NCBI GenBank assembly: GCA_009746045.1
Contig: RPFO01000288.1
Location: 537,855 to 601,854, forward strand
Source: Mesostigma viride
Taxonomy: Eukaryota > Streptophyta > Mesostigmatophyceae > Mesostigmatales > Mesostigmataceae
Direction: 5' to 3'
Length of the DNA stretch: 64,000 nucleotides
Under the pieces are notes generated by a model. It ran no database searches. It saw only the letters and a program-made list of their open reading frames with translations, and had not been told where the DNA came from. Positions 1 to 64,000 of this stretch are shown one piece after another (the first letter of the stretch is position 1; each line of letters opens with the position of its first letter). The position numbers and the translations under genes were made by a program.

Positions 1-1285
1 TCGTGCCATTTGTCAGCACCCAGGTGAGCACCTGCCCACTGTCAGGCTTCCACCCCCTGCGTTAGTGTCTTCTACAGGCGATTCTTTACTGCATGTTTTC
101 AACTGGATGTGTTGCTTCTGCGCATGTGCTCGTTGCATCTGTGCGCCCCATCTAGCTGATCCATCCCCGTCTTCTCCTCGGCACTGCATCCTTGCTGGTC
201 GCTGTGGCCCCGCTCCTGCGCCGGCCCATCGTGCTTCGCTACTCGACTTCCTCGTGACCAGCTGAACAACCTGGCTCTGGCGGTGGCCATGGCCAAGCGC
301 TCCAACCTGCCCGGCGCGGGGAAGCTGGTGGGTGGGAACAGCAGTGGATTTGATGCGCTTGTGCAGATTACAACACCCTGTAGGTGCGGGGCGAGCTAGC
401 TGTGCATGCTAGGGCAGTTGTGTGCTACCTTTTAGCCTGGGTTCCTGTCCTGCGGTTATCTGCCCACTTGTATGATCTAGTTTGCTACATTTTTTCCTGT
501 CTTGGAATGGAGCTCTGCTGGGACTTAGACATCATGGTGCGACAGTTGGGTGTCAGCCCACATATAGCTCCTGGAACCATCTGAAGGTCATGCTGCAGTA
601 GTTTTTGGTGGCTGACTGTGCGAATGTTTTTCTTCCCAGGTGCCAAACTCGAGTGCAGCAAGGAGCTGGGAGACCTGCTGCGCAGAAAAGGGGGGTGGGG
701 GCCAGAGCAGGCATCATTTGTGTACAGCCACATGGCACAGCAGGACATGGCACAGCAGGCCGCATGGGATTGATGGGAAGATGGTTGTCTGTGGAGGATG
801 TTGAGTGTGGCCTGAGTTGTAAGCAGCCCTGACAGTTGCGAGGCAGTGGATTGTAGGCCACAATATACTGCATGCATCTGAGCCACAATATACTGCTCAT
901 AGGATGAACCCTTGGTCCTTGGAATCGGACTGCTCTTGTGTGGCTTTCTGGGCATACCTGGGCGGACCTTATACACTGCAAAGCTTGGCAGGTCTTCTTC
1001 CTTGTTGGTGGCTGCCTGGCATTTTGCTATTCAGTTGCCTACTAGTAAGATGAAATGGCCATTCGCGATTCTCGGTGATGCAGAAGGTGGGAAGCTTGCC
1101 GCTGCCATCCCACTGTGCCCTGGCTCCCCCCTGCTGTGTTTCCTAACACTGTTGCCTGTGCCTGTCGTCGCGGACTCCCCACCTCCCTTCCCCCAGCCGA
1201 ACATGGCGCTCAAGGTCAAGGCTGTGAACATGGAGGCCAAGACAACAGAGAAGGTGGTCACCCTATTTGCGCAGAAGGGCACTTG
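1..1285 (+). pseudogene. Clathrin heavy chain relic, four exon fragments
   Basis: Four short blocks read in order as plant-type clathrin heavy chain. Block 1 (1-23) gives VPFVSTQ and is followed by GTGAGC. Block 2 (262-383) follows CAG and continues LNNLALAVAMAKRSNLPGAG. Block 3 (640-694) gives AKLECSKELGDLL. Block 4 (1197-1285) gives PNMALKVK and later EKVVTLFAQ. From memory of the family, blocks 1 and 2 adjoin exactly across an intron, while about 75 residues expected between blocks 2 and 3 are missing. Nothing downstream of block 4 resembles the protein. In its normal role clathrin heavy chain builds the coat triskelion of endocytic and Golgi vesicles. This copy is most likely a decayed duplicate whose 5' part lies outside the window. 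A real gene with badly diverged exons is possible but less likely. The ends of blocks 2-4 are approximate. Confidence 0.72.
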
Positions 1286-1578
1286 GTTAAATGCTTTCCT
1301 ATGCAGTTTCCTATGCCCGTCACATACTGCAAATTTGGCTACGTAGTCGCGTCGCTTATGGTTACTGGGCCCCACCAGGCCCCTGCAGTTGCATCTTCCG
1401 GATGGGCTATTTAGGGCTATTCAAGTGTCATAAGCTCGACCCTCAGTTCCTGGTTGTTGAGGCAAACCCACCTGCAATCACCGGAGATCCAGAAAAGGAA
1501 ACCAAGCGAAAGCTGTGCAACAATGCTTTTGGAGCTAATCATGCTTGTGCGCTCGTGGGAGCCACAAACATTTATGCA

Positions 1579-1741
1579 AGCTTATGTTCGTATAAACAAG
1601 CTGCTTATGTTCGTATAAACAAGCTGCTTATGTTCGTATAAACAAGCTGCTTATGTTCGTATAAACAAGCTGCTTATGTTCGTATAAACAAGCTGCTTAT
1701 GTACGTATAAACAAGCTGCTTATGTTCGTACAAACTAGCTG
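1579..1741 (+). repeat. 23-bp minisatellite, seven copies
   Basis: Seven head-to-tail copies of a 23-bp unit beginning GCTTATGTTCGTATAAAC and ending AAGCT. The inner copies are nearly identical and the last two carry single changes. It lies between the clathrin relic and the first ankyrin exon. No coding function is apparent. Confidence 0.95.
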
Positions 1742-1940
1742 CTCTGAACCTGCAAAGCAACCTTGCGGAGATTCGAACTTCATGTTTTATGCAAATCAAC
1801 TCTGGTCTGCGCGTTAGTGATTAGGCTTCCTACAATTCCTGGATCTAAGTTCGATTCCCATAAACTGTATTTTATCCTTCCCTAACCATCCCCTGCTAAC
1901 CATCGTCGCAGAATGTGCATGCGCGTATCATCACTCCCAG
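1742..1940 (+). other. Intergenic or upstream intron sequence
   Basis: No gene recognised. Two tRNA B-box-like words occur about 75 bp apart in opposite orientation (GATTCGAAC near 1772 and GTTCGATTCCC near 1850), but no cloverleaf can be drawn. Two possible acceptors (CAG ending at 1911 and at 1940) precede the first ankyrin exon; both keep its frame open. Confidence 0.4.
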
Positions 1941-4900
1941 AGCCCAACCCTTCATCAAGCGGCTGCAAAGGGCGACCTGAACGCCGTGCGATGTCTTCTT
2001 GACCAAGGTGCTGCCGTGGATGCCAGGGATGAAGTGAGTACGGCAGATGTGCCCATGGCATCACTTATTGTGTATGCATAAGGCCAACTTTGCTCATTTT
2101 TCAATGCCAGAGGGGCTCTTTTCTTGGTGCGCAGGTGGCTCGTTTTGCTATGCGCTCTTTGCTGATTTGGAAAAGGGCAGACTATAAACATATATTAGAC
2201 TGGTTTGTGAGGCATGTCTCTGTCATCAGGCAACACGTCAACCACTACTTCGACACTGTTTTGCTGCTGGCACTCAATGTAACTCATGAAGAGGAACGTC
2301 CGTAGTAAACTTTGTGTGTTGAGTCAACCACGGACGTTCATGTTGGTTGACTCCAGTGGCTGGTTCGCTTCATCCTAATGCACTGCTGGATTTGACCTAC
2401 ACTTATTTGAGGGCAGCGTCTAGAGATTCAGACGAATCAAGGGGATGTAGACTGAATTCATCTGACTTACCTAGCATCAACACATGCATTTTCACTGCAA
2501 GCACATCCTTTTATGAGCGCACACCGTCATGGCTAACCTACCTGCACATGTGTGCTTTTGCCATTATTGTATGTTGCTGCCCCACACCCAAGAGTCCCGC
2601 CAAAAACATTGAGCTGATTTCATCTCAAGAATGTCGATCCCACCTGGCTAACCTCATAATCCTGCACTATGCTGTACCTAAATACACGATCCATGGTTTG
2701 ATTTTCTGTGATATTCGCTTGTATGTGTGCACTGCGTTTTCTGCAGCTTCGAAGAACTTCGCTGCATGTGGCTGCAGAAAACGGGAAGGTGGAGGTGGCT
2801 CGGCTGCTTCTTGCCAGGTTGCCTGCCTTCGGCGCCGGCATGCAAGTAGGTGCAGGTGCCACATATTTTGCAACTGTACCCCCTGGCTGGCCATCACGAT
2901 GTGCATGACTAAGTGCATGAAGTCCCACGTATGTGCAAAGGGCACCCTACGAACAAAATATTGCGAATGACTTTTCAGGGAATGGAAAGGAATCGGATAA
3001 TGAGCAGAAGAAGAATTACCGCTATGGGCAACATAGCCCTACTTTGCTCATCTTATCAAGGGTGCGTGTGAGTACCTCTTGAAGAATTGTACCAGCTCAA
3101 CAGATACAACCAAGTGTTTATGTATGCGACTGTATGGTATACAAAGCCAGTTTGGACATGTCCCATATGCCATTACTTTGGTCTACTGGTTGCTTGGAAG
3201 ACGTATGTATGATTTGTATTTCCATCAGCTCATATGCAGCGTTGTGTTTTCAGCGGAGTGGGACAGATTCGGTGATGCGTTCACAAAAGTGCACTCCTGC
3301 ACATGGCCCTGTCTTTCTGTCAATTGTCATTTGCATGCATGACTGTGCATATGGTCGTAGATGAGCCTCACTGTCACATCTGGTTTTCCTTGCACTCTTG
3401 GCGAATACGGCGAAGGCCCACTTCTGGTTTCCCTAGCTAGGCAGCAAGAGGCAACCATAATAGTATTACTTTATTTGCCAACAGTACTACTTTACCGTAC
3501 AGCAGCTACGCGCCTGTGCAGCTTTCGCTTTTCCAAATTTTCTTAGGAGACATACATCCTAGCTCGCGTTCATGAAACTTTACTGTGCGAAACCTTCTCG
3601 CAGGATGGTGCAACCCCGCTGCACCTGGCAGCGAAGGGTGGACACGTGGAAATGGCGCGCCTGCTTATAGACGAGGGTGCTCCCATGGGCGCCAGGGATG
3701 CTGTAAGTGCAAATGCCAATGTGCCATAAGATAACACCCACCTAGCTTACTCAGTGACCCAGCAGCCACACAATCTGGTTGACTAGCTGGCCGTATGTAA
3801 GCTGGACGCAGTTGCCTTGCAGATCGTTTTTTTGGCATTTGTTATAAAGTCTTTGACCTAGCAGTTACTACACCGCATGTGCTATTTGTGCGTTGAAGGG
3901 TCCTTGACACAGACTATAGGATGCAAGGGCTGGCCTATTTCATCATATGCATTTCCTGCTTACCACCTTGATGTCACAGTCTGGCTGCAATCAGGGGGCT
4001 GTTTTCATGACTGGTGCAGCATCCTTGATGCCATTTTTGCCCCAGATTTCCGCAGTGTCGGCCTCTGTGCTTTTGTTTACAGCCATGAAAATGAAACTTC
4101 ACTTCTTTTGTAATCTAACGATGCTGCTGAGGTTGGCACATTTCTAATCCCATTAAGTATAGAAGGCGTTTGCTGCATCTCAGGGTTGTATTTAACTGGG
4201 CCATCCATGTCAAAACAGCCTGGATCAGTCTATTTGGCTACTGCAAGCTGCTATCTGCGCTTGAGCAATCGACGTATGGTATTTCTTTGTGGATGTGGCG
4301 AGAGGCACCCATGCTAAGGAGTGTCGCATCGCACTAGCATTTTTTCGCTATTGCTAATTTTATGCTTAACCTGCGATATGGTCTCGAAGGGGGCTGGCCT
4401 GATTATTGGCAGCGATAGGTGCTAGCGCTGGTCACGTAGGTACAAAGCCGTTTATTGCGACGGTGGTACTGGAAGCAATTTCAAAATGCGCCGCGCTCTT
4501 GGTACAGGCGCGACGCCGGGCACCCCACCAATTCAATGCAATTTCCGGGTGGGAGTTGGTGGATCCAACTTTTGACCGATTCCATCCACTCCCACGAAAA
4601 AGGGCCTGAATTCGCAAAAACAGTCGAATTTCCGTCAGGAGTGGGGTGACTATACGAAGTGGACGGAATAGCCGGTCGTGGGAGTACTACCGATCTGAAC
4701 GCAATTCAGGGGTTTTAAAACGGACCCGGATCCTAATTCTACGGAATTAGATGCAAGTGTGAACATGCTGTTAGCTATTTCTCGAAAGTAAGACATTGCG
4801 TTCTGCATCTTCACATGTAATGCATGGCACCTTTACTGGTTAATTACATAGTTTTTTTTCTGCAGGAAGACCTTGGCATTTATAGGGTTCTGTGCAGGCA

Positions 4901-7900
4901 AGCGTCACTGTAGGGATCCTATTAACCCATGACTTCATGTCCATGTTTCTGAGTAGTCTAGCACACAGTGACCCACTACTAGTAGAAGATTTCCAAACCA
5001 CCTCGTCATGCGGCTGCGTCAGTCTCGTACCCACAAGACAAGTACGGGTTTTCTCCCCCAGCCTCGATGAAAATCTGCTCAACAACGATACATTGTACTA
5101 CTACAAAATCAAGGTTATCAATGCCACGTGTTTTTGGTATAGCAAAATCAGGTTGCAAGGTGCAGTCCGCTTGCACAAATGCAAACAAAGCCCCCGACAA
5201 GGCTAGTAGTGTTTGCTTTCTCAACTCGGCTTCATACATTCCACCGGTTGTTCCCAGCGATCCACCGGTGAGCATGATTTGTTCAGCGTACGCAAGAAGT
5301 CCGAAGTGCAATGCACCTTGCTGTGAAATTGTTTATGCATGTTGCTTAACTCTTTTTCCGATACTTCTCTTGCTTATCAATCCTGTCATGTACTCCTGCT
5401 AGAATGGGAGGACTCCGCTGCACCTGGCAGCGCTGAAAGGACACGTGGCCTTGTTCACTGCGCTGGCTGAGGGGGGGGCTGCGTTGGACGCCGTCGATCA
5501 GGTGCGTGCGCCGGCATCAAGCGGCATGAGTGCGGGAGTCTCCTATGAGCAAGAGAAGCCATGGACTTCTAGATGTACATGACTGCTACTTAGGGCAAGC
5601 GTGCCTATAAAGAAACTGTGCTATCTCTGTCTGCACATTCTCAAGTACGTCACTGCACAATTCATGGTGTGCGCAACCTCACCAGCCGCCCCGCATAATG
5701 GGCATGCTCCAGGAGAGCAGAAAGTGGCTTTCTGAATACAATTTTGTTATGGGCACTATTGCCTCCTGAAAAGCACCGTACTGGAGACATGAATTTGGCT
5801 TGCAGCACCCCACCCAAGATGCCAGCAATCTTAACCTTTCATCCGCAAGCCCCTAGACTGATCTCCAGCCATCTCCAACCTCTGGCAGTTTTATCGGATA
5901 TATCTCAAAATCGGTATCTCTTGCCCATTGTGATCATGGCTGCGTGGCTGCCTTTGGCCGCTCTAGCTGTCTTAACTCCATGCCTGGGATGAATCGGGTG
6001 GTTTTATGTACCAACTGTATGCTTGCATGCGATGCGTTATAAGCTGAGCATTTTGCATTTGTTGTGAGGGGCCAGCTACTCAGGTCATGTGGATGCTCAA
6101 GGAGAAACTGCAATAACCTCTTACCTCGTATATACCATGTGAGGAGGATTCCAATTAGGGCTACTGACCGTGGCTAGCTGCTGTGATGACATAACCTCAC
6201 AAGCTGTAGCACCAAATTTTGTTCCTATCGGCATTAAGTTTTCAGTATATTTCATCTTACATTGCACAAAGGGATGTAATGACGCTAGCGGCCACATCAA
6301 GCTTATTCCCAGCTTTCCAGTCGTGGTTGAGCGGTCAGCAATGTAATTAGGAGGCTGGAAAAACCTATTTGGATGCACATAAAGTTTGCGGTGAGAAAGT
6401 AAGAAACTGTCCCTGCTGGTGGTTCTTGATCAGAGCCACCATCAGGGTAAACATGTACAGCCCAGTGTGCTCATTGTAAACGCTTCCACTGGCAATTCCA
6501 CGTGCGGCGCATGCAGGATGGCAAGACGCCAATCAGCCTGGCCCCTGACAACGGCTATTTTAAGGTTATGCAAGTTCTCTACAAGGACAACCGGCCCTTC
6601 ATATCATCAATGCAGGTACCTGCTATCATAGCCTTGTATGCCCACAGATGTGCTATTGTGCTGTCGGTGACTAACGTACAAAAGCGGTGACAAATACTAT
6701 GAAAATTTTCTCAATAAATGGGTTAGGACAATGTTGGTACGCAGAAGTTCAAAGTATTCCTGGGGGAGCTACATTCAGGACTGCTGCATCACTCAAGTCT
6801 TTGTTCCGATGCATTGGGGGAAGCAAATTTTTGTGACTTGGTTGTATAGGGTTGGAGGGTGTAAAACCCTCAACGACTTCTTTGCTAAGACCGGGCTCTT
6901 TAAGGCTCCTAGATTTTGGTTCCTCTCGTGAACATTCCCGCAGTTGGAAGTTAGTTTGAAAGCCTAACTTGCATCCGTGGCAGGCAATGTGAAACTGTCT
7001 CGTTGACAAAGACTCAATCCAAGGTTGGGATGTTTGGTGGTCTTGTCACACAGCAAGGTGTTTGATTTATCAGGAGACTTGAAAGGAAGGGCAATGTTTG
7101 CTCCCTTGCCCGTCCACTGTGCCTGTGTTTCTTGGTTCGTTGCCCCCCCGCGCACTTAGACTATAGTGCACCCACAGTCGATGCCGGACTCCCTTTGTGA
7201 GCAGTCTGGATGGCAGCTGTGGCTTGCCTTTGGGCATGAGGGAAGAGGGGAGTCTCTGCCCCCCCTCTCGTTGTTCAACAAACAGGCAAGGGAGATCACT
7301 ATATGTGTACTTGTAGTACTATTTTAATATGCTTTGCGGCTCCCCGACGGGAGTGCATGACTAGTGATTAATTGGTTTGTTGAGGGGCGCGGGGAAAGAT
7401 GTACTCAGGGAACTGCCTGTGGCAGGTTGACAGATTTGCCGCTCCATGATGCACCCAATATCAGCTTGCTGACAAAAGGAAGTTGACGGATTGGCAACCT
7501 TTAAGGCACTGACTTCGAAGGCTATGTAAATTTGCGGGATGTTAGATACCAGTTGATGTCTTAAAATGGTTGGATTGCCATAAATGGGAAAGAACTTACT
7601 TTCTATTGCTGGCTCATTGGCGCTTATCGGAGTCTTTCCCTACCAAAGAATTCCAAGGAGTAAAAGCAGGAGTTGCTTGCATGGCCCCTTAGATGCCTGT
7701 CTGATTTAGCCACTGTTCATTACAGATAGTGGATCCTTGAAACTGTTAGCGGGGGGGGCATATTACATGGCTTTGGCTATGTCACGAATTTTGTGTGCCA
7801 CGCAATAAGAAGTATATGCTGCATTCTGTCACGATCAAGCATGTTTCATTGACATTGACAAACGGAAGTATATGCTGCATTCTGTCACGATCCCTTTGTC

Positions 7901-10900
7901 ATGTTCGCAGGACGTCACCATGAACCCCTCCTACCAGTTCTTGAAGGGAAACTTCCCACACAACTTAAAAGTGGATGCAACCGCTCGGGATCTGCAAGAG
8001 TCCTATGCCAAGCTGGAGGAGGTCGAGCCCCTTGGTGACGCAGCAAGCGAAATTGTGACGGTTCTCCATGAGACAGTTAAAGACATGGTCGAGATTCAGA
8101 ACAGCATTAGGGAGGCCGATGAGAAGGTCCGTAACTTGGAGGCTGAATACAATCAGAGGAGAGAAATGGTTCACCGCACAGCGGCCCGCGTCAGGAACCA
8201 CCCCAAGGATACCGCGGCGGTTGCCAGGCGTGATGATGCGATAACAGCTTACGAAGGAGCCCTGCAATCCCTGCAGGCGGCCTACGCGGAGAAGGCAACA
8301 CTTAGCGCTCGGAGGCAGAAGCAAAAAGAGGGCCTGGATGTCGCCAAGAAGAGCCTGGAAGGTTTGCCGAATATTCGCGCTGAGCCCATAAAGCCGCCGC
8401 AGAAATCCGACGTTCTGAAATGTGCTCTGCAGGCTTCCGTCGTCCTCGGAGGCTGCGTTGGGCTGCTGTTGCCGGCTGTTGCTGCCACCCAGGCCGCCGT
8501 GGAGGAGCTGCAGCGGTGCTTGAAGGTGCAGGATGAGGCGATTGCTCTCCTCAAGCCGCTATTGGTGGATAGTTCTCGCTCAGGTGCGCAGGTGATCACC
8601 GGCGCGGTCAGCGCCATGCAGGCTGAAGACCCAGAAAGCGACATGAAGCTGGCGCAGCACCTCCAACAGGCAGCCCAGTTGCAAGCCAAGCAGCTGGCCG
8701 AGCTGGTCGCCCGGCATAAGGCCATTAGGTCGACCGAGGTGCGCATGGCTGTTCTGCTGGCCGAGGATGAGGAGCTGCACGACAAGATGATACTCATCAA
8801 GGGGCCGCTGGAGATTGCTGAGCGAAGGGGCAAGAGAGGCGAGGTCGCCCGGCTGCAACAAGATCTGGAGACTGTGGCTGCTCGAAGAGCCGCCATCAAG
8901 CAGGAGCTGAAGTTGTTCAACGATTCAGCAACTGACAGGCGGCTCCTGGAGGTTTTCCCCGAGGTGGCATCCGTGCCACACAAGGCCAGCCAGCTGGGTA
9001 CCCAACTCCTCACCGGGGCGCAGGGCATTCAGAGCATCATCGATGTTGACTGGTCGTTGAGGAACTTTCGTGACGGCGTTGGGCGGCCGCTGGGCAGCAG
9101 CCACGTGCGGCTAGTGGAGGACCTGGCAGGGACCCAGTGGGTGATCAAGGAGCTGTGCAGGGCGGGAGAGCTGAGGAGGGAGGGTGGCCGTCTGCAGGCG
9201 CTCCAGCACCCGCTGGTGATCCCCTTGGAGAGGATATTTATAGACGGAGGTCTTGCATACCTGCAGATGCCCTACTGCAAGAACGGCAGCCTGCGGTCCT
9301 GGTTCGAACAAATAAAAGGGAAGACAGCTGAAGGCATGTCCCTCAACGTGCATGAGCGGCAGCAGGTGTGGGCGACGATGAGGCAAGTCTTTGAGGCCGT
9401 TGCCTTCATCCACCGCAAAGGCGTGGTCCACCGGGACTTGAAACCAGAGAATATCCTTCTGCAAGACGACGGCCGCATCGCCCTCTGCGACTTTGGCGTC
9501 AGCCACGACGTGTACAGCCCTTTCCAAACCACCATGGCCTCTGAAAGGGGTGGGCACACGGTGGCATATGCCGCCCCTGAGGTCACCTCAAACCAGCCGT
9601 CAGCAAAGCAGCTCCCTTTTGCGCAGGACCTGTGGTCCCTTGGGGTGATGCTCTCTGAGCTGATGACAGGAACGTTGCCCACCCCTGGCATGGGGGATGT
9701 AACCCCTGGCCAGGGTCAAAAATCAGAGGGCATCCCTGGCGGGGCCCAGGGTGATCCCTGGGTGGCATCCCTGGCCAGGCTGTCGTCCAGTTTGCTGCAA
9801 GCAGACCCTGCCTTGCGACCGTCAGCAAGTGACGTGCTTAGTGACCCGGATGGCTTTCTGGCGCGGGACTTAACACAGGTGGCGGAGGAGCAGCGGCGGC
9901 GCATGCACGCACTCAGCAGCTTTCTGGAGAGTCTGCGGCGTTCACCCGTCCGCTCCATCCGCAGCCACGTGATCACCCTGCCCAGCCTGGATGATGCAGA
10001 CGTGCTTGTGCCTGCGGTGCTGGAGGAGTTTGGCATGGACGGGCTCAACCTGCTGGCCACGATCACTGTCAGGTGCGGCGGCGTGCACCTGCCGTTGTCA
10101 GAGATGATGGATCGCTTCTTCCAGGGGGTGGTCCTGCCCAAGTTTGGCCTGTTTGAGCAAGGGGGGGAGGACGGTGGTGATGAGGTGGGGGCGGGTGCGC
10201 AGCTGCGGGAGGGGGTGGCATTCCTCCCTGCCAGGGGGCCCCAGGGGGGTCAGACAAAGTCGCACCACCTGAAGCAGCTGAGGGCAGTAGGAAGGGTGCT
10301 CGCCAAGGCTGTGCTCGAGTGCCTGCATGTCCCTGTAAGGTTCACCACCGCTCTCTGCTGCTTCCTGGTGGGCGACGAAATGCTGGCGAACGCAAGCGCT
10401 TCTGACTGCCTGGAGCTGATGGAGGAGTTTGACGCCACCACGGCGCGCCGCATGCGTGCTGTGCTGGCGATGACGCACGGCAACGGGAGCGAGCACATGA
10501 TGACGGCTGCGATGCTGTTGGGTGAAGGCAGTATGGATGAGGCGCCGCTCACCGACACGAACAAGGGCGCGGTCGTGTGCCAGGCGGTGCGGGGCCGGCT
10601 GGTGGATGCTCGCAGGGAGGTCCTGCTGGCGCTGCGGAACGGCTTTCTGTCTCTGGACGACCTGATGGGGGACCAGCTCAAGCTGCTGTCAGGACAGGGG
10701 CTGGCGATGCTCTTCTTCGGCCAAGGCTACGTGGATGTGGACAAGGCAGTGGCAGCGTTCGTCTTTGATGAGGAATGGGAGCAGGAGGAAGAGGAGAAGC
10801 AGGGGGAGGGGGGGGGGGGAAGTGGTGAGAGTGGCGGCGTGGTGGCGTGGCTTCCGCGGTTCATCAGGGAGACGTCAGAGACGGGCCTGCGTCTGCTGGG

Positions 10901-11354
10901 CCTGCGCGCGTTTGGCAGCATCAGCGAGCTGGCATCAGGCAGGTGCTTGGTGCTGCGGGGGGACAGCTCCCTGGAGCTGCCCACCTTTGAGCGCGAGATG
11001 GGGTGCATGTACCTGCCCGTCAACTGCAAAGACTATGCCGCGTTTCGGTCCAGGATGGAGCGCGCGCTGCGGGCCGGGCTGTACGGCGTGCGCACGGAGG
11101 CCCAGCGAAACGAGAAGCTTGCTCAGGAGGAGATGGAGGCGTTGATGGGGGCCATGCGCACGGAGATTCGGGCGGGGGGGTGGTATCGGTGCCCCAACGG
11201 CCACCCCTACGCAATCGGTGAATGCGGCGGCGCGATGGAGGAGGCCACGTGCCCAACCTGTGGCCGGGGCATCGGTGGTCAAAACCACCGGCTTCGGGCA
11301 GATAATGCGCATGCGCTGGATATTGACGGGGCGGCACGGCCAGCGTGGAATTAA
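1941..11354 (+). CDS. Ankyrin repeat, coiled-coil, protein kinase, HECT-like and RZ zinc finger protein
   Basis: Exons: 1941-2033 (or from 1912), 2747-2845, 3604-3702, 5403-5501, 6517-6615 and 7911-11354. All have AG/GT borders and phase 0. The first five each encode one ankyrin repeat (for example DGATPLHLAAKGGHVEMARL). The last exon adds 1147 residues: a long helical, probably coiled-coil region (about 1-370); a kinase domain with lysine in VIKEL (413), HRDLKPEN (507-514), DFG (527-529) and APE (555-557); a HECT-like region (about 700-1060, with GRVLAKAVLE); and a C-terminal RZ-type finger with C1094, H1098, C1105, C1114 and C1117 in WYRCPNGHPYAIGECGG. RZ fingers of this kind occur in RNF213 and ZNFX1. 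A role in ubiquitin or kinase signalling, perhaps in defence, is inferred. The 5' end is not certain: no convincing ATG is seen upstream of the first repeat. Intron GT/AG sites are visible but unproven. Confidence 0.85.
2294..2339. repeat. Small inverted repeat in intron
   Basis: GAACGTCCGT at 2294-2303 is the reverse complement of ACGGACGTTC at 2330-2339, so the intron RNA could form a 10-bp stem with a 26-nt loop. It may be a remnant of a small foldback element. Confidence 0.6.
3703..5402 (+). other. Long intron of the ankyrin-kinase gene
   Basis: About 1.7 kb between two ankyrin exons. I looked for a further repeat of the TPLHLAA type in all plus frames and saw none. There is no clear transposon; the stretch near 4440-4740 is G+C-rich and anonymous. 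Confidence 0.5.
6616..7910 (+). other. Last intron of the ankyrin-kinase gene
   Basis: About 1.3 kb with no coding signal that I can recognise. It ends in a T-rich stretch and ATGTTCGCAG at 7901-7910, the acceptor of the large last exon. Confidence 0.5.
7810..7892 (+). repeat. 27-bp direct repeat beside a 3' splice site
   Basis: The 27-bp word starting AAGTATATGCTGCATTCTG occurs at 7810-7836 and again at 7866-7892, 56 bp apart. The second copy ends 18 bp before the acceptor of the last exon. Confidence 0.9.
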
Positions 11355-11609
11355 GGGACTGCTTAACGCGAATCTTTTTTACGATCATGAAAGGCTTCCT
11401 AGAGGCTTCATTGCAGGAAGATACTAAAGTCGGTGGATTGTATGCAGCAGTGGGTGTTGCGACCCATGTTTAATAGAGATTAGCGCAGTGCTACATATCA
11501 CAGGTGGTCTTCAACCATGGGCTGTAAACTGGGGGACGTATCACCCAGCTTTGGGCTCATTTGCTCGTTATCGATGGTTTGTTCTGCACCACCTTATAGC
11601 AGCGATGGC
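11355..11609. other. 3' flank of the kinase gene
   Basis: No gene seen. TGTAA, the usual green-algal polyadenylation signal, occurs near 11523 and could serve the upstream gene, though 170 bp past the stop is long. Confidence 0.35.
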
Positions 11610-11616
11610 GCTTAAG

Positions 11617-11752
11617 GCGCAGGCCGCCCCTGCGCAAGCTCGAGAAGCAGAACCTGTTCAAGGTCCTGGTTCTCCTGGTGCTCACGTACCGGGCCGAGAC
11701 GTGGACCCTCACCGCCGCGCTGGAGAAGAAGCTGGACGGCGCAGTCACCAAC
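11617..11752 (+). mobile_element. LINE reverse-transcriptase C-terminal fragment
   Basis: One plus-strand frame reads LFKVLVLLVLTYRAETWTLT followed by a leucine-rich stretch ending KKLDGAVTN. This matches the segment just after the palm of non-LTR retrotransposon proteins and two better-preserved copies in this window (minus strand near 13.4 and 23.2 kb). It is an isolated 5'- and 3'-truncated relic. Confidence 0.75.
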
Positions 11753-11754
11753 AT

Positions 11755-11885
11755 TTCAAGGAGACAACCAGCGCAGGCCAGATATCGATCGGGATAATCC
11801 GGACCATGGTAGCTCAAGCCTGCCGTTATCTTTTCCGCGTTTTCGAGTCGTTCAGGATGATGAATACGAATGGAGATGGAAATAG
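11755..11885 (+). repeat. Dispersed repeat, copy 1 of 3
   Basis: Begins AAGGAGACAACCAGCGCAGG and ends in a word around TTTCGAGTCGTTCAGGATGA. It recurs at 22066-22190 on the same strand and as a shorter copy at about 61950-62005. It directly abuts the LINE fragment and may be part of a transposon tail. Confidence 0.75.
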
Positions 11886-12041
11886 GTAGCCTTGTTCATT
11901 GAAATTATGGCTGGCTTACATTAAGAGTGACTAGATGACCTAGACGGTGGGGTCGGAAACAGCTTGCTTGACCAGCATATGTCGAGATCCATTTTCAGTG
12001 TAGGATATGCAGTCTGTTCACATCCGTAGGAAACTCGCAAG

Positions 12042-12063
12042 TACTTACTTACTTACTTACTTA
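12042..12063. repeat. (TTAC)n microsatellite
   Basis: About five tandem copies of TTAC. Confidence 0.9.
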
Positions 12064-12492
12064 GCATAGATTCCAGCTTGCCGGGGAGCTGGCTCGATTG
12101 TCCCAACCAGCTCGACACATCGATCGCGGCCGGGGCCCAGCCGCGGGGCTGCGTCCCGCCCAGCCAGGTGGGCACCTTCTCGCGTGGGACGGGCCCGGCC
12201 AGCGAGTTTACCCGCCGGGCCGCCCGCACGTTCAAGGAGCAACTACTAAGGAAAGGACATGCGGGGCTTAGGCCTCTCCGTAATATGAAAAAAGATGCAG
12301 AACAAGGCCCTCTGGGCTCAGCTAGTCGAGGTTAATGACCCCCAGCTGTGGGGAAGAAGCGTGTTTCCACCTATGGGAAGAATGGCCGGCGTGACCGCTA
12401 GGGCCGGGCACCATGTTACCTGGTATACCCCTTACGTTTGTTAGTAATTTAGGCTCTAGACCGATAGAATAGAACCGCCATAGGATTGTTGC

Positions 12493-12588
12493 CCATCCAT
12501 CCACCCATCCATCCATCCATCCATCCATCCATCCATCCATCCATCCATCCATCCATCCATCCATCCATCCATCCATCAATCCATCCTT
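12493..12588. repeat. (ATCC)n microsatellite
   Basis: About 23 tandem copies of the tetramer ATCC with only a few mismatches. The reverse-strand frame through it (WMDG repeats) is not a gene. Confidence 0.95.
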
Positions 12589-12814
12589 CCGGGTTAATAC
12601 TCTGTGACTCCCCAACGGAACGTGATTAATTATAATCTCCCGATAATTTTCTGGCCTGCGCTGGTTTCTGCTTGATAATCAATTATAGCAGCGATCCCAA
12701 ATTCATGTGCACTTATGCTGCCAGCTATGATTTCTGCCTTGCATTCCAGCATGCCAAAAAGGACCATGGTTGTAAACTGTCAGTACCATTAATTAATCAA
12801 TTAATAGACACGTG

Positions 12815-14035
12815 ACTGCGTCACGTGAGCATAGGTCCTCAGTGGGAGGGGAACATGGGATGGAATGGATGGTGTAAGCTTAGTATCTAGGTCCTAGTAA
12901 CAGCCCTGTTGTGGGCACCGCGGCCCGAATCGCTATGGATGCCATACGCGGTCACACGCAGAGCCCACACAGACTTGGGGACGGTCTCCTCCATCACTAC
13001 TTGCCATCTATTCTTGCGTACCATCTGCCTCCATATTACAGACAAACCAGGAGGCTGCCCGGGTGTGAGCCCGTCACGTCTAGTGTAGCACATGTCCATG
13101 CCGAGTCTATCACGAAAAGTCCACGCGTGGTGGCCCTGCCGCGCGCGGCCTGGGGCACGCCAGGTGAGGACATATCGCCCAGGCTGGGCGGGCTTGGTGC
13201 CAGCTAGTCTATCTGAGGTGTCTACCTGATCTGTGCGGGCCAGGTGCCCGGCTAGTTCCAGGCGCCTGTGCCTAATAATAATGTAGGAAACATAGGGCAA
13301 ATCAGCGTACAAATCCTCATTACTAATGTGCAAACCAAAGGGGATGTTAAGGGCCTAAGTTGTGCAGCATCTTGGTGACGTTGCCGTCGAGTCGTTGCTC
13401 CAGCTCCTGCGTCAGTGTCCAGGTCTCGGCGCCGTAGGTCAGGATCGTCAGAATGACGACCTTGAAGAGGTCACGCTTGACGATCCGGGGTAGGGCGGGG
13501 TTGCTCCACCAGCGGCGGTGGTCATGGAGGTGCGCCCACGCCATGCCGATCCGTGTCGTCAGGTCGTCCTCGCAGTCGGGAAGCCAACTGCCGAGCAGCT
13601 TGAAGCGGCCTGAAGGAGGGTAGTTGACCCCGGTGTCGTCCAAGACGGGCGGAGTGTGGGTGCATGGGGGCCCTGCCATTGGCCGAGGGCCAGGGCCTCC
13701 GTTTTGGGGCTCGATTTCTAGACCAACCGCCCGAGCCTCGAGCGCCAGGCAGTCCAGCCAAAGTTGGGCAGACTCCGGCTTTTCGATGAGCGTGATGTCG
13801 TCGGCATAAATTGGAGGTCAGCTAGTAAATTCTGCTTGTTAGTCGGCCCCCCTTCCCCAACTTAGCTCGTTCGTGATCGCTAGGCCAGGGGCACGGCCTG
13901 CAATGCTAGCAAAGCGAGCACGTGCCTGGCGCATAACATAATCCACTACAATAATAAACAGGTACGGCGACAGTTTGCAAACCTGCCAGACGCCGGTCTA
14001 CAGTGGACATGGCGGGGTAAAGCCGTGTTGAGTGC
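12815..14035 (-). mobile_element. LINE retrotransposon, 5'-truncated, reverse transcriptase remnant
   Basis: Read on the minus strand from 14035 down, the frame gives LSPYLFIIVVDYVMRQARAR, then after a frameshift the catalytic box YADDITLIEKPESAQLWLDC, then the thumb segment IVKRDLFKVVILTILTYGAE and, after another shift, the C-terminal part LELAGHLART near 13250. These are hallmarks of a non-LTR retrotransposon protein. The YADD box is intact but at least two frameshifts and several stops break the frame, so it is dead. The 3' end near 12815-12870 carries the word TCACGTGAGCATA shared with the second LINE. Confidence 0.85.
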
Positions 14036-14039
14036 GCAC

Positions 14040-14155
14040 CGATCTGCCTCCATATTACAGACAAACCAGGAGGCTGCCCGGGTATGAGCCCGTCGCGTCT
14101 AGGGTAGCACATGTTCATGCATGCCGAGTCTATCACGAAAAGTCCACGGGCGGCA
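14040..14155 (-). mobile_element. Second LINE 3' fragment
   Basis: About 110 bp nearly identical to 13021-13135, including ACAGACAAACCAGGAGGCTG and AGTCTATCACGAAAAGTCCA. It is the 3' coding end of another copy of the same LINE, placed just upstream of the reverse-transcriptase fragment on the minus strand. This suggests tandem or nested insertion. Confidence 0.8.
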
Positions 14156-14339
14156 GTACCATGGGCTGAATCAACAGGTGGAGAAAATGGTTTCAACTCA
14201 GGGCTTATGTTGTTTGCAAAACCTAGCCCTACGTAACGGGGTGAAGACAAGTGTACAACACGGAAACCCGTCTGTGGCGGGACGGCGTTACCCATATATG
14301 TACGTCGTACACAGCGTACGACATCTTCCTATCTGTAGT

Positions 14340-14800
14340 TAAAACGCCAAATCAGCAGAAAAGGCTATGAACACGCAATAATGGACACTCACGATCGGAT
14401 GAAAAAATGAAACGCCAAGTCATGTCTAGACAGAAACCGTAGAGGGAAAAAGATTCGCATGAAAGGCTATCCGATTCGAAACGCACGATTGGAGGCATGA
14501 CTTGGCGTTAATTTTAAATTAACGCCAAGTCATGGAATCGAAATGGTGACGCACTATTGGATACAAAAACGAAACAAAATTATTCTGGAAAGGACATGAC
14601 AGCGCATATAACTGGACAGCGTCCCATGCACGAAAAAATGAAACGACAGAATCCGTGGAGGGAAGAAGAATATCCGATCTCCAGATCCGCATCAGAGGCA
14701 TTGGATTCCAAATGGACACGCACGATTGGAAGGAAGAATTAAATTTGGAAAGCACATGCCAGCGCATATACAACTGGACAGCGTCCGCGGACCTATGGGA
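14340..14800. repeat. Decayed tandem array with inverted-repeat ends
   Basis: Words recur out of register at roughly 160-bp spacing: AGCGCATATA followed by ACTGGACAGCGTCC (14597 and 14763 regions), GCACGATTGGA (14484 and 14719 regions), and AAAAATGAAACG followed by a cagaa-ccgt-gaggga word. AACGCCAAGTCATG marks three borders in alternating orientation. No coding function is visible. It resembles the remains of a small foldback transposon that was tandemly duplicated. Confidence 0.65.
14496..14534. repeat. 39-bp perfect palindrome
   Basis: CATGACTTGGCGTTAATTT, one central T, then its exact reverse complement. It equals two back-to-back copies of the terminal word AACGCCAAGTCATG, as if two elements sharing that terminus abut. 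Confidence 0.95.
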
Positions 14801-15005
14801 TAATTACAGTCTGAACCCTTCTTTACTCAATGCAAGCATGCGTGGAGGATTATGAACCAATGGAAGAACGCGTGGTCCGGCGCTGCAGTCGAAAAGCTAT
14901 GCGAAGATTATTAAAACGTGGCGGTACCGGTGGATTCTGAATCACCAACTCAGCCAACTACCTCCTCAGCAAACAATGGAGGAACTCGCCAGCCACCCAG
15001 TCATC

Positions 15006-17156
15006 CTTGCCAAGCTGGCTGGTGAATCTCGATCAGTATTCCAAAGACATCTCCTACAATCTCAAGTCCAAGAAAGATAGCCTTGAGAAGGCCGCCAAAG
15101 CAGAGGCGGTGCTGTTCAGGCAACTTCTGGCCGCACGGAAGATTCACAGCAACAAGTTACATTGATTCTTCCTACGAACAGAACGTCAAGAACGTCTCGG
15201 TGAATCACGACCGGGCAAAGAAGATCAAGGACGAACGCCTGAAGGAGCTGAACGACTTCTGCCAAACAATCAGCCTGAACTTGCCGGCTGAACTGGAGCC
15301 TCTGCTCCCTCTCCTCCTTTCTACCGTGACCCGTCCAAGGGAAACTCAGCTACTGGCGCACCGGGTGGATCCTGAAAAGGAGGCCTTCGTGACCAACATC
15401 CTGAACGACGTTCCGCCAAGCATCTCCGGCTCGCCGTTCGGATTGGGAACTACTATCGACGGGTTCTATAACTAACGCTGATGGCGAAGACGAAAAACCC
15501 AGCCTGCCGAAGCGGGTCAAGATCGAGAAGCCAGACGCCAACGGCGCCGGCCCAAGCTCTGCATGAGCTTGATGAAGACGACGTCACCGCCAAGGAGCTT
15601 GTTCCGCGCATGCACCACACGGAACAGTAATTTTATTTTACACGATGAATCGAGCGGCGATATTGGAAATGTGGTGGAAGGAGAGGAGAGTGAAAAAGGC
15701 AAGGATTCAAAGGAAGGGGAGTGTGAGGATGAAGAAAAACAAGAAACTGAGGTGACCCCGTGGTGGTACAACCTGCACCCGGCGTATGCCGAGCAAAGGG
15801 AGCATGACATGCAGGGCATGCACAGCCTACTCTAATGGATACCGGCCGTGCGACTGCGGTTGCAATTGGACATTCACAGCACCGGGGCGACGCAGACAGC
15901 ACCTAACCAGCGAAGCCAAAAAAGAGTAAGGTTGTTGGTCACTGGTTCGTGTGGACGCTAGCGATTCTGGCGGCATTTCGACCTGTCGCAAAATGCGTTT
16001 AAATCCATGCTAATTACAATTCGGCTTTCTGCTATCTGTTATGCTGGGATTTTGCAGGAAGGCGAGGGAGAAAGAAGAGAAGGTAGCCTGACCGCCGAGG
16101 CCAGGAAGGAAGCGCAGAAGAAGGCAGCACAAGGCGATGCTCAGCAGGCCGAGCAGCCGTCTGCCCCTGCCGAGGCGCCCCCCGCCGGAAGCGAGGATGA
16201 TTATATTCCCGTGCTCGGCGCCAAGGCCAGCACGCAGGCAAAGCCGAAATGGGCATCCTACCACATCACCGTGACAGTCTGACTTGTAGAGCTCTGAGCT
16301 CTACAAGCAGGGATCTGAACGAGGAGGAGCGGCGTGTGCTCGTCTCTTTTGCTCACCGGCACATCCGCAAGGGTATGGAAGTGCTAGAGACCGGTGTTTT
16401 TCAGGGGAAGAAACATTGCCATATCGTGGGCGAGATATACAGCACGTCAGCCCAAATGATCCAGAAAGTCCTGCGGCAATAGCTGGGGTGGGATGCCAAG
16501 TCTGATGACACGCACGTGCGCAGCATCAAAGTGCGCCTAGTATTGAAGTCGCACAAGGTCAATTTTCTCTGGCTGCACAGGGTATCTGCTGAAATGTGAG
16601 TGGGATGACGATTTCGAGTGTTTTTTTCAGAGGGACTTGAGTGAGCAGGAGTTAGAGGAAGGCAGAACAGATTACCTGATGTACGGCAGCCCTTTGTTAA
16701 CGACGAGGCTCACTCAGACTGAATACATACAATTTCATGGATCGTTGTGTGGTGTTTTACCAGAAACACCACTGCAAGCTGGGATCGCGGCCAAGGCTGC
16801 TGAACACGCTGGGAATGATGAACATTCCAAACCGGCCACTACTCAATCGACACCAAGTTTCTAGCTGTCCGGTGTGGGCATGGACTCGGGAAGAAAGCGC
16901 AGTCGTTGGTTGAGATCATGGCATGCCCCAACCTGAACGAGTACACAGCAGCAAGGCCGTAGGGGCACTTGTGGCAGCCGCCATATTTGCTCCCCGTGAC
17001 CGCTACTTCGACCTCGGGGAGGAGGAGGCTGGCCTCCAGCCTGTAACGAAAAAATTGAAAAAAGAACCTGCCAGAAATGAGCCAGCTGTGGATGACGACG
17101 GGCAACCACCATTGTACCAACAAGTGGTGGACTTCGAGAATGACGGATGGAAGTAG
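15006..17156 (+). pseudogene. Unrecognised, frame-broken coding remnant
   Basis: Several plus-strand stretches have codon-like composition but are not joined in one frame. They are: YSKDISYNLKSKKDSLEKAA (about 15040); a frame 15083-15475 with AKKIKDERLKELNDFCQTIS; a lysine-rich stretch SLPKRVKIEKPDANGAG (about 15500); a charged stretch ending NLHPAYAEQREHDMQGMHSL (to 15835); an alanine/glutamine-rich exon-like block after CAG near 16060 ending in a stop at 16282; DLNEEERRVLVSFAHRHIRK (16314 on); and LGEEEAGLQPVTKKLKKEPA, which ends at 17156. I do not recognise the family. The acidic and basic tracts suggest a nuclear protein, and the setting suggests a transposon-borne or captured gene in decay. 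A multi-exon living gene cannot be excluded. Confidence 0.4.
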
Positions 17157-17800
17157 AAGTCGCCCATGATGGAGACAAAACTCCCGCACAATTACGTGTG
17201 GTGACTGACAAGTTTAATGATGCCTGGCTAGACAAAATCATAGACAATGATGATGGTCGCGACGAGATGATCTTGTCCGGGGACTGTATTGAACTGTCGT
17301 GAAGTTGTGGTGATGTTGGCCATAAAAACATGGGGGTGGCGTTAAGTATCCAAAAATATTTTGAATTAATGCAATCAAGCTTGTTGACTTGGATCATGAC
17401 CCATACAATCATATAATATTAATCCTATATGAATTTGGCATAATTTTAATCCTATATGAATTTGTTTGGCATGGCAACATGAAAAAGGCATTATTATGTG
17501 CATTAATTAGACCAAGGCATAATGAATACACACAAGTCTCCGCTTTTTTTTCTAAATAAGTCTGACATGTTTGAATTGTTAGCAGTTCCAGCATATCCTT
17601 TATAGCAGTGCGTTTTGCAGGGCTATAACTTTTGCAAAAAACACAAGTCGTAAGTCCAAAGCAGATTTGCGTTCTAAAGGCTTTTTGGCTTTTGACTTAG
17701 AAGTTGCATTAGTTAGGTAAGTTTGCAAAAAATAAGTCTCTAAGTCCGAGAAAAGGTGAATACAGCAAAAAATCGATCCGTTATAGAAATGGCAAAAGTA
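17157..17800. other. AT-rich spacer
   Basis: About 640 bp of lower G+C than the surroundings with no gene or repeat that I can name. A short direct repeat (TTAATCCTATATGAATTTG) occurs twice near 17420-17463. Confidence 0.5.
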
Positions 17801-17829
17801 TGCCTGCATCATATGATGCATCTTATGAC

Positions 17830-19911
17830 ACGAGCCACGAGCCATGAGGTAGCCATGGCTGATGGTGGCGCTGACATAACTTTCACGTTTGGGCACCAAA
17901 TTCGACCGCGAATATCACAATTGCTTCGTCTTTCTAAGACGCACACGGTGATCTATTTTTCCGAAGCTAAAACGCAATATTATGACGAGGAAACGCTCGT
18001 CTACGCAACGCAGCATGGCGGCTGCAATGAGCCAAGAAAATTAGCCTGCAGCTCCGGCTGTAGTTCCGCCCGGCCTGCCAGGCATGCAGCGGGGACACTA
18101 CTCAAGCGTTAGTATAGTGCACTCGGCTCCTGCGGCCTTGCCCTCGGCATCGCCTGATCCCAATTAAACGCAGTTGCCCAGCAGAATCGCGCCCAACAGA
18201 TCCGCGCTTGCGGCCCGAACCTTTCACAGTCGACGAATCATCACGACTGGACCAACATGGCCCCGCGCCATGCTATGCACTGCATCTTCTTCGGGGACTA
18301 CGCTTCGCTTTACGACCTGTGCATCCATCTCGACGGCATCAACCGCCTCGATCATTGACTCAGATGGTACCTGGTTTAGTAGCACCAGGTCTCTGTTCGG
18401 GTGCGCCCACCCCCAACTCGATCCAGCACATCATTCTCAACTCCCTTCTCATGCGCTCTGATGGCGAGATCTGGGCTCCATCCATTTCCGCACCCACACT
18501 CCGCTCCTGATCCTTACGGAAGCCCTCCAGCAGCACGTGACTCCCCTCGCTGCAGATGTGGCAGCAATGGGCGGCACGCTGGCTACCGGAGCTCCCTCAC
18601 CTCAGTTCCACCACCGTCACCTCCACCTCCACCCTCCTCGCTCCACCTCCATGCTGCCAGCTCCACCTCCACCGCCGACATCAAGGCCCAGCTCCTCCAC
18701 ATCGACACGCGCCTCCACGACAACGCCATCGCCATTGCATGAGTGCCTGCAAAACACCGCAGGCCTCACCGCCCAGTCGGTGAAGGACATTGCCGCCCGG
18801 CCCGCACCTGCTGGCCCAGCTAGCTAGCCGACGATGCCCCCCCCACCCAGACCTGGGCGGACATGCTGAAGCACCACACCACCTCCACCACCTCCACCAT
18901 CGCGGCATAGGCTCAAGGAACAAACGCTCGACCTCCGCAAGGGGGCCGAGATCGAGCCAAGCGCAGCCTCAAAGTCATCGTCAAGCACTTCCGGACCAGC
19001 CGGCCGGTGAGGACTCAGAGTCTCTTGCCATAGCGCGACATTCTTACCCCCATGCAACTCACTGGTGAGCTGCGGATGTCGGCTGTCTGCCTAGTTTCCC
19101 GCACGCGGGGTAAGGCTGGCCCGCCCCCCGTGCTCCTCACCTTTAAGTACATGCATGGCGGATAAGCTGTTGTTTTTCAAATGCCGCAAGAAGCTCTCGA
19201 GGACTTCCTACACGCTGCATGGACGACGACTTGACCCTGGCGCAGTGCTCAGTTAGGTTAAATAGTGCCGGAACCTTTTTGCCCACTGAGGCAAGTTAAT
19301 TCGGCCGAATTAACTTGGGTGCTCGGAAGTGGTTATTCCGGGCAAAATAGTGTGACGGACCGATTTGCCTCAGTGGGCAAAAGGTTCCGGCACTATTTAA
19401 CCTAACTTGCTCAACAACGGCGACGGGAGACATGGCCGACCTAGTACCTCCAGCTCCGGTGCAGAACGCAGGGGGGAAGCCGGTATACTGGAGGGGGGCG
19501 GTCATCCACGTCGACCACAAGCCCTGGCAGGCGCCTCCTGCCCCCCCCAGCAACTCCAGCTTAGGGAATACATAGCAGTAGTGTAGATTAGTCAGGCTAC
19601 GCTTAGCACGTGGCCCACGCCTACGCGTGTGCGCCTATGATGGGACTCCCCTGCACGGATGATGCATTAAGAATTTAGCTTAGCATTGCCAATGCATGCA
19701 TAGAGCTACTCTCTGCTGAGACGCCATGTGCTAGCAATTGTTTAGCCATGATGATCTTCCAATGTCCTATGTCCGCACCTTAGCTGCTGGAATACATAGG
19801 CGGTGGTGCAGGTGCAGCACTTTGTGCACCCAGAGCAGGTGTATAGTTTACACCCTACCCTTGCAGGGAGTAGCCCAGAATGTATTAAAAGCCACATGCC
19901 CCTTCTCAGGC
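17830..19911 (+). mobile_element. LINE ORF1-like element, copy A (decayed)
   Basis: Frames are badly broken, but segments parallel copy B: CIFFGDYASLYDLCIHLDG (about 18285), the proline-rich stretch, a coiled-coil part around QNTAGLTAQSVKDIAA, TWADMLKHHTTST, and after 19228 DDDLTLAQ interrupted by a MITE and resumed as QQRRRE then KPVYWRGAVIHVDHKPWQ. This is the layout of the nucleic-acid-binding first ORF of a LINE. No reverse transcriptase is attached. Confidence 0.6.
19252..19407. mobile_element. 156-bp MITE with 5-bp target duplication
   Basis: The left end AGTTAGGTTAAATAGTGCCG (19252 on) and the right end are inverted repeats of 43-44 bp differing by one T. The interior holds a 22-bp palindrome around TTCGGCCGAA. 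TGCTC flanks both ends (19247-19251 and 19408-19412). Removing the element and one TGCTC rejoins the coding frame of LINE ORF1 copy A. It has no coding capacity and was presumably moved by an unseen DNA transposase. The superfamily is not assigned. Confidence 0.93.
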
Positions 19912-19945
19912 ATATTAATTAATTAATTAATTAATTAATTAATTA
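19912..19945. repeat. (ATTA)n tract at the inverted-repeat centre
   Basis: About eight copies of ATTA. Such a short tandem tail is typical of the 3' end of some LINEs. Here it is shared by two tail-to-tail copies. Confidence 0.9.
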
Positions 19946-21980
19946 GGAACATAACTCCGATGGGAGTATATGTAGCACTGATAGCCCTTGAGAAGGGTCA
20001 TATGGCCTATAATACATTCTAAGCTACTTCCTGCAAGGGTGGGAATGTAAACGACACTTGCTCTAGGTCACCAGGGCACCTGCACCCCCCAGAGTCTCGG
20101 GCAACACCCAGCTAAGGGGAGCCCGTCATAGGGGGGGCAGATCAGCATAGCTATACGAGGGCTAGAGCGTGGCATCTCAGCAGAGAGCAACTCTCTGCAT
20201 GGGCACAGCATAACTAGATAAAGCTAGGCATCATCTGGAGTGTGGCACATCATAGGCACACATGTACATGGCTAAATAATACTCGTGAATCAGCTGGTAT
20301 AGAGCCTGTAGTAGGAGGCTTACATGTACATGACCACGGTCTAACTATTCTACTTTACTACTGCTGTATTCCCCTAAGCTGGGGTGTCTGGAGTCACGGG
20401 GGCCGCGGGGGTTGCATGCCAGGGCTTGTGGCCGACGTAGATGGCCGCCCCCTTCCAGTACACCGGCTGCCCCGCCTTGCGGTCTGCCGGCCGGTGCTGG
20501 AGGTAGGTCGGCCATAGCTCCCGTCGCCGTTGTTGCTGCGCCAGGGTCAAGTCGTTGTCCACGGTGAATGAAGGGAGTGTTCTCGAGCCGCTTGCGGCGT
20601 CTGAGAAATTAACGAAATCTTGTCCGATGGGCTCTTAAAGATGAGAAGAAGCGGGCGCGCCCCTGCCTTATACCCCGCGCGCGGGGAAGCGGTGGGCGGT
20701 CAGCTTAGATCTGGGCGGTCAGCTTAGATCTGGGTAACTTATAATCTCACCCAGAAGGCCCATGCGATCAAGGATTTTGCTCTCAAACGCACGTGCAAGC
20801 TTCTCGGAATTCTCACCTTCCTCCATGTCGAAGTTCTTGAGTAGTGGCGTTAAGGCTGCGCTTGGCGAGCTCGGCCTCCTCGCGGAGGTCGGGCGTCTGC
20901 CGCTGGAGCTGGCCGGCTGTGACGGCGGAGGTGGTGGAGGTGGTTTGTTGCTTAAGCATGTCCGCCCAGGTCGTGATGGGAGGAGCATCGCCGGCCAGGC
21001 CAGCAGGGGCTGGCTTGGCGGCAATGTCCTTCACCGCCTGGGCGGTAAGGCCTGCGGTGTTTTGCAGGACCTCAATAGCGATGGCATTGTCCTTAAGACG
21101 CTGGTCGATGTCGCAGAGCTGGGCAGAGATGGAGTCGAGGCGGGGGGGGGGGGGGGGTTGGAGGCGAGGAGGGTGGCGGTGGCGGTGGGGATGGTGGGGA
21201 GCTTAGCAGCCACAGCGTGCCGCCCATTGCCGCCACATCTGCAGCAATGGGCGTCACGTGCTGTGAGAGGGCGTCGTGGAGGTGGCGGAGGAAGGTGGAT
21301 TCGGTAATGGGAGCGGGGTGCAGGAGGTCTTCGGAAGAGTAAAGAGAGTAAAGAGAGCTGCGAGCTGAAGGCGGGGGCGAGACCAGCCGGCGCCAGGTTG
21401 GTCGAAGAAGGGACGTCAGATGCGCGGTGGGAAAACCGGCCGTCAGCTCCGTTGCGGAAAAAGTTGGTTTGGAATATGAGTTGCTGGCACAGGGCCAGCA
21501 GTGAGGCGTGTGACCCGTAAAACACGAGCTCCAGTATCTTGATGGGTGGCATGTCGAACAGGCCAGGCCTGTTGACGTCGAGGGTGGTAAAGAGTCTGTC
21601 GACGTCAAAATCGCGCTCAGACCAGCCAGGTTCGCCTGGGCGACTGCGCTTTGGGTCAGGCGATGCAGAGGGCGAGGAAGGCCCGGGGGGTATCTGGGCG
21701 ACCACCAGTGCGCGACTAGTGTCACCACTGCCTGCCAGACCTGATGGCGAAGCTGCAGCCGGAGCTGCAGACGTATTTTCATTGCCGAGCGCAGCCGCCA
21801 GGCTGCGTTGCGTCGAGGAGCGTTTGCTCGTCATATATTGCGTAATAGCTTCGGAAAATTATATCAGCATGTGCGCCTTAGAAAGACGAAGCGACTGTGA
21901 TATTCACAGCTGAATTCGGTGCTCAAACGTGAAAGTTATGAGCTCCGCCGTCAGCCATGGCTACCTCGTGGCTCGTGGCA
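19946..21980 (-). mobile_element. LINE ORF1-like element, copy B
   Basis: The minus strand begins at ATG 21834-21832 (MTSKRSSTQRSLAAALGNEN). It continues with FDMPPIKILELVFYGSHASL, then shifts frame to HDALSQHVTPIAADVAAMGG, a proline-rich tract and a heptad-like stretch DNAIAIEVLQNTAGLTAQAV, followed by ITTWADMLKQQTTS and an acidic/basic helix (PDLREEAELAKRSLNATTQE). It ends with DNDLTLAQQQRRRELWPTYL and YWKGAAIYVGHKPW at 20562-20374, which resembles the RRM-like part of plant and algal LINE ORF1 proteins. Role: RNA-binding chaperone of the retrotransposon particle (inference). At least two frameshifts make it non-functional. No LINE ORF2 lies in the right order downstream. Confidence 0.6.
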
Positions 21981-22065
21981 TATATTAGTGCCCTCTTATT
22001 TTTAGTGCCCTTATATTTAGTGCCCTCAGGCATATGTGCTACATCATACATGCTCCCAACGGAGA

Positions 22066-22190
22066 TATCAAGGAGACAATCAGCGCAGCCAGAAATCAGC
22101 GCAGGCAGAAATCGGGAGAATCCGGACCAGGGTAGCTCGAGCCTGCCGTTATCTTGTTCGCGTGTTCGAGTCGTTCAGGATGATGAATAT
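22066..22190 (+). repeat. Dispersed repeat, copy 2 of 3
   Basis: Matches 11755-11885 (AAGGAGACAATCAGCGCAG, later GTTCGAGTCGTTCAGGATGA) with a short internal duplication of the CAGAAATC word. Confidence 0.75.
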
Positions 22191-22265
22191 GTTCCAATGG
22201 TGATATGTTCCAATTAAATTTAATTGGATCTTTAATGCCTGCAGCACGTACTAGCCGGGGCAATC

Positions 22266-22315
22266 GATTAAAGTAGTATTAATTCACATGGATTAAAGTA
22301 GTATTAATTCACATG
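22266..22315. repeat. 25-bp direct repeat, two copies
   Basis: GATTAAAGTAGTATTAATTC plus ACATG is repeated exactly in tandem (22266-22290 and 22291-22315), next to the LINE 3' end word TCACGTG. Confidence 0.95.
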
Positions 22316-22320
22316 GAACT

Positions 22321-24410
22321 GAGTCACGTGGGCACAAGTCCTCAGGGAAATGAATATGGGATGGGGTGGATTGTGTAACTACATGGTGTATCTAGTTTGA
22401 TCCGCACTGTGGTGCTCTGTGACTCCACCAAGGGAGCACGCGTCCGATTATCTAGTTCCAAGTTACAGCTAGGGTTGCAGGCACCACGGGCCGAATCGCT
22501 ATGCCAGCCAAACGTACGTGGTCACACGCGGAGCCCCCACCGACTGGGGGGTGGTGTCCTTTATTACTATCTGCCACCTATCTTGGCGCGTCATCTGCAG
22601 TCTCCATTGATTAATTTACACGTAATGCGTCACGTGAGCATAGTCCTCCTGGAAATGAATATGGGATGGGGTGGATGGATGTAGCTATGTCTAGTTCCCA
22701 TTTACAGTGTTGCAGGTACCACGGCCCGAATCGCTATGCATGCCACCTGTCTCCACATTACAGACAAACCAGAGGGTTTCCCGGGCGTGAGCCCGCTCTG
22801 TCAATGGTAGCACATATCCATGCCTAGCCTATCGCAGAAAGTCCACGGAGCCGGCGGCCCGGCCGGCGCGCGCAGCCTGGGGCATGCCTCGTGAGGACAA
22901 AACGCCCAGTTTGTGCTGGCTTGGTGCCAGCTAGTCTGTCTGATGTATCTACCTGATCTAGCTGTGCCGGCCGCCAGGTGCCTAACTAGGCCCGGCCTGG
23001 CGCCTGTGCCTAACTAAGAATGTGGGAAACATATGGTAAATCAGCGTAAAAGTCCTCATTGCTGATGTGCAAACCAATTAATTTACACGTAACTGCGTAA
23101 TCCTCATTGCGAATATGTGAAACCAAAGGGAAAAAAAAAGTTAAGTGCCTTGCGCAGCATCTCAGTGGTGACGGTGCCGTCGACCCGGGTTTCTCCACCT
23201 CCTGCATCAGCGTCTACGTCTCGGCGCCGTAGGTCAGGATCGTCAGAATGACGACCTTGAACAGGTCGCGCTTGACAATCTGCATGCATGGGGCAGGGCG
23301 AGGTCGCTCCACCGGCGACGGTGCTCGTGGAGGTGCCCCCACGCCATGCCGATCCGGTTCGTCAGGTCGCCCTCGCGATCGGGGAGCCAGCTGCCGAGCA
23401 GCTTGAAGCGGCCCGAAGAAGGGGAGCTGGTGTCGTCTAAGAGGCGGAGCTGGGGTGGGTGGCCGGCCACGCCGAGGGCCATGGCCTCCGTTTTGGGGCT
23501 CGATTTCTAGACCGACAGCATGCACGGGCCTCAAGCGTCAGGCAGTCCAGCCAGAGCTGGGCAGACTTCGGCTTCTCAATGAGTGTGATGTAGTCGGCAT
23601 CAATGAGGTCATCGAGTAAATTCTGCTGGTTAATCGGCCTCCCTTCTCCTGTCTCATTAATTCGTAGTAATCACTAGGCCAGGTTCGCGGCCAGCAAGCC
23701 TGGCAAAGCGGGCACGTGCCTGGCGCCGGCATAACATAATCCACTACGATAATGAACAGGCACGTGACAGGACGCAACCTAGCTTGCCAGACGCCGGTCT
23801 GCATGCCGTGGACATGGCAGCCGGGGAATGCCGTGTTGAGTGCGCAGCGAGGTGGTTGACCCCTCATACAGCGTGCGGATGACAGCAATCAGGTGCCAAG
23901 GACAGCCCATAGAGCGGCCCAGCGGACAGAATCAAAAGGCTCGATGAAGATCAGGATGGCGGGAAACTCACCAGGCTGCAGGAGCGCGATCTCCTCGAAG
24001 AGGCGCCGTGCAATGAAGATGGCCATGACAGTGTTGCGCCCAGGCCAGAAGCGCTAGCCCATTTGGCCCTCCCCAAGGTGCCGGTCGAGAGCAAAACGAA
24101 GACGGTTAAGGATCGATCATGCACATAAAGAGTTAGAGCGCGCGGCGCTCTGGGTGCACACGCCTCGGTAGTTCGCAGGGTCTTCAGGAGAACCTTTGTT
24201 TTGGTACAGCATGATACGGTAGCTGTGCTGCCACCCAGGAATCGGCGGTGCGTCGGCGAGTAGGATCCCAGCGGCCGGGGAAAAAGCTCAGATAAAAAAC
24301 GCCTGGTGCGTTCCAGTCATGGACCCAACCATGCGTACAATTGCGGCCGGGTGGTAGCAAAATGTCCCCGCGATGGATTGAAGGATCAAGGACCCTCAGC
24401 TGGCCGCGTG
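22321..24410 (-). mobile_element. LINE retrotransposon, reverse transcriptase remnant (longer copy)
   Basis: On the minus strand from 24400, recognisable reverse-transcriptase segments follow in order. These are a block near 24200 resembling NKGSPEDPANYRG, LNRLRFALDRHLGEG, FWPGRNTVMAIFIARRLFEE, then FIEPFDSVRWAALWAVLGT, then LFIIVVDYVM, then DDLIDADYITLIEK, the conserved thumb ILTILTYGAET, and finally NEDFYADLPYVSHI. In the catalytic box YADD has become DADY, so polymerase chemistry is lost, and many frameshifts are present. The 3' tail motif (TCACGTG followed by GGGATGGGGTGGAT) appears twice, at 22321-22375 and 22629-22682. The same family as the 12.8-14.0 kb copy. Confidence 0.85.
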
Positions 24411-24758
24411 CATGAAGCTCCTAGGTATCACCCAGGCATGGCTGAGGTGATCATGGGTAACCATAGCTAAGGCACGAACGCCTGACCTACGACATGGAAT
24501 GGAACGCGACAATAGGCCTTTTCATTCTGAAAAAACGTATGACCTATCAGAGGGTTCGGAATATGGTGACATCGCAACAGACGCAACTTGGTTATCCACA
24601 CTACTAATTACCACGGATACCTGAGATGCAACAGATAAGAGCAGGTATGCATTGGCTGTCTCACACTGCGTTACAATTAAACTACATAACCTGCCAATTC
24701 ACGATGGGGGGAAAAAACTCTCCCTCCTCCCCAATACACAAACTTCTACTACGGTATT
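24411..24758. other. Spacer between LINE and DUF1802 gene
   Basis: About 350 bp. No gene or repeat recognised. Confidence 0.5.
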
Positions 24759-24763
24759 TTACA
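24759..24763 (-). other. TGTAA polyadenylation signal
   Basis: TGTAA on the minus strand, 24 nt past the stop codon of the DUF1802-family gene. TGTAA is the standard green-algal poly(A) signal, so it supports both the gene end and the algal origin. Confidence 0.6.
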
Positions 24764-24786
24764 TGTCCTTTTGCATGCGGCATAAC

Positions 24787-27700
24787 CTAGCCATGCAAGG
24801 GCTTCAGAATGGGCGCCCCCAGAATTTGTCGCAGCTGAATCTGGGCCTTCTCAAACTGGTCATCGCTCATCGCGGGTGGCAGGGACAGATAGTTCTCTGG
24901 CAGGGAGTCCCTGACAGGCAGGTCCAGCCACGACTTGCAGCCGCCGTACTCCGCCAGCACAGGGATCTGGCAGGCATGACGAGGGGGCAGCGATGACGAG
25001 GGGGCAGCCATGATGAGGGGGCAGCCATGACGAGGGGGCAGCCATGATGAGGGGGAAGGCATGACGAGGGGGCAGGCATGATGAGGGGGCAGCCATGACG
25101 AGGGGGCAGCCATGATGAGGGGGCAGCCATGACGAGGGGGCAGCCATGACGAGGGGGCAGCCATGATGAGGGGGCAGGCATGAGGAGGGGGCAGGCATGG
25201 TGAGGGGGCAGGCATGAGGAGGGGGCAGGCATGATGAGGGGGCAGGCATGATGAGGGGGAAGGCATGACGAGGGGGCAGCCATGATGAGGGGGCAGCCAT
25301 GATGAGGGGGCAGCCATGATGAGGGGGCAGGCATGAGGAGGGGGCAGCCATGACAAGGGGGCAGGCATGAGGAGGGGGCAGGCATGATGAGGGGGCAGCC
25401 ATGATGAGGGGGCAGGCATGATGAGGGGGCAGGCATGATGAGGGGGGGAATGGGCAGCCGTGATGAGGGAGGCCAGTAGTGAGGGAAGTCGTCGTGAGGG
25501 CAGCAACCATGGAGAAGCCCTCATAGAGAAGCAACCATGAGAGAAGCCACCATGAGAGAAGCAACCATGAAGGAAGCAACCATGAAGGACGGCAACCATG
25601 GAATGAGCAACCATGGAATGAGCAACCATGGAATGAGCAACCATGGAATGAGCAACCATGGAATGAGCAACCATGGAATGAGCAACCACGGAATGAGCAA
25701 CCATGGAATGAGCAACCATGGAATGAGCAACCATGGAATGAGCAACCATGGAATGAGCAACCATGGAATGAGCAACCATGGAATGAGCAACCACCAGGGA
25801 AGCAACCATGGCAGAGACAGTGGCAGAGGAGCGCAGCAGCCCGCAGCCCGCATAAGCACAAGCTTTAACAAAGGAAAAAAAATACATCCTGGGAAGTTCG
25901 CAATGGCATCCCCACGCAGGATGGTTCCTCATCCTGAAAGCGGTCGGTCCATTAGTCCACCACCTCGCGCCGAATCCTGTGCAGCAGCCACCCCACTATG
26001 ACACTAGTGACGCAGCCATCCGCCCTGTACCTGAGCCGGTTGCAGCAGGAGCAACCAACCCTCACTTGACACTGCCTTGCCAAGCTGCAGTAGTAATAGC
26101 TATTTTAGTAACAACAGGAACAACAGCGGTGACGATAATAATGCCGCCCCTCACCTGCACGGGCTGCGGCAGCAGCAGTCATCAATAAACAATGACAACA
26201 ACGATAATAAGAATTAACTTCCCCACACCTGCACGGGTTGCGGCAGCAGCAGCGCGCGCAGCTCCAGCACCGTCAGCGGCCGCTCCTCGTGCCAGCTCAT
26301 CCGGGCCTCCAGGAACTCCTGCGACCACACGTGCAGGTCGTCCAGGCGTGCCAGCAGCGTGCGGTCGGCGGTGGACCACACGCCCGTGACCAGCGCCAGC
26401 ACGCCCAGCGATGCCACCTGGCGCAAGAGGGAGAGGGGGGGGGGATGCCAGGCAGGCGAAGGGGAGAGGAAGTGAGACGGGGGGGGGGGGGTGAGGAGAG
26501 GGGAGGAGAGGGGAGGAGAGGGGAGAGGGGGGACGAGAGGAGAGAGGGGGGAGGGGACAGGCAAGGGGGGATGGAACAGGAGAAGGGGGGATGGGACAGG
26601 AGAGGAGGGATGAGAGGGGAGAGGGGGGATGGAATGGGAGAAGGGGGATGAAACAGGGGATATGGTATGGGGGACGAGCGCAGTCTGGCGAAAGGGCGAT
26701 ATTTAGGTCAGGGCTGCAGATCGCAGGTTAAGAAAGAAGGACGGATGGCCGTGGAGATTGTGCAAAGAGGGGCGCTGGTGGCAGGTCGACTTCTGCTTCA
26801 ACCCAGCGGAGGTTAACCCACAAGAGCAGAGTAGAATGGCCGTGCTTCTTGCTGAAACGATGACCCGTTGGCGAGGCCGGTGGTGTGGCAGTATGCCAGC
26901 ATGATGGCATGTTGATGCGGCGGCAACATGCCATGCCCAATCATCATTTACCCAGGGGGCATGCACAACACACGACCCACACAAGCATGGCAGGAACGAC
27001 CCGCCTCTCCAAGTCACGCCGCTGCTTACCACCATACTCCTTCAAGAAGGCAGAACCGCTGCTTACTAGGAAACCAAATGCAGGACTATACTGTTTACAA
27101 AGGGGGTCCACCTCTACTGCAAAGGGGGCGCACCACTACTGGCTGGGCCATGGCGGGACAACAATGACCAGTCGTGGCCTGTCATCGCCCACCACCTGGT
27201 AGCTGGAGCATCATCGCCCACACTACTCAATGCAGAGGCAAGGGCACGTCTCTGCTGCATGCACGGGTGGGCCACCTCCTCTGCATGCATGTATGCCGAC
27301 ACACGCAAGAACACGGCCGCCTAACTAGTCTTGCCGCCAAACCCTGCTCACCTCTGCATGCGCGGTTCCCTCGAGGTGGTAAACACTAGACAGCGCTGCC
27401 GCTGGTAAGACAAGACCCTCCTCCTCTGCGGGCCCTGCCCCCTCGGCGGGCACCGGTATTGCTAGCCAATGCAACCCACCTCCTCTGCGGGCCCTGCCCC
27501 CTCGGCGGGCACCGGTATTGCTAGCCAATGCAACCCACCTCCTCTGCGGGCCCTGCCCCCTCGGCGGGCACCGGTATTGCTAGCCAGTGCAACCCACCTC
27601 CTCTGCGGGCCCTGCCCCCACGGCGGGCACCGGTATCACTAGCCAATGCAACCCACCTCCTCTGCGGGCCCTGCCCCCTCGGTGGGCACCAGGAATCGTG

Positions 27701-30700
27701 CGTACTCCTTTGCCGCATGCGGCTTGAGCATTCCGGGGGTGGCGTGGAACCTGGGCGTGGCGCAGACAGGCAAGTAAGGCAGGCATGAAACCCCAGGCAA
27801 GTTTAGTGCGTGGTTCGTTCACAAGGGGGGGGGAGGGGACATGGGCTCCGCGCAAGTGGGCAAGCAAGGCAGGCAAGTGAGGTCATGCACAGGCCAACAC
27901 GCAAAGGTCGCACCCACGTGAATACACATGTGAGCCGGCAAGACGCCATCAAGGCAGAGCCACCAGCAAGCAAGCAGGCAGGCAAAGGAGCACGATCACG
28001 TGTGCACGAACCGGCAAGCAAGGTCATGCGAACGCAAGTCAAGCCAGCCATGGATTGCATCGCAGATTCACCCACGAACCAGCGACGAGACGTACGGGAC
28101 GAGCAAGGAGAATGGGGCGGTCCAAACAAGGCGAGGGAGAACGTCCGAGGAGACGATGGGAAGGAGGCTAGGAGAAGGGCCGAGGGAGCGGTGACAAAGC
28201 GGCGGACCGCGTGCACTAATATTGGATGCTGGGTATGACTTACTGTCACCCCCACGTCTGCAAGTGAAGGTACCCCCAAGGGCAAGCAGGGAAAGGAGCA
28301 CCATTGGAGCCTCGCCGCGTGCACCCCCACGCCGCACACGAGGCAACGATTGGGGCAAGCTCACGAGGTGAGAATGGCCAGATAGCCTTTTGTCCTAAAA
28401 TAAAGCCTTATATGAAATATAGCCCTTTCTTCCTAAGATAAAGCCAACGCCAGCCGAGCATCCACCACACCTGACAGCTGGCATGGAAAGATGGAGCACG
28501 CGCGCCGCGGGCATGCGCACAGGAAGGATGCCACCGTCCACAAAGGAAGCGGATTGCATGCACTTCGCCACCCAAGGGCTTCTGCTAAACCAAGTACAGC
28601 GGCCAGAGCCGATGGCCTGATCTTACAGAAGCCCATTGTTTGATGGGAGTGCACTTGGCACTGCAATTTGCTTTCCTCAAGGATAGCTAGCTTGGACGGA
28701 TACATAAGTGATCGCCAAGCCAGCCTAGTGGATGCCAACCGGTCAGCATGCAAGGTTAGCCTCCGTGCGCCCAGCGAAGCATGTCTATGTCTAAGCATCG
28801 CGCATGAGTATCATATCCCGGATGGGAGTGGCGCGCACTTGGTGGGGTAGAGGATGGAAAGGAAGGGAACACGCGACGGTGCGCACTTGGTGGGGTAGAG
28901 GATGGAAAGGGAGGGAACACGCGACGGTGCGCACTTGGTAGGGTAGAGGATGGGAAGGATAAACACGCGACGGTGCGCACTTGGTAGGGTAGAGGATGGG
29001 AAGGGAACACGCGACGGTGCGCACTTGGTGGGGTAGAGGATGGGAAGGGAACACGCGACGGTGCGCACTTGGTGGGGTAGAGGATGGGAAGGGAACACGC
29101 GACGGTGCGCACTTGGTGGGGTAGAGGATGGGAAGGGAACACGCGACGGTGCGCACTTGGTGGGGTAGAGGATGGGAAGGGAACACGCGACGGTGCGCAC
29201 TTGGTGGGGTAGAGGATGGGAAGGGAACACGCGACGGTGCGCACTTGGTGGGGTAGAGGATGGGAAGGGAACACGCGACGGTGCGCACTTGGTGGGGTAG
29301 AGGATGGGAAGGGAACACGCGACGGTGCGCACTTGGTGGGGTAGAGGATGGGAAGGGAACACGCGACGGTGCGCACTTGGTAGGGTAGAGGATGGGAAGG
29401 GAACACGCGACGGTGCGCACTTGGTGGGGTAGAGGATGGGAAGGGAACACGCGACGGTGCGCACTTGGTGGGGTAGAGGATGGGAAGGGAACACGCGACG
29501 GTGCGCACTTGGTAGGGTAGAGGATGGGAAGGGAACACGCGACGGTGCGCACTTGGTAGGGTAGAGGATGGGAAGGGAACACGCGACGGTGCGCACTTGG
29601 TGGGGTAGAGGATGGGAAGGGAACACGCGACGGTGCGCACTTGGTAGGGTAGAGGATGGGAAGGGAACACGCGACGGTGCGCACTTGGTAGGGTAGAGGA
29701 TGGGAAGGGAACACGCGACGGTGCGCACTTGGTGGGGTAGAGGATGGGAAGGGAACACGCGACGGTGCGCACTTGGTAGGGTAGAGGATGGGAAGGGAAC
29801 ACGCGACGGTGCGCACTTGGTGGGGTAGAGGATGGGAAGGGAACACGCGACGGTGCGCACTTGGTGGGGTAGAGGATGGGAAGGGAACACGCGACGGTGC
29901 GCACTTGGTAGGGTAGAGGATGGGAAGGGAACACGCGACGGTGCGCACTTGGTAGGGTAGAGGATGGGAAGGGAACACGCGACGGTGCGCACTTGGTGGG
30001 GTAGAGGATGGGAAGGGAACACGCGACGGTGCGCACTTGGTAGGGTAGAGGATGGGAAGGGAACACGCGACGGTGCGCACTTGGTAGGGTAGAGGATGGG
30101 AAGGGAACACGCGACGGTGCGCACTTGGTAGGGTAGAGGATGGGAAGGGAACACGCGACGGTGCGCACTTGGTGGGGTAGAGGATGGGAAGGGAACACGC
30201 GACGGTGCGCACTTGGTGGGGTAGAGGATGGGAAGGGAACACGCGACGGTGCGCACTTGGTAGGGTAGAGGATGGGAAGGGAACACGCGACGGTGCGCAC
30301 TTGGTAGGGTAGAGGATGGGAAGGGAACACGCGACGGTGCGCACTTGGTGGGGTAGAGGATGGGAAGGGAACACGCGACGGTGCGCACTTGGTGGGGTAG
30401 AGGATGGGAAGGGAACACGCGACGGTGCGCACTTGGTGGGGTAGAGGATGGGAAGGGAACACGCGACGGTGCGCACTTGGTGGGGTAGAGGATGGGAAGG
30501 GAACACGCGACGGTGCGCACTTGGTGGGGTAGAGGATGGGAAGGGAACACGCGACGGTGCGCACTTGGTGGGGTAGAGGATGGGAAGGGAACACGCGACG
30601 GTGCGCACTTGGTAGGGTAGAGGATGGGAAGGGAACACGCGACGGTGCGCACTTGGTGGGGTAGAGGATGGGAAGGGAACACGCGACGGTGCGCACTTGG

Positions 30701-33700
30701 TGGGGTAGAGGATGGGAAGGGAACACGCGACGGTGCGCACTTGGTGGGGTAGAGGATGGGAAGGGAACACGCGACGGTGCGCACTTGGTAGGGTAGAGGA
30801 TGGGAAGGGAACACGCGACGGTGCGCACTTGGTGGGGTAGAGGATGGGAAGGGAACACGCGACGGTGCGCACTTGGTAGGGTAGAGGATGGGAAGGGAAC
30901 ACGCGACGGTGCGCACTTGGTGGGGTAGAGGATGGGAAGGGAACACGCGACGGTGCGCACTTGGTGGGGTAGAGGATGGGAAGGGAACACGCGACGGTGC
31001 GCACTTGGTAGGGTAGAGGATGGGAAGGGAACACGCGACGGTGCGCACTTGGTGGGGTAGAGGATGGGAAGGGAACACGCGACGGTGCGCACTTGGTGGG
31101 GTAGAGGATGGGAAGGGAACACGCGACGGTGCGCACTTGGTGGGGTAGAGGATGGGAAGGGAACACGCGACGGTGCGCACTTGGTGGGTAGAGGATGGGA
31201 AGGGAACACGCGACGGTGCGCACTTGGTGGGGTAGAGGATGGGAAGGGAACACGCGACGGTGCGCACTTGGTGGGGTAGAGGATGGGAAGGGAACACGCG
31301 ACGGTGCGCACTTGGTGGGGTAGAGGATGGGAAGGGAACACGCGACGGTGCGCACTTGGTGGGGTAGAGGATGGGAAGGGAACACGCGACGGTGCGCACT
31401 TGGTAGGGTAGAGGATGGGAAGGGAACACGCGACGGTGCGCACTTGGTGGGTAGAGGATGGGAAGGGAACACGCGACGGTGCGCACTTGGTGGGGTAGAG
31501 GATGGGAAGGGAACACGCGACGGTGCGCACTTGGTGGGGTAGAGGATGGGAAGGGAACACGCGACGGTGCGCACTTGGTAGGGTAGAGGATGGGAAGGGA
31601 ACACGCGACGGTGCGCACTTGGTGGGGTAGAGGATGGGAAGGGAACACGCGACGGTGCGCACTTGGTGGGGTAGAGGATGGGAAGGGAACACGCGACGGT
31701 GCGCACTTGGTAGGGTAGAGGATGGGAAGGGAACACGCGACGGTGCGCACTTGGTGGGGTAGAGGATGGGAAGGGAACACGCGACGGTGCGCACTTGGTG
31801 GGGTAGAGGATGGGAAGGGAACACGCGACGGTGCGCACTTGGTGGGGTAGAGGATGGGAAGGGAACACGCGACGGTGCGCACTTGGTGGGGTAGAGGATG
31901 GGAAGGGAACACGCGACGGTGCGCACTTGGTGGGGTAGAGGATGGGAAGGGAACACGCGACGGTGCGCACTTGGTGGGGTAGAGGATGGGAAGGGAACAC
32001 GCGACGGTGCGCACTTGGTGGGTAGAGGATGGGAAGGGAACACGCGACGGTGCGCACTTGGTGGGGTAGAGGATGGGAAGGGAACACGCGACGGTGCGCA
32101 CTTGGTGGGGTAGAGGATGGGAAGGGAACACGCGACGGTGCGCACTTGGTGGGGTAGAGGATGGGAAGGGAACACGCGACGGTGCGCACTTGGTGGGGTA
32201 GAGGATGGGAAGGGAACACGCGACGGTGCGCACTTGGTGGGGTAGAGGATGGGAAGGGAACACGCGACGGTGCGCACTTGGTGGGTAGAGGATGGGAAGG
32301 GAACACGCGACGGTGCGCACTTGGTGGGTAGAGGATGGGAAGGGAACACGCGACGGTGCGCACTTGGTGGGGTAGAGGATGGGAAGGGAACACGCGACGG
32401 TGCGCACTTGGTGGGGTAGAGGATGGGAAGGGAACACGCGACGGTGCGCACTTGGTGGGGTAGAGGATGGGAAGGGAACACGCGACGGTGCGCACTTGGT
32501 GGGTAGAGGATGGGAAGGGAACACGCGACGGTGCGCACTTGGTGGGTAGAGGATGGGAAGGGAACACGCGACGGTGCGCACTTGGTGGGGTAGAGGATGG
32601 GAAGGGAACACGCGACGGTGCGCACTTGGTGGGGTAGAGGATGGGAAGGGAACACGCGACGGTGCGCACTTGGTGGGGTAGAGGATGGGAAGGGAACACG
32701 CGACGGTGCGCACTTGGTGGGGTAGAGGATGGGAAGGGAACACGCGACGGTGCGCACTTGGTGGGGTAGAGGATGGGAAGGGAACACGCGACGGTGCGCA
32801 CTTGGTGGGTAGAGGATGGGAAGGGAACACGCGACGGTGCGCACTTGGTGGGGTAGAGGATGGGAAGGGAACACGCGACGGTGCGCACTTGGTGGGGTAG
32901 AGGATGGGAAGGGAACACGCGACGGTGCGCACTTGGTGGGGTAGAGGATGGGAAGGGAACACGCGACGGTGCGCACTTGGTGGGTAGAGGATGGGAAGGG
33001 AACACGCGACGGTGCGCACTTGGTGGGGTAGAGGATGGGAAGGGAACACGCGACGGTGCGCACTTGGTGGGGTAGAGGATGGGAAGGGAACACGCGACGG
33101 TGCGCACTTGGTGGGGTAGAGGATGGGAAGGGAACACGCGACGGTGCGCACTTGGTGGGGTAGAGGATGGGAAGGGAACACGCGACGGTGCGCACTTGGT
33201 GGGGTAGAGGATGGGAAGGGAACACGCGACGGTGCGCACTTGGTGGGGTAGAGGATGGGAAGGGAACACGCGACGGTGCGCACTTGGTGGGGTAGAGGAT
33301 GGGAAGGGAACACGCGACGGTGCGCACTTGGTGGGGTAGAGGATGGGAAGGGAACACGCGACGGTGCGCACTTGGTGGGGTAGAGGATGGGAAGGGAACA
33401 CGCGACGGTGCGCACTTGGTGGGTAGAGGATGGGAAGGGAACACGCGACGGTGCGCACTTGGTGGGGTAGAGGATGGGAAGGGAACACGCGACGGTGCGC
33501 ACTTGGTGGGTAGAGGATGGGAAGGGAACACGCGACGGTGCGCACTTGGTGGGTAGAGGATGGGAAGGGAACACGCGACGGTGCGCACTTGGTGGGGTAG
33601 AGGATGGGAAGGGAACACGCGACGGTGCGCACTTGGTAGGGTAGAGGATGGGAAGGGAACACGCGACGGTGCGCACTTGGTGGGTAGAGGATGGGAAGGG

Positions 33701-36700
33701 AACACGCGACGGTGCGCACTTGGTGGGTAGAGGATGGGAAGGGAACACGCGACGGTGCGCACTTGGTGGGGTAGAGGATGGGAAGGGAACACGCGACGGT
33801 GCGCACTTGGTGGGGTAGAGGATGGGAAGGGAACACGCGACGGTGCGCACTTGGTGGGGTAGAGGATGGGAAGGGAACACGCGACGGTGCGCACTTGGTG
33901 GGGTAGAGGATGGGAAGGGAACACGCGACGGTGCGCACTTGGTGGGGTAGAGGATGGGAAGGGAACACGCGACGGTGCGCACTTGGTGGGTAGAGGATGG
34001 GAAGGGAACACGCGACGGTGCGCACTTGGTGGGTAGAGGATGGGAAGGGAACACGCGACGGTGCGCACTTGGTGGGTAGAGGATGGGAAGGGAACACGCG
34101 ACGGTGCGCACTTGGTGGGGTAGAGGATGGGAAGGGAACACGCGACGGTGCGCACTTGGTGGGGTAGAGGATGGGAAGGGAACACGCGACGGTGCGCACT
34201 TGGTGGGGTAGAGGATGGGAAGGGAACACGCGACGGTGCGCACTTGGTGGGGTAGAGGATGGGAAGGGAACACGCGACGGTGCGCACTTGGTGGGGTAGA
34301 GGATGGGAAGGGAACACGCGACGGTGCGCACTTGGTGGGGTAGAGGATGGGAAGGGAACACGCGACGGTGCGCACTTGGTGGGTAGAGGATGGGAAGGGA
34401 ACACGCGACGGTGCGCACTTGGTGGGTAGAGGATGGGAAGGGAACACGCGACGGTGCGCACTTGGTGGGGTAGAGGATGGGAAGGGAACACGCGACGGTG
34501 CGCACTTGGTGGGTAGAGGATGGGAAGGGAACACGCGACGGTGCGCACTTGGTGGGTAGAGGATGGGAAGGGAACACGCGACGGTGCGCACTTGGTGGGT
34601 AGAGGATGGGAAGGGAACACGCGACGGTGCGCACTTGGTGGGGTAGAGGATGGGAAGGGAACACGCGACGGTGCGCACTTGGTGGGTAGAGGATGGGAAG
34701 GGAACACGCGACGGTGCGCACTTGGTAGGGTAGAGGATGGGAAGGGAACACGCGACGGTGCGCACTTGGTGGGGTAGAGGATGGGAAGGGAACACGCGAC
34801 GGTGCGCACTTGGTGGGTAGAGGATGGGAAGGGAACACGCGACGGTGCGCACTTGGTGGGGTAGAGGATGGGAAGGGAACACGCGACGGTGCGCACTTGG
34901 TGGGTAGAGGATGGGAAGGGAACACGCGACGGTGCGCACTTGGTGGGTAGAGGATGGGAAGGGAACACGCGACGGTGCGCACTTGGTGGGTAGAGGATGG
35001 GAAGGGAACACGCGACGGTGCGCACTTGGTAGGGTAGAGGATGGGAAGGGAACACGCGACGGTGCGCACTTGGTGGGTAGAGGATGGGAAGGGAACACGC
35101 GACGGTGCGCACTTGGTGGGTAGAGGATGGGAAGGGAACACGCGACGGTGCGCACTTGGTGGGTAGAGGATGGGAAGGGAACACGCGACGGTGCGCACTT
35201 GGTGGGGTAGAGGATGGGAAGGGAACACGCGACGGTGCGCACTTGGTGGGTAGAGGATGGGAAGGGAACACGCGACGGTGCGCACTTGGTGGGTAGAGGA
35301 TGGGAAGGGAACACGCGACGGTGCGCACTTGGTGGGTAGAGGATGGGAAGGGAACACGCGACGGTGCGCACTTGGTGGGGTAGAGGATGGGAAGGGAACA
35401 CGCGACGGTGCGCACTTGGTGGGGTAGAGGATGGGAAGGGAACACGCGACGGTGCGCACTTGGTGGGGTAGAGGATGGGAAGGGAACACGCGACGGTGCG
35501 CACTTGGTGGGTAGAGGATGGGAAGGGAACACGCGACGGTGCGCACTTGGTGGGGTAGAGGATGGGAAGGGAACACGCGACGGTGCGCACTTGGTGGGTA
35601 GAGGATGGGAAGGGAACACGCGACGGTGCGCACTTGGTGGGTAGAGGATGGGAAGGGAACACGCGACGGTGCGCACTTGGTGGGGTAGAGGATGGGAAGG
35701 GAACACGCGACGGTGCGCACTTGGTGGGTAGAGGATGGGAAGGGAACACGCGACGGTGCGCACTTGGTGGGGTAGAGGATGGGAAGGGAACACGCGACGG
35801 TGCGCACTTGGTGGGTAGAGGATGGGAAGGGAACACGCGACGGTGCGCACTTGGTGGGTAGAGGATGGGAAGGGAACACGCGACGGTGCGCACTTGGTGG
35901 GTAGAGGATGGGAAGGGAACACGCGACGGTGCGCACTTGGTGGGTAGAGGATGGGAAGGGAACACGCGACGGTGCGCACTTGGTGGGGTAGAGGATGGGA
36001 AGGGAACACGCGACGGTGCGCACTTGGTGGGTAGAGGATGGGAAGGGAACACGCGACGGTGCGCACTTGGTAGGGTAGAGGATGGGAAGGGAACACGCGA
36101 CGGTGCGCACTTGGTGGGTAGAGGATGGGAAGGGAACACGCGACGGTGCGCACTTGGTGGGTAGAGGATGGGAAGGGAACACGCGACGGTGCGCACTTGG
36201 TGGGTAGAGGATGGGAAGGGAACACGCGACGGTGCGCACTTGGTGGGGTAGAGGATGGGAAGGGAACACGCGACGGTGCGCACTTGGTGGGTAGAGGATG
36301 GGAAGGGAACACGCGACGGTGCGCACTTGGTGGGTAGAGGATGGGAAGGGAACACGCGACGGTGCGCACTTGGTGGGTAGAGGATGGGAAGGGAACACGC
36401 GACGGTGCGCACTTGGTGGGGTAGAGGATGGGAAGGGAACACGCGACGGTGCGCACTTGGTGGGTAGAGGATGGGAAGGGAACACGCGACGGTGCGCACT
36501 TGGTGGGTAGAGGATGGGAAGGGAACACGCGACGGTGCGCACTTGGTGGGTAGAGGATGGGAAGGGAACACGCGACGGTGCGCACTTGGTGGGTAGAGGA
36601 TGGGAAGGGAACACGCGACGGTGCGCACTTGGTGGGTAGAGGATGGGAAGGGAACACGCGACGGTGCGCACTTGGTAGGGTAGAGGATGGGAAGGGAACA

Positions 36701-39700
36701 CGCGACGGTGCGCACTTGGTGGGTAGAGGATGGGAAGGGAACACGCGACGGTGCGCACTTGGTGGGGTAGAGGATGGGAAGGGAACACGCGACGGTGCGC
36801 ACTTGGTGGGTAGAGGATGGGAAGGGAACACGCGACGGTGCGCACTTGGTGGGTAGAGGATGGGAAGGGAACACGCGACGGTGCGCACTTGGTGGGTAGA
36901 GGATGGGAAGGGAACACGCGACGGTGCGCACTTGGTGGGTAGAGGATGGGAAGGGAACACGCGACGGTGCGCACTTGGTGGGGTAGAGGATGGGAAGGGA
37001 ACACGCGACGGTGCGCACTTGGTGGGTAGAGGATGGGAAGGGAACACGCGACGGTGCGCACTTGGTGGGTAGAGGATGGGAAGGGAACACGCGACGGTGC
37101 GCACTTGGTGGGTAGAGGATGGGAAGGGAACACGCGACGGTGCGCACTTGGTGGGTAGAGGATGGGAAGGGAACACGCGACGGTGCGCACTTGGTGGGTA
37201 GAGGATGGGAAGGGAACACGCGACGGTGCGCACTTGGTGGGTAGAGGATGGGAAGGGAACACGCGACGGTGCGCACTTGGTGGGGTAGAGGATGGGAAGG
37301 GAACACGCGACGGTGCGCACTTGGTGGGTAGAGGATGGGAAGGGAACACGCGACGGTGCGCACTTGGTGGGTAGAGGATGGGAAGGGAACACGCGACGGT
37401 GCGCACTTGGTGGGTAGAGGATGGGAAGGGAACACGCGACGGTGCGCACTTGGTGGGTAGAGGATGGGAAGGGAACACGCGACGGTGCGCACTTGGTGGG
37501 GTAGAGGATGGGAAGGGAACACGCGACGGTGCGCACTTGGTGGGTAGAGGATGGGAAGGGAACACGCGACGGTGCGCACTTGGTGGGTAGAGGATGGGAA
37601 GGGAACACGCGACGGTGCGCACTTGGTGGGTAGAGGATGGGAAGGGAACACGCGACGGTGCGCACTTGGTGGGTAGAGGATGGGAAGGGAACACGCGACG
37701 GTGCGCACTTGGTGGGTAGAGGATGGGAAGGGAACACGCGACGGTGCGCACTTGGTGGGTAGAGGATGGGAAGGGAACACGCGACGGTGCGCACTTGGTG
37801 GGTAGAGGATGGGAAGGGAACACGCGACGGTGCGCACTTGGTGGGGTAGAGGATGGGAAGGGAACACGCGACGGTGCGCACTTGGTGGGTAGAGGATGGG
37901 AAGGGAACACGCGACGGTGCGCACTTGGTGGGTAGAGGATGGGAAGGGAACACGCGACGGTGCGCACTTGGTGGGTAGAGGATGGGAAGGGAACACGCGA
38001 CGGTGCGCACTTGGTGGGTAGAGGATGGGAAGGGAACACGCGACGGTGCGCACTTGGTGGGTAGAGGATGGGAAGGGAACACGCGACGGTGCGCACTTGG
38101 TAGGGTAGAGGATGGGAAGGGAACACGCGACGGTGCGCACTTGGTGGGTAGAGGATGGGAAGGGAACACGCGACGGTGCGCACTTGGTGGGTAGAGGATG
38201 GGAAGGGAACACGCGACGGTGCGCACTTGGTGGGGTAGAGGATGGGAAGGGAACACGCGACGGTGCGCACTTGGTGGGTAGAGGATGGGAAGGGAACACG
38301 CGACGGTGCGCACTTGGTAGGGTAGAGGATGGGAAGGGAACACGCGACGGTGCGCACTTGGTGGGTAGAGGATGGGAAGGGAACACGCGACGGTGCGCAC
38401 TTGGTGGGTAGAGGATGGGAAGGGAACACGCGACGGTGCGCACTTGGTGGGTAGAGGATGGGAAGGGAACACGCGACGGTGCGCACTTGGTGGGTAGAGG
38501 ATGGGAAGGGAACACGCGACGGTGCGCACTTGGTGGGTAGAGGATGGGAAGGGAACACGCGACGGTGCGCACTTGGTGGGTAGAGGATGGGAAGGGAACA
38601 CGCGACGGTGCGCACTTGGTGGGTAGAGGATGGGAAGGGAACACGCGACGGTGCGCACTTGGTGGGTAGAGGATGGGAAGGGAACACGCGACGGTGCGCA
38701 CTTGGTGGGTAGAGGATGGGAAGGGAACACGCGACGGTGCGCACTTGGTGGGTAGAGGATGGGAAGGGAACACGCGACGGTGCGCACTTGGTGGGTAGAG
38801 GATGGGAAGGGAACACGCGACGGTGCGCACTTGGTAGGGTAGAGGATGGGAAGGGAACACGCGACGGTGCGCACTTGGTGGGTAGAGGATGGGAAGGGAA
38901 CACGCGACGGTGCGCACTTGGTGGGTAGAGGATGGGAAGGGAACACGCGACGGTGCGCACTTGGTGGGGTAGAGGATGGGAAGGGAACACGCGACGGTGC
39001 GCACTTGGTGGGTAGAGGATGGGAAGGGAACACGCGACGGTGCGCACTTGGTAGGGTAGAGGATGGGAAGGGAACACGCGACGGTGCGCACTTGGTAGGG
39101 TAGAGGATGGGAAGGGAACACGCGACGGTGCGCACTTGGTGGGTAGAGGATGGGAAGGGAACACGCGACGGTGCGCACTTGGTGGGTAGAGGATGGGAAG
39201 GGAACACGCGACGGTGCGCACTTGGTGGGTAGAGGATGGGAAGGGAACACGCGACGGTGCGCACTTGGTGGGTAGAGGATGGGAAGGGAACACGCGACGG
39301 TGCGCACTTGGTGGGTAGAGGATGGGAAGGGAACACGCGACGGTGCGCACTTGGTGGGGTAGAGGATGGGAAGGGAACACGCGACGGTGCGCACTTGGTG
39401 GGTAGAGGATGGGAAGGGAACACGCGACGGTGCGCACTTGGTAGGGTAGAGGATGGGAAGGGAACACGCGACGGTGCGCACTTGGTGGGTAGAGGATGGG
39501 AAGGGAACACGCGACGGTGCGCACTTGGTGGGTAGAGGATGGGAAGGGAACACGCGACGGTGCGCACTTGGTGGGTAGAGGATGGGAAGGGAACACGCGA
39601 CGGTGCGCACTTGGTGGGTAGAGGATGGGAAGGGAACACGCGACGGTGCGCACTTGGTAGGGTAGAGGATGGGAAGGGAACACGCGACGGTGCGCACTTG

Positions 39701-42700
39701 GTGGGTAGAGGATGGGAAGGGAACACGCGACGGTGCGCACTTGGTGGGTAGAGGATGGGAAGGGAACACGCGACGGTGCGCACTTGGTGGGTAGAGGATG
39801 GGAAGGGAACACGCGACGGTGCGCACTTGGTGGGGTAGAGGATGGGAAGGGAACACGCGACGGTGCGCACTTGGTGGGGTAGAGGATGGGAAGGGAACAC
39901 GCGACGGTGCGCACTTGGTGGGTAGAGGATGGGAAGGGAACACGCGACGGTGCGCACTTGGTGGGTAGAGGATGGGAAGGGAACACGCGACGGTGCGCAC
40001 TTGGTGGGTAGAGGATGGGAAGGGAACACGCGACGGTGCGCACTTGGTAGGGTAGAGGATGGGAAGGGAACACGCGACGGTGCGCACTTGGTGGGTAGAG
40101 GATGGGAAGGGAACACGCGACGGTGCGCACTTGGTAGGGTAGAGGATGGGAAGGGAACACGCGACGGTGCGCACTTGGTGGGTAGAGGATGGGAAGGGAA
40201 CACGCGACGGTGCGCACTTGGTAGGGTAGAGGATGGGAAGGGAACACGCGACGGTGCGCACTTGGTGGGTAGAGGATGGGAAGGGAACACGCGACGGTGC
40301 GCACTTGGTGGGTAGAGGATGGGAAGGGAACACGCGACGGTGCGCACTTGGTGGGTAGAGGATGGGAAGGGAACACGCGACGGTGCGCACTTGGTGGGTA
40401 GAGGATGGGAAGGGAACACGCGACGGTGCGCACTTGGTGGGGTAGAGGATGGGAAGGGAACACGCGACGGTGCGCACTTGGTGGGTAGAGGATGGGAAGG
40501 GAACACGCGACGGTGCGCACTTGGTGGGGTAGAGGATGGGAAGGGAACACGCGACGGTGCGCACTTGGTGGGTAGAGGATGGGAAGGGAACACGCGACGG
40601 TGCGCACTTGGTGGGTAGAGGATGGGAAGGGAACACGCGACGGTGCGCACTTGGTGGGTAGAGGATGGGAAGGGAACACGCGACGGTGCGCACTTGGTAG
40701 GGTAGAGGATGGGAAGGGAACACGCGACGGTGCGCACTTGGTGGGGTAGAGGATGGGAAGGGAACACGCGACGGTGCGCACTTGGTGGGTAGAGGATGGG
40801 AAGGGAACACGCGACGGTGCGCACTTGGTGGGTAGAGGATGGGAAGGGAACACGCGACGGTGCGCACTTGGTGGGTAGAGGATGGGAAGGGAACACGCGA
40901 CGGTGCGCACTTGGTGGGGTAGAGGATGGGAAGGGAACACGCGACGGTGCGCACTTGGTGGGTAGAGGATGGGAAGGGAACACGCGACGGTGCGCACTTG
41001 GTGGGTAGAGGATGGGAAGGGAACACGCGACGGTGCGCACTTGGTGGGGTAGAGGATGGGAAGGGAACACGCGACGGTGCGCACTTGGTGGGTAGAGGAT
41101 GGGAAGGGAACACGCGACGGTGCGCACTTGGTGGGTAGAGGATGGGAAGGGAACACGCGACGGTGCGCACTTGGTGGGTAGAGGATGGGAAGGGAACACG
41201 CGACGGTGCGCACTTGGTGGGTAGAGGATGGGAAGGGAACACGCGACGGTGCGCACTTGGTGGGTAGAGGATGGGAAGGGAACACGCGACGGTGCGCACT
41301 TGGTAGGGTAGAGGATGGGAAGGGAACACGCGACGGTGCGCACTTGGTGGGTAGAGGATGGGAAGGGAACACGCGACGGTGCGCACTTGGTGGGTAGAGG
41401 ATGGGAAGGGAACACGCGACGGTGCGCACTTGGTGGGTAGAGGATGGGAAGGGAACACGCGACGGTGCGCACTTGGTGGGTAGAGGATGGGAAGGGAACA
41501 CGCGACGGTGCGCACTTGGTGGGGTAGAGGATGGGAAGGGAACACGCGACGGTGCGCACTTGGTGGGGTAGAGGATGGGAAGGGAACACGCGACGGTGCG
41601 CACTTGGTGGGTAGAGGATGGGAAGGGAACACGCGACGGTGCGCACTTGGTGGGGTAGAGGATGGGAAGGGAACACGCGACGGTGCGCACTTGGTAGGGT
41701 AGAGGATGGGAAGGGAACACGCGACGGTGCGCACTTGGTAGGGTAGAGGATGGGAAGGGAACACGCGACGGTGCGCACTTGGTGGGTAGAGGATGGGAAG
41801 GGAACACGCGACGGTGCGCACTTGGTAGGGTAGAGGATGGGAAGGGAACACGCGACGGTGCGCACTTGGTGGGTAGAGGATGGGAAGGGAACACGCGACG
41901 GTGCGCACTTGGTGGGTAGAGGATGGGAAGGGAACACGCGACGGTGCGCACTTGGTGGGGTAGAGGATGGGAAGGGAACACGCGACGGTGCGCACTTGGT
42001 AGGGTAGAGGATGGGAAGGGAACACGCGACGGTGCGCACTTGGTGGGTAGAGGATGGGAAGGGAACACGCGACGGTGCGCACTTGGTGGGTAGAGGATGG
42101 GAAGGGAACACGCGACGGTGCGCACTTGGTGGGTAGAGGATGGGAAGGGAACACGCGACGGTGCGCACTTGGTAGGGTAGAGGATGGGAAGGGAACACGC
42201 GACGGTGCGCACTTGGTGGGTAGAGGATGGGAAGGGAACACGCGACGGTGCGCACTTGGTGGGTAGAGGATGGGAAGGGAACACGCGACGGTGCGCACTT
42301 GGTGGGGTAGAGGATGGGAAGGGAACACGCGACGGTGCGCACTTGGTAGGGTAGAGGATGGGAAGGGAACACGCGACGGTGCGCACTTGGTGGGTAGAGG
42401 ATGGGAAGGGAACACGCGACGGTGCGCACTTGGTAGGGTAGAGGATGGGAAGGGAACACGCGACGGTGCGCACTTGGTGGGGTAGAGGATGGGAAGGGAA
42501 CACGCGACGGTGCGCACTTGGTGGGTAGAGGATGGGAAGGGAACACGCGACGGTGCGCACTTGGTAGGGTAGAGGATGGGAAGGGAACACGCGACGGTGC
42601 GCACTTGGTGGGTAGAGGATGGGAAGGGAACACGCGACGGTGCGCACTTGGTGGGTAGAGGATGGGAAGGGAACACGCGACGGTGCGCACTTGGTGGGTA

Positions 42701-45700
42701 GAGGATGGGAAGGGAACACGCGACGGTGCGCACTTGGTGGGTAGAGGATGGGAAGGGAACACGCGACGGTGCGCACTTGGTAGGGTAGAGGATGGGAAGG
42801 GAACACGCGACGGTGCGCACTTGGTGGGTAGAGGATGGGAAGGGAACACGCGACGGTGCGCACTTGGTGGGTAGAGGATGGGAAGGGAACACGCGACGGT
42901 GCGCACTTGGTAGGGTAGAGGATGGGAAGGGAACACGCGACGGTGCGCACTTGGTAGGGTAGAGGATGGGAAGGGAACACGCGACGGTGCGCACTTGGTA
43001 GGGTAGAGGATGGGAAGGGAACACGCGACGGTGCGCACTTGGTAGGGTAGAGGATGGGAAGGGAACACGCGACGGTGCGCACTTGGTGGGGTAGAGGATG
43101 GGAAGGGAACACGCGACGGTGCGCACTTGGTGGGTAGAGGATGGGAAGGGAACACGCGACGGTGCGCACTTGGTGGGGTAGAGGATGGGAAGGGAACACG
43201 CGACGGTGCGCACTTGGTGGGGTAGAGGATGGGAAGGGAACACGCGACGGTGCGCACTTGGTGGGTAGAGGATGGGAAGGGAACACGCGACGGTGCGCAC
43301 TTGGTGGGGTAGAGGATGGGAAGGGAACACGCGACGGTGCGCACTTGGTGGGTAGAGGATGGGAAGGGAACACGCGACGGTGCGCACTTGGTGGGTAGAG
43401 GATGGGAAGGGAACACGCGACGGTGCGCACTTGGTGGGGTAGAGGATGGGAAGGGAACACGCGACGGTGCGCACTTGGTGGGTAGAGGATGGGAAGGGAA
43501 CACGCGACGGTGCGCACTTGGTGGGGTAGAGGATGGGAAGGGAACACGCGACGGTGCGCACTTGGTAGGGTAGAGGATGGGAAGGGAACACGCGACGGTG
43601 CGCACTTGGTGGGGTAGAGGATGGGAAGGGAACACGCGACGGTGCGCACTTGGTGGGTAGAGGATGGGAAGGGAACACGCGACGGTGCGCACTTGGTGGG
43701 TAGAGGATGGGAAGGGAACACGCGACGGTGCGCACTTGGTGGGTAGAGGATGGGAAGGGAACACGCGACGGTGCGCACTTGGTAGGGTAGAGGATGGGAA
43801 GGGAACACGCGACGGTGCGCACTTGGTGGGTAGAGGATGGGAAGGGAACACGCGACGGTGCGCACTTGGTGGGGTAGAGGATGGGAAGGGAACACGCGAC
43901 GGTGCGCACTTGGTGGGGTAGAGGATGGGAAGGGAACACGCGACGGTGCGCACTTGGTGGGTAGAGGATGGGAAGGGAACACGCGACGGTGCGCACTTGG
44001 TGGGGTAGAGGATGGGAAGGGAACACGCGACGGTGCGCACTTGGTGGGGTAGAGGATGGGAAGGGAACACGCGACGGTGCGCACTTGGTGGGTAGAGGAT
44101 GGGAAGGGAACACGCGACGGTGCGCACTTGGTGGGTAGAGGATGGGAAGGGAACACGCGACGGTGCGCACTTGGTAGGGTAGAGGATGGGAAGGGAACAC
44201 GCGACGGTGCGCACTTGGTGGGTAGAGGATGGGAAGGGAACACGCGACGGTGCGCACTTGGTGGGTAGAGGATGGGAAGGGAACACGCGACGGTGCGCAC
44301 TTGGTGGGTAGAGGATGGGAAGGGAACACGCGACGGTGCGCACTTGGTGGGTAGAGGATGGGAAGGGAACACGCGACGGTGCGCACTTGGTGGGTAGAGG
44401 ATGGGAAGGGAACACGCGACGGTGCGCACTTGGTGGGTAGAGGATGGGAAGGGAACACGCGACGGTGCGCACTTGGTGGGGTAGAGGATGGGAAGGGAAC
44501 ACGCGACGGTGCGCACTTGGTAGGGTAGAGGATGGGAAGGGAACACGCGACGGTGCGCACTTGGTAGGGTAGAGGATGGGAAGGGAACACGCGACGGTGC
44601 GCACTTGGTGGGGTAGAGGATGGGAAGGGAACACGCGACGGTGCGCACTTGGTGGGTAGAGGATGGGAAGGGAACACGCGACGGTGCGCACTTGGTGGGG
44701 TAGAGGATGGGAAGGGAACACGCGACGGTGCGCACTTGGTGGGTAGAGGATGGGAAGGGAACACGCGACGGTGCGCACTTGGTAGGGTAGAGGATGGGAA
44801 GGGAACACGCGACGGTGCGCACTTGGTGGGTAGAGGATGGGAAGGGAACACGCGACGGTGCGCACTTGGTGGGGTAGAGGATGGGAAGGGAACACGCGAC
44901 GGTGCGCACTTGGTAGGGTAGAGGATGGGAAGGGAACACGCGACGGTGCGCACTTGGTGGGTAGAGGATGGGAAGGGAACACGCGACGGTGCGCACTTGG
45001 TAGGGTAGAGGATGGGAAGGGAACACGCGACGGTGCGCACTTGGTGGGGTAGAGGATGGGAAGGGAACACGCGACGGTGCGCACTTGGTAGGGTAGAGGA
45101 TGGGAAGGGAACACGCGACGGTGCGCACTTGGTGGGGTAGAGGATGGGAAGGGAACACGCGACGGTGCGCACTTGGTGGGTAGAGGATGGGAAGGGAACA
45201 CGCGACGGTGCGCACTTGGTGGGTAGAGGATGGGAAGGGAACACGCGACGGTGCGCACTTGGTGGGGTAGAGGATGGGAAGGGAACACGCGACGGTGCGC
45301 ACTTGGTGGGTAGAGGATGGGAAGGGAACACGCGACGGTGCGCACTTGGTGGGTAGAGGATGGGAAGGGAACACGCGACGGTGCGCACTTGGTGGGTAGA
45401 GGATGGGAAGGGAACACGCGACGGTGCGCACTTGGTAGGGTAGAGGATGGGAAGGGAACACGCGACGGTGCGCACTTGGTAGGGTAGAGGATGGGAAGGG
45501 AACACGCGACGGTGCGCACTTGGTGGGTAGAGGATGGGAAGGGAACACGCGACGGTGCGCACTTGGTAGGGTAGAGGATGGGAAGGGAACACGCGACGGT
45601 GCGCACTTGGTGGGTAGAGGATGGGAAGGGAACACGCGACGGTGCGCACTTGGTGGGGTAGAGGATGGGAAGGGAACACGCGACGGTGCGCACTTGGTAG

Positions 45701-48089
45701 GGTAGAGGATGGGAAGGGAACACGCGACGGTGCGCACTTGGTGGGGTAGAGGATGGGAAGGGAACACGCGACGGTGCGCACTTGGTGGGTAGAGGATGGG
45801 AAGGGAACACGCGACGGTGCGCACTTGGTGGGTAGAGGATGGGAAGGGAACACGCGACGGTGCGCACTTGGTGGGGTAGAGGATGGGAAGGGAACACGCG
45901 ACGGTGCGCACTTGGTGGGTAGAGGATGGGAAGGGAACACGCGACGGTGCGCACTTGGTGGGGTAGAGGATGGGAAGGGAACACGCGACGGTGCGCACTT
46001 GGTAGGGTAGAGGATGGGAAGGGAACACGCGACGGTGCGCACTTGGTGGGTAGAGGATGGGAAGGGAACACGCGACGGTGCGCACTTGGTAGGGTAGAGG
46101 ATGGGAAGGGAACACGCGACGGTGCGCACTTGGTGGGTAGAGGATGGGAAGGGAACACGCGACGGTGCGCACTTGGTAGGGTAGAGGATGGGAAGGGAAC
46201 ACGCGACGGTGCGCACTTGGTAGGGTAGAGGATGGGAAGGGAACACGCGACGGTGCGCACTTGGTAGGGTAGAGGATGGGAAGGGAACACGCGACGGTGC
46301 GCACTTGGTAGGGTAGAGGATGGGAAGGGAACACGCGACGGTGCGCACTTGGTGGGTAGAGGATGGGAAGGGAACACGCGACGGTGCGCACTTGGTGGGT
46401 AGAGGATGGGAAGGGAACACGCGACGGTGCGCACTTGGTGGGTAGAGGATGGGAAGGGAACACGCGACGGTGCGCACTTGGTAGGGTAGAGGATGGGAAG
46501 GGAACACGCGACGGTGCGCACTTGGTGGGTAGAGGATGGGAAGGGAACACGCGACGGTGCGCACTTGGTGGGGTAGAGGATGGGAAGGGAACACGCGACG
46601 GTGCGCACTTGGTGGGGTAGAGGATGGGAAGGGAACACGCGACGGTGCGCACTTGGTAGGGTAGAGGATGGGAAGGGAACACGCGACGGTGCGCACTTGG
46701 TAGGGTAGAGGATGGGAAGGGAACACGCGACGGTGCGCACTTGGTAGGGTAGAGGATGGGAAGGGAACACGCGACGGTGCGCACTTGGTAGGGTAGAGGA
46801 TGGGAAGGGAACACGCGACGGTGCGCACTTGGTGGGTAGAGGATGGGAAGGGAACACGCGACGGTGCGCACTTGGTAGGGTAGAGGATGGGAAGGGAACA
46901 CGCGACGGTGCGCACTTGGTGGGTAGAGGATGGGAAGGGAACACGCGACGGTGCGCACTTGGTGGGGTAGAGGATGGGAAGGGAACACGCGACGGTGCGC
47001 ACTTGGTGGGGTAGAGGATGGGAAGGGAACACGCGACGGTGCGCACTTGGTGGGGTAGAGGATGGGAAGGGAACACGCGACGGTGCGCACTTGGTGGGGT
47101 AGAGGATGGGAAGGGAACACGCGACGGTGCGCACTTGGTGGGGTAGAGGATGGGAAGGGAACACGCGACGGTGCGCACTTGGTAGGGTAGAGGATGGGAA
47201 GGGAACACGCGACGGTGCGCACTTGGTAGGGTAGAGGATGGGAAGGGAACACGCGACGGTGCGCACTTGGTGGGGTAGAGGATGGGAAGGGAACACGCGA
47301 CGGTGCGCACTTGGTAGGGTAGAGGATGGGAAGGGAACACGCGACGGTGCGCACTTGGTGGGGTAGAGGATGGAAAGGAAGGGAACACGCGACGGTGCGC
47401 ACTTGGTAGGGTAGAGGATGGAAAGGAAGGGAACACGCGACGGTGCGCACTTGGTAGGACAGAGGATGAATCCAGGATAAATACGCGACGGTACGTACTT
47501 GGTAGGATAGAGGATGAAGGACGACGACGCCAACGCGAAGGGGCCTTTGTCCTTCAGACCGCCCTTCCGGATGAGGATCGTCTGCGTCTCGGATGCCGAG
47601 AACATAACGATGAATCCAGACAAACGCAGCAAGCAACCCAATTTTAGATATGGCGATTGCGGAGATGGAAGGACAGACCGTGCATTTATATGCATGTCTT
47701 TTTCATGCCGCCTCGCCACGGCTTCTAACAAGGGAATGGGACTTTTGGCTGCCAATCGAACAAGCAAGAAAGCCACACCCTATTCAATGGCAGTTTCCCC
47801 GGTACCGATACTCTAAACACGCATACTATTCTAACTATTTAAATCTTCTAACCTGATGACCGTTCCGAAGAGCTTCGATGGTCGCCGCCCATTCCTTCAG
47901 CGCAGGCACAACCGCTGCCGGAGCGACCTTCTCAGGAGCGGCCGATGCCAGGCATGGCGAGCGAGGCTTAGACGTCGCTTTCTTGCTGGGGCTTGCTAGC
48001 CGTATGACACGGGGTGCCGAGATAGTGCTTCCATGGAAAGCAACCTTGCTGCAGGTTTGTACTGCTTGGGATGCGAGGAATTCAGTCAT
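24787..48089 (-). CDS. DUF1802-family protein, five exons over 23.3 kb
   Basis: Exons on the minus strand: 48089-47853, 47581-47499, 27750-27657, 26417-26229 and 24966-24787. All have AG/GT borders and phases join exactly (0, 2, 0, 0), giving 260 codons from ATG to TAG. Exon 1 is a serine-, alanine- and arginine-rich leader, likely a plastid transit peptide, then LKEWAATIEALRNGHQ. Exon 2 reads TILIRKGGLKDKGPF to SSSFILYPT. Exon 3 reads FHATPGMLKPHAAKEYARFL. Exon 4 holds VTGVWSTADRTLLARLDDLH and LELRALLLPQPVQ. Exon 5 starts IPVLAEYGGCKSWLDL. These blocks in this order match DUF1802 as I remember it (RKGG, LYPT, LKP, LPQP, EYGGCKSW); the biochemical function is unknown. Intron 2 carries an 18.7-kb satellite, and introns 3 and 4 carry smaller arrays. 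Three 5' splice junctions are tandemly duplicated. Whether so large a repeated intron is still spliced is not known from sequence. Confidence 0.82.
24967..25450. repeat. 17-bp minisatellite abutting a 3' splice site
   Basis: About 28 copies of a 17-bp unit, CAGCCATGATGAGGGGG on the plus strand, with changes confined to a few positions (C/G at the fourth base, A/C/G near the middle). The array starts at the acceptor of the last DUF1802 exon: on the minus strand each unit is a C/T-rich stretch ending near CATGCCTG or CATGGCTG, like the real acceptor CATGCCTGCCAG. The proline-rich ORFs through it are not genes. Confidence 0.93.
25525..25815. repeat. 15-bp minisatellite
   Basis: About 13 near-perfect copies of AACCATGGAATGAGC (25593-25791) flanked by degenerate units (AGAAGCAACCATGA types). 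It lies in DUF1802 intron 4. The plus-strand frame NHGMS repeated is fortuitous. Confidence 0.95.
26142..26256 (-). repeat. 74-bp duplication of the exon 4/intron 4 junction
   Basis: The end of exon 4 with its donor (minus strand CTGCTGCTGCCGCAACC, then CGTGCAG and GTGTGG at 26229/26228) is repeated 74 bp downstream as CTGCTGCTGCCGCAGCC, CGTGCAG and GTGAGG (26155/26154). Flanking ACGATAATA words also repeat. Using the second donor would put an in-frame TAA in the protein, so the first is the likely productive site. Confidence 0.88.
26430..26690. repeat. Purine-rich low-complexity tract
   Basis: Plus strand almost only G and A (GGGGAGAGG and GGGATGG words). On the minus strand it is a long C/T tract directly upstream of the exon 4 acceptor, so it may act as an extended polypyrimidine tract. 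Confidence 0.85.
27421..27700 (-). repeat. 59-bp minisatellite made from the exon 3/intron 3 junction
   Basis: Period 59 bp; the junction word (minus strand GGGCCCGCAGAGGAG) occurs at 27657, 27598, 27539, 27480 and 27421. The first is the true end of exon 3. Four of the five are followed by the same donor GTGGGT. About 33 bp of each unit is exon-derived and the rest is intron. Confidence 0.92.
27751..28832. other. DUF1802 intron 2 sequence left of the array
   Basis: About 1.1 kb of intron between the satellite and exon 3. It is rich in short words such as GGCAAGCAAG and GCAGGCA but shows no gene. The frames here lack family resemblance. Confidence 0.45.
28833..47503. repeat. Giant 43/44-bp satellite, about 428 copies
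   Basis: One uninterrupted head-to-tail array. On the minus strand the unit reads CATCCTCTACCCTACCAA then GTGCGCACCGTCGCGTGTTC then CCTTCC. Three forms differ at one spot on the plus strand: GGTGGGGTAGA and GGTAGGGTAGA (44 bp) and GGTGGGTAGA (43 bp). The right end merges with exon 2 of the DUF1802 gene, whose last 18 bases (CATCCTCTATCCTACCAA) and donor GTACGTACCG form the first, diverged unit. The outermost units on both sides have a longer GGAAAGGAAGGG core. Copy number is estimated from length. No unit has a stop codon in any minus-strand frame. Confidence 0.97.
47582..47852 (-). other. DUF1802 intron 1
   Basis: 271-bp intron with donor CAG/GTTAGA at 47853/47852 and acceptor GACGCAG ending at 47582. 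No repeats and no duplication of its splice sites, unlike the next three introns. Confidence 0.7.
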
Positions 48090-48933
48090 GGCGATTACGT
48101 CACGTGGTAACCTCAGCAGGAAATGGCGGAGGATATCCTGGCCGGAACTACAATGCGAGGGTGAACCAGCGGGCAGGCTAAGCGGGAAAGTGGAGTTTGC
48201 AATATGAATCTATCAATTCAGCACTCTCGGCCTTAATCCCGCGGTCGCTGATCTTGCTCTCTAAGCGGCCTGTTCCCGTTTGCCTGCCTAAATATCTCCC
48301 CGCCAGAAAAGCCATAGCCTGTCGAAGGTTTTCTTGGCAGGAAATGGGATTTGCCACGCGGCAAACAACTCCGATCCGTGTGCGCGCCAAAGATGGAAGA
48401 GATCCGCTACAGTTGCAATTACCCCCCTGCAGGTAGCAGTGTGCTGTGTACGGTGAGCTTCCATGTAGCGGTCAGTGGCTCTCCAGCAGCATTTGGTTCT
48501 TGCAGGGACGGTAGGAAGTGAGTAGGAACTAGGAAGTTGGAACTATGTCAGTATTACCTACCGTCAGCATTACTGTAGCGACACGATGCCCCGTGCAATG
48601 CTACCGAAGATATGGCTACCGAAGTCCCGAGCGGGGAGGGGGGCTTCGATCACGGCTTTGCAGAACAAGAATACTTGAAATATATTGGCGAGCGTTCAAG
48701 GCATGATGACGTGCGTACTTTGCACATGAATGTGAAATTGTGATTGTGTTGGAAGTGTTGAGCTCTTTATGCATTTGACGAGGCTGAACGTGGTCGCTTC
48801 TTCTCGTGCGCACGCTAGGGAACGTTGTACGCGCATTGGCGCACCGGATTGGCTCTGTGCAGGGAGCAGTTGACGTGGTGATGTCTGTGACGCTCCAAGC
48901 ATCGGCCACGGATGTGCTCGCGTGTACACTATA
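48090..48933. promoter_or_regulatory. Divergent intergenic region
   Basis: 844 bp between the start of the DUF1802 gene (minus) and the start of the glycosyltransferase-like gene (plus). It must hold both promoters. I see no clear TATA box or coding segment. CAGTATTACCTACCGTCAGCATTACTG near 48550 is made of repeated short words. Confidence 0.45.
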
Positions 48934-51900
48934 ATGGCTCGCTCCCGGGGACGCGTCGCGAGTGGCCTCCCCCTGATATGGGCCCTAGCTTGCGTTGTTG
49001 CATTGTGCATCCCCTTCGCCACATTGGTATACTACGGCTTCTTCAGCCAACCGCACGACCCAGCAGCAAAGGGTTCCCCTAGCCTGCATGCCAGTGGTCG
49101 CATTGCTTCTAAGCCGAAATCTACACCAGTCTGGCATGAGGACTTTTTACAGTCTCCCGAAACGGAAAGTACCAATGCACACAGTGGATCTAGCTATGCC
49201 GACTGGGGCGCTTTTGACTTCGACGACTCGTCTGGAAAAGGCTCAACCAAGGATGCTGGCGATAAGGAGGCTGTTGGCAATACGGACACCGGCCTGTTCC
49301 CCGCCGAGCATGTCCCAGACACCGCGACCGACGCGAGCGGAGGTCACGACGGCGTGTCGGTGCAGGCGCCCGAGAGAGGATTCCCGCAGGAAATCTTCTC
49401 GTTGCCGAGCGATAAGATTGCGGGATTTTTCGAAGAGGCTCGCGTGATGATGGAGCAGGCGCACCCGCCCGACGTGCGGCTCCCCCCCATCCAGCTGCAC
49501 GCGCCAAGCGAGGGGCAATCCTCTGCCATTCAGCCCGTCCCAGAACCCCAAAGTGCGCCAGGGATGTTAACCGAGCCTTTAACAAGTTTCTTGCTTTCTA
49601 GTCAACCGGTAAATCAAGAAATCAACCACCAGGTGCCTCAGGGTGATGCAGGGGCTGCTGGGGTCGATGCGCATCACGTCGTTCCTGCAGTCTCCGCGCC
49701 AGCCGTCGCGTCTGTCAGCATCCAGCCCGTTGCGACCGGGATTCAGGTGCGCCCTCTTGTGCCTTCCTGCTGCTGGCTGCGGATGTGGGGTGTCTTGTAC
49801 GGCCTGGGATGCCGTGGAGAGAAGACTAGGAGGCTCTCGGACATGTACGCCTTGCACAGTGACCCCTTGCACAGCAGGTGCACGCCTTGCTCAGTGACCC
49901 CTTGGACAGTGAACGGAATTGCTCTTTGTTGGACAGCAGTGCCACTGGCTGGACTCGGGGGGACGTCGGGAGTGGCGAGGACACAGGGCATGACAACGGG
50001 GGTGGCAAAGACGGAGGGCATGACAAGGTCCATGACTAGGGGGTGGCAAGGGGCATGGAAGCTTGGAATACTGTCATGCCGACTTTGTGCAATAGATGAT
50101 TATGGTGATGAAGATGATGATGATGATCTGCGCATGGCGTGGCACCTGATCCCCTGGCCCCCATCACGCAGGCTGGTCCGTGCCCCCATCACGCAGGCTG
50201 GTCCGTGCCCCCATCACGCAGGCTGGTCCGTGCCCCCATCACGCAGGCTGGTCCGTGCCCCCATCACGCAGGCTGGTCCGTGCCCCCATCACGCAGGCTG
50301 GTCCGTGCCCCCATCACGCAGGCTGGTCCGTGCCCCCATCACGCAGGCTGGTCCGTGCCCCCATCACGCAGGCTGGTCCCTGCCCCCATCACGCAGGCTG
50401 GTCCGTGCCCCCATCACGCAGGCTGGTCCGTGCCCCCATCACGCAGGCTGGTCCGTGCCCCCATCACGCAGGCTGGTCCGTGCCCCCATCACGCAGGCTG
50501 GTCCGTGCCCCCATCACGCAGGCTGGTCCGTGCCCCCATCACGCAGGCTGGTCCGTGCCCCCATCACGCAGGCTGGTCCGTGCCCCCATCACGCAGGCTG
50601 GTCCGTGCCCCCATCACGCAGGCTGGTCCGTGCCCCCATCACGCAGGCTGGTCCGTGCCCCCATCACGCAGGCTGGTCCGTGCCCCCATCACGCAGGCTG
50701 GTCCGTGCCCCCATCACGCAGGCTGGTCCGTGCCCCCATCACGCAGGCTGGTCCGTGCCCCCATCACGCAGGCTGGTCCGTGCCCCCATCACGCAGGCTG
50801 GTCCGTGCCCCCATCACGCAGGCTGGTCCGTGCCCCCATCACGCAGGCTGGTCCGTGCCCCCATCACGCAGGCTGGTCCGTGCCCCCATCACGCAGGCTG
50901 GTCCGTGCCCCCATCACGCAGGCTGGTCCGTGCCCCCATCACGCAGGCTGGTCCGTGCCCCCATCACGCAGGCTGGTCCGTGCCCCCATCACGCAGGCTG
51001 GTCCGTGCCCCCATCACGCAGGCTGGTCCGTGCCCCCATCACGCAGGCTGGTCCGTGCCCCCATCACGCAGGCTGGTCCGTGCCCCATCACGCAGGCTGG
51101 TCCCTGCCCCCATCACGCAGGCTGGTCCGTGCCCCCATCACGCAGGCTGGTCCGTGCCCCCATCACGCAGGCTGGTCCGTGCCCCCATCACGCAGGCTGG
51201 TCCGTGCCCCCATCACGCAGGCTGGTCCGTGCCCCCATCACGCAGGCTGGTCCGTGCCCCCATCACGCAGGCTGGTCCGTGCCCCCATCACGCAGGCTGG
51301 TCCGTGCCCCCATCACGCAGGCTGGTCCGTGCCCCCATCACGCAGGCTGGTCCGTGCCCCCATCACGCAGGCTGGTCCGTGCCCCCATCACGCAGGCTGG
51401 TCCGTGCCCCCATCACGCAGGCTGGTCCGTGCCCCCATCACGCAGGCTGGTCCGTGCCCCCATCACGCAGGCTGGTCCGTGCCCCCATCACGCAGGCTGG
51501 TCCGTGCCCCCATCACGCAGGCTGGTCCGTGCCCCCATCACGCAGGCTGGTCCGTGCCCCCATCACGCAGGCTGGTCCGTGCCCCCATCACGCAGGCTGG
51601 TCCGTGCCCCCATCACGCAGGCTGGTCCCTGCCCCCATCACGCATGCACACCATCACCCACGCGCACACTAAAGCCCATCCACACACTGTAGCCCATGCA
51701 CACACCATCACCAATTGTCGACAGAAAGCAACAAACGTGAAAACGCCAGCTGCCCAAATCTGCACCATCACCCATGCGCACACTATAGCCCATGCGCACA
51801 CTACAGCCCATGCGCACACTATAGCCCATGCGCACACTATAGCCCATGCGCACACTATAGCCCATGCACACACCGTGAGCCTTTCCGCGTCACCAGCCGC

Positions 51901-54900
51901 CCCTAACCGCTCATCCCAAATCCTCTGAACGTTTCTGTGCTACACCCTACACCGAGCCTCACCCCACAACCTACAACCCACAACCCACAACCCACAACCC
52001 ACAACCCACACCCTGCACCCTGCATCCTGCACCCTGCACCCTGCACCCTGCACCCTGCACCCTGCACCCTGCACCCTGCACCCTACACCCCACACTCACA
52101 TCCACACCCGCTTGCTCTCGCACCCGTCCCTCCCTGCCGAACACCTCCCTCCCTGCCATGCCACCCACCTGTCCCTCCCTGCCAACTGGCCCCCAGTCGG
52201 CCGTGATGCGCCTAGCGCGCCCGCTCGGCCTTGCCAGCGCGCGCGCGGTGCCCATCCTGGCCGTGCGCCGGCCCAAGCGCATGAGTCGCACGCGCCGCTT
52301 CCGCGACGTCAACACGATGCCTGGCCTGATGGACCCAAACAGGACACCTGTCAAGCCCTCGCTGCACGGCGCACGCTGCCGACGTAAGGGCTTCCTGCCC
52401 ACCCCCAGGGTCACCCTGGCGGTCCTGCGGCCCCTCTCGCAGAAGGCCACCGTGGACGCGCTGGCAGTCGCCGCAAGGGTGGGTGCTCGGCGCGCTTTCC
52501 TTCGCTCTGTCAACAATGAATACTGCAGGGATCATTGGGGGAATCAAATTATTTAAATGGGCGGATAATTGGGGGATAACTGCGGGATAATGGGGGGTAA
52601 TGATTGGGGGAGATCAGGTTCCCTCACTCCCTATTTGCCGCAAGGGTGGATGGCTCGCGCGCTTTCCCTTGCTCAGTCAAGTATAGACAAAGTGGCGAGG
52701 TCAGGTTCCCTCACTCCCCTCGGGCCACACGGGTGGGTGCAGGCAACTGTTCTCTGGCTCCTGTCACGTGCGCCCATGCGTTTCCTATTGGCTTGCCCAG
52801 CTCCCCTTTCTATTAGTACTGCAAATGTGGGTGGCTAGCGCTGCCCATTCATTGTCCTTGTGATCTGCATGATAGATTATCATAATTACCGAAGGTTTAT
52901 GTGTGCGCCAGCCCCCCCTGATCGCACAGTGGGTGACGCCCACCGTTCCCCTGCTCTCGCCTTCATAGGTATGCCCAACCATCGCCTTATTCATAATTAA
53001 TCATAATTCCAAACCATGGCGTAATCATAATGCCAAACCGTCGCCTTACTCATAATTAGCCATAATGCCAAACCATTGCCCGAATCATATTGCCAAACCA
53101 TCGCCTTATTCATAATTAATCATAATGCCAAACCATTGCCTTGATCACAATGCCAAACCATTGCCTTGATTATAATGCAAAACCATTGCCTTGATCACAA
53201 TGCCAAACCATTGCCTTGATTATAATGCCAAACCATTGCCTTGATCACAATGCCAAAGCATGTCAAAGCCTAGACCAAGTTGGCGCGGCATCTGGGGAGC
53301 ATAGGATGGACGCTGCACCATGAAAACTTCACGCGAGACGGTTGCTGGCAACTGCCTGCGCATGCATGGAAGTGGGAGTGACCGATAGAACCCAGGAAAG
53401 GAGGCCCCGTGGTTACAGCCGTCTCGTTAGCATGGGTCGCTGTTGGCTGCCGCTGTTTGGGACGATGGTTAGGATGCCGGTGAGGCCACAATGTATGGTC
53501 ACTATGCTGACAGTGTGGTCACTATGCCAACAGTGTGGTCACTATGCTGTGGCACTTTGCATGGATTCGTAGCCTATCGAGTCGCGATCGACGTGCTGTG
53601 TTGTACTTGACTTGTCCCATCCCCCTGCACCCACCTGTGGGCTGCCACTCACCGTCCACCTATTTGCCGTCCACCAATGCGCCCACCACGCGCCCACCTA
53701 CTACCACCCACCACCCACCTGCCGCCCACCCTGGCCGCCCGCAGCGCATCACCCTGGACCGCGCCGAGGTGCTGATGCTGGTGGACGGCGCCGAGTCAGC
53801 CCCCACCCCGGCCCACCTGCGCATGGCCAGCTGGAAGGCGGCGCTTCCCTCGGACATTCACTTCCCCATCTTCTGCAACCGGCGGCTGGTCACTGCGGAC
53901 GCGTGGAATCGGCTCGTCCACTTGGCGCGATCGGAGCTCGTCGTGTTGCTGCGGGGCCAGGACGTGCCGTTGCTGGCGGCCAACCCGCGCGCGTGGATGG
54001 CCAAAGTGGGGGACATGTTCCGGGCAGATCCCAAGCTGGCCCTGCTGGGTCTCATGAGCGGCGCGTGGGGGGGCAGTGGGGGGGTCAGCCCTGCGAGGAG
54101 TGCGGGTGAGCATGGGCCTTCACTGTACTTAGTAGCCCATGGTTGCTGTACTCACTTGCCGCAGTCACTGTACTTACTTGCCCGCGGTCACTGTACTCAC
54201 TTACCCGCAGTCACTGTACTCACTTGCCCGCGGTCACTGTACTCACTTGCCCATGGTCACTATACTCACTATACTCACTTGCCCATGGTCACTATACTCA
54301 CTATACTCACTTGCCCATGGTCACTATACTCACTGTACTCACTTGCCCATGGTCACTATACTCACTGTACTCACTTGCCCATGGTCACTACACTCACTGT
54401 ACTCTCTTGTCCATGGCATATTCCAGACACCCCCTATGCCCCTTTGTGCCCCCCGTGCCCATCTGCAGCCCTGCCCAAGCTCTAGCCAGGCTCCGTGGTT
54501 CTGATGGTCGCCTCTTGCGGGCGTGCCCCTGCTGCCCCTTACGCTTCTTACCACGCCCGCTATGCCCCTTATGCCCCCATTAGCTTACGTCCCCATCAAT
54601 TTATGCCCCCATGGCCCCCCCACAGGCAGCGGTCGCCTGCCCAAGCTCTGGTACGGCCCCGGGGGCGACGCCATCCCCTCCACGGGGCCGCCAGGCATCA
54701 ACGCGTCCCTGGCAGGGCGGTTCATGTACGTCACGCGTGTCGTGTTCGGACCACTCGTCGTGCGGCGCTCGGCGTTCCTCGCGGCGGGAGGGTTTGCCAC
54801 CTGTCACGAGTACAGCGCGGCGGCCACGGGGGGGGAGCAGGTGAGCCCTTCTCTCTCTCTACGATGTCACCGTGCAAGCTGCCCTATAGAGTGGCTGGGT

Positions 54901-57900
54901 GTCACTGTGCAAGCTGCCCTATAGAGTGGCTGGGTGTCACCGTGCAAGCTGCCCTATAGAGTGGCTGGGTGTCACCGTGCAAGCTGCCCTATAGAGTGGC
55001 TGGTTGTCACCGTGCAAGCTGCCCTATAGAGTGGCTGGGTGTCACCGTGCAAGCTGCCCTATAGAGTGGCTGGGTGTCACCGTGCAAGCTGCCCTATAGA
55101 GTGGCTGGGTGTCACCGTGCAAGCTGCCCTATAGAGTGGCTGGGTGTCACCGTGCAAGCTGCCCTATAGAGTGGCTGGGTGTCACCGTGCAAGCTGCCCT
55201 ATAGAGTGGCTGGGTGTCACCGTGCAAGCTGCCCTATAGAGTGGCTGGGTGTCACCGTGCAAGCTGCCCTATAGAGTGGCTGGGTTCCATCTCATTAGCC
55301 TCCATGGTGTGGATATGGCAGGTTGGGGAGGAGCACGTGAGCCCCTAGAGCTGCGCCAGGTAACCGTTTCACAGGCAACACACTAACCCAAGTGGCTGAC
55401 TGAACGTTAATGCACACTTCATCGAGTGGTTGGGATCCCATGGCATGGATAGCCTTGTGTATTGCATTTATAGCCCTCGTTAAGTATTTGCTGTTCGACT
55501 ACGGCACGAACGAGCCTTGGTGGTGGGGATAGTGTTGTGGGAGTTGTGGGAGTTGAAGGGGGGCCCCTGTTTGGATGTGCATGGGCCCTGGTCATGGTGG
55601 AGTGCATAGCCATAGCGAGGGTGGCTAGGGAGGAGGGAGGGATGGCAGGTGTATTAGGCGCCATTCAACCACCCACACAAACGCTACACCATGCGACAGG
55701 GATGGGAGAGGGACTGGGTGGTTGCAGCCATGTCATGGATTTGGGCGTGATGTAGCAATGCTGCCGGGAAAATGCAGCTAGAACATCATTGCCGCTACTT
55801 GCGACACGATTACGGGCATTGTAGGCTTGAGTGAATGGACATCCTCCCTTGCACGCCCCCCGATGGACGGCTCTATGCGTGCACCCCCACTCATTTCTCC
55901 TTGGCTTACCTCCCTCGCTTGCCCGCTTGCAGGGACCCTCATCCTCGGGCGCAACCTGGGGCTTTGAAGAGGAGCTGAGTGTGCGGCTGTGGAAGCAGGG
56001 CTACCGCGTGGGGCTGACCGAGGCCCTGGTCGAGCCCCACTGCCGCCTGCGGTCATTCTCATGCTCGCAGCCGGCACAAGGGGCAGGCGGCAGCAGCGGA
56101 GCCGTGCCACAGGGTCCAGCTAAGCCCTACAGGGGTCCCTGGGACTTTGCAGGACCTGTCACAGGGGACCAGGGTACAGCGGCTAGGGCCCCCGGGTCCT
56201 CCTCAGGGCCACGGCGGCCGGCAGCAGGGGCAGGGGGGGGTGCTAATTCTGGCGCCGCAAGTGGAAGGCCCGTGGCGGGGGCACCCCAGCGGTCACAGCC
56301 AGGTGGGGGAGAACAACGGAGGACAGGTGGCGGCGCGGCTGCAGCCGGCCAGAGCAGGGGGGTGACGGGTAGGGGAGCGTCTGGCGTGGGGGTTGCTCGG
56401 AGTCCAACAGGGGCGGGAGGGGGGGTTCCTGCCGGTGGGCGGGTTATGGGCCGTTCATTGCTGGAAATGGATGGATCGGATGAGCCCGCAGGAGGCGGGT
56501 TTGGAATGGCACCCGTCTTGCAGGAGGTGGGTGGTGGTGGCGGCGTCGATGATGTCAACAGGGAATCGGGTGCTGGCGTTGCTGATGACGGCGGCGATGA
56601 CGGTGGGGAAGGCGATGACGAGGACGAGGATGCGGAGGGAGAGGACGATGACATCGGCGATGAGGATGGCGAGGGTGATGATGATGAAGATGATGATGAC
56701 GACGATGATGATGAGAAGGCCCCACAGATTGAAACGGCTGAGCAGCGCATGTGGCGCATAAACTTTAAGTCGAGAGAGGCGGCCGCCACCGCCAAGTACG
56801 TACCGCGTGGAGCGCACTGGGCATGAAGTAGGCAATTTTACTTCCAAGTTATAGTACTAGTATAGTACTAGTATAGTACTAGTATAGTACTAGTTATAGT
56901 AGTAGTAGCATGTATTTTACTTATTGCCATGGAAATTGCCCCTGGCGGCTGGCCCTGCCCCCATTACCCCGCCCCCAACCCACGTATCTCTGGCCCTACC
57001 CCTGCATCCACCCACCACCCCTGCTCCTCTGCCCCACCGCCGGCCCCCCGCGCATCCCCCACACCCAGGGAGCTGGCCGACGACGAGCTGGTCGTGCGCA
57101 CGCGTGCGCAAGTAGAAGCCGCAGAGGCGAGGGAGGAGGCGGCCGCGTACACGCGGGTGGAAGAGATCAACGCACTGCGCGCTCGCCGCACACCGCCAGG
57201 GGCATGGAGGGATGTCGACCGGGGCAGCCTCGTCCCTGGGGCCATGCGGCGGGCAAGGGCGGCCGGGACGGAAGCTGGCGATTCCCGCGCCGTGAGCCCA
57301 CAGCTGGTGGCGGAGGTCGACCGCCAGGTGGCGGCGTTGAACGCGCAGCTGGAGGGGGATCATGGGTGGGTGGCCCCGGGGAGGGCGGGTGCGGCGCGGT
57401 CTGCCACCCCGGTCAGTAGTGCAGGGACGAACTCGCGGTCGGCCGCTTCATCCAAGCAGTACTTCTGCTGTACGGCACCCGTGGTGGCGCCGCGGAAAGT
57501 GACGTCTGCCAGCACACGGGCATCTGGGTGGGATGATTCGCCGCCACCACATGGCTGCGGCGGCAGCGCTGGCGGGAACGGTGACGGCGGCGTGCAGATG
57601 GGCGCGGACGTCTCGTTCGTGATGCAGTTCTTCATGCGGCCGAGCGAGAACATACACGGCATTGTCGCACGGCTCGCTGCCACGCACCCTGCGGAGGAGC
57701 TGATCATCATGAACGACAGCGGGTCGCACCATGACGACTGGCTAACGGTCATGGGGGGAGGGCCCAAGGGGGGGACGTCGGCTGGGTATGTTTGGTGTGG
57801 CTGGTCGGGGGGTAGCCGGGGAAGGCATCCCATGGCTTCTTGGGTTGGAGCAGTTCCTTGATTCAAGGAGTTGTGCAGGGGGAGGGGTTACGAATGTGGT

Positions 57901-60900
57901 TAGTGGTTGCTATTTCCATCACAACTGACCTGATGACCTATACCTTACCTGTACCTTACCTGTACCTTACCAATACCATAGCTTACCTATACCTTACCTG
58001 TTGACCCTTACCTGCCCCTCCATCCCCTCCTAGTAGTAATATACTACTATATCTACATTAATTGATTTATAAACTTATTAATCCCCTCCCTGCGCTTTGA
58101 TGACCTTGTCCTCCACCCCCGCGGCTGATCTCAGTTCTCACTTCTGGTCTTGCGCCCTCGCCCCACGTCACGAACTCCACCCAAACAGCGCCAAGAGTGG
58201 CAAGAGCAAAGCGGCCACGCTGGGCACCGTGTTCGTGGTCTACCCACACGACCTGCACGAGATCCGCAACTACAACACGGGGGCGCGACTGGCCAGCGCG
58301 GACGCTAGCCTGCTCGTGTTCCTGCAGGATGACGACCTGCCTCCCTCGCAGTCCTTCTGGGTGGACCAGGCGCGCGCGCTGTTCGGCCACTATGGGAGGC
58401 TGGGCATGGTGGGGGGGAACCGCGGCCGCCTGGACGACAGCCGGCACCTGAAAGTGCGCAAGATGTACATCCAGGTGGGTCAATGGCACTTGCCTTCTTT
58501 TTTGGTGGGTCAAGGGCGCACGCCTTTGGGTCAAGGGCGCACGCCTTCTTCTGGGCACCACCATGCGGGCGAACATGTTTGGAACCTGAGATGGCAGCTT
58601 GATGTGCATCAGCTGTATTTAACTCTTGGTACCGTTTTTTCCGACTTGTAGACTCTTTTTTGCAAAAAACTTTCAAGTCCTGCAAACTCCTAACTCAAAG
58701 CAACGTTTGACTAAGCTCGAAAACCTCACGTTACCCAGGCCTTATCAGGACTTCTCTCTTCTTTTTTTTTTTTTTAGGGTGACATACCACTGCACCGGGC
58801 GCGGCGCCACTACCCTTGCGAGCTCCAAGATCCCTCCTGGTCCGCGTGTCCCTCCTGGTTCGCGAGAAGCACTTCTGATTTCAATGCCCATATGCTGCCC
58901 ATCATCTAATGGGATTTACGAGCCGATCCTACGGCTGAGACTCCAGGATTGGGCACGGTGTGACAAATTCCAGTAATGACGACCTTCAGCCTAGTGTCTA
59001 CTGTCTAAAGGTACTTCTTTCCCCCGGTCAAGCTTAACTTACCGTGTTTAACTTACCGTGCGGCCTCGCGTATTCTCCGCTTGTCTTCTCCAGGTTAGGG
59101 CTGAGTTGGCTTAGTTCAATTGCGAAAACATCTTTTTGCCCCTGTTCACCGTAGTAATGATTTACAGCATTACTTCAACTGGGCCTGGGCGACTTGGTTG
59201 TGTGTGGCCCGTGGTTGGGCCATGCCTGTGGCATGGGTCGGCTCATTGACTGGATGAGGTGGCCCAAGGGTGTCATGCTGGTTCCTGTTCGGCCCTGTAT
59301 GGCTCAGGGCCAGGAGTACACCGCCCAGCGTATTTAATGCGGTTTGAACTCTTTGCGAGTTCGTATAAAAAAATACGGACATTTGTGTCATTTCAGCAGT
59401 GTGTCATTTCAGCAATGCTAGCACTGCCAAACCCGACCAGTAAGTATTTCATGGACATCATTCTCTAGTAAATAACAGTAGAATCCCCTAGCCGTACTGA
59501 AATCCTATTTATGTGAAGTGGGAATAAGTATTCACACTAACAAGATACTAGGTTTTTTCGCACCGGAGGTAGTTTTAGAATACGCCAAACGCTGTTGAGT
59601 GTACATTCAAGCGATGATGCAAGCTAGGTCACTGAAAAGGGATATCCATACCAATGTTTTTCTTGTTTCGTTGTCATGCGTGCAGGGTCACAAGTACGGG
59701 CCCGGCAAGTATGGGAAAATCCCTCACCTGGCGCCGCCGCAGGTCGGAAGTTTCCCTTTCATCTTCATCTACAAGGCCAACGCGGCGCCACTGCTGGTGA
59801 AAAGGTGGGGCGCTCTTCCATATTTCTTTCTTATGTAATTGAACAAGTATAGGCAAACACGATGCCAATGCGGCGTCACTGCTGGCGAAAAGGTGGGGCG
59901 CTCTTCCATATTTCTTTCTTATGTAATTGAACAAGTATAGGCAAAAACAATGCCAATGCGGCGCCGCTGCTGGTTAAGAGATGCGGCTAATTACAGTGTG
60001 TGTCTCTGTATCGAATGGGTGCTTTTTATTCTGTAGTGGACAGACAAGTGTAGAAAGCACAAGGCCACATACATACACACACATATACGACTACACTGGC
60101 CTGCGCTGGTTGTCTCCTTGATACTACTATATCTTATCTCTGAGAAGCCTGCATCTCGTTTCATTCATTTTGGCATGTCCGGTCTCATTTCTCTTATGTC
60201 AGCGCGGCCCCACCCTCCCCCCGACCCCACCCTTACCCCCACCCCCACCTCACTCTCACACTCACCCCCAACCCCAACCCCAACCCCAACCCCAACCCCA
60301 ACCCCAACCCCAACCCCAACCCCAACCCCAACCCCAACCCCAACCCCAACCCAACCCCAACCCCAACCCCAACCCCAACCCCAACCCCAACCCCAACCCC
60401 AACCCCAACCCCAACCCCAACCCCAACCCCAACCCCAACCCCAACCCCAACCCCAACCCCAACCCCAACCCCAACCCAACCCAACCCAACCCCAACCCCA
60501 ACCCCAACCCCAACCCCAACCCCAACCCCAACCCCAACCCCAACCCCAACCCCAACCCCAACCCCAACCCCAACCCCAACCCCAACCCCAACCCCAACCC
60601 CAACCCCAACCCCAACCCCCAACCCCAACCCCAACCCCAACCCCAACCCCAACCCCAACCCCAACCCCAACCCCAACCCCAACCCCAACCCCAACCCCAC
60701 CCCACCCTTCAACATGTCTCTCCCCCTTCACCTTGCCCCGTGCCCCGCGCAACGGCCTCCCGCAGGTCATCCTTCTTCTCTGTGGGAGGCTTTGAGGAGG
60801 CCTTCTCCTGCCCCGGCGAGCCAGGCATCGGCTTTGACTTCGAGTTCAGCGTGCGGCTCTGGCACAGGGGGTTCCAGGTGCGCTCTCGCGGCTAGGGGCG

Positions 60901-61764
60901 TGCAGGATTAGTACACGAAGACAAGTGCAGGTGTCGAATGCTGGAGATTAGCGCAGGTGTTGAGTGCTAGACAGGAGTGCAGGAGAGCAGTGCAGGAGAG
61001 TAGTGCAGGCCTCTAGAGCTGGAGAGGCGTGCTGGAGAGGAGTGCAGAAGAGGAGTGCAGGAGAGGAGAGCTGGAGGGGAATGGAGGAGAGGAGAGTGCA
61101 TCAGGACGTCAATGGAGAACTATGTGGCTGCGAGCCTGGGTAGATTGCGCCTCAAAGTGTAAGCGCTGCATGGGGCGTGCCCTTGGGTTATTTTGTGCAT
61201 GCGGCTGGTAAATGCTGCGTTGTCTGTTTGCGGGTGGCTTTACAAGCTACAGTTTGTGCCATGCGTCGGTGCCACGATTGCGCCATCTGGTTTTGCCGCC
61301 CGCAAGGGGTCAATGCGTGGGGGAGGTGGCAATTCACTCCTGCATTGGGGAGGTTGTGTGGAAGGGTGGGAGGAAGAGGAGGAACCTGGTTGGATGGTCG
61401 GGTTAACACTAAGAAAATTGGTTTTGTGCAGGGCAGCTTCTCAAGGAAGGTCTGCTGTGGCTGAACTTTCTTGGAAGCACTGTTGAAAACTTGCTGGCCC
61501 TCCCTATCTTTCATGTTTGCTATACCGCGCCGCGCCCAGGTCGGGCTTTATGAGAGCCATTTCGAGCAGCACGTGGGGGACTGGCGTGCCAGCGGGACCC
61601 GCGTCGCGCCCAAGGCATGGACCAAGCGGCGGCGCACCGAGGTAAAGAACAACCGGCTGCTCTACTCCATGTACCCTGGGTTCCACCACGTCAAGGGGAC
61701 AGAGCTGGCGGTCAAGGCGAATCAAGGGCTGCGCAAGGCCGCGTTGCCTCCCCCAATGAGTTGA
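48934..61764 (+). CDS. Membrane-anchored protein with two glycosyltransferase-2-like halves
   Basis: Ten exons: 48934-49746, 52197-52478, 53745-54105, 54626-54840, 55933-56795, 57069-57785, 58189-58474, 59686-59804, 60766-60877, 61540-61764. All borders are AG/GT and phases fit, giving about 1330 residues. The first in-frame ATG is at 48934. Residues 11-37 form one membrane segment (LIWALACVVALCIPFATLVYY), so a type II Golgi anchor is inferred. Half 1 (about 340-620) has RSELVVLLRGQDVPL, VVFGPLVVRRSAFLAAGGF and GFEEELSVRLWKQGYRVGL. Half 2 (about 1020-1330) has VSFVMQFFMRPSENI, LLVFLQDDDLPP (DDD at 1131-1133), FFSVGGFEEAF and FDFEFSVRLWHRGFQVGLYE. Exon 5 adds a glycine-rich and acidic linker. 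The DDD is the expected metal/nucleotide-sugar motif of GT-A enzymes; half 1 has GQD there (436-438). Sugar and acceptor are unknown. Confidence 0.85.
50159..51640. repeat. 25-bp minisatellite in intron 1
   Basis: About 59 copies of a 25-bp unit (CCCCCATCACGCAGGCTGGT then CCGTG). Very uniform: one 24-bp unit near 51078 and three units with TCCCTG for TCCGTG (near 50379, 51103 and 51626). It lacks stops in all plus frames, which creates long false ORFs. Confidence 0.97.
51765..51872. repeat. 18-bp minisatellite in intron 1
   Basis: About six copies of AGCCCATGCGCACACTAT with few changes. The flank 51640-51720 carries looser versions (CCCATGCACACACCATCACC). Confidence 0.93.
51962..52092. repeat. 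7-bp tandem repeats in intron 1
   Basis: (ACAACCC)n followed by (ACCCTGC)n, ending about 100 bp before the exon 2 acceptor at 52196. Confidence 0.93.
52466..52745 (+). repeat. Duplicated exon 2/intron 2 junction
   Basis: The true junction GCCGCAAGG/GTGGGTGCTC (donor 52479) with the following GCGCGCTTTCC and TCAA recurs as GCCGCAAGG/GTGGATGGCTC (52646) with GCGCGCTTTCCC, and more weakly as CACACGG/GTGGGTGC (52733). Spacings are 167 and 87 bp. The 87-bp step also repeats TCAGGTTCCCTCACTCCC. Confidence 0.85.
53000..53262. repeat. 25-bp degenerate minisatellite in intron 2
   Basis: About ten units based on AATGCCAAACCATTGCCTTG plus ATCAC or ATTAT. The left units are more diverged. Confidence 0.92.
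54120..54420. repeat. 23/32-bp repeats in intron 3
   Basis: Tandem units built on CACTATACTCACTTGCCCAT followed by GGT, with an optional extra CACTATACT. They begin about 15 bp inside the intron and fill most of its left half. Confidence 0.93.
54870..55285. repeat. 35-bp minisatellite in intron 4
   Basis: About 11-12 near-identical copies of a 35-bp unit (CACCGTGCAAGCTGCCCTAT then AGAGTGGCTGGGTGT). The array starts 30 bp past the exon 4 donor. Just beyond its right end, GAGGAGCACGTGAGCCCC (55328-55345) resembles the donor region GGGGAGCAG/GTGAGCCC. Confidence 0.95.
55290..55932. other. Remainder of intron 4
   Basis: About 640 bp with no gene and no strong repeat. Ends in a pyrimidine-rich acceptor (CCCGCTTGCAG at 55932). 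Confidence 0.5.
56855..56905. repeat. Short AGTACTAGTAT repeats in intron 5
   Basis: Four to five copies of ATAGTACTAGT, followed by (TAG)n. The unit is largely self-complementary. Confidence 0.85.
57920..58000. repeat. 11-bp repeats in intron 6
   Basis: Imperfect tandem units of TACCTTACCTG. Confidence 0.85.
58475..58555. repeat. Repeats directly at the intron 7 donor
   Basis: The donor word GTGGGTCAA at 58475 recurs at 58505, and TGGGTCAAGGGCGCACGCCT is itself repeated. Only intron-side sequence is duplicated here. Confidence 0.8.
58560..59685. other. Remainder of intron 7
   Basis: About 1.1 kb, anonymous. It contains a 14-bp T tract near 58760 and no recognisable gene. Confidence 0.5.
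59770..59985 (+). repeat. 88-bp duplication of the exon 8/intron 8 junction
   Basis: The exon end GCCAACGCGGCGCCACTGCT with GGTGAAAAG and donor GTGGGGCGCT (59805) is followed 88 bp later by GCCAATGCGGCGTCACTGCT with GGCGAAAAG and the identical donor (59893). A third, partial copy ends GGTTAAGAG at 59980 without a GT. Intron sequence between the copies is also repeated almost exactly. Confidence 0.95.
60264..60700. repeat. (CCCCAA)n tract in intron 8
   Basis: About 72 copies of the hexamer CCCCAA, with a few pentamers (CCCAA, near 60350 and 60475-60490) and one heptamer near 60617. The complement is (TTGGGG)n, the telomere repeat of Tetrahymena and a strong G-quadruplex former. It lies about 65 bp before the exon 9 acceptor. 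Confidence 0.97.
60940..61100. repeat. 13-bp GA-rich repeats in intron 9
   Basis: Degenerate tandem units of GGAGAGGAGTGCA. Confidence 0.8.
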
Positions 61765-62060
61765 GGAGAACTCGACAAAGTCATTGCGCACGATGATGTG
61801 GGTTTCTCAACTGCAAGCCGCTACGCATAGACATGCTTACAAATATAGTTGACTCCTTGATAGTTGACAGTTATTATTAGCCATGAATGGCTGCCAGTTT
61901 GCCTGGTGGCACAGTTCTCTTATTTATTGTGTATAAGTCATCAGACAATTAGCGCAGGCCTTACCTCGGGAAGATTCGGACCAGGGAAGCTCAGGCCTGC
62001 CGTTGTAAATTAACACATAATTATCACGTAGGCTGCGTCATGCACGTGGGTACCAATACT
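61765..62060. other. 3' flank of the glycosyltransferase-like gene
   Basis: No gene. Near 61950-62005 it contains copy 3 of the dispersed repeat (GATTCGGACCAGGGAAGCTC, AGGCCTGCCGTT). Confidence 0.5.
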
Positions 62061-62763
62061 TGTAACGACTAAAAATGTTGTGTTTGCAACAGCCTCAGTA
62101 TCAACATTAGCGTGAAAAGATCTTTATACCTGGGTTGGAGTCGCGACAGATAACTTCACGTCCAGAGAAGCAATGAAGATGGATCTTCAACAGTTAAGGG
62201 AATGAGTCCCCACCCTTGTTAGACACAACAGACAAGTTATATCCAAGTCGACTATCTGTTGAAGTTATAGTTGACTTTTGGCAAGGGTTGTTTGATTGAT
62301 GAAACAAGGAAACCCTTGAATTACACCATAGCTTTAGCTCTCACGTACGCACACATGCACGGCCGCCCCAAACAGGATAAAAGTCATCGTGCACGCAGCA
62401 TCCATCCAACCCTAACCCGGAAGGACCAATCAAAAGTGAGGATCACTCAAGATAAGATCTTAGCCTCCGAATCCTCCACACAACACAAAGCCAGCACATA
62501 CGAAATCTCAATGACCTGGAACCAAATCCACCAGGTACAACGGTACTGCAGAGAATCTATGACTGACTAAACAACACCATGCAAAGTACCCTACGTGGAT
62601 CAGGCCACGACCAATGAGGGTAGAACAATAGATTCGACAGATCTCAGCAGGCCCAATATCTATCAGACGTCGAAGCCTCCTAACTTCTCAAATAATTGTC
62701 CTAAAGAACTCATAATAAGATTCAACAGTAGGAAAACTTTGGATGTAACATTTGGTTGTTACA
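62061..62763 (-). mobile_element. Putative LTR (3' LTR of a minus-strand retroelement)
   Basis: The block starts TGTAAC and ends GTTACA, obeying the TG...CA rule with a 6-bp terminal inverted repeat. On the minus strand it is preceded by a polypurine tract. The partner LTR must lie beyond the right window edge, so identity between LTRs could not be tested. The left border is chosen from the terminal motif alone. Confidence 0.5.
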
Positions 62764-62779
62764 TATCTCCCCCTCAAGA
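62764..62779 (-). promoter_or_regulatory. Polypurine tract
   Basis: Minus strand CTTGAGGGGGAGATA directly before the LTR start TGTAACAACC: the usual plus-strand priming site of LTR retroelements. No tRNA-complementary TGG start is seen on the other strand, which fixes the orientation. Confidence 0.55.
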
Positions 62780-63167
62780 CAGGAACTCCCAGTTCCTAGA
62801 AGCCAAGAAGAATAAAACAACAACCTCCACAAAACAACACAACAATAAACAGGAAGTCCACCACCTCTTGGGACAAGCAAGTGGGTTTTTACATCCCCAA
62901 AGGGCCTCCTATCTCAGTATCATCTGATCATGTCAACCCTGAATAAGACAAATTCACCCACAGATGAAATGTCATCAAGTGACTAACACACAGGCAACCA
63001 TGCCTGGATAATACAACTGCAAAGCTACCATGAACTCAGAACTGTCATTGCTGGAAATCTGGACTGGACATCAGAACTGGTCGCCTCCATTCTGGATCCC
63101 CACCTCACTCCACAGCCCATCTCCAACCATCCTGGAACCCTTCACAGAGTGAACCAATCCCCCTTCT
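62780..63167 (-). other. Retroelement 3' untranslated region
   Basis: About 390 bp between the unknown ORF and the polypurine tract; no coding signal. The out-of-frame stretch 63358-63071 may be a frameshifted continuation of the ORF. Confidence 0.4.
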
Positions 63168-63992
63168 TCATATCCTTCCCCTCGTTCCAAACACTGGGAA
63201 ATGCTCCACCATGGACACCAGATCTGGCCAGTTCCTGCTGACCTGAATATCCAAGCAGGTCTCAGCAGCCTTGCCCAACTCAGCTGAAAACCTACTGCAC
63301 TGGGCAGGGTAGGACAGAGTGACCACAGCCTGTCGGAGGGGATCGAAGACCCAGCCACTGGCAGTCTTATGGCGACATAGCCAGCTGCTATAGGCCCACC
63401 ACAGCTGTAGAAAGGCCTTGATAGGCCCCCACCTGGCGCCCAAGATGGGTACCAGCACCCTCAAAGGTGTGAGCCTGGCCCTCAGCTCGTTAGGGAACTT
63501 TGGTAACTGCAGCCCCACAAAGACTGTGCTGTCCTTGTGTGGAAAACAAGACATCACAGAGCAGTTGGACGACGGAGTAAGGTCAAACTCTCCCTGCTTG
63601 ACAGCCTGCTCAAGTAGCTCAGTGTAGGTCTGGGAATATCCAACTGGCTTGAGCCCTGCAAAGGCGAGTCTCAGGTCACTGGGCAGAGCCTCCATCAAGT
63701 CCTGGCCCTCCACCGGCCTCATGTCAAACGAAGGCCACGGGTACACTGCAAAGACGGTGTGCATAATGTAAGCCACCATAGGTGACCCAATCTCACAGAG
63801 ACTGGGGGGCAGACAGTCAAGGGCCAACTCTACCATACCCTCAGGTACTAGTTCACCCTCCTCCACCACTGTCTGATCCAATGCCTGCATGGCTGTGTAC
63901 AAGGATTTACACCACTCGCACTGTCCAGGAGCACAATTACGGTGGTCCAAGAACTGCTCCACCTGTTTTGTTGGGACAGCTGACCTGGGCAA
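63168..63992 (-). CDS. ORF of unknown function in an LTR element, 5'-partial
   Basis: A minus-strand frame of about 275 codons open to the right window edge; the first codon counted is TTG, so the true start lies outside. The protein reads CAPGQCEWCKSLYTAMQALD, then SLCEIGSPMVAYIMHTVFAV, LPKFPNELRARLTPLRVLVP, and ends FPVFGTRGRI. I do not recognise a family; there is no zinc knuckle, protease, reverse transcriptase or integrase motif. It lies about 390 bp upstream of the polypurine tract, where pol or an accessory gene normally ends. It could be gag of a non-autonomous element, an accessory ORF or a captured host gene fragment. Confidence 0.5.
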   Translation of the reverse strand: MPRSAVPTKQVEQFLDHRNCAPGQCEWCKSLYTAMQALDQTVVEEGELVPEGMVELALDCLPPSLCEIGSPMVAYIMHTVFAVYPWPSFDMRPVEGQDLMEALPSDLRLAFAGLKPVGYSQTYTELLEQAVKQGEFDLTPSSNCSVMSCFPHKDSTVFVGLQLPKFPNELRARLTPLRVLVPILGARWGPIKAFLQLWWAYSSWLCRHKTASGWVFDPLRQAVVTLSYPAQCSRFSAELGKAAETCLDIQVSRNWPDLVSMVEHFPVFGTRGRI

Positions 63993-64000
63993 GTGTACCA

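Follow-up and report, generated by a model that had tools for sequence, protein, structure and literature searches.

A giant intronic minisatellite very probably grown from the exon 2/intron 2 donor junction of its host DUF1802 gene

Results

The window, by which we mean the whole 64,000-nucleotide stretch that was analysed (C1835:537855-601854), carries on its minus strand a five-exon DUF1802 gene with a single tandem array filling most of its second intron. The gene model, with exon ends set by homology, phase and splice consensus, consists of the following parts.

47853..48089, minus: exon 1 (MTEF...ALRNGHQ); spliced model, phases consistent
47499..47581, minus: exon 2, ending in FILYPT plus AA, donor AA|GTACGT; spliced model, motif conserved in prokaryote homologues
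27751..47498, minus: intron 2, 19,748 bp, of which ∼18.6 kb are array and ∼1.1 kb non-array; TRF and gene model
27657..27750, minus: exon 3; gene model, with no inserted column at the exon 2/3 join when 78 homologues are aligned
26229..26417, minus: exon 4; gene model, and a genome search match over the Pfam cut-off
24787..24966, minus: exon 5 including the stop codon; gene model

The four introns (271, 19,748, 1,239, and 1,262 bp) all run GT...AG with compatible phases, the predicted product is 260 amino acids long, and the five joined exons match positions 1-171 of 174 of the Pfam profile PF08819 (E = 2.1e-45). Our genome searches covered a 440-Mb assembly of 2243 contigs, with stretches of N outside the search; the profile search returned exon 4 of this gene as its only DUF1802 match at E≤0.001, and no second copy of the gene was found there. 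In the DUF1802 relative P0007, one open frame runs across the domain and seemingly none of the four introns of the window gene is present; either these introns were gained in the window gene or they were lost in P0007.

A putative plus strand gene lies divergently to the DUF1802 gene, their start codons ∼0.84 kb apart (48090-48933), and searches with its model gave nothing in Pfam at E up to 1, nor a homologue with E up to 0.001. Elsewhere in the window, a 1181-codon single open frame (7809-11351) joins a protein kinase, a HECT-like stretch, and an RZ zinc finger; ten window ORFs searched against Pfam at E up to 0.1 gave no match.

The array sits at the start of intron 2, and its sense strand is the minus strand. 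TRF placed it at 28833-47468 with a 44-bp period, 427.5 copies, and 98% matches; an 87-bp period from the same program was discarded as a mere mixture of 43- and 44-bp units. Counting the anchor CATCCTCT along the sense strand of the array as assembled, on which the copy number depends, gave 429 units including the exonic source, that is, 428 further units without interruption, the last of them partial. A preliminary description of this DNA had counted about 428 uninterrupted copies after the first unit, a figure that our count reproduces. From the gene outward, the units are arranged as follows.

47469..47516, minus: source unit, 48 bp, its first 18 bases closing exon 2 and its other 30 opening intron 2; sequence and gene model
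47373..47468, minus: two relic 48-bp units at the gene-proximal edge; unit listing
28999..47372, minus: homogeneous core of 422 units, with three variants at one site and otherwise unchanged; unit listing
28833..28998, minus: far-edge relics, namely one 46-bp unit with the source's TTTATCC, two 48-bp units, and one partial unit; unit listing

Read from 47516 to 47469, the source unit is CATCCTCTATCCTACCAA|GTACGTACCGTCGCGTATTTATCCTGGATT and shows the junction itself, in agreement with the earlier proposal that the unit combines exon 2 and intron 2 sequence of its own host gene. The first unit as quoted in that proposal corresponds to the first 34 bases of the source unit, which differ from the array unit at 3 positions, compared with 14 for the best 34-mer in the window outside the array region. 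The upper limit of 47581 that had been given for the array is actually the start of exon 2; with the source unit included, the repeat ends at 47516.

Ten distinct units occur among the 429: a 43-bp form (194 units), two 44-bp forms with C (150) or T (78), and seven single units, the source included, all located at the two edges of the array. The core forms differ at one site, TACCC(-/C/T)ACC, where the 43-bp form lacks the base; the sequence earlier quoted for the following units does occur in the array, but as a minority form. Since the variable site is T in the source exon, T is taken as ancestral, and because units at the edges measure 48 bp (46 bp in one case), the 44-bp unit, which looks like a derived form, is taken to have arisen by a loss of four bases. 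The other 17,952 positions of the 422 core units hold zero changes, giving a 95% bound for the core of ∼1.7e-4 changes per site if copies mutate independently. The array contains 429 donor-like sites of the form CCAA|GT(A/G)CG, source included, with GTACGT in the source as against GTGCGC in the copies; the latter hexamer is also found at the start of intron 1 in the putative neighbouring gene.

Within the otherwise unchanged 18.4-kb core, the three states of the variable site follow a smooth gradient from edge to centre while their local order is random. The deletion form is missing from the first 13 and the last 53 units and reaches 35 of 43 units in its richest block; its end gap of 49 compares with a maximum of 13 in 5000 shuffles. 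We found no higher-order repeats or blocks in the order of units, the longest repeated string (13) being not above the null and the maximum lag z being 1.7. Among simulated histories, those nearest to this 13 were long turnover by unequal exchange (longest repeated string 17-26) and a hot variable site (10-23), whereas growth by duplication with a low switching rate produced much longer repeated strings than observed. The distribution of the deletion form is consistent with turnover that acts mainly in the interior of the array and leaves relics at its edges, and a hotspot at the site, conversion, or uncertainty in the read consensus may contribute to the variant order.

The exonic half of the unit encodes FILYPT. 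To place this motif, 80 bacterial and archaeal loci were fetched, 78 of which had a readable frame; at this place F.L.P is found in 68 of the 78 homologues, PT in 69, and the following H in all 78, and their alignment has zero inserted columns at the exon 2/3 join. The DUF1802 relatives P0002 and P0005-P0007, alga-like by inspection, likewise read straight through the join. Because the motif is conserved at the same place in prokaryote homologues and there is no break at the join, we take the motif of the gene to be old and the array to be derived from it; a lack of FILYPT from homologues had been named beforehand as an outcome that would contradict such an origin. An older occurrence of the satellite elsewhere in the genome, without exon 2 context, had been named as another, and here all matches in the 440-Mb assembly fell inside the window, both for an exact 32-mer of the unit (149 of 149) and for a 31-mer with up to 3 mismatches (426 of 426). 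Viral contigs held no exact match to the unit. The term satellite, used in the preliminary description, is generous for matches confined to one locus where classical satellites form arrays at several, and a single-locus giant intronic minisatellite is the better fit.

The exon 2/intron 2 junction is not the only one to be repeated: junction duplications, which the preliminary description had missed, were also found in two further introns of the DUF1802 gene, 3 and 4, and in other genes. The further repeats at or near junctions of the DUF1802 gene and its putative neighbour are these.

27415..27690, minus: second array at a junction, ∼4.7 copies of a 59-bp unit that joins 34 bases from the end of exon 3 to the first 25 of intron 3; TRF and unit listing
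26147..26178, minus: copy of the exon 4/intron 4 donor junction, 74 bp downstream (24 exon and 8 intron bases, 94% identical); score 54 against a null maximum of 25
24969..25446, minus: 17-bp array of 28 copies, reaching the exon 5 acceptor without its AG; TRF and sequence
52637..52674, plus: donor-junction copy in the putative neighbour, source GCCGCAAGG|GTGGGTGC at 52470-52507; score 49 against a null maximum of 25

With a null of 200 shuffles for each junction, the repeat of the exon 3/intron 3 donor junction scored 105 (null maximum 26), and donors 2, 3, and 4, or three of the four donors of the DUF1802 gene, are thus duplicated; the intron 1 donor had no clear spanning copy, nor did any of the four acceptors (0 of 4). 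In the putative neighbour, donor 2 of four was clear (the copy listed above) and donor 4 weak (30 against 26), and one of four acceptors had a marginal copy (32 against a null maximum of 31). When 60-mers were sampled across both genes (every 60 bp in intron 2 and every 10 in the other introns) and every 100 bp in the rest of the window, where genes are unannotated, a copy within 600 bp was found for 1 of 203 in exon interiors, 706 of 1,102 in introns, and 13 of 325 in the rest of the window.

Elsewhere in the genome, we analysed 49 exons in 11 chaperonin (PF00118, CCT) genes, out of 58 genome matches, and 7 of 27 kinesin genes. We scored a junction copy where the exon end recurred in the flank with 12 or more coding bases and the recurring stretch extended to the match end; the flank measured up to 1.5 kb but went no further than the next matched exon, and where the profile missed an exon it may span more than one intron. 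In the chaperonin genes, such copies were present at 7 of the 42 donor ends and 2 of the 42 acceptor ends, and in 1 of 175 exon-interior windows. One of the seven donor matches is doubtful, as the profile match of L124 exon 2 contains stops, and the sole exon-interior match lies in the same exon; the donor ends of L125 exons 3 and 4 were slightly below threshold. The clearest case is L129 exon 4, ending ...NVIRTLTKLRAK|GTGCGT, with the junction present as a 48-bp array of 10 copies. The kinesin genes had such copies at 1 of 15 donor and 2 of 18 acceptor ends and in none of 49 interior windows, while L139 exon 3 (score 35) and, with a score of 97 but only 8 coding bases, L145 exon 2 missed the rule; the donor match, ...LGGNAKVLMFVQ, is followed by seven 22-bp copies and by inspection probably uses a GC donor.

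Pooled over the 18 genes, copies were found at 12 of 117 junction ends and in 1 of 224 exon-interior windows (Fisher p = 1.7e-5, a rough value as windows overlap). The intron-interior rate was 16 of 169, for windows taken from 18 chaperonin introns with downstream copies only and fewer shuffles, and did not differ from the junction rate (p = 0.84, equally rough). The difference between donors (8 of 57) and acceptors (4 of 60) was not significant (p = 0.23, with the same overlap of windows).

Two of the chaperonin loci, L138 and L136 (contigs C1641 and C887), are two versions, ∼96% identical, of one gene, both with a 40-bp repeat in two copies resembling a donor-junction duplication, and an intron of one version is interrupted by an insertion of ∼3.1 kb that resembles a transposon. 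This haplotype-like pair was considered as an instance of variation in array length and rejected, because its large length difference is that insertion and not an array.

Discussion

Minisatellites that span an exon-intron boundary are known from amphioxus as "mirages", and we conclude, at a probability of about 0.9, that the array in DUF1802 intron 2 is a giant mirage that originated by tandem duplication of a 48-bp donor-junction segment and grew in place. The first step would have been the duplication of the segment across the exon 2/intron 2 donor junction, and the second, probably recent, an expansion to 428 copies through unequal exchange or slippage, with the source copy frozen because half of it is exon. 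A donor duplication should leave the original exon end where it was. Splicing would keep the exon-proximal donor GTACGT and pass over the downstream GTGCGC donors, and if the first donor is still used, the duplication would be nearly neutral or silent and the array free to grow, its copies presumably having no function of their own. The history of the array is legible in a way that depends on its source, which is pinned by a protein motif conserved to bacteria, so that the direction of change in the unit can be read without an outgroup.

The preliminary description knew of no amplified splice junction still at its source, but the amphioxus mirages (Adh3, the globins BflGb6 and BflGb9, and splice-site repeats of PGBD5) are of this kind in the parts of those reports that we draw on (PMC3087553, PMC3902484). 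There, mirages are described at either intron end, with regular splicing by RT-PCR and with edge units that escape homogenisation; BflGb6 has six and three units of 150-160 bp in two haplotypes, and the units of Adh3 measure 10-72 bp (PMC3087553). As in these portrayals, the DUF1802 repeats span an exon-intron boundary with exon and intron sequence in the unit, remain in the gene at their source junction, and carry splice signals, here 429 predicted donor-like sites with the source; the interior is concerted and the edges divergent, with 422 of 429 units in the core and all 7 non-core units at the edges. What differs is the scale, 428 copies over 18.6 kb being about two orders of magnitude above the globin copy numbers given in those excerpts, together with the presence of three junction repeats in one gene and, probably, the kind of host, whose genome carries an alga-like DUF1802 gene.

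Other systems resemble this one in part. Genes in human segmental duplications are described, in the sections of PMC2812944 that concern us, as having internal tandem repeats at exon-intron boundaries, on average 30-bp units in four copies, linked to changed exons and new introns; these too are minisatellite expansions over exon-intron boundaries, but no giant intronic array figures in those sections. The potato case, as summarised in PMC4974935, is likewise a tandem duplication crossing an intron/exon boundary, but there one duplication created a new intron, whereas the DUF1802 unit spans the donor alone. Intron gain with the new intron lying between two copies does not describe this locus, as the exon 3 acceptor (27751) is outside the array. 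In the article parts that our literature search reached, no junction-derived array of this size was found, and none of any size was described in those of Chlamydomonas comparative genomics (PMC8226300) or of first-intron minisatellites of earthworm metallothionein (PMC12783039). What is new here is the scale and the breadth of junction duplication, and a host that, to judge by the look of its DUF1802 relatives, is probably an alga, the kind itself being known from mirages.

Boundary-spanning minisatellites have, in the portions cited above, been reported mainly from lancelets (PMC3087553, PMC3902484), and the counts in 18 genes suggest that they may be an ordinary by-product of tandem duplication in repeat-rich introns. 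On the simplest reading, tandem duplications would hit introns and intron edges equally, with exon-interior ones removed by selection. We consider it about an even chance that introns throughout this genome grow from their ends by a standing process of tandem duplication across splice junctions. The array looks like a runaway case of such a recurrent mode, which in other genes usually adds few copies at a time.

A targeted process, such as breakage linked to transcription or splicing, might instead duplicate splice junctions specifically. The three duplicated donors among four in the DUF1802 gene and the higher count at donor than at acceptor ends in the 18 genes would suit it, but the junction rate is about that of intron interiors and the donor excess is not significant, and we regard such targeting as unlikely.

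The assembly itself might mislead, if consensus building inflated a short junction array or scrambled its variants, and a locally random variant order at a site within a run of C is what such an error could leave behind. However, the relic units at one end are unlike those at the other, with unique sequence beyond them on either side, the deletion form is graded over many kilobases instead of appearing at a uniform error rate, and shorter junction arrays are present elsewhere; an artefact is therefore, in our judgement, quite unlikely.

We think it very unlikely that the array is functional, with alternative use of downstream donors extending the DUF1802 protein by a repeat peptide or regulating its splicing. 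Use of a later donor would lengthen exon 2, and the reading frames would permit this to a degree: no frame of the sense unit contains a stop codon, the array can be read through in all three sense frames, the source and the next three donors keep the frame, an open full-length product would result from 153 of 429 donors (source included), and GTGCGC serves as the first donor of the putative neighbouring gene. Yet 276 of the 429 donors would miss the full-length product, the sibling 59-bp unit of intron 3 has a TAG (GGCTAG), and shuffled units of the same composition lacked stops in 46% of draws, for which reason we discarded openness as evidence of selection. That a pre-existing satellite was inserted beside exon 2, or that exon 2 captured part of one, is scarcely credible, the length and high uniformity of the array notwithstanding, as the exonic part codes for a motif that bacteria and archaea also conserve, the unit has no other match in the 440-Mb assembly, and an edge unit retains the source intron's TTTATCC, which is lost from the core.

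If the array did arise as a mirage grown in place, the locus raises a question of splicing, namely how one donor is chosen among 429. The spliceosome would have to choose the first of these donors in a near-identical context, so that first-come donor choice would be put to a natural test here. The donor octamers GTACGTAC (source) and GTGCGCAC (core copies) each form a perfect palindrome, and the two differences between them fall at paired positions, as if compensatory.
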